From a virus: a DNA stretch of 41,773 nucleotides. Both the position numbers and the translations under genes were made by a program. Shown piece by piece: positions 1 to 41,773 of the stretch (positions within the stretch are counted from its first letter, which is position 1; each line of letters begins with the position of its first letter). The DNA lies in IMG/VR virus record IMGVR_UViG_3300021792_000002, positions 1-41,773 of that record. One strand, 5' to 3'. Under the pieces are notes generated by a model. That model searched no databases and was not told the DNA's origin. It was given only the letters and a program-made list of their open reading frames with translations.

Positions 1-2421
1 TTCAAAATCAGATACATTACAAATTCCATGCCACTTGAACTCTCGTAGATTGATATTATCGTGAAATCCACCTTGTAAACTTTTCAATCCGGATCCATTT
101 AATATTTCTATTTTAGTAATACCATGTGATGGATCAGTGACAATTAGTTCATCAACTTCGGCAACTCGAAAATACCAAAGTCCATTACCCATATATTTCG
201 CACCTTTGGAGTTTGGAATCCCAATATTAATATATGGTACACCATGTGTCCATATTTTCACAATCAAATCATCCGTAACTGGCCATAGACCAGCCTTGGA
301 ATCCGAACCCATTCTTACAGGATTTCCCGTGTCATTTGGTTCCGTCAAAATCGCAATCCCATCAAATGTATTCACACCATTTCCGTCTGAAAGATTTACT
401 AAATTCAAAGCCGGGATACGTTGTAAGTTTGTACAATTAAACCACGTATAACTCATATCAGTTGCACTAGAAAAATCCATTTCAGGAAGTTCCAACAATG
501 ATGAGCAATTCTTCCACGTACCATAGAAATTAGTTCCATGTGATGTCGTGAGTCCGGTGATATTAGTTAATTTACTACAACCCGACCATGCAAACGAGAA
601 ATCATTAACAACACAATACCCGTTCCACACAAAATCAGTCAAGTTTGTACAACGTGAAAAACTACTCTCCAAACTCGTTAAAGTATCACCCATAATCACC
701 TCAACCTTAGTAATGGCATGTTCAGCATTAAGGTCGGAAAAATGTGTTATTGGATCATCACTAATCAAAGTCCAAGTACCATCACCGTTATTGGTCGAAG
801 TTATCGAACCACCCTCAACAGTTGAAGGCATTGGATCATCCGAACTTGTTATTATTATCTCAAACGTTGCCGGTTTCGGCCCGGTAAGTTCCCAAGTACC
901 TTGTGTTGCATCACTACCGTTTCTTACAGGTGTTCCGGTTGGTGGTGGGTATAACAAAACTGAACAGTTTGAGAATGCGGAGTCTCCATTTGTAACACTC
1001 GAAAAGTCCAACTTCGGAAAATATTTCAATGATACACAATCTTTCCAAGTCCTCCATAAATTTTCAACTTTGGAGAAATCCATTTCAGGGAAAGTTGACA
1101 AATTTGAACATCCATCGAATGCCGAACGCATATTTGTACTATTTGAAAAATCCAATGATGGGAATGTTGTTAATTTTACCAATCCATGAAATGCACTATC
1201 AAAATTAGTTCCTTTCGATACATCAATTTGTGGAAATTCCGTCAATCCATACATACCACTCCACGTACCACTAAAATTAGTTCCATTTGAAAAATCCAAT
1301 GCTGGAAATGTTTCTATACTTGAACATCCATTCCACGTAAGTCGAAAATTAGTTCCATTTGATGTATCAATTTGTGGAATTGCAGTAAGTTGTTTACATC
1401 TATCCCAAGTGGAGTCAAAATCAGTCACATTTGAAGTATTTATCACCGGACACGATGTTAAATTTTCACACCTGTACCAGGTTTTTTTCAAAGTTGTCGC
1501 ACTTGACAAATCCAGTGGTGGAAACGAAGTCAATTCCGTACAACGTCCCCAAGCAGACTCGAAATTAGTTACTTTTGATGTATCCATCATCGGAAACGAC
1601 GTTAAGTTTCGACAGTCATTCCAGGCAAATGAAACATCGGTTAGATTACATTCACCATACCACTCAAAATTTCTAAGAGAGCTACCTTTAAATGCGTTTG
1701 CAAGTGTTTTTAGAGTTCCACCTTTATAAATAATGACATCATAGTAATAAGATACATCTTGTAAACTAAAACCGGTTATATTCTCTTTACTAGTAATATA
1801 CGTATGTGAGTCAATCGTTGTTTTTTCAACAGTTCCACCGGTGAATGCTGAATCGGGTATATTTGTGGCATCCACTCGTACATCAAACGTATTATCAACA
1901 TCATAAACCCCAATTCCAGCGTTATCACCATCCCTAACAGATGTTCCCGTTGGTCCTGGATTTATTAGATTTATACACCCCTTGAATGTATCTACACGAC
2001 TTTCATCACGTAGATTACCAAAACTAAGTGTTGAAATTTCTATTAGATTTGTACACCCCTCGAATGTCCCTTTTACATTAAATGCTTGTAGTAAATCAAA
2101 TCCGGATAACTTAGTTAAACTAGAACAATCCTTGAACGCATATTCCCAATCACGTGGTGTCAATTCGGAGTTCCAAATGAAATCAGTCATATTCACCAAT
2201 CCCGCAAAGGTGGAGTTCACCGTCCACGATTCAAATATGGTTACTTCAATTTTAGTAATATCTTCTTTATTACTAAGTGTTCCAATAGTATTGAGTCGAT
2301 CAGTACTTGTCAAAGTCCAAGTACCATCACCGTTATTGGTCGAAGTTATCGACCCGCCCCCAACATTTGTTGGGTTCGGGTCAGATGTACTCCAAATTTT
2401 TATTTCTAATGTGTTTGCCAT
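1..2421 (-). CDS. BspA-like repeat surface/tail adhesin, 3' end outside window
   Basis: The frame is open from the ATG at 2421 to position 1, giving 807 codons with the C-terminus missing. I read four modules of about 170-230 residues. Each starts with a beta-rich segment (LEIKIWS then a GG pair, GTWTL, ITKIEV) followed by BspA/DUF285-type leucine-rich repeats (FxWNGxCNVTDF, AWxGCSxL, FPxxDxSxGTxF). These are built like the N-terminus of the 3911-residue protein encoded upstream. Its ATG overlaps that gene's stop as TAATG, which implies translational coupling. DUF285 proteins are known as surface adhesins in Mycoplasma, Bacteroidota and protists; in this tail operon a receptor-binding or fibre role is inferred. 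Whether fibre-type repeats follow, as in the neighbour, cannot be seen. Confidence 0.8.
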   Translation of the reverse strand, partial: MANTLEIKIWSTSDPNPTNVGGGSITSTNNGDGTWTLTSTDRLNTIGTLSNKEDITKIEVTIFESWTVNSTFAGLVNMTDFIWNSELTPRDWEYAFKDCSSLTKLSGFDLLQAFNVKGTFEGCTNLIEISTLSFGNLRDESRVDTFKGCINLINPGPTGTSVRDGDNAGIGVYDVDNTFDVRVDATNIPDSAFTGGTVEKTTIDSHTYITSKENITGFSLQDVSYYYDVIIYKGGTLKTLANAFKGSSLRNFEWYGECNLTDVSFAWNDCRNLTSFPMMDTSKVTNFESAWGRCTELTSFPPLDLSSATTLKKTWYRCENLTSCPVINTSNVTDFDSTWDRCKQLTAIPQIDTSNGTNFRLTWNGCSSIETFPALDFSNGTNFSGTWSGMYGLTEFPQIDVSKGTNFDSAFHGLVKLTTFPSLDFSNSTNMRSAFDGCSNLSTFPEMDFSKVENLWRTWKDCVSLKYFPKLDFSSVTNGDSAFSNCSVLLYPPPTGTPVRNGSDATQGTWELTGPKPATFEIIITSSDDPMPSTVEGGSITSTNNGDGTWTLISDDPITHFSDLNAEHAITKVEVIMGDTLTSLESSFSRCTNLTDFVWNGYCVVNDFSFAWSGCSKLTNITGLTTSHGTNFYGTWKNCSSLLELPEMDFSSATDMSYTWFNCTNLQRIPALNLVNLSDGNGVNTFDGIAILTEPNDTGNPVRMGSDSKAGLWPVTDDLIVKIWTHGVPYINIGIPNSKGAKYMGNGLWYFRVAEVDELIVTDPSHGITKIEILNGSGLKSLQGGFHDNINLREFKWHGICNVSDFE
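766..807 (-). repeat. 42-nt exact repeat, copy 1
   Basis: These 42 bases are identical to 2311-2352. Both encode the same segment of two BspA-like modules (around GDGTWTL) of the partial adhesin. Exact identity inside otherwise diverged modules suggests recent duplication or gene conversion. Confidence 0.9.
2311..2352 (-). repeat. 42-nt exact repeat, copy 2
   Basis: Second copy of the 42-base identity with 766-807. It lies near the 5' end of the same reading frame, in the first BspA-like module. Confidence 0.9.
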
Positions 2422-5400
2422 TATTTAATTTGTTTAAGTATTACTAATCCTGAGTCATCCACCACATCAAAGAAACTATTTCCGCTTGGTGACTGTAATT
2501 TTATTTCGATTTTTAAATTATTTTGGTCTGTTATGATATATCTATCCCAAACCTCAACATTTCCGGCTTTTTGTTTTTCTACCAACTCATCCCATGTTAT
2601 CTCAACTCCATCAATACGTTGTACCATATCTTTGATTGCTTGAGTATTAGTTGGTACATCAGCCGTTAGAGTATCTACATAATCCTTTCTAGTTAATTGA
2701 TTTGCTGATGTTGGTTGATGTGATGTTGCTGGCGCGACTCCCTCATCCATTATGATAGAAGTTGAACCATTCACACGTAATCTCATATTACCAACCACAT
2801 GATCAAATGTTATACCCGTATTTTTAGAAGTATCGGTACGAGGATGCATATAGAAACCACCGTCGGTCATTATAATATCCCTATCCTTATCAGTTTCACT
2901 AATTTTAACCTGTGCCGAATGTGTTTCATTTTCAGTAAGAACGATAGCTCCGGTTGGTTTTGGATCATAAACATCAAGTTTTTTGTTTAAATCTTCGGTA
3001 ATTTCACCCAAGTTCAAATCTACCCATACTTTTCCATTACCCTGTGCGTTAGTAGCCAAAACTTGATTTGGATTACCCAATCCTAAAACATGTTCCTTAG
3101 TATTCAACTTATCATCAACATAATCTTTTCTAGTTAATTGATTTGCTGATTTTGGTTGGTATGGTGTTGCCGGTGCAACATCCTCATCCATTATGATAGA
3201 AGTTGTTCCATTAACACGTAATCTCACTAGACCATCAGGTTGGTTGAATACGATACCTGTGTTTTTAGATAAATCGGTACGAGAATGCATATAGAAACCA
3301 ACATTCGACATCACGATGTCATAATCTTTATCAGTTTCACTAATCACATAATGTGCCTCATGCAAACTATTTTCTTTCAGTACCATTACTCCGGTTGGAA
3401 GTGGATCGAAAATATTCAATTTAGTATCCAATCCAGCATCAACGTAATCCTTTCTAGTTAAACTACCACTTTCAGTTGGTTGATGTGATGTCGCTGGTGC
3501 GACTCCCGCATCCATAATGATAGAAGTTTCACCATTAACACGTAATCTCATTTGATTATTATTATTTCTATCAAATGTTATACCCGTGTTTTTAGATAAA
3601 TCATTACGTGAATGTGTATAGAATCCAACGTTTGACATCACGATGTCATAGTCTTTATCAGTTTCACTAATCACATATTGTGCTCTATGTGATTTGTTTT
3701 CTTTCAATACGATTACCCCCGTTGGTTTTGGGTCATACACATCGAGTTTTTCTTTCAACTTACCATCAACGTAATCCTTTCTAGTTAATTGATTTGCTGA
3801 TGTTGGTTGGTATGATGTCGCCGGTGCAATCCCCTCATCCATGATAATGGAAGTTGTTCCATTAACACGTAATCTCATTTGATTATCGTTACCTCTATCA
3901 AATGTTATACCCGTATTTTTATCTTTACTATTATTCAAGTGTGTATAGAAACCGGTATTTGAAACCACGGTTTCATAATTCACATCGTTATCATGGATAA
4001 TGAATTTTGGATCCTTGTATGTTTTATTCGATGTTATGAATAAAACACCGGTCGCACTTGGATTTATGATATTCAATTTAGTGTCCAATCCATCATCAAC
4101 GTAATCCTTTCTAGTTAATTGATTTGCTGATGTTGGTTGGTATGATGTCGCCGGTGCAACTCCCTCATCCATGATAATAGAAGTTGAACCATTAACACGC
4201 AATCTCATTTGATTATTATTACTTCTATCAAATGTTATACCTGTGTTTTTATCTTTACTATTATTAAAGTGAGTATAAAAACCGGTATTTGAAACCACTG
4301 TTTCATAGTTCACATCTTTATCGTGGATAATGAATTTTGGATCCTTGTATGTTTTATTCGATGTTATGAATAAAACTCCAGTCGCACTTGGATTAGTGAT
4401 ATTCAGTTTTTGGTCTAATTTATCCTGTGTTGTTTGTGAATCAAAAACATCTATCCATTTCTTACCATCTGCCTTTGGATTTGTAGATAGAACTTGATTT
4501 GGAGTTCCCAATCCCAATAATGGTTCTTTGGTATCTACATAATCCTTTCTAGTTAATTGATTTGCTGATGTTGGTTGATGTGATGTTGCTGGTGCAACTC
4601 CCTCATCCATGATAATAGAAGTTGTTCCATTAACACGTAATCTCATATTACCAACCGCATGATCAAATGTTATACCTGTGTTCTTATCTTTACTATTATT
4701 TAAGTGTGTATAAAAACCAACGTTTGACATCACGGTTTCATAGTTCACATCATTATCATGGATAATGAATTTTGGATCCTTGTATGTTTTATTCGATGTT
4801 ATGAATAAAACACCGGTCGCACTTGGATTTATGATATTCAGTTTAGTATCAAGTCCAGCATCAACGTAATCCTTTCTAGTTAAACTACCACGTTCAGTTG
4901 GTTGGTATTGTGTCGATGGTGCAATCCCGTCTTTCATAATAATCGAGTCATTACCATTAACTCTCAATACCATTTCCTCAACACTTCCGGTATTGAAAAT
5001 AATACCGGTATCCTTAGTTTTATCCGAATTTAGATGTGTATATAATCCACCATTTGACATTATAGTCTCAACTTTAGACTTTTTCTCTCGAATTATATAC
5101 TGTGCAACCTTATTAGTATCATTGTTTTCAAGAACAACAACACCATTAGGTCTAGGATTTATAATATTCAATTTAGTATCAAGTCCAGCATCAACATAAT
5201 CTTTTCTAGTTAATTGATTTGCCGATGTTGGTTGATGTGGTGTTGCCGGTGCAATCCCATCATCCATTATGATAGAAGTTGTTCCATTAACACGTAATCT
5301 CATTTGATTATTGTTACTTCTATCAAATGTTATACCTGTGTTCTTATCTTTACTATTATTTAAGTGTGTATAGAAACCGGTATTTGAAACCACTGTTTCA

Positions 5401-8400
5401 TAATTCACATCTTTATCACGGATAATGAATTTTGGATCCTTGTATGTTTTATTCGATGTTATGAATAAAACACCAGTCGCACTTGGATTAGTGATAGGTA
5501 ACTTAGTATCTACATAATCTTTTCTAGTTAAACTATCATTCTCGTATGGGTGATATTGAGTTGTTGGTGCAACTCCCTCTTTCATATCAATCGAAGCCGA
5601 ACCGTTAATAGTAAGTTTCATTTTACCATTATCGAAATCTCCAATCATCAATCCCGTTCTAACTTGGTCAACACCAGCGTTACGTGAATAAAATCCACTC
5701 GATGACATCACCATTTCAGTATCCGAATTATGTGATTTTAACACATATTGTGCCTTGTAGAACTTATTAGAAGTTAGATAAACTCTACCTGTTGGATTTG
5801 GATTTATAATAGGTAATTTAGTATCTACATAATCCTTTCTAGTTAAACTTCCAGGTCCAATTGGGTCGTACTTAGAGAATGGTGCAACTCCGGCTGATAA
5901 TTCAAGTGGAGTATCACTATCAACATTCAAATTCAATTGTACCGAATTAACACCTCGTTTGATTTCAAATCCGGTTGTTAATGATCCACTTCCTTTTAAA
6001 TAAGAATATATCCCCCTATCCGTAATTTTTAACTCTCTATCAGTTAAACTCGAACTTATCACAAATAATGGATCCTTATGTGATTTATTCTCCGTAAGTT
6101 TAAGTTGACCCGTTGCACTTGGATTAATAATAGGTAATTTAGTGTCTACATAATCCTTTCTAGTTAAACTATCAGTTTCATATGGATGATATTGAGTTGT
6201 TGGTGCAACACCTTTATCTATAACAAGTGATGTGTCACCCTCGGCCCCAAGATGTAAATGTATTCCGTTATCACGATTAATCTCCAAACCAGTCTTTAAT
6301 GATCCACTACCATTTGGATATGAATAGAAACCACTATCAGTAATTTTTAATTCATGTGATTGGACTGATGAACTTATTGTAATAGTTGGATTCTTCTTAT
6401 TCGATTTATTATCATTAAGTACAAGTTCACCTTTTGCATGTGGGTCGACAATTGGCAATTTGGTGTCTACATAATCTCGTCTAGTTAAAGATCCGGAAGC
6501 AAATGGAAAATATGGTGAAGTTGGTGCAAGACCTTCCGACATCGAAAGTGACACTTTATTATTCACCATTAAATTCAGATGTGGTGATTTACCCAGATCA
6601 CCTTGTTTGATTTCAACCCCAGTCTTAACCGTATCATCATTTTTTAAATATGAATATAAACCACTATCAGTAATTTTTAATTCCTGTGGTTTAACCGATG
6701 AACCTATCACAAATGATGGATTCTTATGTAATTTACTCTCCGTAAGTTTAAGTTGGCCCGTTGCATGTGGGTCAATAATTGGCAATTTGGTGTCCACATA
6801 ATCTCGTCTTGTTAAAGATCCAGATTCATATGGATAGAATGGTGTTGTTGGTGCAACGCCATCGTTCAACTCCAACGTAATAGTATCATTGATTACAAAA
6901 TCAACATGTCGATTCATACAATCAATATTCATACCCGTTGCCTGAATTTTTGGTTCCGTTGTAGTCGGTTGGTGATACGTAATAATACCACTTTCCGTAA
7001 TAGAAGTCCTGTAATCCCCTTGACTCAATAATATCTTTGGATTGTCATCCTTACTTTTGGAAATTGTCAATATTCCACGAGCATGTGGATTAACTACATC
7101 TAGTTTCTGGCCCAACCCAAGATCAACGTAATCCTTTCTAGTTAAACTATCTCTACGCGATGGTGGATATTGAGTTGTTGGAGCCAATTCTTTCCTTAGT
7201 TCCAACGAAACATCACCACCAACACCAAATCTCAATCTCATAAGATCCGTCTTTTTAGACATATCAATGTCAAACCCAGTCCACTCATCCTCACTACCTT
7301 TATGATATGAATAGAAACCACTATCAGTAATTTTTAATTCATAATCCTTGTATTTTGAGGAAATCTTGAATATTGGGTCCTTGTAATCCTTGTTGGAAAT
7401 AAGTTCCATCTTACCGGTTGGGATTGGATTTATGATAGGTAACTTAGTATCTACATAATCTTTTCTAGTTAAACTTCCCGATGCATGTGGTATATATGGA
7501 GTCGTTGGTGCCACGCCTGAATCGAACGTTACCGAAGTTCTTCCAAATATATCAATTTGCATTCTGTTTATAATGTGGTCAAACACAATTCCGGTTCTAC
7601 TAGGTTTGTCACCGGTACGTCTTGTATAGAAACCGGTATCCGACATCACAATCTCATGATTGGTTCCGTAGTCCGTTACAATAAATTGGGCTTTCTCATC
7701 ATTATTCTTTCTTAAAACCATTTTACCGGTTGGTTCCGGATTTTTAATAGGTAATTTAGTGTCTACATAATCTTTTCTAGTTAAACTACCACTTTCGGCT
7801 GGTGAATATGGAGTCGTTGGTGCAATTCCACGTTCAAATTCCATTGAAATACGGCCACCAACTTTAAGTGCCATAGTTTGCCAACCTTGATTGAATGTTA
7901 TACCCGTTTCCTTTGTAGAATCTGTAAGTGGATATGTATAAAAACCACGTTCCGAAATAAGTATTTTCCTATCAGTTTTATTTAAAATAATAGTAGGTTC
8001 TTGGTCCTTATCCTTTCCAATGGTTAGGATTCCGGTTGCAACCGGATTACTAACATTCATCTTTAACGATAATCCAAGATCAACATAATCTTTTCTAGTT
8101 AAACTTCCTGATTCGGTTGGTGCATACTTAGTTGTTGGTGCCATTAGTGGACCAAGTTCCATTGTAGAATGTCCATCAATTTTGAACTCGATATGGTTTA
8201 CATCTTTATCTTTTGGAGAATCAGGTTGTGCCTGTGTGTCTCGTATAAAGAACATTCCCATATCCTTGTAAATATCATATTTTGGATATGTAAACACCCC
8301 AGCATTGGTCAACGTTGTTACATAATCCACATTACTTTGAATTATAGAAATTCTCGAATTCGGTTGATCATCAGTTTCAGTAATAATGAACTCTCCCCTA

Positions 8401-11400
8401 GCCTTTGGATTTAATATAGGTAACTTAGTATCTACATAATCTTTTCTAGTTAAACTACCACTTTCAGTTGGTTGATATTTTGTTATTGGTGCAGTACCCT
8501 CTCTCAATACAATTGATGGGTCGTCATTAACAACAAGTTTCACAACATCAGTTTCACCAGTCTCATCACCATTAATAAGAATACCACTTTTCCCTGATAT
8601 ATCTTCATTGTTTGGATTTGATTTGTCATAAAATTTACTAGGTAGAGGATCCTTTTGAGCATAAAACCCTAGATCATCCACGATGAAATTAACTCCACGG
8701 TTGGAAACAATGTATTGTGGGTCATGATCTTTAGTTTTTCTAATAATCATCTGTCCAAGTGGACGTGGATCTATTATATTCAACTTCAAAGAAAGACCGT
8801 AATCTACATAATCTTTTCTAGTTAAACTTCCCGATTCGGTTGGAGCATACTTAGTTGTTGGGGCAAGACCCTCATTTATTTCAAGTGAAAATTTAGATTC
8901 TGCTCCTAAACGAAGTTTATATTTATTTCCAGGTGACGATGGTTTATCCGATTTAACAGGATCGAAGAACATACCAACTCTTGTGTCAGCATCATCAATA
9001 TCACGAGAATAAATACCGTGATTATTAATAACAACCTCTCGATCTTCCGTATCTCCTCGATCATCTATAACAATACGTGGAGCTTCACCGTTAGGTCCCT
9101 CGGTCATCATAAGTGTTCCAAAACCCTTTGGATTTAATTTGTCCATTTTCTCGAACAACCCACTATCAACGTAATCCTTTCTAGTTAAACTATCTTTATG
9201 TAATGGTGGATATTGCGTTGTTGGTGCAACTCCCTCTTCCATTTCAATAGATGTGAACCCATTAACATCCAAACGTAATTTAGTTGTCTTGAAATCATCG
9301 AACATTAACCCCGTTCTAACTTTATCATCACCAGCCTTACGTGAATAAAAACCAGTTTCAGACATCACCATCTCTGTATTGCTATCCTTACCGGTCAATA
9401 CATACTGTGCCTTGTAGAACTTATTAGAAGTTAGATAAACTCTACCATTCGGTTCAGGATTAATAATAGGTAACTTAGTATCTACATAATCCTTTCTAGT
9501 TAAACTACCACTTTCCTTTGGTTCATATTTTGTTGTTGGTGCAATACCACCAGTCAATTCGATAACAGTGTCACCATCAACTTGTAACCTCATTTTATGA
9601 TTTACATGGTCTAATAATACACCACTTTCTTTATTAGGTTCGGCATTTGGTCTTGAATAAAATCCAGATCCCGCCATTACAATTTCGTAATCCTTAGTTG
9701 TGTCACGAACTATGTATTGTGGTATAGTATGTTCCAAACTTTCACCAAGTATCATGATTCCCATCGCCTTTGGATCGAGAATAGGTAACTTAGTGTCAAC
9801 ATAATCCTTTCTAGTTAAACTAAATGACTCCGTTGGTTGGTATTTTGTTCCAGGTGCCTTACCATCTTCAATCACCAACGATGTTTTTCCGTTTACACTG
9901 AAATCCATTCTAGCATTGGTATCACGATCGAATGTCATTCCTGTAAATTTGGAATGGTCGTCTTTAGGACGTGTAAAGAAACCTTTATCAGACATTATAA
10001 TCTCGTGATCCTTTTTAGTTTCACGAATAACATACTGTGTTTCACCTGATTTTAAACTATCCAAAACAACTTCCCCAAATAAATGTGGATTGTATTTTTG
10101 AACATACATATCCAATCGACCATCCAAGTAATCTTTTCGTATCAAACTCTCGTCAGCGGTTGGGGCATATTTGGTTGATGGAGCAACTCCCTCTTCCAAT
10201 ATAATCGAAGTTTTACCGTCTACCTTAAATCTTACCAAATTGTTAGTTTGGTCAAATATCATACCGGTATATTTCATATTATGATTACCCATACCACTAT
10301 TTTGAGAAGTATCTTCCCTATGGTATGTGTAGAAACCGGCATCCGACATTACCACATCATGGTCTTTATCAGTCTCACTTAATACTATATGTGCACGTTC
10401 CTTATCATTTTCTTTAAGGATCATTACACCCGTTCCAATTGGATTATCCTTTTGTAATTTATTATATGCTGGTTCCCATGGTACCCAAAATGTTCCGTCA
10501 TGTTCCCATTTCAAACCAAGACCACCATCAAAAGTAAATCCTAATTTTCCTGGAATATTAACCGGTTCTTCTGTTGTTCTAATTTTTGGTTCGTATGAAA
10601 CCGTGTTATTAATCTCATCGTTTGAGAAAACAACAGATGGCCAAATACCATTCTGTACCGCTTCATCCCCGTTTCTAACAGATGTTCCGGTTGGAGCAGG
10701 TCCTATCAAATTATCACACCCCTTGAATGCATCAGTTCCATTCTCTAGTGAACTAAAGTTTAACTCCTGAATTTTATTCAAAGAAATACAATCTTCCCAT
10801 GTACTAATGAATTCAACACCTTGTGAAAAATCAAATCCTCCAATCGAAGATAATTTTGAACACCCTTTCCAAGTTTTATTAAATACCGTAATGTTACAGT
10901 CTCTTCCCCAAAGAAACTCTTCTAAGTTTACCAAATCAGTGAAAGAACTTTCCAAACTCGTCAGTGTCTCACCGTTGATTACTTGGATTTTTGTAATGTA
11001 TTCACCATTTAATAAATTCTTGAAATGTGTAATAGGGTCATTACTATAAATTGTCCAAGTTTTGGTTTTTGGTCCATTCCATTTAGTATGAATTTCACCA
11101 CCCGCAACCGTTAATGGTAATGGGTCCTCTTGACTCCAAACAATAATCTCTAATTTGTTTGGTAATACCCAAGTCCCCTTTACCGCATCATTTCCATCCC
11201 TAACACTCGTACCTTGTGGTGCTGGTGAAATTAGACTATCACATCCATAGAACGTGTCAAGTCCATTTTTCTTTTCTTTTAATCCACTAAAATCAAGTTC
11301 TTTTATTTCAACCAATCTCGAACAGTGATTCCATGCACCACTGAACATTGTACCATGTGAGAAATCCATTTTAGGGAATACCGTAAGAGAATCACATAAA

Positions 11401-14156
11401 TTCCAAGCATCTCTAAAGTTTTCAACATTACATGCCCCATGCCAAACAAAATCTCGCATTTGGTTCATGAACATAAATGATTGCTCCAAACTTGTTAGAG
11501 TCTCCCCTCGTATTACCTCAATTTTTCTAATACTTTTTGCACCAAGAACCCATGAAAACCATGTAATTTTTTCACCACTACTCCATATCCAAGATTCAGT
11601 ATCGTATTTTTCAACAATAATCGCACCACCCTCAACCTCTAATGGTTTAGGTTCAAGTTCTTCACCATTTTCGTTTGTAGATGGTGCCCACACACGAACT
11701 AAAAATTTATCACTTTTCCATTTTCCTTGTAATGCATTTTCTTGATCACGAACACCCGTTCTCATCGGTAATGGATTCACCAAACTGTTACAACCCGCAA
11801 ATGCATTTATACCATTATCAGGATTATCAAGACTTCCGAAATCTAATTTATCAAATGTCTCCAGATCAAAACAATCTTTCCATGTGTTTCTGAAATCCGT
11901 TCCATTTGAAAAATCCAATTTTGGGAATGTTTTAAGTTTTGAACAACCCGCCCAAGTGTTTTTGAAATCAGTACCATTCCCAACTTCCAAATTCGGAAAT
12001 TCGGTAAGTAAAGAACAATTCATCCACGTTCCACTGAAATTTGTTCCACGTGAAACATCCAACTTAGGGAATGATCTAAGTTTTGTACAACCCGACCATG
12101 TTCCGGTAAAACTCAATCCATTTGAAACATCCAAATTAGGGAATGATTTCAAATCAGCACATCCGTACCAAGTACCATTAAAATTGGTTCCTTTTGAAGT
12201 ATCAATTTTAGGGAAAGTTTTAAGACTTGAACAGTGACCCCATGCGAACTCAAAATCAGTTACATTACAAGCATCTCTCCAAATAAACTCTTCCAAGTTG
12301 ACCAATCCACTAAAAGTTCGCTTCAAACTTGTTAAAGAAGTTGCATTTAATATTTCAACTTTTGTTATATCTTCTACATTAGATAATCCACTAAAATGTG
12401 TAATTTCATCGGTACTGTGTAAAGTCCACATACCATCATAACTTTCAGAAGAAACAATAGTTCCACCATCAACAATTGAAGGCATTGGGTCACTTTTAGA
12501 CCATATTAATACTTCAAATTTAGGTGGTGTCCACGTTCCACGGTTTGCATCCGAACCGTTACGAATAGATGTCCCAATCGGTGCTGGGTATTTTAACCTA
12601 TCACAACGTCTAAATGTATCTTCACCACTTGTCAAATTAGAAAAATCCAATATTCTGAAATATGTAAGTGATGTACATCCGTACCAAGTATTATCAAAGT
12701 TTAATCCATTTGAAAAATCCAATGATGGAAACTCGGTTAAGGCAGAACATCCACTCCACGTACCCTCAAATTCAAGTCCATGTGTAACATCAATCTGCGG
12801 GAATTTCTCCAATTTAGAACAACCGTGCCAAGCATCGGTGAAATCAACAACATTACAATCACCATTCCAAATAAACTCGGTCATTTGGGTAGCATTACGG
12901 AATGTGTTTTCTAAACTAGTTAAAGTTTCTCCCTTTATTACCTCAATTTTAGTAATTTCCCTTACACCCGAAAGTCTTTCAAAATGTGTTATCGTGTCCG
13001 TACTAGTAACCATCCAAATACCGACCTCAACACCGATAGTTTCAATGTCTCCACCACTATAAAGTCTAGGACTTGGATCAGTTGGAGACCAAATTTTAAT
13101 TTCTAACTTATTAGGTAATGTCCAAGTTCCCTGTGTTGCATCATCACCGTTTCTTACAGGTGTTCCGGTTGGTTCCGGTCCTGTCAATGATGGGCATCCA
13201 AAGAATGTTCCGACACCACTTTGTAGATTTGAAAAATCAAGTTCCTTAATCTCCTGTAAATGTGAACACCCTGCCCAAGTTTTGTCAAACTGAACTCCGT
13301 TTGAGAAATCCATTTTAGGGAATTGTTCCAATTTTGAACATCCTGCCCAAGCTCTCTTGAAATTTTCTACATTACATGTTCCGTTCCATACAAAACTAGA
13401 AAGATTAGTACAGTTACTAAACGTATCTTCCAAACTAGTTAAAGTATCTCCCTTTATTACCTCAATTCTCTCAATCTTTGAGTTCTTGTTGAAATCAGAA
13501 ATATATGTAATACCATCATCACTCGATAATGTCCAAGTTCCGTCAGCATTACCATATGATTTTATAGTACCACCTTTTATTACAGAAGGCATTGGATCAG
13601 ATGAACTCCAAACTGTAATTTCTAAACCGGTTGGTCGAACCCAAGTACCACGTTTTCCAAGATCACCATCTCTAACAGTAGTTCCTGTTGTAGGTGGATA
13701 TAATAAATTTTTACATCCCTTAAATGTGTCGGTTCCACTCACCAAGTTAGTAAAATCCAACTTTCGGATTTCATATAAGTTCACACAGTTTTCAAACGTA
13801 TGTTGAAAACTAGTTCCTTTTGAAAAATCAATTTCAGGTAAAGTAGTAAGATTACCACACAACGACCAAGTGTAATCGAAATTCGTTACATTACAATCAC
13901 CATTCCAAATAAACTCGGTCATAGTAGAAAATCCTTTAAAAGTATTTTCTAAACTAGTTAAAGTTCCACCTTTCACTACCTCAACCTTAGTGATCGTTTC
14001 GGCACCCAAGACAGTGTCAAAATGACTTATGTCATCAATACTAGTCCAAGTCCAAGTACCGTCTGCATTGTCATTTGTAAATATAGTTCCACCGGATACA
14101 TTAAATGGTTTACATTCGATTGGTGACCATATCTTTATTTCAAATTGATTCTCCAT
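2421..14156 (-). CDS. Giant tail-fibre adhesin: 6 BspA-like modules plus 23 tandem fibre modules
   Basis: A 3911-residue protein. Residues 1 to about 1170 are six modules of a beta segment (LEIKIWSP..., ITKIEVIKG, TLTSLE) and BspA/DUF285 leucine-rich repeats (WNGDCNV, GCSxLxxFP). A linker of about 60 residues (KLGFTFDGGLGLKWEHDG) follows. Then come about 23 repeats of roughly 95-140 residues, each ending in a variant of PTxxGSLTRKDYVD, a motif common in phage tail fibres. Each repeat holds (I/F)xISxxDxDxE(I/V)VMSxxGFY and MRLRVNGxTSIxMxxGVAP. The last 60 residues (ITWDELVEKQKAG to ILKQIK) match the C-terminus of the next gene upstream. No signal peptide or membrane segment is seen. The start overlaps the upstream stop as TAATG. 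Best reading: a long tail fibre or host-range adhesin; which end faces the host is unknown. Confidence 0.85.
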   Translation of the reverse strand: MENQFEIKIWSPIECKPFNVSGGTIFTNDNADGTWTWTSIDDISHFDTVLGAETITKVEVVKGGTLTSLENTFKGFSTMTEFIWNGDCNVTNFDYTWSLCGNLTTLPEIDFSKGTSFQHTFENCVNLYEIRKLDFTNLVSGTDTFKGCKNLLYPPTTGTTVRDGDLGKRGTWVRPTGLEITVWSSSDPMPSVIKGGTIKSYGNADGTWTLSSDDGITYISDFNKNSKIERIEVIKGDTLTSLEDTFSNCTNLSSFVWNGTCNVENFKRAWAGCSKLEQFPKMDFSNGVQFDKTWAGCSHLQEIKELDFSNLQSGVGTFFGCPSLTGPEPTGTPVRNGDDATQGTWTLPNKLEIKIWSPTDPSPRLYSGGDIETIGVEVGIWMVTSTDTITHFERLSGVREITKIEVIKGETLTSLENTFRNATQMTEFIWNGDCNVVDFTDAWHGCSKLEKFPQIDVTHGLEFEGTWSGCSALTEFPSLDFSNGLNFDNTWYGCTSLTYFRILDFSNLTSGEDTFRRCDRLKYPAPIGTSIRNGSDANRGTWTPPKFEVLIWSKSDPMPSIVDGGTIVSSESYDGMWTLHSTDEITHFSGLSNVEDITKVEILNATSLTSLKRTFSGLVNLEEFIWRDACNVTDFEFAWGHCSSLKTFPKIDTSKGTNFNGTWYGCADLKSFPNLDVSNGLSFTGTWSGCTKLRSFPKLDVSRGTNFSGTWMNCSLLTEFPNLEVGNGTDFKNTWAGCSKLKTFPKLDFSNGTDFRNTWKDCFDLETFDKLDFGSLDNPDNGINAFAGCNSLVNPLPMRTGVRDQENALQGKWKSDKFLVRVWAPSTNENGEELEPKPLEVEGGAIIVEKYDTESWIWSSGEKITWFSWVLGAKSIRKIEVIRGETLTSLEQSFMFMNQMRDFVWHGACNVENFRDAWNLCDSLTVFPKMDFSHGTMFSGAWNHCSRLVEIKELDFSGLKEKKNGLDTFYGCDSLISPAPQGTSVRDGNDAVKGTWVLPNKLEIIVWSQEDPLPLTVAGGEIHTKWNGPKTKTWTIYSNDPITHFKNLLNGEYITKIQVINGETLTSLESSFTDLVNLEEFLWGRDCNITVFNKTWKGCSKLSSIGGFDFSQGVEFISTWEDCISLNKIQELNFSSLENGTDAFKGCDNLIGPAPTGTSVRNGDEAVQNGIWPSVVFSNDEINNTVSYEPKIRTTEEPVNIPGKLGFTFDGGLGLKWEHDGTFWVPWEPAYNKLQKDNPIGTGVMILKENDKERAHIVLSETDKDHDVVMSDAGFYTYHREDTSQNSGMGNHNMKYTGMIFDQTNNLVRFKVDGKTSIILEEGVAPSTKYAPTADESLIRKDYLDGRLDMYVQKYNPHLFGEVVLDSLKSGETQYVIRETKKDHEIIMSDKGFFTRPKDDHSKFTGMTFDRDTNARMDFSVNGKTSLVIEDGKAPGTKYQPTESFSLTRKDYVDTKLPILDPKAMGIMILGESLEHTIPQYIVRDTTKDYEIVMAGSGFYSRPNAEPNKESGVLLDHVNHKMRLQVDGDTVIELTGGIAPTTKYEPKESGSLTRKDYVDTKLPIINPEPNGRVYLTSNKFYKAQYVLTGKDSNTEMVMSETGFYSRKAGDDKVRTGLMFDDFKTTKLRLDVNGFTSIEMEEGVAPTTQYPPLHKDSLTRKDYVDSGLFEKMDKLNPKGFGTLMMTEGPNGEAPRIVIDDRGDTEDREVVINNHGIYSRDIDDADTRVGMFFDPVKSDKPSSPGNKYKLRLGAESKFSLEINEGLAPTTKYAPTESGSLTRKDYVDYGLSLKLNIIDPRPLGQMIIRKTKDHDPQYIVSNRGVNFIVDDLGFYAQKDPLPSKFYDKSNPNNEDISGKSGILINGDETGETDVVKLVVNDDPSIVLREGTAPITKYQPTESGSLTRKDYVDTKLPILNPKARGEFIITETDDQPNSRISIIQSNVDYVTTLTNAGVFTYPKYDIYKDMGMFFIRDTQAQPDSPKDKDVNHIEFKIDGHSTMELGPLMAPTTKYAPTESGSLTRKDYVDLGLSLKMNVSNPVATGILTIGKDKDQEPTIILNKTDRKILISERGFYTYPLTDSTKETGITFNQGWQTMALKVGGRISMEFERGIAPTTPYSPAESGSLTRKDYVDTKLPIKNPEPTGKMVLRKNNDEKAQFIVTDYGTNHEIVMSDTGFYTRRTGDKPSRTGIVFDHIINRMQIDIFGRTSVTFDSGVAPTTPYIPHASGSLTRKDYVDTKLPIINPIPTGKMELISNKDYKDPIFKISSKYKDYELKITDSGFYSYHKGSEDEWTGFDIDMSKKTDLMRLRFGVGGDVSLELRKELAPTTQYPPSRRDSLTRKDYVDLGLGQKLDVVNPHARGILTISKSKDDNPKILLSQGDYRTSITESGIITYHQPTTTEPKIQATGMNIDCMNRHVDFVINDTITLELNDGVAPTTPFYPYESGSLTRRDYVDTKLPIIDPHATGQLKLTESKLHKNPSFVIGSSVKPQELKITDSGLYSYLKNDDTVKTGVEIKQGDLGKSPHLNLMVNNKVSLSMSEGLAPTSPYFPFASGSLTRRDYVDTKLPIVDPHAKGELVLNDNKSNKKNPTITISSSVQSHELKITDSGFYSYPNGSGSLKTGLEINRDNGIHLHLGAEGDTSLVIDKGVAPTTQYHPYETDSLTRKDYVDTKLPIINPSATGQLKLTENKSHKDPLFVISSSLTDRELKITDRGIYSYLKGSGSLTTGFEIKRGVNSVQLNLNVDSDTPLELSAGVAPFSKYDPIGPGSLTRKDYVDTKLPIINPNPTGRVYLTSNKFYKAQYVLKSHNSDTEMVMSSSGFYSRNAGVDQVRTGLMIGDFDNGKMKLTINGSASIDMKEGVAPTTQYHPYENDSLTRKDYVDTKLPITNPSATGVLFITSNKTYKDPKFIIRDKDVNYETVVSNTGFYTHLNNSKDKNTGITFDRSNNNQMRLRVNGTTSIIMDDGIAPATPHQPTSANQLTRKDYVDAGLDTKLNIINPRPNGVVVLENNDTNKVAQYIIREKKSKVETIMSNGGLYTHLNSDKTKDTGIIFNTGSVEEMVLRVNGNDSIIMKDGIAPSTQYQPTERGSLTRKDYVDAGLDTKLNIINPSATGVLFITSNKTYKDPKFIIHDNDVNYETVMSNVGFYTHLNNSKDKNTGITFDHAVGNMRLRVNGTTSIIMDEGVAPATSHQPTSANQLTRKDYVDTKEPLLGLGTPNQVLSTNPKADGKKWIDVFDSQTTQDKLDQKLNITNPSATGVLFITSNKTYKDPKFIIHDKDVNYETVVSNTGFYTHFNNSKDKNTGITFDRSNNNQMRLRVNGSTSIIMDEGVAPATSYQPTSANQLTRKDYVDDGLDTKLNIINPSATGVLFITSNKTYKDPKFIIHDNDVNYETVVSNTGFYTHLNNSKDKNTGITFDRGNDNQMRLRVNGTTSIIMDEGIAPATSYQPTSANQLTRKDYVDGKLKEKLDVYDPKPTGVIVLKENKSHRAQYVISETDKDYDIVMSNVGFYTHSRNDLSKNTGITFDRNNNNQMRLRVNGETSIIMDAGVAPATSHQPTESGSLTRKDYVDAGLDTKLNIFDPLPTGVMVLKENSLHEAHYVISETDKDYDIVMSNVGFYMHSRTDLSKNTGIVFNQPDGLVRLRVNGTTSIIMDEDVAPATPYQPKSANQLTRKDYVDDKLNTKEHVLGLGNPNQVLATNAQGNGKVWVDLNLGEITEDLNKKLDVYDPKPTGAIVLTENETHSAQVKISETDKDRDIIMTDGGFYMHPRTDTSKNTGITFDHVVGNMRLRVNGSTSIIMDEGVAPATSHQPTSANQLTRKDYVDTLTADVPTNTQAIKDMVQRIDGVEITWDELVEKQKAGNVEVWDRYIITDQNNLKIEIKLQSPSGNSFFDVVDDSGLVILKQIK
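3988..4075 (-). repeat. 88-nt exact repeat within fibre array, copy 1
   Basis: Eighty-eight bases identical to 4753-4840, covering the INPSATGVLFITSNKTYKDP segment of two fibre modules. Close relatives lie near 4330-4405 and 5415-5500. Confidence 0.9.
4753..4840 (-). repeat. 88-nt exact repeat within fibre array, copy 2
   Basis: Second copy of the 88-base identity with 3988-4075, 765 nt away. It is long enough to serve as a substrate for homologous recombination between modules. Confidence 0.9.
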
Positions 14157-15406
14157 TATTTTATTTGTTTAAGTTTTACCACTCCCTCTTCGTCGATAAT
14201 ATCAAAGAAACTATCTCCACGAGGAGTTTGTAATTTTATTTCTATTTTTAAATATTCTTGGTCAGTTATAATATATCTATCCCACACATTTACCTTTCCA
14301 TCTAATTGTCTCTGAACAAGTTCCGACCACGTTATCGACATCGGTATATATTCCACATCGTCGGCAGTTATATACTTGGAATCATCCACAGATCCATCTG
14401 CCTTTAAAAATTGATCAGAAGTTCCTCCCGGTTTTATAAATCGGTCGCCATATATTTCTTTAGAAATTATCAACTTCCCATCATTAGAACGGTTCAAATT
14501 TACCAATTCCAGTTTATCACCTGTTTTATAATTCAATCCAAAAAATACGGATTCCCTCGTTGTATTCAAGAACGGTTCACCAACTTCAAGTTTATTTGGT
14601 GTAAACGGTCCCTTTCTTATTTGATAAAGTGTTGTCGACATATCATCTATTTTTATTATATTTGTATCAAGATCCCAAACAATTCGATTAGGTCTAAGAA
14701 CTTGTGTTGTTGTTGGTTTATTATTATATCTTGCTGGTAATAGGTAACCCTGGACAGTTAGTGTACATGTTGCCTTTACAACTCGTTTATTACCATCACT
14801 AACTTCGGAAGTCGTGTCAAATGAGTCGGCCTCCACGTTGAATTTGTACCCATCGGGAACTCCCCAATATTCATCAACTGCCCACTCGATTTGTTCCACC
14901 ATTTGGTTAAGGTGTTCCGTGTAATCCGCCCACATGATACACTCATACTGAACAATTACATAATCCGGAATAGTTACGTTGTAAATACTCGTTGGTAGTT
15001 GTTGTTTCAACATTTTGGAAAATAAATCATATTTTCGTTTCCTCGAATATTTTGCGTATGCTGGGTATGAAACATGTCGATTATGTCTCGATGCCATGTC
15101 ATCATTTCGTTCAACCGATGTTCGTTTTATTACAACTAATGGTGCCTGGATTTGATCCAATTCATCACGAAAAAATCCATCTCGTTGTATTGATTTCCAA
15201 CGTTCGGCACTTCCATAAATTACGGGTACCTCAACCGGTTTATCCTTGAAACCATTCTTGGAATTTCCACCGACCTTTAAAACAGGCATTACCACATTTT
15301 TCAAGTGATTGACTATTGCAGTGTCAATGTCGGTCAATGTGACCGACGTTGATTTAAAATTGTCATCCTGTTCGAGATCTAATATTCTATCTTCTACATT
15401 TCCCAT
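14156..15406 (-). CDS. gp15: gp15-like tail terminator/sheath stabiliser with fibre-like C-terminal extension
   Basis: A 416-residue protein. The first 235 residues resemble T4 gp15, the hexameric protein that caps the tail and joins it to the head: VPVIYGSAERWK, PDYVIVQYECIMWADY, LNQMVEQIEWAVDEYWG and a closing ATCTLTVQGYLLP. T4 gp15 is about 270 residues. The extra 180 C-terminal residues contain GGTSDQFLKADGSVD, a fibre-type motif, and a 60-residue ending (ITWSELVQRQLDG, DRYIITDQ, KLKQIK) shared with the downstream giant fibre. Its ATG overlaps the gp14-like stop and its stop overlaps the fibre start, both as TAATG. The gp15 call rests on motif similarity and on position after gp13 and gp14. 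Confidence 0.75.
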   Translation of the reverse strand: MGNVEDRILDLEQDDNFKSTSVTLTDIDTAIVNHLKNVVMPVLKVGGNSKNGFKDKPVEVPVIYGSAERWKSIQRDGFFRDELDQIQAPLVVIKRTSVERNDDMASRHNRHVSYPAYAKYSRKRKYDLFSKMLKQQLPTSIYNVTIPDYVIVQYECIMWADYTEHLNQMVEQIEWAVDEYWGVPDGYKFNVEADSFDTTSEVSDGNKRVVKATCTLTVQGYLLPARYNNKPTTTQVLRPNRIVWDLDTNIIKIDDMSTTLYQIRKGPFTPNKLEVGEPFLNTTRESVFFGLNYKTGDKLELVNLNRSNDGKLIISKEIYGDRFIKPGGTSDQFLKADGSVDDSKYITADDVEYIPMSITWSELVQRQLDGKVNVWDRYIITDQEYLKIEIKLQTPRGDSFFDIIDEEGVVKLKQIK

Positions 15407-15960
15407 TAATAGTGATTATCTTCTATTTGAACTTGTGATTTTCTTACCAAGAATGCCGATGCTATCAATTCCATTCGGGTATCCTCACTTTCTGTATTAT
15501 ATTTATCGTACATGGTTGTCATTCCACCAATTAATCTATTTTCACGAACATTTGCAATCTCGTAATATTGACCATCATAGAACACAATATCCCCAATTTC
15601 GGGATACCCATATTTTAGATTTTGAATTGAACCAACCGGTGTAGGTTGTCCGTGAATATCCTTAATATATGGTATTTCATGTGTTCGTAATCTTTGTCGA
15701 TTAAATCTAAACTCAATTGGTTGTTCAACATCAGGTCCAAACCCATCATAGGTGATATTCCTTGGATCTCTCTCTACCAAACACATTAAAGTTGCTGGTG
15801 AATGGTAAATTTTACCCAATGATTCTCCGTATATGTTTACTTTACTCTCACCTACCGAAAGTTTGTATAATGTTGCCCATTGTTCTACCAAATAATCTAC
15901 AACCTCTTCCGAAATTGTTTTGATAAATCCAAGGTCGTTTGTGTGAAAAAATTTACCCAT
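15406..15960 (-). CDS. gp14: gp14-like neck protein
   Basis: A 184-residue protein. T4 gp14 works with gp13 in the neck that joins the head to the tail. The segment YGYPEIGDIVFYDGQYYEIANV looks like the 'pass through a beta-strand pair' core of gp14 (EGDLIYF...FEI in T4). LMCLVERDPRNITYDGFGPD is typical of T4-like marine phage relatives. It is shorter than T4 gp14 (256 residues). It lies 11 nt after the gp13-like gene and is coupled to the gp15-like gene. The assignment leans on gene order; the sequence match alone is weak to moderate. Confidence 0.65.
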   Translation of the reverse strand: MGKFFHTNDLGFIKTISEEVVDYLVEQWATLYKLSVGESKVNIYGESLGKIYHSPATLMCLVERDPRNITYDGFGPDVEQPIEFRFNRQRLRTHEIPYIKDIHGQPTPVGSIQNLKYGYPEIGDIVFYDGQYYEIANVRENRLIGGMTTMYDKYNTESEDTRMELIASAFLVRKSQVQIEDNHY

Positions 15961-15971
15961 TCTTTATGTTT

Positions 15972-17120
15972 TTATCCAATGAATATTGGAATTGGAACTC
16001 TGTTTAAAATTTCTTGTTGTTGTTGTGAAATTGTCGACTCGTTCTCCATTTGTTTTATTCGAGAAACCTCTTCAAGATTTTCACGTAATTGTGTTATCAA
16101 TGTTTCTTTTTCAGTTAATGCCTCCGAACGTAATGCCGCCCCATCCAACGTTACCTCGTTACCCGGTATAGGAATAGATGAATATTTCTCACGAATTGCT
16201 CCTAATAATTCCTTTGCTAGGGCTAAAGCGTATTTTCTAATCCATTGTAATCCAACATCATTAATATCAGAATATTTTGCGAAATTATACCCAACATTTG
16301 AAAAATCAGAAATAGAATCCGGTACAATTGTCACGTTATCTCCAATTTCATCACTCAACATATATTCAAACCAAAGTGTTGAACGTTTTTGTGGTATAGG
16401 AAATATCGTAAGTTTGTTATTTACAATATTAAATGAATGTGCCGATTTTCTAATTTGGTCATTCAATTCAATTTGCTGGATTCTTAATAAATCCTCATAA
16501 ATCGGCATTAATACGAACTGTACCGATGGTGACATTCCACCCCAACCAAATGAATCCATTGTGTTCATTGTACCTTGACCGGTCATTGAATATGGATCGA
16601 AAAATCTATTGATTGCTGGTGTTGCCTCATAGTAAACGGTCATGATGTCCATACGTTTACCTTTCTCATGGTTATCAGACCATAATTTCTGTAAATCATA
16701 CACTTGTCTACCCGGTTCTAGTTCTATACTTCCTTTTTTAAGGTCTACACGTCCACCGACACCAGCCAACGAACCATATGATTCCGAAATTCGGATTATG
16801 TTGTGGATATTTGAACCTTGTACCGATTTTCCTGTATATGAAACGTGTGTTGGTCCACCCTCTAGTAATCCTAAATTATTTCTAATATTAAATTGATTTA
16901 TTTGAGCGGAATATTCGGAAATTGCCTCCTCAAAAACAGCATATAAGTTTTTTGGTGTTAATTCGATATCCACAATAGGATAACCTAATCTAGTAACACA
17001 CCAATCAGCAAATTTAGGAGCATCCTCTTGAAATTGTGGATCATTATCATATATACCGAACGGAGTATCCCCCGGAATAAATACTAAATCCTCACCGGTC
17101 CATACTTTTGATTCCGACAT
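15972..17120 (-). CDS. gp13: gp13-like neck protein
   Basis: A 382-residue protein. T4 gp13 forms the portal-proximal ring of the neck. Matching landmarks are FADWCVTRLGYPIVDIELTP near the N-terminus (T4: RRLGAPIINVELTP), AISEYSAQ, GSNIHNIIRI, and the C-terminal WIRKYALALAKELLGAIREK followed by VTLDGAALRSEALTEKETL. Start and end order are collinear with T4. The protein is longer than T4 gp13 (309 residues) through internal insertions and a C-terminal glutamine-rich tail (SQQQQEILNR). It heads the gp13-gp14-gp15-fibre operon, just after a candidate late promoter at 17155-17164 and the terminator of the preceding gene. Confidence 0.88.
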   Translation of the reverse strand: MSESKVWTGEDLVFIPGDTPFGIYDNDPQFQEDAPKFADWCVTRLGYPIVDIELTPKNLYAVFEEAISEYSAQINQFNIRNNLGLLEGGPTHVSYTGKSVQGSNIHNIIRISESYGSLAGVGGRVDLKKGSIELEPGRQVYDLQKLWSDNHEKGKRMDIMTVYYEATPAINRFFDPYSMTGQGTMNTMDSFGWGGMSPSVQFVLMPIYEDLLRIQQIELNDQIRKSAHSFNIVNNKLTIFPIPQKRSTLWFEYMLSDEIGDNVTIVPDSISDFSNVGYNFAKYSDINDVGLQWIRKYALALAKELLGAIREKYSSIPIPGNEVTLDGAALRSEALTEKETLITQLRENLEEVSRIKQMENESTISQQQQEILNRVPIPIFIG

Positions 17121-17154
17121 AATTTATTTTTGTTAATTGTTCATATTCACTATC

Positions 17155-17164
17155 TATAAATATG
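17155..17164 (-). promoter_or_regulatory. Candidate phage late promoter (gp13 operon)
   Basis: Minus strand reads CATATTTATA, 34 nt before the gp13-like start. It matches the AATATTTATA family found before the other structural operons. No host-like TAnnTTTG box is seen here. Confidence 0.5.
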
Positions 17165-17171
17165 TTGACAC

Positions 17172-17200
17172 AAAAAAAGCATGTTCACTGAACACACTTT
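17172..17200 (-). terminator. Intrinsic terminator after the receiver-domain gene
   Basis: On the minus strand AAAGTGTGTTC, loop AGT, GAACATGCTTT, then a run of T. This is an 11-bp stem with two G-T wobbles. It separates the accessory genes from the gp13 operon. Confidence 0.7.
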
Positions 17201-17234
17201 ATGATTTATTTTAAATGGAGTTCACTCACTTACA

Positions 17235-17594
17235 CTAGTTTCCCTCTCTAAATTTTTGGTAATTATCTAATAGTGATGATATATTCGTTTTACCAACGGG
17301 ATTTGCTGATTGAATTACATAATCGGGTACATCCAAATTAGTTTTCATCAAATAGTCTACCAACCATTTTGTACAATCATATCCATTATTGGTACCACTA
17401 CCCAAATCATGGTCAAATGCGATAGTTGTAGGTAATCCATTTTGTGAAATATATGAAACAAATTCATCATACGTTTTTACCCAAACCAATCGACTACCGT
17501 TATTTCCACTAAATTCAGGTACATAATCATCCAACCAAGTTTCAATAAATGGATTCCGAATGTCATCCAACCAAAGTAATACTTTATTTTTCAT
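17235..17594 (-). CDS. Cyclic-phosphate-processing receiver-domain (cpREC) protein
   Basis: A 119-residue, single-domain protein. The motifs LWLDDIRNPF (residues 7-16), TIAFDHDLGSG, NNGYDCTKWLVDYL and VIQSANPVGKTNI are those of the cpREC family, a receiver-like fold predicted in the literature to handle 2',3'-cyclic phosphate ends in RNA repair or cyclic nucleotide systems. It lies 3 nt after the preceding hypothetical gene and is followed by a terminator, so the two form one unit. In this phage it fits with kinase, ligase and CCA-adding domains encoded near 34-39 kb. Biochemical activity is inferred from the family only. Confidence 0.8.
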   Translation of the reverse strand: MKNKVLLWLDDIRNPFIETWLDDYVPEFSGNNGSRLVWVKTYDEFVSYISQNGLPTTIAFDHDLGSGTNNGYDCTKWLVDYLMKTNLDVPDYVIQSANPVGKTNISSLLDNYQKFREGN

Positions 17595-17597
17595 GTT

Positions 17598-18296
17598 TTA
17601 TTTTTTAATAATGTCAAAATTCAATACTTCAAAATATCCGTATTCTGTGTTAAATTTTACATCGAATTTAACAGTTTTATTCTTAATTCTAACGGCTTTT
17701 CCACTCTTCATTGGTAGATAATATTCCCAACTTCTAAACCAACGTTCAACAACCTCTTCAAACTTAAAATAAACACCATTTACATTTACAACACCATCAA
17801 ACGATGGATTCTGTGTGATAACTCCCTCATATGTTCCGGTAGTTTTTATTTCATCAAGTAGTTCTCTTGATTTTTTAATTTCATCATATTCATCAAACGT
17901 GATAAGTTCACCTTTGTAATCAAGATAAGTATCATCGAGTTCAATTATACGATTTTTAGCCCATTCATTGTTTGTTTCTTTATAATACCAAAGTAAATAT
18001 GAAACATCAGTGTTATCATTGATTTTAGTACCCTCATACTTACCAAACTTGAATTGGGTGTCGGTATAATTCTTTTTAATATACTTCTTTGTTTTAAATG
18101 AACCATATTTTCCACGTAATGAATTTTCAACTTGGAAATTAGTTACACCAAGTTCTTTTGCCTTTTTCTTGGCCTTTTCTTCATCAACTGAAAGATTTTG
18201 TATATATTGGTTATCAATTATGATATACTCACCATTGTTGATTTCATTTACATTCCATAATGTAAAATATTTATTTGAAAATCCAATTCTTAACAT
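17598..18296 (-). CDS. Hypothetical protein with DUF3820-like segment
   Basis: A 232-residue protein that I do not recognise as a whole. The N-terminus (MLRIGFSNKYFTLWNV, then YIQNLSVDEEKAKKKAKELG) resembles hypothetical proteins common in Bacteroidota phages. Residues about 83-116 (FKFGKYEGTKIND, SYLLWYYKET) look like the small FGKYKGK...YLLW domain seen in DUF3820 and at the C-terminus of some exonucleases; no nuclease motif is present. The C-terminal third, beta-rich, may be an OB-like segment. A clear host-type promoter lies 30 nt upstream and the cpREC gene follows after 3 nt, so this is an early or middle accessory unit. Confidence 0.7.
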   Translation of the reverse strand: MLRIGFSNKYFTLWNVNEINNGEYIIIDNQYIQNLSVDEEKAKKKAKELGVTNFQVENSLRGKYGSFKTKKYIKKNYTDTQFKFGKYEGTKINDNTDVSYLLWYYKETNNEWAKNRIIELDDTYLDYKGELITFDEYDEIKKSRELLDEIKTTGTYEGVITQNPSFDGVVNVNGVYFKFEEVVERWFRSWEYYLPMKSGKAVRIKNKTVKFDVKFNTEYGYFEVLNFDIIKK

Positions 18297-18326
18297 AACT
18301 TCATTCTTTTATCAATTATTACAGTA

Positions 18327-18358
18327 CAAATATAGTAATAATTTTTGTAAATACCAAA
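18327..18358 (-). promoter_or_regulatory. Bacteroidota-type promoter
   Basis: On the minus strand TTTG (18355-18358), 20 nt, TATATTTG (18327-18334), matching the TTTG / TAnnTTTG consensus. It lies 30 nt before the 232-residue gene. Confidence 0.75.
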
Positions 18359-18364
18359 CTTTTT

Positions 18365-18592
18365 TTAATAATTTTCTTTTGAACGTTTACCGTTTACCAA
18401 ATTAATCCAATTCTCGTTGAAATCTTTCTTCATGATGTTTTCAAACACCCTCACCTCGTTAATTCCATATTCAACGGCCTCGTTTTCAGTTTTACCCATT
18501 TTCAAACCAAGTTTATAACCTGCCTCGAACATAACCTTTGGAGTTCCTGATAAACTGTTTAATACTTCTTCTAAATAACTCATAACTTTCAA
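18365..18592 (-). CDS. Small hypothetical protein
   Basis: A 75-residue, mostly helical protein, not recognised. The segment VMFEAGYKLGLKMGKTENEAVEYGI resembles short phage proteins of unknown role. An internal ATG at codon 4 (MSYLEEV) is an equally good start. It sits alone between the terminator of the membrane-protein gene and the promoter of the 232-residue gene. Confidence 0.6.
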   Translation of the reverse strand: MKVMSYLEEVLNSLSGTPKVMFEAGYKLGLKMGKTENEAVEYGINEVRVFENIMKKDFNENWINLVNGKRSKENY

Positions 18593-18682
18593 TCTTTGAT
18601 TACCAACTCAATTACAATGTAAAAGTAGTAAATGTTTTTCACATACACAAGTAAAAAACGAAAAACTTTTTAAAAAAGCACA

Positions 18683-18710
18683 AAAAAGAGTAACCGTTCG
18701 GGGTTACTCT
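18683..18710 (-). terminator. Intrinsic terminator, GAGTAACC family
   Basis: Stem GAGTAACC / GGTTACTC with a 6-nt loop, then TTTTTT on the minus strand. Nearly the same stem recurs at 19457 and 20925. Confidence 0.85.
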
Positions 18711-18718
18711 CATTAACA

Positions 18719-19381
18719 TTACACATTTTCAACATCTTCAATCACAACAAACTTCGTTTGTTCGGAGTTCGTGTACATGTACTTAGTAAATACCTGTAAT
18801 GCATTATTCAACATAGGATTCCTCACTGAAAATTTAACTTTATATTTCACCGTAAGAACTTCATCCGGATTTTCCAAATATCTGTTATAGTTCTTTTCAA
18901 GTTTTTCAACTTCCATTAATACATATCTTAAATTAATTTCTTTATCGTGAAATTCATCCCTCTTCTTAATATACGCACGTTTGGCTGAATGATCACCATA
19001 TCGTATCGCGGATTGAACCAAGTTTTGGTATCTCATTGAAAAACTACCATAACTCTCTATCAAATCTAAGTATTCACGTTTGATATACTCAAAACTTAAT
19101 GTATCCAATTCCGATTTGGTAATATCACTTGAATAATACGTTCCAAGTTCTTTTTTAAGAATATTTAAACTATCTCTTGCCGTAATTTCGGAAATTTTTT
19201 CAACTTCATTTACTTTAAAATCCAAATCATCCAAATCAAAATTTAAAGTGCTAAAATTTTTCTGTTGGTATTCATACACCATTTTATACTCCGTGCGACC
19301 ATAGAAGTAATAAATCATTATACCAAATACAACACTCACTACACCGATTATACCGATGTTTACTTTACTAATTTTTTTCAT
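18719..19381 (-). CDS. Membrane-anchored hypothetical protein
   Basis: A 220-residue protein with one N-terminal membrane segment (IGIIGVVSVVFGIMIYYFY, residues about 9-27) after a short KK-containing start, so the bulk is predicted on the periplasmic side. The rest is helical and charged and may form a coiled coil (residues 130-165). No catalytic motif is visible. It has its own host-type promoter 27 nt upstream and its own terminator, so it is a one-gene unit. It could be a superinfection-exclusion or lysis-accessory protein, but nothing in the sequence proves that. Confidence 0.65.
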   Translation of the reverse strand: MKKISKVNIGIIGVVSVVFGIMIYYFYGRTEYKMVYEYQQKNFSTLNFDLDDLDFKVNEVEKISEITARDSLNILKKELGTYYSSDITKSELDTLSFEYIKREYLDLIESYGSFSMRYQNLVQSAIRYGDHSAKRAYIKKRDEFHDKEINLRYVLMEVEKLEKNYNRYLENPDEVLTVKYKVKFSVRNPMLNNALQVFTKYMYTNSEQTKFVVIEDVENV

Positions 19382-19407
19382 TATTTTTATTTATTTTAAT
19401 TACATTA

Positions 19408-19438
19408 CAAATATACGAAATATAATTGACATATCAAA
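19408..19438 (-). promoter_or_regulatory. Bacteroidota-type promoter (copy B)
   Basis: On the minus strand TTTG (19435-19438), 19 nt, TATATTTG (19408-19415), 26 nt before the membrane-protein gene. Identical to the promoter of the homing endonuclease. Confidence 0.8.
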
Positions 19439-19464
19439 ATATAAATACACAAAAAAGAGTAACC
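19408..19464 (-). repeat. 57-nt promoter/terminator repeat, copy B
   Basis: Matches 20879-20935 at 56 of 57 bases (mismatch at 19446 versus 20917). It holds a complete host-type promoter and one arm of a terminator. The two copies flank the homing endonuclease gene. Confidence 0.92.
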
Positions 19465-19478
19465 ATATGAAGTTACTC
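19451..19478 (-). terminator. Intrinsic terminator after the homing endonuclease
   Basis: Stem GAGTAAC / GTTACTC with an 8-nt loop followed by T6 on the minus strand, just past the endonuclease stop. Confidence 0.8.
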
Positions 19479-19485
19479 GTTCTTC

Positions 19486-20853
19486 CTAAAGATGCAATTC
19501 ATATACATAGTTTCCACTGTCATAAACACGAACATAACCTCGTTCGGTCATAATTTCACTTTCAGTTTTTGTTTTATCAAAACCACTTTCAACTAATTTA
19601 TGTTTCTGAAATTTATATCTGTGGTAGTTTCGTTTCCCCTTTGAGTAGAAATATCCAGGCGGTGTTGTTTTAGTTTGAATGAATCCAAGTTGTTCATACA
19701 CGTTACCCATTGAATGATCTCGTTTGGCATATGACAATATCATTTTTGGATTATACATTTTCTTAAAATATGATAATATTTTTGATGCACCACCAATTAC
19801 GGTTGTGTTTAGTTTTGACGATAACCTCAATAACTCATACGATTTTTCTACATGTTTTCTACCGGTTGCTCTTCGTAATCTACCAAAAGTTCCAACCTGA
19901 ACCAACTCATTTTCATAAAACAGTCCAATCCGTATAGATGATACCGATGAACCTTGTAAGTGTGTTTCATTCAAAAACAAACTAGCATCTTTGTTTGAAA
20001 TTTCTCGGATTTCGGTTTTTCTACCATATATCTTTTGTGAAATTTTTCCCATTTTGGATAATAACATGGATTTAACAATGTTGGATTTCCAGATCCAATC
20101 ACTCATCCATATATGAACTAAACTAATTCCTTGTTTATTACACTCGGTGGTCTTTTTTAAATGGTAGTTTTTCGGTTTATACAATGTACTATGAAAATAT
20201 TCACCATTTAACTCGATTGCCAATTTCAATTCAGGTAAATAAATATCCAACTCCAATCCATGTAATATTTTTTTATCCCCACGGATTATTTCACCTGAAT
20301 AGTTTTTTTTGATGAATTCATATAACTCATTTTCTGCCTTTGAAACACCATTATAGAAAAACACTCCTTTTTTGTTTTTAATCCGATTGATTGCTGACTC
20401 ACGTTGTTTCATTCTCGTTTCATAACTACGAGTAGAACCGATATGCATGTGAGCATTATGACCACTCAAATATTCCCTCTTATATGGAAATTGATTTAAT
20501 AATGTAGTTGGTTGACCACATCCACAGGCACAAACGGGATGTTTATTATCAAAAACATATTTCAAAACATATTCCGATTTCGATATTCCATGTTTACCAC
20601 GAATATGATATGTTAAATGTCGTTCACTTGCTAAATTTTCACCACATATTAAACATTTGAATTGGGATGCTTCAGAACGTTTGTTATAATCAATATATTT
20701 TGGTCTATATTCACCATGTTTCTGAACGTACTCATCAATACTCATGTTATGTTTGGATTTGAAATGATATGCCAATCCATTTATTTTGGTTTCAAATCCA
20801 CATTCTTTGCAAATTATATCTTCGTTTTTTCGTTCCATACCTAAGAAATTCAT
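19486..20853 (-). CDS. Zinc-finger/Vsr-like (EDxHD) homing endonuclease
   Basis: A 455-residue protein. The N-terminus has two C2H2-type fingers (CKECG...HFKSKH; CLICG...HIRGKH, like ROS/MucR fingers) and a CACGCG cluster. Residues about 165-265 form a Vsr/EDxHD-like nuclease: SKAENELYEFI, GLELDIYLPELKLAIELNG, EYFHS, NYHLKKTTECNKQGISLVHIW, DWIWKSNIVKSML. The last 180 residues (HLQGSSVSSIRIGLFYENEL, YELLRLSSKLNTTVIGGASK, GNVYEQLGF) form a conserved C-terminal domain often attached to such phage endonucleases. It sits directly after the major capsid gene as a one-gene unit with its own promoter and terminator. A second start at codon 6 (MERKNED) is possible. The EDxHD group was first described next to split-intein genes; here the split TerL intein is 10 kb away. 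Confidence 0.85.
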   Translation of the reverse strand: MNFLGMERKNEDIICKECGFETKINGLAYHFKSKHNMSIDEYVQKHGEYRPKYIDYNKRSEASQFKCLICGENLASERHLTYHIRGKHGISKSEYVLKYVFDNKHPVCACGCGQPTTLLNQFPYKREYLSGHNAHMHIGSTRSYETRMKQRESAINRIKNKKGVFFYNGVSKAENELYEFIKKNYSGEIIRGDKKILHGLELDIYLPELKLAIELNGEYFHSTLYKPKNYHLKKTTECNKQGISLVHIWMSDWIWKSNIVKSMLLSKMGKISQKIYGRKTEIREISNKDASLFLNETHLQGSSVSSIRIGLFYENELVQVGTFGRLRRATGRKHVEKSYELLRLSSKLNTTVIGGASKILSYFKKMYNPKMILSYAKRDHSMGNVYEQLGFIQTKTTPPGYFYSKGKRNYHRYKFQKHKLVESGFDKTKTESEIMTERGYVRVYDSGNYVYELHL

Positions 20854-20878
20854 TATACCTATAACTATATAGATATTC

Positions 20879-20909
20879 CAAATATACGAAATATAATTGA
20901 CATATCAAA
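20879..20909 (-). promoter_or_regulatory. Bacteroidota-type promoter (copy A)
   Basis: On the minus strand TTTG (20906-20909), 19 nt, TATATTTG (20879-20886), 25 nt before the homing endonuclease gene. Confidence 0.8.
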
Positions 20910-20935
20910 ATATAAAGACACAAAAAAGAGTAACC
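20879..20935 (-). repeat. 57-nt promoter/terminator repeat, copy A
   Basis: Matches 19408-19464 with one mismatch. It lies between the major capsid gene and the homing endonuclease gene. Confidence 0.92.
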
Positions 20936-20952
20936 TTACGGGGTTACTCTTT
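20921..20952 (-). terminator. Intrinsic terminator after the major capsid gene
   Basis: Perfect 11-bp stem AAAGAGTAACC / GGTTACTCTTT with a 6-nt loop and a T tract on the minus strand. Confidence 0.9.
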
Positions 20953-20979
20953 TCATGTATAATAATTAAGTTTCCCTAA

Positions 20980-22611
20980 TTATATGTTTTGTAAATCCTT
21001 AACATAGATTTTACCAAAAAATTCAGGTCTAACAACTTTCTTAGCGTATCTTGTCATTACACCTCTTCTTGGAGTAAAGTTTTCAGGATCGTACACCAAT
21101 GGAGTCATGATTAATGGTACATATGGTGCGTAAACTGCTCCACTCTCTAGGAAGTTAGAACCTTTAAATCCTAATAAGATTTCGTTAGAAGTCATATAAG
21201 GGTTTTTGTAAACAGTAAATCTATTTGCTAATGAACCAACTGTTGTTACACCAGCCGCGAATGAAGTAGCATCTTTATCAGCGTTTACTGTAAATCCTGG
21301 GATTGATTCCAAAATAGTACATACATCAGGAGAAGCAACTACGAAGTTAGCTCCACCTCTCATTGTTAATTGGTGAATTTTGTTAGAAACTTTGTTCAAC
21401 TTAACACCTAAAGTTTGGAACCAAGTGTTCTTTTGATAAGCAACACCTGCAACAGCTCCACCTACCCATTTTCCACTAGCCTTATCGTACTCTTGTCCGA
21501 TTGTAGCTGACCAATATTCAGTTGTAAGAGCCGCTGATTTCAACATATCTAAAATCTCTAAATCAATTTCCAAAGAAATGTATTCAGATAACATAGAAGT
21601 TAATTCAGCCTCTGCATCAATTGAATGGTAAGCGTTTAAGTCTTGTGCTAATTCAGGAGTCCAAACAGCTTTAAGTTTTCTTGTCTTAGCAACAATTGCT
21701 TCAGACTTAAGTTCTAAGTCAATCTCTGGAATATCTAATTTCTCTCCTACTTTAGTTGATTCATCAGTTTTACCAGCCTCGAAATCTCCTCTGTGCTCTG
21801 CAACAGTTTGCTTAGAATATTTAATCTCTAATCCTTTTGTAAGTTTCCCTGCAGTATTAGGAGTTTTTGTTTTTACAAAAACAATAATTCTATCACCCTC
21901 AACTTTAGTATGTGCTGGGAAGAATGCATCCTTATCGAAATCAGTATCTTGAACCGATGCAAAGTGGAAAGAACGTACAGCCGTTAAATCCGGATTTGCA
22001 AGAGCAGATGATGCAAATGATAACTTAGAAATAAGTCCACCACTAACAGCCGCCTTTAAAGATGGGTCAAAGTTTACATCCAAATCAGTAGCAACTTCAA
22101 CAGTTACTTTTCCAGGTACAAGAGTTGCTTCAACATCATTAATAGAGTAACTATATCTACCCTCACCGTAAAGACCGTTTACAGCCTCATCAGTTGAACC
22201 AAGTTTTATCCCGTTACCACCGAAAAGTGATTGGTCTTTAAATGCTGGGTTTCCAGGTTGGTTTGATCCGTATTTAAAATCAAGATAGAATATAAGTCCA
22301 CTTGGTAAGTTCATTGGTTGAACAGAAACGAACTCTTTAGAAGCAATTTCTCCAAATATTCTTCTTACTAATGGTAGTGCAACTCCACTCCACTCTTCTG
22401 AACCAGCTGAAGTACCTGTTGAAGTAGCTTCGTCTAATAGTTGTTTAGCTTGGTTCTCAAGCAATACTGAAATTTGTCCTTGTGATCTTTCGTCAAGACC
22501 TTCAAGTAATCCAGTTTGTTCCCATTTACCTCTTAATGCTCTCGTCTCTTCAAGCATTATAGATTGAGGGTTTTTACCCTCCATTAATTTTGATAAATTA
22601 AAATCTGACAT
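20980..22611 (-). CDS. gp23: Major capsid protein, gp23-like
   Basis: A 543-residue protein, close to T4 gp23 (521). The N-terminal 61 residues are helical and charged, then LLDE61-A62TSTGTSAG follows. This fits the (I/L)xE rule of the T4 prohead protease and the roughly 65-residue N-terminal peptide removed from T4 gp23. The following GVALPLVRRIFGEIASKEFVS and VQPMNLPSGLIFYLDFKYG are standard for T4-like capsid proteins, as are LEIDLEILDMLK and the C-terminal ARYAKKVVRPEFFGKIYVKDL. It lies 21 nt after the scaffold gene and ends in a strong terminator, so the two are cotranscribed. Its codon use looks more uniform than the surroundings, as expected for a very highly expressed gene (impression only). 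Confidence 0.95.
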   Translation of the reverse strand: MSDFNLSKLMEGKNPQSIMLEETRALRGKWEQTGLLEGLDERSQGQISVLLENQAKQLLDEATSTGTSAGSEEWSGVALPLVRRIFGEIASKEFVSVQPMNLPSGLIFYLDFKYGSNQPGNPAFKDQSLFGGNGIKLGSTDEAVNGLYGEGRYSYSINDVEATLVPGKVTVEVATDLDVNFDPSLKAAVSGGLISKLSFASSALANPDLTAVRSFHFASVQDTDFDKDAFFPAHTKVEGDRIIVFVKTKTPNTAGKLTKGLEIKYSKQTVAEHRGDFEAGKTDESTKVGEKLDIPEIDLELKSEAIVAKTRKLKAVWTPELAQDLNAYHSIDAEAELTSMLSEYISLEIDLEILDMLKSAALTTEYWSATIGQEYDKASGKWVGGAVAGVAYQKNTWFQTLGVKLNKVSNKIHQLTMRGGANFVVASPDVCTILESIPGFTVNADKDATSFAAGVTTVGSLANRFTVYKNPYMTSNEILLGFKGSNFLESGAVYAPYVPLIMTPLVYDPENFTPRRGVMTRYAKKVVRPEFFGKIYVKDLQNI

Positions 22612-22632
22612 TGTTTTTCTTTTTTAATGTTC

Positions 22633-23511
22633 TTAATTGATGTTTGCTAATTTCTTAAATCTTTCAGCCATACTATTACCCTCACTCAAAATTTCTTTCT
22701 TAGGAGCGGTAGATTTTGATGCTTTTGATGCAAAAGATTCAGTAATTTTAGTCTTTTTACGTTTAGCTGGTTTCTCTAATTTAAGAGATTCTGCTAGAGT
22801 TGCAAAAACAAGTTTAACCTCACGAACGTTCTGTGTTCTATCAAGAGTTTCTACTACTTTAAGTTTTTGCTCGTTAGTCATTTCGTGTGCACGGAATAAC
22901 TTGTTAGTGTAAAGAAGTTTAGCGTTTAACAAATTAACTTCGTTGATTGTAGATTTCAAAGAACGAATAACAGAATATGCCTCCTCTAGTTCTTCTTGAA
23001 CTTGAGCAACTTGGTCTGCCATATCAGTTGGAGTACCGTTTTCAATTCTTTCCTCGATCTCTTCATCCTCATCAGATTCCTCATCGTCATATCCCATTTC
23101 TCTCAAAATTTCGTCTAAGTCGATTTCATCCTCGTCTTCGTCCTCGTCCACGTCCTCGATTTCATCTTCGTCCTCGTCGTCGATTTCATCCTCAACCTCT
23201 TCATCATTTTCAAAATCGTCATCGTCGTCCTCGATTTCGTCATCGTTGTCAACATCCTCAATTTCATCATCGGTGTCGTCAACCTCATTCTCGTTTTCGT
23301 CGTTTTCGATTTCTGTATCCTCTATACCATCGAAATCTTCCTCATCATCATTCTCCTCATCTTCAAGTTCTTGTTGAAGTTTTTGAGAAAGTATTGATTG
23401 GATTCTTGGTGTAAAGGCCTCTTCTAGTGCAATCTTTGCATTTGCTATAGCAGTTTCTCTAACTGTTTTAGCATCAGCAATTGCTTCTTTTAACAAATTT
23501 GATTTTGCCAT
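22633..23511 (-). CDS. gp22: Prohead core scaffold protein, gp22-like
   Basis: A 292-residue protein. T4 gp22 forms the inner core on which the prohead assembles and is later degraded by gp21. Matching landmarks are the C-terminal half (VQEELEEAYSVIRSLKSTIN, LLNAKLLYTNKLF, EQKLKVVETLDR, REVKLVFATLAESL) and the ending MAERFKKLANI. Position between the protease and the capsid gene is as in T4. Residues about 48-155 are almost entirely Asp and Glu, which T4 gp22 lacks in this extreme form. Candidate protease sites are KITE-S and ILSE-G near the C-terminus. A candidate late promoter lies 136 nt upstream, leaving an unusually long leader. Confidence 0.88.
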   Translation of the reverse strand: MAKSNLLKEAIADAKTVRETAIANAKIALEEAFTPRIQSILSQKLQQELEDEENDDEEDFDGIEDTEIENDENENEVDDTDDEIEDVDNDDEIEDDDDDFENDEEVEDEIDDEDEDEIEDVDEDEDEDEIDLDEILREMGYDDEESDEDEEIEERIENGTPTDMADQVAQVQEELEEAYSVIRSLKSTINEVNLLNAKLLYTNKLFRAHEMTNEQKLKVVETLDRTQNVREVKLVFATLAESLKLEKPAKRKKTKITESFASKASKSTAPKKEILSEGNSMAERFKKLANIN

Positions 23512-23647
23512 TACTAATTATTTTTTGTGTTTCTGAAATTATTAAGGAATTTCAATAGAAAAGTTAAATTGATCGTTCGCTGACCTCGTATCAGATTTCA
23601 CGGGTATTCATAAATCAATTGAATATTTGGATTCTCTCCAAAGTATA
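23512..23647 (-). other. Long 5' leader of scaffold/capsid operon
   Basis: Non-coding stretch between the candidate late promoter (23648) and the scaffold start. It contains a possible hairpin TATTCA...TGAATA near 23611-23631 and no open frame longer than a few codons. Other late-type motifs here lie only 19-38 nt from their genes, so this leader stands out. Confidence 0.4.
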
Positions 23648-23657
23648 TATAAATATA
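23648..23657 (-). promoter_or_regulatory. Candidate phage late promoter (scaffold/capsid operon)
   Basis: Minus strand TATATTTATA immediately after the terminator of the 141-residue gene. It is the only promoter-like element before the scaffold and capsid genes. Confidence 0.45.
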
Positions 23658-23663
23658 ACAAAA

Positions 23664-23695
23664 AAGGAAAAACGAAAAAAAATTCGGTTTTCCTT
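23664..23695 (-). terminator. Intrinsic terminator after the 141-residue gene
   Basis: On the minus strand AAGGAAAACCG, T-rich loop, CGTTTTTCCTT and T6, with one internal mismatch. Confidence 0.75.
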
Positions 23696-23724
23696 GTATT
23701 TTTATTTTTTATTTAGTATATATG

Positions 23725-24150
23725 TTACTTCTTTTTTAATCCGAAGAACTCATATATTGTAGTATTCTCATTGATACCCAATCTCGATTTCATAGTTGGT
23801 TCGTCAAGTTCACTTATTTTATAGTATCTCGATAAAATGTGTCCCATATCCTCATATAAACTATGCAAACGTTGGTCCACCGATTTTGCCTCTTCTACTA
23901 CCTTATCAAATTGTACACCAAGTTTTTTAAGTTCAACTAAATTACGTTTTACCGTAACCTTATCAAACCAGTCCATCTCCGTGTTTGTTAATAATAATTC
24001 AGCCGCCTCAACAATACCACCCAAGGTTTCAGCAACTTCAACAATATCAGATTTTCTATCCATTTGTTCCTGATATTTGTTGTATGTTGAAATTATCTCC
24101 AATAACCGAAGTTTGGTTTCTTTAGATATATGTTCTTGTGTATTGTCCAT
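23725..24150 (-). CDS. Hypothetical prohead-region protein
   Basis: A 141-residue, helical, charged protein that I do not recognise. Features are TLGGIVEAAELLLTNTEMDW, a heptad-rich middle (residues 70-110) and a basic C-terminus GLKKK. It is the last gene of the portal-protease cluster before a terminator, 19 nt after the 170-residue gene. Its place between protease and scaffold suggests a virion or assembly role (inference). Confidence 0.6.
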   Translation of the reverse strand: MDNTQEHISKETKLRLLEIISTYNKYQEQMDRKSDIVEVAETLGGIVEAAELLLTNTEMDWFDKVTVKRNLVELKKLGVQFDKVVEEAKSVDQRLHSLYEDMGHILSRYYKISELDEPTMKSRLGINENTTIYEFFGLKKK

Positions 24151-24169
24151 GTATTACGTTTTTTTAAGT

Positions 24170-24682
24170 TTAGGCGTACTTCTTTTCAAGTTTTGGTAAA
24201 AGTTGTTTCATGATTTTAATATACGTTGCCGTATCTTTATCAAAATCACCCGTTAGTTTGAATTTCACCGGTTTTAAAATTTCGTCGTCATCGTCATAGT
24301 GAACCTCGACTGAAATTCCATCTACATCTTCCCAATATGGAGTGGCGTAAATCACGGTTTCAGTACCTTTCTTTGTAAATTCAAAAGATCCTGCCATTGG
24401 ACTAAAATCAAATTTCCAACCGGCAATCTTTTTACCTTTAATTTTCTTTGCGATATATTCCGGTAATTCCCATGTGTACTCTTCATCAATATCATTAGTG
24501 GATTCTTTTAAAGTCGATAATTTAAATTTACCGTCCTCAATTTCTACATTATATTGAGTTTTACGAATATCAGAAACACCCTTATAAACTCCGTTCTGTG
24601 CGGTTGATTTTACCTCTCCCAACGTAATCTTATTTTTCGTTAGGAAATTATATAAATCAAATGGCTTATTCTTTTTCATCAT
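24170..24682 (-). CDS. Hypothetical prohead-region protein
   Basis: A 170-residue protein, not recognised. It has a lysine-rich N-terminus (FDLYNFLTKNKITLGEVK), then KLSTLKE-STNDIDEEYTWELP, where LKE-S fits the prohead-protease consensus near residue 60. A beta-rich C-terminal half follows (PMAGSFEFTKKGTETVIYAT, SVEVHYDDDDE). After cleavage a compact domain of about 110 residues would remain. It lies 3 nt after the protease gene, so it is cotranslated with it. Confidence 0.6.
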   Translation of the reverse strand: MMKKNKPFDLYNFLTKNKITLGEVKSTAQNGVYKGVSDIRKTQYNVEIEDGKFKLSTLKESTNDIDEEYTWELPEYIAKKIKGKKIAGWKFDFSPMAGSFEFTKKGTETVIYATPYWEDVDGISVEVHYDDDDEILKPVKFKLTGDFDKDTATYIKIMKQLLPKLEKKYA

Positions 24683-24685
24683 TTC

Positions 24686-25270
24686 TTATGTTAATTCTTG
24701 AATTATTTCCTGCATAATTGAATGTGATTTACAATATTTATCACAAACAGGTGGTGCATCTTTTATAATACTTTCATTCATACCTCGCATAAACGCTCCG
24801 TGTGTAGATGGATTTGAAACAAAATCCCAACCGATTAAATCAAAATCATGTCCTACCTTTACACCACCCTCACGTAATGGAGTTGTTGAACCCATACCAC
24901 GTGAAGAAATTCCAAGTAAAATATTAGCTCTCAATAATTCTTTCAAAATATTTCCTGATGGTGTTGATAAAATCTCAACGGTACCAACCACGTCATCGCC
25001 TTCCCAATGTACCTCACGTATATTATGTGAAACATTTTTTAAATTGATTACCGATGAATCTGGATGATCTAATTCACCTAAAGCTCTACGTTCTTTAATA
25101 AGTTGTTGATATTTCTCAACCTCTCGTTCCAAAATTGCTTTAGGATAAATTCGATTATTTTGATTAGGTACATTCGCACGTTGGAGAACACCTGAAACAA
25201 GTGTTACTCCATTTTCGTCCGTATGAACTTTCCCCTCAAATAATTGAGTTTCTATTAATAAATTACTCAT
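24686..25270 (-). CDS. gp21: Prohead core protease, gp21-like
   Basis: A 194-residue serine protease of the T4 gp21 (peptidase U9) family that matures the prohead by cutting scaffold, capsid and internal proteins after (I/L)xE. Landmarks are VLQRANVPNQNNRIYP, RRALGELDHP with the likely catalytic His69, NILLGISSRGMGS with Ser122/Ser123, and DLIGWDFVSNPS with a conserved Asp149. A C-terminal GMNE-S near residue 166 could be a self-cleavage site. Zymogen activation of T4 gp21 inside the prohead is established. Here the gene is directly downstream of the 507-residue candidate substrate. Confidence 0.93.
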   Translation of the reverse strand: MSNLLIETQLFEGKVHTDENGVTLVSGVLQRANVPNQNNRIYPKAILEREVEKYQQLIKERRALGELDHPDSSVINLKNVSHNIREVHWEGDDVVGTVEILSTPSGNILKELLRANILLGISSRGMGSTTPLREGGVKVGHDFDLIGWDFVSNPSTHGAFMRGMNESIIKDAPPVCDKYCKSHSIMQEIIQELT

Positions 25271-25282
25271 AGTTTCAATATG

Positions 25283-26806
25283 TTATTTTCCTACAATAGG
25301 TACGTTATTCTTCTTTGCCACTTTTTCTACGAAATTTACAACTGTTTGTGTTACATTACCATCAACAACACCTACCAAATCAATGGCATGTCCGTTAGAT
25401 GTTGCAATCGTATTATGTGGACCTTTCAACTCATACGTTTTTCCGTTTTTTCTCACGTACCAACTTGCATTTGGTTTTTGTTTCTCGATAGCGTAATCAA
25501 ACATCCCAGTCACAAATCTTTCAATCGTTTCCTTATCTGCCTTCTTTAAACGATACCCAGCAACTTCGGTTATACTTTCATTTTTTGGTCTAGTATCCCA
25601 TGTTACCTTTAACCAATTTTTAGTTGCCGCCTTACGTCTGTGTTTTGACGACCATGGATCTACCTCGTACCAATTATTCTTGAAATCTTCAAAATCCTTT
25701 GATTTCTTTAGTACGGCATTTATTTCAGATGTTGTAAATCTCTCATCAAGTGATTCTTTTTTAGATTTACTGTTCCAAATAGTCTCTAAATATTTAATAC
25801 CCTCTTTGTTTTTTGGGAAATCAGAATATTCATCGAAAAATGCCTTAACGAATGATTTGAAATTCTTAGATTCGTTGGCCAATGTGTCAATATCAGATGA
25901 AACACTTTCGTTTATACTTTCATTCACGATTTTTCCTTTAGGATATTTAACACTTTGTTTAACAGTCATATTGGCATCCCTAACATGTACATTCAATGAA
26001 AGTGATTTTAATGATTTATCATTATATCTATGTCTTACCACACTTACACGAGTTGCCATAATAACATCATCAACCGGTCTTTTGTAAAACTTAGAAAGTG
26101 CTATAATAGTTTTGTTTTTTCTCAACTTATTATAAAACTCTTGTTCTGCCTGTCCAATTGGAGTTTTTATCCATTCCTTATTCTTAGTATATGGTATATC
26201 AGTTTCCTCTTTCAAACTATCAAAACGAAAATCCCCTTTTGCCATTCCCTCTATTGATCTAACTCCTAACAAACCTCGTTTAGATTTAGGTACTTTGAAA
26301 AGTTTGATTGCCTTTTGTTTTGCATCGTATAAATCCTTACCATCTATTTCTACTTTTTTATCATTATAAAAAGCAAGATATTTGTGTTCGTTTACACTCT
26401 CATTCTTCTTATGTTTCTCCCATGATTTTTTAACACCATCGAAAAACTCTTTCTTTTCTTCATCACTCATATCAGTAATTTTCTTACCCGCCTTTACAAG
26501 TTGCATTTTAAAGAAATCCTGATATTCCGAATCTTCTAGTAAGTCGTCTGTCATTTCGTTAATTGATTCTGAAATTTTTAATTTTGATTTGATTTTTTTG
26601 ATAACAACATTTACCGATTGATTTCCATTCATTGTAAGTATTTTCTTACCGTTACGGAATATGTCATTTTCAAATTTATTCTTTGGATTTTTCTTAATTA
26701 CCCAAATTCCTTTTAATTTCTTTAGTTCCTCATCCAATGCTATTTCATAAACAGCAGGTAATGATGATTGTGGCCAAATTGTGCCTTCATTTACCGATTT
26801 ACCCAT
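25283..26806 (-). CDS. Prohead-region multi-segment protein with repeated ES(I/V/L)xE linkers
   Basis: A 507-residue protein, not recognised as one family. It is divided by a recurring linker: VNE7-G, ISE80-S/INE84-M, VNE140-H, INE300-S, LDE355-R, ITE414-V, typically in the form NES(I/V/L)xE. These fit the prohead-protease consensus. Between linkers are small domains: residues 85-140 (a helical SDEEKKEFFDGVKKSWEKH segment), 141-200 (YLAFYNDKKVEIDGKD), two copies of an approximately 50-residue repeat (302-350 and 358-409, each ending near W and K/R before the next linker) and a C-terminal domain with SWYVRKNGKTYEL. It replaces the T4 gp67/gp68 core genes by position. Inferred role: an internal head or scaffold polyprotein cut during maturation. 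Confidence 0.65.
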   Translation of the reverse strand: MGKSVNEGTIWPQSSLPAVYEIALDEELKKLKGIWVIKKNPKNKFENDIFRNGKKILTMNGNQSVNVVIKKIKSKLKISESINEMTDDLLEDSEYQDFFKMQLVKAGKKITDMSDEEKKEFFDGVKKSWEKHKKNESVNEHKYLAFYNDKKVEIDGKDLYDAKQKAIKLFKVPKSKRGLLGVRSIEGMAKGDFRFDSLKEETDIPYTKNKEWIKTPIGQAEQEFYNKLRKNKTIIALSKFYKRPVDDVIMATRVSVVRHRYNDKSLKSLSLNVHVRDANMTVKQSVKYPKGKIVNESINESVSSDIDTLANESKNFKSFVKAFFDEYSDFPKNKEGIKYLETIWNSKSKKESLDERFTTSEINAVLKKSKDFEDFKNNWYEVDPWSSKHRRKAATKNWLKVTWDTRPKNESITEVAGYRLKKADKETIERFVTGMFDYAIEKQKPNASWYVRKNGKTYELKGPHNTIATSNGHAIDLVGVVDGNVTQTVVNFVEKVAKKNNVPIVGK

Positions 26807-26812
26807 TACTTT

Positions 26813-27241
26813 TTATTTTTCTAGTTCTTGTATTAATTTAGCAATATGAACTACCTTTTCTTTCATGTTGGATATATGTCGATTTGTTCGTTTCCAATAC
26901 GATTCACTATCAATCTCCTTTATAGTTTTTAATCTATTATACCAACCAAGAAATTTTTCAATCTCATTAAGTTTGTATTTCATATCTTTCAAACCAAGTG
27001 CCATTTTCTTATGATCACTCATAGTTTCGTCATTCTTGATTTGTAACCAACGGTTCTCTTGTAGTTCTGTATAACCTAAACTTCTTGTCATTTTTTTCAT
27101 ACGGTCCTTTTCTTTTTTAGTACCACGTGAAAATGCATTTGGAGTTAAGTAACCATCAATATTACCGGTTGTGGTTGCCTCATCCAAATCAGTGAAATTC
27201 ATTAATTCCTTGAAAATATCTTCAATATTATTCTTTTTCAT
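26813..27241 (-). CDS. Conserved prohead-region protein
   Basis: A 142-residue protein. The N-terminus contains FTDLDE21-ATTTGNIDGYLTPNAF. TGxIxGYxTPxAF is a motif seen in head-region genes of T4-like phages of marine and Bacteroidota hosts, and LDE-ATTTG closely matches the predicted capsid cleavage site LDE-ATSTG. The remainder is helical (KLNEIEKFLGWYNRLK). It overlaps the upstream gene by 14 nt. Probably an internal or core head protein trimmed by the protease; the molecular role is not known to me. Confidence 0.65.
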   Translation of the reverse strand: MKKNNIEDIFKELMNFTDLDEATTTGNIDGYLTPNAFSRGTKKEKDRMKKMTRSLGYTELQENRWLQIKNDETMSDHKKMALGLKDMKYKLNEIEKFLGWYNRLKTIKEIDSESYWKRTNRHISNMKEKVVHIAKLIQELEK

Positions 27242-28112
27242 TTTTTACAGATTTTAATTCTTTTACAAGTTCATGTGATAACATTAATGCAGACACATGT
27301 TCATCAGTTATCTTTCTACCAAGTTTTTGTTTTTTCAAAATATTGATAGTTTCCGATAATTTGATTTTTGTCACAACATCCGTAATCGAATTGTGCAACT
27401 CCGTAAGGTCGGTAACGATTGATTTTAATGTGGTTTTGTAGAAATTTCTGAATTTTGATGTATTGTTTACATCGGCGATGTACTCCTTTAACAGTGTTTT
27501 TTGGAATTTATCCAATCCATCGTATTTTTTGTTGAAATTTTCTACTAGTATCTTATACGTTAATAATCTAATATCTTTTTCCTCGTTTTTGTAGGCTTCC
27601 ACGATTGGATCCACCGATTGCGTAGGTTTACTAGATGATTTAGATGTAATATGTTCTATTATAGTATATTTACTATCAAATACATCCTTTACAGCCGAAA
27701 CATTTTCACGGGTACCCTCAAATAATTTATGAATTGAAGCTAAAACTTTATAATTATTTACCGGACTCGAAAGAAATTGATTGATGTCAAAATTCTCCTT
27801 AATTGCCTTCACCAAATTATATTTTTCACGGGACAACTTTCTCTCATCCAATTTAGACCTCATTTTGAGAACCGCTTCGATGAATTTTTCAGTTTTCTCC
27901 TCTGAATTATATTTTTCAGATAATAGTAAATTATATAGTTTTAATTCTTTTGCAAGTTGAGTTTTCCCACTGAAAAATTCCTTTACAATTGATTTACCAA
28001 CCTCGTTGGGATCGTTGTTCAATATCTCCATGGTAATTTGTCGGGTCAATAACTCGAACAAAAATCCTGTATTCTTATACTTGGAATGTTTGATTGATTT
28101 GCGTTTTGCCAT
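27228..28112 (-). CDS. Conserved prohead-region protein (portal-protease interval)
   Basis: A 294-residue, helical, lysine-rich protein. The start MAKRKSIKHSKYKNTGFLFELLTRQITMEIL resembles conserved genes next to the portal gene in T4-like phages outside the enterobacterial group. I recall no function for them. A KLFE-G site lies near residue 132. A candidate late promoter is 30 nt upstream, although the portal gene ends only 58 nt away. By position it may be part of the prohead core. Confidence 0.65.
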   Translation of the reverse strand: MAKRKSIKHSKYKNTGFLFELLTRQITMEILNNDPNEVGKSIVKEFFSGKTQLAKELKLYNLLLSEKYNSEEKTEKFIEAVLKMRSKLDERKLSREKYNLVKAIKENFDINQFLSSPVNNYKVLASIHKLFEGTRENVSAVKDVFDSKYTIIEHITSKSSSKPTQSVDPIVEAYKNEEKDIRLLTYKILVENFNKKYDGLDKFQKTLLKEYIADVNNTSKFRNFYKTTLKSIVTDLTELHNSITDVVTKIKLSETINILKKQKLGRKITDEHVSALMLSHELVKELKSVKNEKE

Positions 28113-28142
28113 TTTATCTCTTATTATACGTATAATACTGTT

Positions 28143-28152
28143 TATAAATATA
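28143..28152 (-). promoter_or_regulatory. Candidate phage late promoter
   Basis: Minus strand TATATTTATA, 30 nt before the 294-residue gene, in the short gap after the portal gene. Confidence 0.45.
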
Positions 28153-28170
28153 AATTATATTTTTTTAAAG

Positions 28171-29916
28171 TTAAATTTCCTCATCAATGATATTTGTATC
28201 ATCCAACATTGTCTTACGTTCTTTCAACATTTGAAGTTTTTCGGCCATTCCCGCTAAATATTTGGATGCCATTGCTTCGGTTGTTCTATTTTTTAAAACA
28301 TTTGTTCTTTCTTTATCACCAAGTGGGTCTCTACCAAACGCATTATCATCAGTACCGTAATTTCCAGGCTCTTTTGGTCTACCACCCTTGTCCTTTGATC
28401 CACCACTCAATTCGGATCTGATTTGGGCGATTGATTGTTCAATATCATCCGGATCATCTTGTTTTGCTGGATCCTCTCCCTCTTGTTCGATTTGTTCGTA
28501 TCTCCATTTATCTTGTAAATCCAAAATAACCTTAGCTCTCTCAACTTTTTGGTCTCCCTCGGCGAAATTAAACACGTTCTCATAAATCCAATCTTTAGAT
28601 AACATATTTAACTCTTGCATATCACGTGCAAGTGAAACTTTTTCTGACCAAAGATTGATTTTCTCTTGTTCGTATATCGTCGATGGATTTACTAACGAAA
28701 TTTCAAAGTTTGTCATTTCAGCATCAGTAATCCCCTTTGAATATAAATGTATGATTGCGATTTTAGATAATTCCGAAACAACTGTTCTCTGAATACGTTC
28801 AATTGTTCTTGCAAATCTCACATCCTCGGCGGCAAGTGTAGCCTTACCGTTTACATTCTCTTCATACCCCAAATATGCTCTTGGAATTTTTAATGCCGCG
28901 AATAATTTGTTCTTTAGGTAATCAATATCCTCGATTGCAGTATATTCTAATCCTCCAATACTCTCAATAGATGTACCACTATCAGAACCACGAACCGGTA
29001 GGTAGAAATCCTCTGTTATATTCTGCATATTGTACTTTAGGTTGTAATCACCCGTACTCCTATTAACAAATGGTACTTTCTTCATTTTGTTAATAATTTT
29101 CTCCATATAGTTATCAACTTCGGTAGGTTTAATGTTACCAATATCAATTTTGAACACTCGTTTTTCAGGTGCTCTCATAATACGGTGAATTAACATCGCA
29201 TCTTCCATTAACGAAAGTTGTTTCCAAAGTCTACGTGCGTTTTCAATCATTGATTTACCATATGGTAACCAATTGGTGTCTGAAAGTAATCTAAAATGGG
29301 CTATTTCATAATTTTCGTATGTATGTTTACCGTTTGGATCATCCTCGATTTTAAATCTTACCAAATTTGGATTTTCAGGTGATATTTCCTCAATACGTTC
29401 CGTGCTATAAACTGAATGTGGTGTCACATTAATAATTCCACCACCGTTTTCGGAAATTTCTAATCCTAAGAAGAAATCACCATACTTACACATGTTACGT
29501 ACCCACGGCCATAAATTAAATTCAATGTTTAACACATCGTAAAATAAATTTACCAAATGTTCTTGAACTTCTTGGTTATCCGAACGTATGGTTAGTATAT
29601 CACCATACTCATTCTTCAACGTACTTTCATCGGCATATATGTCGAGTGCAGAAGCAATTATAGGATCATTATCCATTGCATCAAAATCACGAAAAACCTC
29701 TATCCGAACTTGTTGGTAGGCCATTGATTGTTGTCCACCAATTTGCTGGTAATTTGTTTTTCGTAATTTTAAATATCTATCCCGTAATGATGAAAGATTT
29801 GTTTGTTGTCTTTCATCCGTATCAAACACATCAAGATTACCGTCTTTATCCACCGTAACAATTGAATGTTGGTTGAAAAGTTTTTTTAATCGTGTGAAAA
29901 ATATTGAATCTGCCAT
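28171..29916 (-). CDS. gp20: Portal protein, gp20-like
   Basis: A 581-residue protein, near T4 gp20 (524). Typical portal segments are YQQVRIEVFRDFDAMDNDP, IIASALDIYADEST, WPWVRNMCKYGDFFLGLEI, the NTNWLPYGKS-like SDTNWLPYGKSMIENARRLW, LMEDAMLIHRIMRAPEKRVF, FLPVRG-like FYLPVRGSDSGTSIESIGG, and LKIPRAYLGYEENVNGKATL. The portal forms the dodecameric vertex through which terminase packs DNA and to which the gp13/gp14 neck attaches. The C-terminal 90 residues are hydrophilic (GGSKDKGGRPKEPG) and may be flexible. A candidate late promoter lies 38 nt upstream. Confidence 0.95.
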   Translation of the reverse strand: MADSIFFTRLKKLFNQHSIVTVDKDGNLDVFDTDERQQTNLSSLRDRYLKLRKTNYQQIGGQQSMAYQQVRIEVFRDFDAMDNDPIIASALDIYADESTLKNEYGDILTIRSDNQEVQEHLVNLFYDVLNIEFNLWPWVRNMCKYGDFFLGLEISENGGGIINVTPHSVYSTERIEEISPENPNLVRFKIEDDPNGKHTYENYEIAHFRLLSDTNWLPYGKSMIENARRLWKQLSLMEDAMLIHRIMRAPEKRVFKIDIGNIKPTEVDNYMEKIINKMKKVPFVNRSTGDYNLKYNMQNITEDFYLPVRGSDSGTSIESIGGLEYTAIEDIDYLKNKLFAALKIPRAYLGYEENVNGKATLAAEDVRFARTIERIQRTVVSELSKIAIIHLYSKGITDAEMTNFEISLVNPSTIYEQEKINLWSEKVSLARDMQELNMLSKDWIYENVFNFAEGDQKVERAKVILDLQDKWRYEQIEQEGEDPAKQDDPDDIEQSIAQIRSELSGGSKDKGGRPKEPGNYGTDDNAFGRDPLGDKERTNVLKNRTTEAMASKYLAGMAEKLQMLKERKTMLDDTNIIDEEI

Positions 29917-29954
29917 TTTATTTATTTTTATTCATCGTAACCTAATTTCATAAG

Positions 29955-29964
29955 TATAAATATT
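29955..29964 (-). promoter_or_regulatory. Candidate phage late promoter (portal)
   Basis: Minus strand AATATTTATA, 38 nt before the portal start, in the gap after the terminase C-terminal gene. Confidence 0.5.
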
Positions 29965-29984
29965 ATAATATAAAATATTAACGA

Positions 29985-31166
29985 TTATTTGACCAACCAA
30001 GAAATATCCTCATCTCGACCATTTACATCCATAGACCATGGATTATCAGAATGAACCGAATTTCCACCGAAAACGGCAGTGCTTGAATGTTGTGTAATTG
30101 CATTCAACGATGATTGTGTTAAATCAAGTTGTTCATTTATTAATCGTAATGATGTATCACGTACCCATAATCCGATTGCTAACGACATTACCAAATCATC
30201 ATTGTACCCTTTCATTGCTTCCGGTCGGTTGTTTATGTACACAAATACAAACAATTCATCCAATGTCCTACTACTACGGATTATCAAAGTATTCTCACGT
30301 ATATTCATTTCCAACTTTGAAATGATCAACGGACGAGTTTTTGATGTAGTGGAAAATCCAGGTTTCATGTTCTTTTCCTGTGAATAATATTTGTTCGTCA
30401 TTTGTCGAAGTGTGTCCACATATTTCAAATCCGAACTCATATAAAATAAATTGGAATATTCCCTATCAATTATTTGTTGGATAACTGCCCAACCGATATT
30501 TGCGTTCTCCACAACTAGAAGTGCGTTGTTATATTCAGTTGCTAATGCCACGAGAAAATTACCGTACTCCTTTGTTCCAATTTTACCACGATATTCGGCC
30601 ACCTGAACCATACTCGAAACTTCAATTACATGACATGCCGAGTAATCCTTTCCATCACCACGAGCAACGTCGGCAGAAACTATATACTGTTTTGTGTAAT
30701 CCGGATATTCCCATTTCCAAAGATTACCATCAAAACCGGTCTTTTCCAATGGTTCTTGAACGAATGTTTCTTTATAAAATGTCAATATTTCAGAATCAAC
30801 AACGGTTTCTCCTGAACTGACGAATGAAACATCACAATTATGTGTAATTAAATTATTATCCGTTATAAATAAATTACCGTTACCAACACCAATAACATCA
30901 TATAAATCAACGTCGGTTTTGTGGTATGTAATATCATTGATAACAATAACTTCACCATTTGATGTGTCCAATTGGTCAAAAATCTCCAATGAATGTGCAA
31001 CTTTCTCATTTCCGTTTACTATCCACACATGATTGAGTGAACAAACGACCTCGGAATCATTCGACAGATATAGTTTCAAATATTCATGTTTTTTAATTTT
31101 CCGAATACCATCGAATTTTTGAAACCCGTTAGGTGTTAATATTTCTATATTTTTTTGGTTTTTCAT
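29985..31166 (-). CDS. terL-C: Large terminase C-terminal part: C-intein plus nuclease domain
   Basis: A 393-residue protein. Residues 1-110 are a C-intein: block B-like VVCSLNHVWIV, then LYDVIGVGNGNLFI and the terminal NNLITHN followed by Cys111, the canonical splice junction. Residues 111-393 are the terminase RNase H-fold nuclease: CDVSFVSSGETVVD at the linker, VSADVARGDGKDY (Asp166), LLVVENANIGW (Glu220) and GYNDDLVMSLAIGLW (Asp323/Asp324), equivalent to the T4 gp17 catalytic acids. Protein trans-splicing with the upstream product would give a terminase of about 524 residues. Alone this protein lacks the packaging ATPase. It starts 3 nt after the stop of the N-terminal gene and in the same frame. 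Confidence 0.93.
   Translation of the reverse strand: MKNQKNIEILTPNGFQKFDGIRKIKKHEYLKLYLSNDSEVVCSLNHVWIVNGNEKVAHSLEIFDQLDTSNGEVIVINDITYHKTDVDLYDVIGVGNGNLFITDNNLITHNCDVSFVSSGETVVDSEILTFYKETFVQEPLEKTGFDGNLWKWEYPDYTKQYIVSADVARGDGKDYSACHVIEVSSMVQVAEYRGKIGTKEYGNFLVALATEYNNALLVVENANIGWAVIQQIIDREYSNLFYMSSDLKYVDTLRQMTNKYYSQEKNMKPGFSTTSKTRPLIISKLEMNIRENTLIIRSSRTLDELFVFVYINNRPEAMKGYNDDLVMSLAIGLWVRDTSLRLINEQLDLTQSSLNAITQHSSTAVFGGNSVHSDNPWSMDVNGRDEDISWLVK
30837..31166 (-). other. C-intein (110 residues) of split TerL intein
   Basis: From Met1 to Asn110 of the downstream gene, ending HN with Cys as the first extein residue. The segment IEILTPNGFQKFDGI resembles the start of the C-part of AceL-TerL, an atypically split intein with a very short N-part known from metagenomic terminase genes (from memory). 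Confidence 0.9.
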
Positions 31167-31169
31167 ATT

Positions 31170-31979
31170 TTACATCAAATTATACAATTCTTCCAACGTA
31201 ATTTCCGATATATCACCATCATTACGAATAGTTACCTTATGGTCACCACCTAAACATTCTTGAGCCGCCCCCTTTGGTCCCAATAGTCGTTCTTGTTCGT
31301 CTCTCCATGCCTGATCTCTTTCAGGGTGTACACTCCAATGGAGTTTTATAGTATTAAATCCATTACTAGATGCATTTACCCAAGTCTTATGAAAGAAATT
31401 TCCCACACCATTTGGAGTTGAAAGTATGATTGCAGATCCACCGGTAGATAAGGTAGATTGGGCAGAAACCCATATTTCCTCAATCTCATTAATGAATGCC
31501 GCCTCATCAAATACCAATAACGATAATGCTTCCGAACGACCGGCATCCCCACTAGAAGATGTTGCTTTTATTTGAGAACCGTTTTTATAACGAAGTGAAA
31601 GTTTGTTGTCCTCAACGGTAGGTTGTTTTAACCATGATGGTAAATATTGGTTCATGGTACGTACTTTCGTTACCAAGTTTTTTGCCACCTCTTGTTTGGT
31701 TGCAATTACCAATACATTATAATCTTCTGTAAATATCATTCTCCATAAAGAATAACCGGCAACCAAAGTTGATATACCGGTTTGTCTTGATTTCAATACA
31801 ATATTATACCTGTTATCTTTAAATTCTGTTAAAGTTTCTTCCTGAAATGGAAATAGTTCAAATGGAATTTTTCCACGAACGGGATGTTGAATCATACAAT
31901 ATTTCTTCATGAAATGTATTGGATCCTTTGAACATCTTACATATTCCTTTTTTATTATATCTCGAATTGAAACTGCCAT
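31170..31979 (-). CDS. terL-N: Large terminase N-terminal part: ATPase domain plus short N-intein
   Basis: A 269-residue protein. Residues 1-241 are the packaging ATPase: FPFQEETL, Walker A-type LKSRQTGIST (62-71), Walker B LLVFDEAAF (Asp158, Glu159) and the coupling motif LSTPNG. Residues 242-269 (CLGGDHKVTI, then 18 more residues) are an N-intein beginning with the catalytic Cys242, and then the gene stops. The break falls after GAAQE, at the ATPase-nuclease linker, where other terminases continue with a segment like the CDVSF that begins the C-extein. The product needs the downstream gene for nuclease function. It lies 4 nt after the 216-residue membrane-protein gene. Confidence 0.93.
   Translation of the reverse strand: MAVSIRDIIKKEYVRCSKDPIHFMKKYCMIQHPVRGKIPFELFPFQEETLTEFKDNRYNIVLKSRQTGISTLVAGYSLWRMIFTEDYNVLVIATKQEVAKNLVTKVRTMNQYLPSWLKQPTVEDNKLSLRYKNGSQIKATSSSGDAGRSEALSLLVFDEAAFINEIEEIWVSAQSTLSTGGSAIILSTPNGVGNFFHKTWVNASSNGFNTIKLHWSVHPERDQAWRDEQERLLGPKGAAQECLGGDHKVTIRNDGDISEITLEELYNLM
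31173..31256 (-). other. N-intein (28 residues) of split TerL intein
   Basis: Cys242 to Met269 of the upstream gene. CLGGDHKV matches intein block A (CLxGDTxV). At 28 residues it is far shorter than usual N-inteins (about 100) because the break is before block B, as in AceL-TerL type inteins. Confidence 0.9.
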
Positions 31980-31983
31980 ATTG

Positions 31984-32634
31984 TTAAAATTTTAATCTCC
32001 AAAGAATAGTTCCTTGAATGAATGGTTGTATACCCGAAACACCATTATCACTATATGTGGATGCCCCAATACCGATACCGTAAATCCTATCTTTTTTACT
32101 CAACATCATTAAATCAAATGTTCCATGATGAATGAATGTATTTGCATCAAATCCAAGTGTCCCACCAATGTAAAACTTATTAATAGGTTTATTCTTTACA
32201 GTTGTTGTATTGGAAATCATGGGTAATCTATAATCATACGATGTTGTTCTTGAAAGTATTCTGTTAAACTGTAATGTATCGTGTACCGTGAATGATCCAA
32301 TCGAATCAATTGGATATGTTTCATGGTACACAACTTTAGAATAGTAATTTTGTATAATTTTAGCCGTATCTACATCTTGTGGAATTTCAACAATTTGTGT
32401 TTTCCACTTCACTACCGTTTCTATCTTTGGTACAAAAACAGTATCACGTGAAACCGTTGTTATATACAAAGTGTCCACGTTGTTCGATAATTCGATATAT
32501 TCCCTACCACCAATTTTTATGTATTTATTGGGGTCAACATCACTATCCGAACGGGTGAATGAAAAATACACCACCATTGCCAGTAAAATTGCTATTATTA
32601 TGTTCTTTAAATTAAACATATTCCTCCACTCCAC
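31984..32634 (-). CDS. Membrane-anchored protein with beta-rich C-terminus
   Basis: A 216-residue protein with an N-terminal membrane or signal segment (IIIAILLAMVVYFSF). The Met at codon 6 (MFNLKN) is a better start since it shortens the 23-nt overlap with the upstream gene. The middle is beta-rich with repeated DTLYI/DTVFV and VHDTLQF phrases. The C-terminus (FYIGGTLGFDA, YGIGIGASTY, GIQPFIQGTILWRLKF) alternates polar and hydrophobic residues and ends in aromatic-lysine-Phe, like the last strand of an outer-membrane barrel. Similar short proteins occur in Bacteroidota phages. A spanin or envelope role is possible but unproven, and its place inside the terminase operon is unusual. Confidence 0.6.
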   Translation of the reverse strand: MEWRNMFNLKNIIIAILLAMVVYFSFTRSDSDVDPNKYIKIGGREYIELSNNVDTLYITTVSRDTVFVPKIETVVKWKTQIVEIPQDVDTAKIIQNYYSKVVYHETYPIDSIGSFTVHDTLQFNRILSRTTSYDYRLPMISNTTTVKNKPINKFYIGGTLGFDANTFIHHGTFDLMMLSKKDRIYGIGIGASTYSDNGVSGIQPFIQGTILWRLKF

Positions 32635-33268
32635 GTGATTTTAATACTTGATAAACTTTTTCTATATTTATTTCGAGTTCATCAATTTCCTTATACCAAG
32701 TTTCCAACACTTCGGTTATTTCAGCCCGAACTTCATCGACTGGTTGTGGTAGTTCCCATTTTTCAATGGTACCATCATCATTAATGAACTCAAATTCTTG
32801 TTTTAAATCTTTTTTAGCCTGTTCCATTTCCTCAATACGTTTCAATCCATCTTTTAACATGTTTGTCCAAATGATGTATTTTTCATATTCAGCAAAAACA
32901 CCGGCTACACGAATTTTATGCTCTCGTTCAGTCAAACAATTAACACAATAACCACGTTTCTTGATTAATGTTTTGTCAGCCTTTGAATAACCGATTGTTG
33001 TACAGTTTTCGTTCTTACACTGTTCCTCTGTGTTCAGAAATTGTCTGACCTTTTGTAATGTGTTTGAGTTCTTGGATTTCTTAACGATATACCCATCTTT
33101 TTTCTCATACTCATAAAATTCGTCTGACCATTTATCCCCAATTTCACGTTCCTCAACCGACTTTGAATATCCTATTTGTTCATCCTTTTCATACTCTCCT
33201 GTATGAACCATATCCGCCAATTTTCTTCGTGTGCGGTGCATAAATCGTCTTTGAAACTTCTTTGCCAT
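32612..33268 (-). CDS. Hypothetical protein with zinc-ribbon-like cysteines; possible small-terminase position
   Basis: A 218-residue protein. A basic N-terminus (KKFQRRFMHRTRRKL) is followed by CKNENC and CVNC (residues about 84-113), which could bind zinc, then a long charged coiled coil (residues 125-210, KRIEEMEQAKKDLKQEFEF). It is the first gene of the unit leading to terminase, where T4 has gp16, the small terminase. I see no sequence match to gp16, so that role is only suggested by position, basic N-terminus and coiled coil. A candidate late promoter lies 27 nt upstream. Confidence 0.55.
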   Translation of the reverse strand: MAKKFQRRFMHRTRRKLADMVHTGEYEKDEQIGYSKSVEEREIGDKWSDEFYEYEKKDGYIVKKSKNSNTLQKVRQFLNTEEQCKNENCTTIGYSKADKTLIKKRGYCVNCLTEREHKIRVAGVFAEYEKYIIWTNMLKDGLKRIEEMEQAKKDLKQEFEFINDDGTIEKWELPQPVDEVRAEITEVLETWYKEIDELEINIEKVYQVLKSRGVEEYV

Positions 33269-33295
33269 AATCTTTTATATATTTTAAATTATAAA

Positions 33296-33305
33296 TATAA
33301 ATATT
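33296..33305 (-). promoter_or_regulatory. Candidate phage late promoter (terminase unit)
   Basis: Minus strand AATATTTATA, 27 nt before the 218-residue gene, with a second overlapping TATTTATA at 33290-33297. It follows the terminator of the ligase-like gene. Confidence 0.5.
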
Positions 33306-33316
33306 GACAAATAAAA

Positions 33317-33340
33317 AAATCCCATATAAATACGGGATTT
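33317..33340 (-). terminator. Intrinsic terminator after the ligase-like gene
   Basis: On the minus strand AAATCCC, 10-nt loop, GGGATTT and a T tract. Confidence 0.8.
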
Positions 33341-33362
33341 TAGTTTCTAGTGTATGTGTATG

Positions 33363-34535
33363 TTACAATAAATCTTTCAAATAAATGTCATAAGGATCAA
33401 CTTCCTCATTCATTCTCTTCAATTTATTTTTAATATCAGAAATTAATGGTAAAATCTTTTTATCAATTGCATTGGTACCACGTTTTCTATCTTTACCGAA
33501 CAATCCTAAAAATGATTTGTAAACTCGTTTCACTTTTGGTTTAGATTTTAAAATCTTCACTAATTCCGGAATTGGAATGAAATTGTAGTTTACATCTAGT
33601 TCGGATATTTCCGGTCCACTGTATGGTTCTATCTTGGAAAACTTTTCTTTGTTCTTTTCATAAAATTGTAAGAATAAATAGGATAACCCCTCGACCATTT
33701 TTAATTCCGGTACTATTTGTTTCGTTTTGAAATCAAAATCACCTTTTTTAATTATAAATGTAATTAAATCCGTATGTAATTGTTTCAAATTGGAATTATT
33801 TTGTTTGGCCTCCGGTGTATATCGTGATTGTGTTTTTTCACGGGCCTTTTTCGTGTACATCGGGTCTACCACCTTTGCATTTACAAACGTACCACCATTA
33901 TCAAAACTGAAAACTATTCCCTCTATTGCCTTTGATGTACCGTTGTGTAATGCCGTTGATTTTAACGATGGATTTAAAATTGAAATGATGTATGAAGTGA
34001 AAGACTCCGTTTCAAATTGATTAAATAAATCATCCCACGGTGTCATTAAAAACTCCGTTAATTTTACACGTTGTTCGGCTGAAAGTTTACCGTAAAAAAT
34101 TACAGGTGGTGGTGAAACTTTCAATAATTTAGAAAATGTGTTCAATTTGTTTACATCCGTAACCATATTACCGTTTTTACTTACATCCGTTAATATTAAT
34201 CCGTTTTTTGGTAATTTATCGTAAACAATTGAACCCGGATTGTTGTTGGCGAAATATTCAAACCCAAATAATACATTCTTAGGTATTGATGAACGATTCA
34301 ATCCCTCAATATGTTGAATCGCTGGTTCGTACATTTTCATCATCGTTCTGTCAATCATGTTAATTGGATTTTTCATATCTCGTTTGTAAAAAACCAAATC
34401 ATCATCCACACGTTTGAATGCAAATCTCGAACCATCTATCTTCTCACTTACATATACTTTGTTTCTGAATAGAGTTTGTACAAAAGATAATCCTTTTCCA
34501 TCGTACAAATCTTTTAAATGTGTTAATCCTGCCAT
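33363..34535 (-). CDS. RNA/DNA ligase-like covalent nucleotidyltransferase
   Basis: A 390-residue protein. It shows the motif series of ATP-dependent ligases and capping enzymes: motif I EKIDGSR with candidate lysyl-AMP Lys32, motif III-like LFGFEYF (89-95), motif IV EGIVFSF (205-211) and motif V NAKVVDP (Lys221). The C-terminal 170 residues are helical and unfamiliar, and end in KRMNE-EVDPYDIYLKDLL, with a possible protease site. The family joins nucleic-acid ends. Together with the kinase, HD and CCA-adding domains of the gene upstream, RNA end repair is the likely theme. It has its own host-type promoter 18 nt upstream and its own terminator. DNA versus RNA specificity cannot be read from the sequence. 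Confidence 0.68.
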   Translation of the reverse strand: MAGLTHLKDLYDGKGLSFVQTLFRNKVYVSEKIDGSRFAFKRVDDDLVFYKRDMKNPINMIDRTMMKMYEPAIQHIEGLNRSSIPKNVLFGFEYFANNNPGSIVYDKLPKNGLILTDVSKNGNMVTDVNKLNTFSKLLKVSPPPVIFYGKLSAEQRVKLTEFLMTPWDDLFNQFETESFTSYIISILNPSLKSTALHNGTSKAIEGIVFSFDNGGTFVNAKVVDPMYTKKAREKTQSRYTPEAKQNNSNLKQLHTDLITFIIKKGDFDFKTKQIVPELKMVEGLSYLFLQFYEKNKEKFSKIEPYSGPEISELDVNYNFIPIPELVKILKSKPKVKRVYKSFLGLFGKDRKRGTNAIDKKILPLISDIKNKLKRMNEEVDPYDIYLKDLL

Positions 34536-34553
34536 TTATTTATATTTTATATT

Positions 34554-34584
34554 CAAAAGTACAAAATCCCGATGAAAAATCAAA
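34554..34584 (-). promoter_or_regulatory. Bacteroidota-type promoter with TTTG in a terminator loop
   Basis: On the minus strand TTTG (34581-34584), 19 nt, TACTTTTG (34554-34561), 18 nt before the ligase-like gene. The TTTG box lies in the loop of the preceding gene's terminator. Confidence 0.75.
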
Positions 34585-34591
34585 GGGATTT
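34564..34591 (-). terminator. Intrinsic terminator after the multi-enzyme gene
   Basis: On the minus strand AAATCCC, 14-nt loop, GGGATTT, then TGTAC. The stem has 7 bp and the T run is short, so strength may be moderate. Confidence 0.65.
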
Positions 34592-34602
34592 CGTAATTAT
34601 TT

Positions 34603-37600
34603 TTAATCTAACTCACTTGGTAGTGGCATCTTTACTCCGTTCAGTATTGTGGATTTAAAGTTATCCAAAATTTCTTTTCGGTGGTGTTTGTGTTTGAAAT
34701 CTGAACTCATTACAATTTTATAAATATCCTCAAACGAATTTATATCTTTTACACTGTACTTATCACCAAATATAAATTTAACAATATCTGTTGGATTTTT
34801 TGTAACAGGTACATCACACCCCTTAATAGGTTTACAATTTTTCAACTGTTTACCCAACTTACCCTCATATGATTTTATTTGAGTAATTAATCCTTTCTTT
34901 TGTGATAATGTAAATTTTTTGAATTTCTTAACATCACCGTTCTCGAAATATTCGGGTTTATCATCAACATCCATATATTTCACAATAGAGAATAATAATG
35001 CATTTCGATATAACCCTTTATATTTAGATTCGTTCTTAATAAAATTCGGTGAATGATGCATGAATGAACTTAACTCCAAATTATCAGTCAACATCAAATC
35101 AACTTGTCCGAAATTTTCTGAATTTGGTATTGGATATAGGAATGAAACAATTCCCAACCCTTTCATGTGTACCACGTTTTTAAATGATGATTTTACTTTC
35201 TTGTACAGAAACTCCTCAACTTCATCGAATTTCAATCCGTGTTTAGAAGCAATCACATTACCATCCAAAGCAATATCAATATCACCACTAAATTGACCTT
35301 TTGGTCGTTTTCCGGTTGAACCTAATGGTTTTGCATCATTTTTAGTTATACCAATTAATGAACCCAATTCCTTAACAACATCGTTATACATAGGTAATCC
35401 GTATTCGGCTGGTATTGGTGAACCACCGGTTGCCTTTCCACCCTCATTTAGTTTGATTTCCGGTAAAACAAATTCTTCCAACTTATCTTCAAATTCCGAA
35501 ATAAGAGTTTCAATAACCTCGTTATCCAAGTGTAATCCACCACCATCCATTTTCTTTGCAAACTGTTGTAGTTTATCAAATACCGGATTGATTTTTAGTT
35601 TATCTTGTTTAATTGGTTTCATTTTATCGAATTGGTGCATTCTCATATGATTACCAACAATGAAATATACATTATCAGGATCTGCTCCTATTTTCTTGAT
35701 GTCATTAGCAAATTTCTTTACATATTCTTTTGAAACTTTCTCATGACCGTAATGTGTAATATTTCCTTTTTTATTGATACCGGCCGTGTTCGCCTTTCCT
35801 AAATCATGAAACATTGCTGAAACCGCTAAATCCATATCTCCCGGAGCGTGTTTCAATGCACGATTTACAACTGTAATTGTGTGTTTTAAAACATTACCCT
35901 CTGGATGATGTTCTGCACTCTGTGGTACGTTCTTTAAATTCATTACCAACTTTTGTACTTGTGGAGGCATCATTTTCAATAACTCCTTAAAAGTTTTAGG
36001 TGTCTTAACTTCGTTGATTGTTCCCTCACTCACAATAACATCAAATTCACCCTTTGTTGGTTTTTCATATCGTGCCAACATATTATCAATAACATGTGGT
36101 GGAATGTGTTTACCGGTCTCCTTTTCTCTGTTCATCAACCGTTTTTCAAGTTCCTTTCTACTCACGTTAAATACTACCGCCTTTTTCGTATAGTTTTCAG
36201 GAACTCTATCCAACATTCGTTTTCTTGACATTTTACTCATGTTTGTCATATCAACAATGAATGATTTTCCTGATTTCAATGTTTTAACAATGTGATTTTC
36301 TAAATCTTTATTTACATTGTTTTGAATATCTTTATCAGAAAAAGTTTCGTTGTAAGAAATACCATGTTTTTTGGCATATTTGTCTACTATATCATCACGA
36401 GAAATTACTACTTGACCTTTTCCATGTTTAGAAACCCAAGTCGATTTTCCACTCGCGGGTGGTCCAACTAACATAGTTACTGTTGGATTTTCTTCCGTAC
36501 CCTCTTTTAACTTTTTCTTTTCTTGTTTTTCCATATCCACCAAATCATCATAATAATATGGATATTCCATTAAGTGGTCCATTGAAATACTAACGGCAAT
36601 TGATACATCGTCTGAATGTTCTTTCTCGATTTTTGAACCTATCTTTAATTGACGTTTTACATCTTCATAGGGTACATCGAATTTATCAACTACATCTTGA
36701 ATTGTTGGTTTTTTATCAATATCACAGTCCTCAACCTTTTCATTCAACAAGTTTTCCAACCCGTTTGATAATGATTCAAAATAGAACTCCGGAGTTTTAC
36801 GTTGTCTCCAATTGGCCGTTCTCATAATGGTTTTAGCAATCAGTTTGTTTGCCTTCTGAACGAATGGTATGTTGATATTTGTTTGTTTATCCTTAACCAT
36901 TATTTCACGATATTTTTTCAAAAACTCCCCAAAATGTTTTTTACTTCTTGACAATCGTTTGAAAAAATTAATTAGTTCGGGTTTGGTAATTTCCTTACCA
37001 TTACGTGGGTCATTAACTCTATCTAAAAAATGATTTGTAAATTTAACATCAATTGGTTTTAATTTAGTATCTGCTGATTTTTCAACTGTCTTTAAATCAT
37101 CTTTTGTTAAATCCTCATTCAAATACAAGTTAGATTCAACTATCTTAATAAATTTATCAATTGATTCAATTAATTTACGCTTATTTACGTCGTTGTTTTC
37201 TTTCATTACCTTTTTAAATAATTCGTTCTCTTTATCAGAAATCCACTTTCCAATTTCTCTACCTTTTACATCTTTAGGTACATCAGAACCCTTTATTGTT
37301 AATTTAAATTTAATATAATTATCGAAATTCTTACCAATTTGATTACCGAAATCCTTTATTTGCGTCGTTGAAATATTACTTACTTTCTCCAACTTTTTCA
37401 ATGGACTGATATTGGTATCTTTGTTCAATCTCGATAACATAATCAAGAATGTAATCTGTCTTACCTCTTCAGCCGAATATCGTAACTTGTTAAGTTTTTT
37501 ACCTAACACTTTAACATCTAATTTACGTAATAACTTAGAAGTTGTAACTATCGGGTCGTTACTAGTTGAAAATTTCGTATCGAATATCATTCCAGGGAAT

Positions 37601-39513
37601 ACTAATTGTAAGTACCCAAGTTTATACATCATTTTCAAATAACTCGATGGGTCTTTTGCTGATTGTATTGATTTGAAAAATTCATCCTTTATACGTTCAG
37701 GTGAAACTCCTTTTAGAGAAACATCCGATTTCAATGCCTCGTAAGTTTCTTTTTCTAATCTTCCACCGACTCTCGATGTGAAACGTAATGCCCTTAATTT
37801 ACGTAATGGATCTTCTTTAAATCGTTCACTTGCAACACCAACTGTACGTATTTGTTTATTCTTCAAATCAGCAATACCACCAACCAAATCCACGATTTCG
37901 TTTGTGTCCAAATCATAGAATAAAGCGTTGATTGTTAAATCCCGTCTCGCTACATCACCTTTAATATCTGTGTACTCAACTTTCGTGTTCATACGTGATG
38001 TTCCAATACTATCTTTTCTGAATGTTGCTATTTCATCCCCATCAATTACAACTACACCGAATTGTTTACCAACTTCGGTACTATGTAATCCATATTTTTT
38101 AGCAATTTCCAAAACTTCATCAGGAGTTGCATCTGTGGTTAAATCAAAATCATGTGGATTTTTACCAAGAATTGCATCTCGAACGGCACCACCAACAATA
38201 TACAATTTATATCCCTCTTTTTTGAATATCTTATGTAAGTCTTTAATCTTCTTTGGAATTGACATCTTTAATTTATGTTCACTTTCCGTTATAACATCAC
38301 TTTTAAAATCCACGGCCAATCCCTCTTTTACTAATCGTATATTCATAATATTTTTACCATTGATTGTAGGTAATCCCCACTCGTTTTTACCAATGGTTTT
38401 TACTACAACTTTTTTGTTTTTAAATTTACCGGTTAATATAGTATCACCGATTTCAATTGGAATTTCAATACTTTCTGAAATGAACTTATTGAACTCGTTT
38501 GCCAAATCTTCAATTTTTTCAGCATCGTGTCCCGATTGTGTTTGTTGGTTCAAATAATCATCATCAACAATTTGATTATGTATGACTTGATAACCCACCA
38601 TTGATGCCGTTCTTGTAACGTGTTTGAACCACTTACTAAATGCACTTGATGAATATACATCAATTTGGTTATTTGATGTCATTTTACCAATTACACCGGC
38701 TGGATAATAACTCACCGTTTTTGTTGGTCCATTTGGATAATCAGGATGATTTGTTATATCCTCTACTCTACCTTTATCCAACATATCAAATACCGTGTAC
38801 CCAATGTGGGCCGCACGTTTTACCGAAATATTCTTGTAAATTTCCATGTTACGGAAAAATCCAAGTGGTCCATCATCAACGGCACCACCACCAAGTGTAG
38901 ATGTTCCCTCGAAAATGTTCCCATAATTTCCTATTTGTTGTACCCACTTTTCGATTGCCTCTTTTTTAATTGAAACTGAACTCAATCGAGTTGTTATTAA
39001 ATCGAAAATTGATTTATTGAATTTTGGGTAAACTTTTTTAAAGAATTTTTGTTTTTCTTCCGTTGTTCCACTTGATAATTTTGCCCTAACTTCGGATGCA
39101 CTTATATTGTCCCCAAACATTGGAGAAATGTATAAATATCCACCCTCTTTGTACCCAAGTTCAGGTTTTCCATCCCATTTATGGAAATATTTTCCCTTTA
39201 AACGACCTGAATCTTTCTCACTCACCACCGTTACATAAGCGGTTTCTTTTGGATCATATTTTGAAAGAATCTCTTGTGGATTGTATGGATTTTTTACTTG
39301 TACTACCACGTTTGGATCAACTCCGAATAGTTTGGTAATGATTTCCTTTTTCTCCTTAAATGAAAACGGTGATTTGATTGGATCCTGTTTATTAGATGTT
39401 CCAATAAATACATTTTTCTTACCAAACTTTTTAACTAGATTTTGGTAAACTCCGAAGTGTCCTTTGTGGAATGGTTGGAATCTACCACTATATACGACAA
39501 TTGTATTTTTCAT
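34603..39513 (-). CDS. Multi-enzyme candidate polyprotein: NMNAT-like, CCA-NTase, DUF5661, PNK-like kinase, HD, NTase
   Basis: A 1636-residue protein. Domains in order: 1-175 nucleotidylyltransferase (GRFQPFHKGHF, HxGH at 16-19; ISASEVR at 137-143), NMN-adenylyltransferase-like; 203-346 unknown (DDGPLGFF, RAAHIGYTVFD); 350-405 small beta domain; 411-790 CCA-adding/poly(A) polymerase-like (LYIVGGAVRDAILG, HDFDLTTDA, RRDLTINAL); 801-925 unknown (NHFLDRVNDPRNGKEI); 926-1000 DUF5661-like (KIEKEHSDD, MDHLMEYPYYY); 1008-1163 P-loop kinase like T4 Pnk (GPPASGKST, 1017-1025); 1169-1350 HD hydrolase (MFHDLGK, His1236-Asp1237); 1358-1636 nucleotidyltransferase (FSGDIDIALD, VDLMLTD). Candidate prohead-protease sites lie between domains at E202, E347, E410, E800, E925, E1004, E1163/E1168 and E1357. 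The gene has both a host-type and a late-type promoter. An RNA-repair and NAD-related role is inferred. Confidence 0.85.
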   Translation of the reverse strand: MKNTIVVYSGRFQPFHKGHFGVYQNLVKKFGKKNVFIGTSNKQDPIKSPFSFKEKKEIITKLFGVDPNVVVQVKNPYNPQEILSKYDPKETAYVTVVSEKDSGRLKGKYFHKWDGKPELGYKEGGYLYISPMFGDNISASEVRAKLSSGTTEEKQKFFKKVYPKFNKSIFDLITTRLSSVSIKKEAIEKWVQQIGNYGNIFEGTSTLGGGAVDDGPLGFFRNMEIYKNISVKRAAHIGYTVFDMLDKGRVEDITNHPDYPNGPTKTVSYYPAGVIGKMTSNNQIDVYSSSAFSKWFKHVTRTASMVGYQVIHNQIVDDDYLNQQTQSGHDAEKIEDLANEFNKFISESIEIPIEIGDTILTGKFKNKKVVVKTIGKNEWGLPTINGKNIMNIRLVKEGLAVDFKSDVITESEHKLKMSIPKKIKDLHKIFKKEGYKLYIVGGAVRDAILGKNPHDFDLTTDATPDEVLEIAKKYGLHSTEVGKQFGVVVIDGDEIATFRKDSIGTSRMNTKVEYTDIKGDVARRDLTINALFYDLDTNEIVDLVGGIADLKNKQIRTVGVASERFKEDPLRKLRALRFTSRVGGRLEKETYEALKSDVSLKGVSPERIKDEFFKSIQSAKDPSSYLKMMYKLGYLQLVFPGMIFDTKFSTSNDPIVTTSKLLRKLDVKVLGKKLNKLRYSAEEVRQITFLIMLSRLNKDTNISPLKKLEKVSNISTTQIKDFGNQIGKNFDNYIKFKLTIKGSDVPKDVKGREIGKWISDKENELFKKVMKENNDVNKRKLIESIDKFIKIVESNLYLNEDLTKDDLKTVEKSADTKLKPIDVKFTNHFLDRVNDPRNGKEITKPELINFFKRLSRSKKHFGEFLKKYREIMVKDKQTNINIPFVQKANKLIAKTIMRTANWRQRKTPEFYFESLSNGLENLLNEKVEDCDIDKKPTIQDVVDKFDVPYEDVKRQLKIGSKIEKEHSDDVSIAVSISMDHLMEYPYYYDDLVDMEKQEKKKLKEGTEENPTVTMLVGPPASGKSTWVSKHGKGQVVISRDDIVDKYAKKHGISYNETFSDKDIQNNVNKDLENHIVKTLKSGKSFIVDMTNMSKMSRKRMLDRVPENYTKKAVVFNVSRKELEKRLMNREKETGKHIPPHVIDNMLARYEKPTKGEFDVIVSEGTINEVKTPKTFKELLKMMPPQVQKLVMNLKNVPQSAEHHPEGNVLKHTITVVNRALKHAPGDMDLAVSAMFHDLGKANTAGINKKGNITHYGHEKVSKEYVKKFANDIKKIGADPDNVYFIVGNHMRMHQFDKMKPIKQDKLKINPVFDKLQQFAKKMDGGGLHLDNEVIETLISEFEDKLEEFVLPEIKLNEGGKATGGSPIPAEYGLPMYNDVVKELGSLIGITKNDAKPLGSTGKRPKGQFSGDIDIALDGNVIASKHGLKFDEVEEFLYKKVKSSFKNVVHMKGLGIVSFLYPIPNSENFGQVDLMLTDNLELSSFMHHSPNFIKNESKYKGLYRNALLFSIVKYMDVDDKPEYFENGDVKKFKKFTLSQKKGLITQIKSYEGKLGKQLKNCKPIKGCDVPVTKNPTDIVKFIFGDKYSVKDINSFEDIYKIVMSSDFKHKHHRKEILDNFKSTILNGVKMPLPSELD

Positions 39514-39541
39514 ATTATTATCAATGTGTTACTATTCAATC

Positions 39542-39551
39542 TATAAATATT
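39542..39551 (-). promoter_or_regulatory. Candidate phage late promoter (multi-enzyme gene)
   Basis: Minus strand AATATTTATA, 28 nt before the start codon and downstream of a separate host-type promoter. Confidence 0.5.
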
Positions 39552-39580
39552 GAAAATTATTATTTACCCATTTTACGTGT

Positions 39581-39611
39581 CAAATGTACAAAAAAAATCC
39601 GAACTAACAAA
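39581..39611 (-). promoter_or_regulatory. Bacteroidota-type promoter with TTTG in a terminator loop
   Basis: On the minus strand TTTG (39608-39611), 19 nt, TACATTTG (39581-39588), 67 nt before the multi-enzyme gene. TTTG lies in the loop of the groEL terminator and the -7 box directly follows its T tract. Confidence 0.75.
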
Positions 39612-39624
39612 GTTAATTCGGATT
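39588..39624 (-). terminator. Intrinsic terminator after groEL
   Basis: On the minus strand AATCCGAATTAA, loop CTTTG, TTAGTTCGGATT and T7. A 12-bp stem with one wobble. Confidence 0.85.
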
Positions 39625-39648
39625 TAATTTAAAAAATATTAATTATTT

Positions 39649-41232
<1,584 letters not shown>

Positions 41233-41248
41233 CTATTTTTTTATTTCT

Positions 41249-41258
41249 TATAAATATT
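41249..41258 (-). promoter_or_regulatory. Candidate phage late promoter (groEL)
   Basis: Minus strand AATATTTATA, 19 nt before the groEL start. Confidence 0.5.
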
Positions 41259-41340
41259 AACTTTTTTAAAACTGAAAAGTTTCAAACTGTAACTAAACAT
41301 TTCTAATTTTACCAGCGTCTGCGCTAATATTATAAATGAT

Positions 41341-41354
41341 CTAAAAGCTTTTAG
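41341..41354. promoter_or_regulatory. 14-bp perfect palindrome, possible operator
   Basis: CTAAAAGCTTTTAG is fully self-complementary, 112 nt upstream of groEL. It could be a protein-binding site or a short hairpin. Confidence 0.35.
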
Positions 41355-41358
41355 CTAA

Positions 41359-41415
41359 TTTTTAAAAGTCTTTTTTTAAATTTGTCATTTTTAAAAGTCT
41401 TTTTTAAATTTAGTC
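41359..41415. repeat. Two tandem 28-bp T/A-rich repeats
   Basis: Copies at 41359-41386 and 41388-41415, sharing TTTTTAAAAGTCTTTTTT followed by AAATTT and GTC. It adjoins the palindrome upstream of groEL. Confidence 0.8.
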
Positions 41416-41440
41416 TTTATAATATTATTTTAGTGATGCT

Positions 41441-41460
41441 GTCCCCCTAAGTCCCCCAAA
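41441..41460. repeat. Tandem GTCCCCC(T/A)AA repeat
   Basis: Two adjacent 10-mers with C5 runs (G5 on the minus strand). They are conspicuous in such AT-rich DNA. Confidence 0.7.
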
Positions 41461-41527
41461 CGGTGAACTCGTGATTATAACTATTACAAGTTTTCCAAAA
41501 CAGGAAACTAAAAATGTTAAATTTTAC

Positions 41528-41562
41528 CAAATGTAATCGACTTAGGATAAATTACTTACAAA
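41528..41562 (-). promoter_or_regulatory. Possible Bacteroidota-type promoter
   Basis: On the minus strand TTTG (41559-41562), 23 nt, TACATTTG (41528-41535). The spacing is at the upper limit and no gene starts within 290 nt, so it may give a long groEL leader or be chance. Confidence 0.3.
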
Positions 41563-41612
41563 TTATCGACTTTCAGTATAAAAATGAATACAATGTGTAA
41601 TACAAGTTTCAT
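41556..41612 (-). CDS. Possible 18-residue hydrophobic peptide
   Basis: ATG at 41612 to TAA at 41556. The peptide is hydrophobic (MKLVLHIVFIFILKVDNL). It starts 21 nt after a late-type motif at 41634-41643, the same spacing as real genes here. An ORF this short can easily arise by chance. Confidence 0.22.
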   Translation of the reverse strand: MKLVLHIVFIFILKVDNL

Positions 41613-41633
41613 CTATAAACTAAAAGCCGATAA

Positions 41634-41643
41634 TATAAATATA
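41634..41643 (-). promoter_or_regulatory. Late-promoter-like motif upstream of the short ORF
   Basis: Minus strand TATATTTATA in the intergenic region, 56 nt after the stop of the window-edge gene. Confidence 0.3.
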
Positions 41644-41699
41644 ATTGTGATAAAAATAACTAATAATATTACAATTGGTATGGATTAACTAATAATAGA

Positions 41700-41773
41700 T
41701 TACTTTTCCATAGATCCACTCGATGGTGGTAGTTGTTTTAATTGTTCTTCTAAACTTAAAATACGTTGTTGAT
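41700..41773 (-). CDS. C-terminal end of an unidentified gene
   Basis: An open frame enters at the window edge and ends at TAA (41700-41702). The visible residues are QQRILSLEEQLKQLPPSSGS followed by MEK: a leucine-heptad helix, then a Pro/Ser-rich tail. Too little is present for a family call. It does not look like a GroES end. Confidence 0.6.
   Translation of the reverse strand, partial: QQRILSLEEQLKQLPPSSGSMEK

What the first reader, a model, noticed from the sequence alone, without database searches (positions are those of the whole stretch)
2421..14156. A 3911-residue adhesin joining BspA repeats to 23 fibre modules
Combining six cell-surface-type BspA/DUF285 modules with a tandem LTRKDYVD array in one phage protein is unusual. 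The length would give a very long fibre. BspA-like repeats in Bacteroidota bind host and bacterial surfaces, so the phage may have captured a host adhesin to change receptor use.
Basis: partly seen in the sequence, partly recalled or inferred. Interest (0 to 1): 0.62.

Follow-up and report, generated by a model that had tools for sequence, protein, structure and literature searches.

The report
Giant BspA-tipped phage fibre beside neck gene
A bacterial virus related to T4 carries a 3,911-residue fibre gene that joins six leucine-rich adhesion modules to 23 repeated shaft modules, and it ends in the same small domain as the tail-terminator protein made by the neighbouring gene, which suggests a very long, sticky fibre that belongs to the neck/tail-terminator region.

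Summary
In detail: one uninterrupted 3,911-codon ORF at 2421-14156, on the minus strand, with 6 BspA-type LRR modules (aa 1-1172) and 23 tail-fibre modules ending LTRKDYVD (aa ~1235-3828). The predicted LRR module (pLDDT 89) matches bacterial BspA-type LRR proteins (Z 13.1). A second BspA gene (1-2421, cut by the contig end) follows at once. The window is a fragment of a T4-like myovirus. The gene before the giant is gp15, the tail terminator, with a fibre-like C-terminal extension whose last 60 residues recur at the giant's C-terminus (69% identity). Across IMG/VR relatives, gp15 extensions of two other domain types also recur in the 1-3 genes just downstream, so this is a neck/tail fibre locus. 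The 'captured host adhesin' story is not supported: the same N-cap + LRR module occurs on other phages, including the distal end of a tail fibre in a 281-kb phage, and giant DUF285 genes in jumbo phages are published. New are the combination, the reversed order (BspA N-terminal) and the tag shared with gp15. Best reading: a long virion fibre with adhesive LRR modules, probably held through its C-terminus near the neck; anchoring is inferred.

The parts
2421..14156 (-). Giant fibre/adhesin gene, 3911 aa
   Evidence: single open frame, ATG start, translation-coupled (TAATG) on both sides
13641..14156 (-). BspA module 1 (aa 1-172): N-cap plus LRR repeats; no signal peptide apparent
13122..13640 (-). 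BspA module 2 (aa 173-345)
12531..13121 (-). BspA module 3 (aa 346-542); AlphaFold model pLDDT 88.9, pTM 0.86; LRR fold
11718..12530 (-). BspA module 4 (aa 543-813), expanded with extra ~24-aa LRR units
11169..11717 (-). BspA module 5 (aa 814-996)
10641..11168 (-). BspA module 6 (aa 997-1172)
10455..10640 (-). Linker between BspA part and shaft (aa 1173-1234)
   Evidence: no PHROG or Pfam match
2673..10454 (-). Array of 23 tail-fibre modules ending LTRKDYVD (aa 1235-3828); modules 16, 18, 19, 20 are 87-92% identical in DNA (recent duplications)
2424..2603 (-). C-terminal ~60-aa domain (aa 3852-3911) shared with the C-terminus of the gp15-like protein
   Evidence: 69% identity, E 6e-25; nt 78% over 144
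14156..15406 (-). gp15-like tail terminator (aa 1-245 core) with phage-specific fibre-like C-terminal extension
   Evidence: profile match to T4 gp15 E 7.6e-5; homologues in Mel-JY01, immuto, LR756508; a relative matches PF16724 T4-gp15_tss at E 1.8e-4, below its cut-off
14159..14335 (-). copy of the shared C-terminal domain at the end of the gp15-like protein
1..2421 (-). Second BspA protein (at least 807 aa, three full modules and part of a fourth; cut by the contig end), starting at the giant's stop
   Evidence: DUF285 E 1.8e-6
15406..15960 (-). neck-region gene conserved in Mel-JY01 and LR756508 (184 aa)
15972..17120 (-). head-tail adaptor (PHROG 211 Ad2), 382 aa

Best explanation
The giant ORF encodes a virion fibre. 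Shown: (a) six N-terminal N-cap + BspA-type LRR modules, (b) 23 tandem tail-fibre modules that would form a shaft, (c) a C-terminal ~60-aa domain of the same kind as the one ending the tail-terminator (gp15) protein encoded just upstream, (d) a second BspA gene right after it, (e) position just after gp15, where relatives carry fibre-like genes before the tail sheath. Inferred: it is assembled into the virion; the LRR modules are the adhesive, receptor-binding part (glycan or surface protein); the shaft (very roughly 100-180 nm by analogy with known fibres) sets them far from the particle; the fibre docks through its C-terminal domain, shared with gp15, at or near the neck, so it would be a collar-type fibre with its polarity reversed relative to ordinary N-anchored fibres. 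The shaft lengthened by tandem duplication (modules 16, 18, 19, 20). The confidence given is for 'virion fibre with adhesive LRR modules'; C-terminal docking at the neck alone is about 0.3.
For: Array matches tail-fibre PHROG 8378 (E 1e-49), and the end of the module occurs singly near the C-terminus of a fibre in a 281-kb phage. BspA fold predicted with high confidence; best matches TpLRR Z 13.1, E. ventriosum 4h09 Z 11.7, B. ovatus 4fdw Z 10.6. In the 281-kb phage, BspA modules with related N-caps sit in the C-terminal part of a protein whose N-terminus resembles that of its sister fibres, and a BspA gene follows a tail-fibre gene in L017. gp15 identity of the neighbour. Shared C-terminal tag gp15/giant E 1.9e-24. 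The same arrangement with two unrelated domain types in relatives: L060, L063, L074 (E 6e-35 to 2e-66), the L040 type (E ~1e-8), and a profile of the commonest type built from gp15 ends only: 25 non-gp15 ORFs in 21 loci, 23 with the domain at the C-terminus, all within the few genes after gp15. Fibre-like genes between gp15 and sheath in immuto. Adhesion by BspA (T. forsythia) is established knowledge, not tested here.
Against: No virion proteomics or microscopy. The shared end domain could be the exposed tip rather than an anchor, or the trace of recombination. No relative of the window's exact C-terminal domain was found. The fibre-module model is confident only within modules (mean pLDDT 57) and no trimer could be modelled. 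Many of the loci that support the gp15 pattern are near-identical sequences, so the number of independent cases is far below 21.
Confidence: 0.6

Rival explanations
1. A conventional tail fibre: attached by its N-terminal part (the BspA modules act as connectors to the tail) with the shared C-terminal domain as the receptor-binding or trimer-capping tip; gp15 acquired a copy of the tip by recombination.
For: Most known tail fibres are N-anchored (established knowledge); the giant and the second gene share N-terminal BspA modules; the shared 3' end is 78% identical over 144 nt, as a recombination trace would be.
Against: BspA modules are in the C-terminal part of related phage fibre or tail proteins; the modules have the fold of adhesion-type LRRs; the sharing between gp15 and the next genes recurs with other domain types.
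Confidence: 0.25
2. Recent capture of a host (Bacteroidota) surface adhesin to alter receptor use.
For: Fold best matches bacterial BspA-type cell-surface LRR proteins.
Against: Closest sequences are viral and share the N-cap as well as the LRR; no confirmed relative in 84,980 prokaryote genomes by the pattern scan; G+C of the gene (0.356) is close to that of the window (0.338).
Confidence: 0.1
3. A cell-wall or secreted protein made in the infected cell, not part of the virion.
For: BspA/DUF285 proteins in bacteria are surface proteins; no virion evidence here.
Against: No signal sequence or membrane anchor visible; tail-fibre shaft modules; position and coupling in the head/neck gene run.
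Confidence: 0.05

Closest known systems
DUF285/BspA (PARCEL) giant ORF 200 (19,254 nt) and ORF 287 of Vibrio jumbo phage vB_VhaM_pir03 (PMC7765460)
   Same: very large phage genes containing BspA/DUF285 repeats
   Different: no LTRKDYVD shaft or tag shared with gp15 is described there; its genome was not examined here
S-SKS1 SWZG_00142 (353 aa) and S-CBWM1 gp93 (336 aa) cyanophage proteins
   Same: BspA-type repeats of the same sequence type, encoded in structural gene clusters
   Different: short, single repeat block, PKD-like front part rather than the same N-cap, no shaft modules
BspA-bearing fibre of the 281-kb IMG/VR phage contig 3300028534_000514 (1463 aa)
   Same: BspA modules with related N-caps on a fibre; the phage also has the end of the LTRKDYVD module, on other fibres
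   Different: N-terminus like that of its sister fibres, BspA at the C-terminal side, LTRKDYVD module on separate genes about 30 kb away
T4-type long tail fibre subunits (gp34/gp36, e.g. Aeromonas phages)
   Same: weak similarity of shaft modules
   Different: no BspA part; no profile match of the module in Aes508 at E 0.001
T4 whiskers (fibritin, wac)
   Same: a fibre associated with the neck, gene near gp13-gp14-gp15 (established knowledge)
   Different: fibritin is a short coiled coil attached by its N-terminus; no sequence similarity was tested or shown

Membership tests
BspA-type LRR (DUF285 PF03382 / LRR_5 PF13306) | Pfam match above the curated cut-off | tested here: inconclusive
   second ORF module 28.1 bits, over cut-off 25; giant's own modules tested stay below cut-off (LRR_5 15.8 of 27.7)
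BspA-type LRR (DUF285 PF03382 / LRR_5 PF13306) | LRR solenoid fold like solved BspA-type proteins | tested here: met
   model pLDDT 88.9; TpLRR Z 13.1, 4h09 Z 11.7, 4fdw Z 10.6; profile E 7.6e-9 to 4fs7. Foldseek alone gave no PDB match under E 0.001
BspA-type LRR (DUF285 PF03382 / LRR_5 PF13306) | surface adhesion to ligands | not testable with these tools
   needs a binding assay
Phage tail fibre (PHROG 8378 kind) | homology to a tail-fibre profile | tested here: met
   E 1.1e-49, 6 stretches
Phage tail fibre (PHROG 8378 kind) | homotrimeric shaft in the virion | not testable with these tools
   monomer prediction only, beta modules at pLDDT ~80 with low-confidence links
Phage tail fibre (PHROG 8378 kind) | N-terminal attachment domain shared with sister fibres (usual, not universal, in tail fibres) | tested here: inconclusive
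   starts directly with a BspA module; the part shared with a neighbouring structural protein is C-terminal; the second gene also starts with a BspA module, and other fibres of this phage are unseen because the contig ends
T4 gp15 tail terminator (the preceding gene) | gp15 core homology | tested here: met
   profile E 7.6e-5 to 4huh, 8.7e-5 to 3j2m
T4 whisker (fibritin) | coiled-coil fibritin sequence with foldon | not tested
   no direct comparison was made

The most novel reading that the evidence does not exclude
In this clade of T4-like phages the tail-terminator gp15 carries a C-terminal docking domain that is repeated on the proteins encoded right after it, forming a neck-mounted fibre system; here it mounts a reversed, C-terminally anchored giant fibre that presents BspA adhesin modules at its free N-terminus.
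Probability: 0.25. Interest if true: 0.7.

Novelty: new variant of a known kind. Interest (0 to 1): 0.48.

Why it matters
It ties a BspA-type adhesin, a fibre shaft and the tail-terminator ring together, and points to a recurrent, exchangeable fibre locus (gp15 plus the genes after it) in environmental T4-like phages. If the shared end domain is a dock, it would show how phages mount adhesive fibres at the neck and give a simple rule for finding such fibres in metagenomes.

Tried and rejected
tblastn of the shaft in phages gave nothing at 1e-5 and weak T4-like gp34/gp36 hits when E up to 10 was allowed. C-terminal domain: no PHROG or phage relative worth citing and no viral relative; a motif search for similar ITW..YIITD ends in all fetched loci found only the two window copies. 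Spurious Pfam hits on the giant (Urease_beta, TruB_N, etc.) rejected as chance in a repetitive protein. The DUF285 six-frame search gave no hit in window or controls: a first-look failure, not absence. VIA-align of the shaft found only weak OspA-like sheet matches, Z at most 6.3, and BFVD matches with TM below 0.2: not used. No solved structure matched the shaft profile. Kin of a virus record cannot be drawn.

Full report
WHAT IS THERE. The window is a linear 41,773-base IMG/VR virus record, probably a fragment. On the minus strand it carries terminase, portal, protease, a T4-type major head protein (closest: uncultured 484-kb phage LR756508, Microcystis phage Mel-JY01, Flavobacterium phages immuto, Rhodothermus phage RM378), a head-tail adaptor (PHROG 211), a 184-aa neck-region gene, a 416-aa gene, then the giant ORF, 3911 aa at 14156->2421. 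The giant starts on the stop of the 416-aa gene and stops on the start of a further ORF in the same way (TAATG).

ANATOMY. Residues 1-1172 are six modules of 172-271 aa, each an N-cap followed by ~24-aa leucine-rich units (F.xxTW.GCS.L..FP..D.S.G); one is lengthened by extra units. Residues 1235-3828 are 23 modules, most of about 104-110 aa, each ending APTT.Y.P....LTRKDYVD; a profile of the modules finds exactly 23, and the motif never appears in 1000 shuffles. Modules 16, 18, 19 and 20 are 87-92% identical in DNA while most other pairs are 46-60%, so the 3' part of the array has expanded recently. The last ~60 residues match the end of the preceding 416-aa protein at 69% identity (tblastn E 6e-25; 26 codons identical, 12 synonymous and 18 non-synonymous changes over the last 56 codons). 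The next ORF (1-2421, cut by the contig end) is another BspA protein with three full modules and part of a fourth.

IS IT REALLY BspA-TYPE? The second gene's longest module passes the DUF285 cut-off (28.1 bits, E 1.8e-6). The giant's own modules that were scanned do not pass Pfam cut-offs, but a profile of all nine modules finds the solved BspA-type LRR proteins 4fs7 (E 7.6e-9) and 4gt6 (E 6e-6), and the AlphaFold model of module 3 (pLDDT 88.9, pTM 0.86) aligns with T. pallidum TpLRR (Z 13.1, 165 residues, 3.5 A), E. ventriosum 4h09 (Z 11.7) and B. ovatus 4fdw (Z 10.6). Foldseek alone gave no PDB hit below E 0.001, so the fold call rests on the profile and on VIA-align; other LRR proteins such as SHOC2 score nearly as high, so the fold says LRR, and the sequence profile says BspA-type. 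Among viral models the best are S-CAM8 and S-SKS1 proteins.

WHERE DO THE MODULES OCCUR ELSEWHERE? The N-cap plus LRR composite occurs in IMG/VR contigs L017 (two copies, next to a tail-fibre gene) and L016, and, more distantly, in the C-terminal part of a 1463-aa fibre of a 281-kb phage whose N-terminus resembles that of its sister fibres (one N-cap there is significant, two are marginal). That same phage has the end of the LTRKDYVD module, singly, on other fibres about 30 kb away. Thus both halves of the giant are known phage fibre parts; their fusion in one protein, at this copy number, and with BspA first, was not found in any other record searched. Two pattern scans of 84,980 prokaryote genomes gave no relative, but they only reach close relatives. 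A published precedent for very large DUF285 phage genes exists (Vibrio phage pir03, ORF 200, 19,254 nt; PMC7765460), where the authors also noted that G+C gave no sign of transfer.

THE NEIGHBOUR IS gp15. An alignment of the 416-aa protein with its Mel-JY01, immuto and LR756508 homologues finds T4 gp15, the tail terminator / sheath stabiliser (E 7.6e-5), and a homologue in L060 matches PF16724 T4-gp15_tss (E 1.8e-4, below that family's cut-off). The core is aa 1-245; the rest is an extension absent from LR756508, with the fibre-type motif GGTSDQFLKADGSVDDSKY and the tag shared with the giant.

A RECURRENT ARRANGEMENT. From 80 IMG/VR loci around the adaptor gene, gp15 is found in nearly all, often with an extension and sometimes as two or three tandem copies. 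Searching each extension against the genes downstream in the same locus gave hits in the next one or two genes in a large minority: L060, L063, L074 (E 6e-35 to 2e-66, practically the whole next protein), the L040 type (E ~1e-8 to 1e-10), L038 (5e-7) and the window (1.9e-24). The extensions fall into unrelated types, and the window's is on its own. A profile of the commonest type, built only from gp15 ends, finds 25 further ORFs in 21 loci, 23 with the domain at the very C-terminus, all in the few genes after gp15. Many of these loci are near-identical, so I would count them as a handful of independent cases, not 21; I did not cluster them formally. In immuto the whole stretch from gp15 to sheath is fibre-like and structural genes; in Mel-JY01 and LR756508 the sheath follows gp15 at once or after one small gene. 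So the giant sits in an interval that gains fibre genes, and sharing its end with gp15 follows a local pattern rather than being an accident of this contig. None of the 80 loci showed a BspA or LTRKDYVD match, but many of these contigs are short.

HOW IT MOST LIKELY WORKS. Shown: modules, fold of the LRR module, position, shared end. Inferred: virion fibre; LRR modules as the adhesive part (as on the 281-kb phage fibre and in bacterial adhesins); shaft of fibre modules, very roughly 100-180 nm if it extends like known trimeric fibres; shared C-terminal domain as a dock at the gp15 ring. The order is then reversed compared with ordinary N-anchored fibres. The main rival is the ordinary polarity with the C-terminal domain as tip. 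I weigh the fibre/adhesin reading at 0.6, the ordinary polarity at 0.25, and host capture at 0.1.

LIMITS. No virion evidence; contig ends inside the second BspA gene; the shaft could be modelled only as a monomer (modules at pLDDT ~80, links and end domain low); host unknown (relatives infect Bacteroidota and a cyanobacterium).

VERDICT. Observation confirmed; fibre/adhesin reading supported; host-capture reading not supported. New variant of a known kind, with the gp15-tag pattern as the more general lead.

Noticed in passing
window 29985-31979 (-): The terminase large subunit is encoded in two ORFs whose facing ends look like an atypical split intein: the N half ends ...GAAQE|CLGGDHKVTIRNDGDISEITLEELYNLM*, the C half begins with ~105 aa ending ...NLFITDNNLITHN|CDVSF; Mel-JY01 TerL aligns 4-246 to one and 241-532 to the other from residue 106. 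Likely trans-splicing, reminiscent of the AceL-TerL type (from memory).
   Followed up: partly
window 34603-39513 (-): A 1636-aa protein joins cytidylyltransferase-like, CCA/poly(A)-polymerase head, DUF5661, polynucleotide-kinase-like and HD domains: a possible fused RNA-repair enzyme; an RNA-ligase-like gene (E 0.0016, below cut-off) is next to it at 33363-34535.
   Followed up: partly
L036-L115: gp15 tail terminator occurs in two or three tandem copies with fibre-like extensions in many IMG/VR contigs.
   Followed up: partly
L038:6922-10902: A 1327-aa fibre-like protein in the same locus of a close relative carries a cadherin domain (E 7e-9).
   Followed up: no
window 19486-20853 (-): Homing (HNH-type) endonuclease-like gene directly after the major head protein.
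   Followed up: no

Follow-up and report, generated by a model that had tools for sequence, protein, structure and literature searches.

Candidate prohead-protease sites at the module joints of a multi-enzyme chain in a T4-superfamily phage

Described systems and the enzyme chain of the window

In phage T4, the S77 head protease gp21 cleaves after L/I-X-E, and the internal proteins IPI–IPIII and Alt that it processes are packaged and injected (PMC9026906). CTS propeptides direct this cargo to the inside of the T4 prohead; in the case of IPIII, the ten N-terminal residues are enough for packaging (PMC9026906). However, T4 makes one cargo protein per gene, and no multi-enzyme chain is cut into many products. 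Likewise, the inner-body and ejection proteins of phiKZ and SPN3US are processed by a gp21-like protease that cuts after a short Glu-ending motif, and a large protein mass is injected (PMC10052503, PMC9026906); processing there is mostly propeptide removal from separate proteins, and we found no description of an NMNAT/CCA/PNK polyprotein. Polyvalent proteins, according to the accessible part of the survey by Iyer et al. (2017; PMC5512222), combine 2–15 disparate domains in a single phage- or plasmid-encoded protein that is injected, have counter-defence as their theme and are compared there with viral polyproteins. That part of the survey ascribes processing to embedded zincin-like peptidases, with no prohead-protease linker code, and the NMNAT-led family described here was not found in it. 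Finally, T4-like and jumbo phages have NAD-restoring (NARP1/NARP2) and RNA-repair sets that comprise the same NMNAT, PNK, CCA-adding enzymes, Pol-beta nucleotidyltransferases, ligases and cREC, but as separate genes (PMC7824862, PMC12028318), whereas the present chain concatenates such enzymes with head-protease sites.

The individual parts are known, from processing by gp21 and the injection of internal proteins to polyvalent proteins (PMC5512222) and phiKZ-type head proteolysis. A shuffled multi-enzyme chain with head-protease-coded joints was not found in the open-access literature, and the statement of a first-pass annotation that no such system is described holds for the chain itself, but not for its precedents among polyvalent proteins and in T4 and phiKZ head proteolysis.

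The window, i.e. the whole stretch of DNA analysed (41.8 kb), is an IMG/VR metagenome contig fragment from a T4-superfamily phage. The 1636-residue chain that had been reported in it is real and lies on the minus strand, which also encodes a Gp23-type capsid protein, a portal, a T4-type terminase and an S77 prohead protease. From the sequence evidence set out below, we consider that the gene probably encodes a head-cargo polyprotein of the T4 superfamily, cut by the phage's own S77 protease to free packaged enzymes. The ORF and its modules are as follows.

34603–39513, minus strand: enzyme-chain ORF, 1636 aa, start at 39513, TAA stop ending at 34603
38944–39513, minus strand: module 1 (residues 1–190), NMNAT-type adenylyltransferase, motifs GRFQPFHKGH and ISASEVR
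38473–38907, minus strand: module 2 (residues 203–347), domain with a VDDGP motif
38323–38472, minus strand: module 3 (residues 348–397, 50 residues), small mobile module, GDTILTGKFKNKKVVVKTIGKNEWGLPTINGK
37144–38283, minus strand: module 4 (residues 411–790), CCA-adding/poly(A) polymerase-type nucleotidyltransferase
36739–37113, minus strand: module 5 (residues 801–925), mobile module with an HFxDRxNDPRN motif
36502–36738, minus strand: module 6 (residues 926–1004), DUF5661 (Pfam E 2e-10, domain 941–996)
36025–36501, minus strand: module 7 (residues 1005–1163), P-loop polynucleotide-kinase type (GPPASGKST)
35509–36009, minus strand: module 8 (residues 1169–1335), HD domain (Pfam HD E 7e-6, domain 1208–1294)
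34606–35442, minus strand: module 9 (residues 1358–1636), nucleotidyltransferase of the Pol-beta superfamily, by modelled fold

Pfam, PHROG and Foldseek thus place several domains of disparate activity on a single polypeptide. Pfam matched the NMNAT, CCA, DUF5661, PNK and HD domains named by the first-pass annotation; the nucleotidyltransferase it had assigned to residues 1358–1636 was recovered as a Pol-beta fold by AF2 and Foldseek, without a Pfam match over the cut-off. Module 1 (Pfam CTP_transf_like, E 5e-9; NMNAT-type cytidylyltransferase domain at residues 7–94) is at most 58% identical to its counterparts at 80 IMG/VR loci, and its AF2 pLDDT is mostly 70–94. Module 4 (Pfam PolyA_pol, E 3e-30; tRNA nucleotidyltransferase PHROG 2244, E 4e-64) consists of a PolyA_pol/CCA head at 437–556 and an RNA-binding part at 586–642, while module 7 (Pfam AAA_33, E 5e-22, with AAA_33/PNK at 1012–1152; PHROG 6931, E 2e-38) has a standalone 163-aa homologue in LR756502. 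The AF2 model of module 9 (pLDDT 92.8) matched DNA polymerases beta and lambda in a Foldseek search of the PDB (best E 7.5e-6, TM 0.3–0.54), and on the strength of this model the module therefore belongs to the Pol-beta superfamily at the level of fold. It contains the GS...D(I/L)D motif and a third Asp, with G41, S42, D54, D56 and D115 invariant in alignments A4/A6.

The smaller modules are less easily named. Module 2 is kept at L001, L026, L029, L037, L041, L048 and L079, and AF2 gave no resolved structure for its fold. Module 3 was seen in 42 sequences in varying contexts, and has a counterpart in a 60-aa ORF of LR756502 (L008, 60% identity). Module 5 is conserved across the 17-member alignment A8 and weakly RegB-like: its best match to Pfam REGB_T4 (E 2e-4, 7 of 17 members) is below the cut-off, and the module profile compared with T4 RegB alone in hhalign gave a non-significant probability of 0.3%, so that its identity as RegB is not established.

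Predicted cut sites in the chain and its relatives

All eight sites listed by the first-pass annotation are present in the chain, and VKE397/G, a cluster of LIE783, IVE793 and LNE800 and a second cluster at 1335–1357 can be added (a slash marks the predicted cut). Breakpoints below are homology breakpoints, with the number of supporting chains.

38908–38916, minus strand: predicted cut site IFE202/G (breakpoint at 203, 6 chains)
38473–38481, minus strand: predicted cut site ISE347/S (breakpoint at 343, 28 chains)
38284–38331, minus strand: predicted cut sites VKE397/G and ITE410/S (breakpoint at 397, 26 chains)
37114–37173, minus strand: site cluster LIE783/S, IVE793/S and LNE800/D (breakpoint at 803, 12 chains), possibly an excised spacer
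36739–36747, minus strand: predicted cut site LNE925/K (LNE/DRWQ after the same module in relative L095)
36502–36510, minus strand: predicted cut site LKE1004/G
36010–36033, minus strand: predicted cut sites VSE1163/G and INE1168/V
35443–35517, minus strand: spacer with five sites, VIE1335, ISE1340, LEE1347, LPE1352 and LNE1357/G

Since gp21 cuts T4 core proteins into many fragments (PMC9026906), and the multi-site spacers at 783–800 and 1335–1357 resemble spent core peptides, the products of the prohead protease could instead be core, scaffold or genome-condensing proteins whose enzyme folds go unused after injection. We regard this as unlikely: the NMNAT, CCA, PNK and HD signature motifs of the chain are intact, and the nucleotidyltransferase residues of module 9 are conserved across 24 homologues, in which GS..K......SGDIDIA and QVDLM are invariant or almost so.

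The (L/I)xE motifs of the chain lie at its linkers more often than chance allows, as the first-pass annotation had proposed to examine. Thirteen of the 14 [LI]xE motifs fall within 174 linker residues of 1636, where 1.5 are expected (Fisher p=2e-12, to be read with the domain cores defined by homology-match alignment ends chosen by the analyst), and each of the 8 linkers carries at least one. The control motif [LIV]xD showed no excess (2 observed versus 3.3 expected). When the linker mask was rotated along the chain, a count of 13 was reached at 8 of 1636 positions, and the enrichment holds with linkers widened, shrunk or taken from external matches only.

An NMNAT alignment search found that at least 551 places in IMG/VR encode a relative of module 1; the best 80 of these were fetched, yielding 61 non-redundant NMNAT-led ORFs for comparison. 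At nearly all places examined, the lead NMNAT heads a multi-module chain, with lengths of 639–1968 aa for nearly all ORFs (one is a cut piece of 436 aa). The lead NMNAT is common to the 61 chains, whereas the downstream modules are shuffled. In the closest relative, L095, the HD module comes straight after the CCA module (joint TLNE/E), followed by module 5, other modules and then module 9 at ∼63% identity; joints in this chain read LNE/E, LNE/D, INE/D, LDE/D and LTE/G, and the counterpart of the 1335–1357 spacer is FILPEIKLTE/GGKATGG. Colinear homologues (alignment A7) keep (L/I/V/F)xE at the position of IFE202, as LIKE/AS, LINE/AS, MLSE/AS, KLFE/GS and IIKE/AS. The family also occurs in the cultured Microcystis phage Mel-JY01, as a cytidylyltransferase-like protein of 639 aa with the predicted N-terminus GGLGGHMNHPFD after IIAE, and gene 190 of the cultured Flavobacterium phage immuto carries modules 5 and 6 in swapped order. 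Searches of IMG/VR with the whole chain or with module 2 alone gave no matches, because these seeds are specific to the window; module alignments worked. A plasmid search returned CCA-type matches only, among the matches listed, and in a scan of a genome collection the one good match of phage-like character came from a Pelagibacterales bin (L136), the rest being mostly weak archaeal or bacterial NMNATs.

The chains of relatives (L006, L007, L011–L090) hold extra modules. An HExxH zincin-like module is present in 18 of 62; the others comprise a conserved KCMLGKLPLSLNI module, an EKTDG module of ∼398 aa and small modules of beta type. Gene 182 of immuto joins nucleotidyltransferase-type and NMNAT-type segments to two HExxH-type segments. 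The commonest C-terminal module (GGxxGHMxHPFD, with EKTDG) was considered as a ligase on its motif, for which Pfam, PDB and profile comparison gave no confirmation.

Conservation of the sites in homologues, which had also been raised earlier, is seen at the relatives' joints and homology breakpoints. For breakpoints supported by at least 8 chains, [LI]xE was counted no more than 6 aa away 184 times versus 36.3 expected, and [LI]xE/[GAS] 87 times versus 11.0; the [LI]xD control at these well-supported breakpoints gave 24 versus 36.7. Other controls were enriched 1.3- to 2.9-fold, the highest being Ex[LI] and [LI]xxE, which overlap the ESxNE-type context. With 172 non-redundant contexts, the counts were 62 versus 23.5 for [LI]xE and 28 versus 26.3 for [LI]xD. 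The excess of [LI]xE is therefore 2.6- to 5.1-fold overall and 2.6-fold on non-redundant contexts; pooled z-scores overstate independence because the chains are related.

Fused metabolic enzymes are common, and the chain might be an ordinary fusion that stays uncleaved and works in the infected cell, its LxE motifs a by-product of acidic flexible linkers. The linkers are indeed rich in Glu (29 of 106 in 11% of residues). However, E-richness leaves L/I/V/F at P3 unaccounted for (16 of 29 linker Glu versus 11 of 77 core Glu, p=4e-5), and the sites are therefore not just a matter of E-richness; nor is there an excess of LxD. Moreover, [LIV]xE directly precedes the GGxxGHMxHPFD module in 57 of 57 chains, although this module is otherwise re-joined, and the same site ends propeptides of standalone module 9 homologues (see below). 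We therefore rate an uncleaved fusion slightly lower again than the core or scaffold explanation.

A polyvalent protein, either injected intact or processed by a zincin metallopeptidase embedded in it, is a less probable account still. Such proteins are multidomain, phage-borne and injected, and include Pol-beta nucleotidyltransferases (PMC5512222), and the HExxH motif occurs in 18 of 62 chains as noted above; but the chain of the window is without HExxH, its sites fit gp21 specificity, and an S77 protease co-occurs. An assembly or gene-calling artefact, conceivable for a metagenome contig fragment, is refuted by the family's presence in many independent contigs and in Mel-JY01 and by the other arrangement in immuto, and we give it practically no weight.

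Head protease, targeting peptides and predicted fate of the products

The gp21-like gene that had been placed at 24.7–25.3 kb is confirmed as an S77 protease.

24686–25270, minus strand: prohead protease, Peptidase_S77, gp21 type (Pfam E 1e-27; PHROG 207, E 1e-51)
20980–22611, minus strand: Gp23-type major capsid protein (Pfam Gp23 E 2e-76)

S77 was found in 19 of 20 tested contigs with such chains and in none of 14 control genomes. The Gp23 protein contains QLLDE61/ATS, an (L/I)xE motif at which the capsid protein itself may be matured, and six of its nine (L/I)xE motifs lie within residues 1–61. Prohead proteases act within the prohead, so that cutting of the head-cargo polyprotein would imply its packaging. 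A module 9 homologue of the jumbo phage PA5oct is annotated in its record as a structural/virion protein by ESI-MS/MS. In addition, particles of a schizotequatrovirus (a T4-like vibriophage) were found to contain anti-CBASS proteins as well as NARP2 proteins, which restore NAD, and the authors suggest an immediate counter-defence role for these particle-borne proteins (PMC12028318).

T4 internal proteins carry a targeting propeptide (PMC9026906); most relatives of the chain have one that looks similar, but not the chain of the window. T4 IPII and IPIII begin MKTYQEFIAE/A. Of 60 complete NMNAT chains, 53 start with a comparable site-bearing extension, as in MKGLAKFLVETILGE/AA. In contrast, the window chain (start MKNTIVVYSGRFQPF) is without an N-terminal targeting propeptide, which counts against the head-cargo reading. 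The N-terminus of the KVP40 NMNAT does not look like a targeting peptide.

On many contigs, module 9 has standalone homologues with propeptides whose terminal xE site falls precisely on the polyprotein junction, such as MLKFNQFVNLVLNE/GGNAI, MRYVKLFEQFISE/SGNAI and MIKTFKEFLKLYE/SGNAI; others begin at the junction with Met, without a propeptide. Since the joint, the propeptide end and the plain start coincide, a single module 9 junction is reached by three routes. These propeptides resemble the capsid-targeting peptides of T4 internal proteins in sequence, and may serve as such. In a count over the 1003 ORFs of these loci, [LIVF]xE[GAS] occurs 226 times near N-termini versus 69 times further in, compared with 56 versus 74 for the D variant, 87 versus 115 for K and 54 versus 40 for N, in counts that still include some related sequences. 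Among the standalone homologues, having a propeptide was not found to go strictly with having S77, and two observations here count against the head-cargo reading. Some standalone module 9 homologues (Lak, PA5oct) begin right at the junction and have no propeptide, even though S77 is encoded there, and a clade with LFE/GGAA propeptides (L109, L112, L114, L116, L122, L123, L125, L126; contigs of 60–120 kb) has sites but no S77 detected by Pfam; this clade may use a diverged protease.

According to the head-cargo reading, the chain would be produced together with the head genes and recruited whole, as a single chain, into the prohead core. During maturation the S77 protease would cut each of the linkers after (L/I/V/F)xE and release about nine products, enzymes as well as small modules (NMNAT, CCA-adding-type, PNK-type, HD and Pol-beta-type nucleotidyltransferase, besides the small modules). 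The products would remain in the mature head with the DNA and probably be injected. NMNAT would then refill NAD before phage genes are expressed, while the kinase, the CCA-adding-type and Pol-beta-type enzymes and a ligase-like neighbour would heal cleaved tRNA or other RNA ends; such an enzyme set has been described as phage RNA repair (PMC7824862, PMC2610378). The polyprotein reading of the first-pass annotation thus draws support from site enrichment and conservation, module shuffling, S77 co-occurrence and the targeting-peptide-like propeptides of relatives and standalone homologues, from which we infer cleavage, packaging and injection. We consider it quite likely that the chain is cleaved and packaged, lean towards injection of the products with the DNA, and suggest a role in NAD and tRNA repair tentatively. 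Evenly balanced, in our judgement, is the broader proposal that many T4-superfamily phages load an exchangeable chain of cargo enzymes, linked by nothing but prohead-protease sites, into the capsid, cut it there in fixed ratio, inject it as an instant counter-defence and repair kit, and gain cargo by inserting modules between sites.

If the head-cargo reading is true, the chain would be the first DNA-phage multi-enzyme polyprotein cut by a head protease described in the open-access literature, and would account for the loading of many enzymes in fixed ratio by large phages. The occurrence of (L/I)xE at the joints between modules and behind targeting peptides would provide a simple rule by which injected cargo can be predicted from sequence, as well as a natural design logic by which several enzymes could be put into capsids. 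What T4-like phages inject would become directly testable in cultured relatives.

Other genes of the window

Several further genes of the window deserve mention.

25283–26806, minus strand: second likely polyprotein, 507 aa, beside the protease, with ISE80/S, INE84/M, LKE200/E, INE300/S, LDE355/R and ITE414/V
33363–34535, minus strand: RNA-ligase-like protein (EKIDGS motif) adjoining the polyprotein ORF (Pfam RNA_ligase E 0.0016, below the cut-off)
17235–17594, minus strand: cREC cyclic-phosphate-processing receiver protein (E 2e-22)
2421–14156, minus strand: 3911-aa protein with repeated LTSLENTFxG...EFIWNGDCNV units
39649–41229, minus strand: phage-borne full-length GroEL (NCBIfam E 1e-226)
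31170–31979 and 29985–31166, minus strand: T4-type large terminase in two ORFs

The 507-aa protein consists of short modules, two of them alike, separated by ESINE, ESVNE, ESLDE and ESITE, and from this pattern is likely to be a second polyprotein. The RNA-ligase-like protein is a possible partner enzyme. The cREC protein fits the RNA-repair theme; a cREC homologue lies ∼2.4 kb from a standalone PNK-type ORF in LR756502. The 3911-aa protein had no informative Pfam match, and is probably a repeat-rich host-contact or tail protein. GroEL is encoded directly upstream of the polyprotein; a terminator-like hairpin and a T-run separate the two genes.

The two terminase ORFs are separated by TAA AAT ATG inside an apparent intein, the N-half ending AAQE/CLGGDHKVTI... 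and the C-half reading ...NLITHN/CDVSF. By its sequence this intein is probably naturally split, with a very short N-part. In a second phage (G008, the contig of L041), a C-half that matches residues 4–392 lies in a 399-aa open frame, and a sequencing error is therefore unlikely to explain the split.
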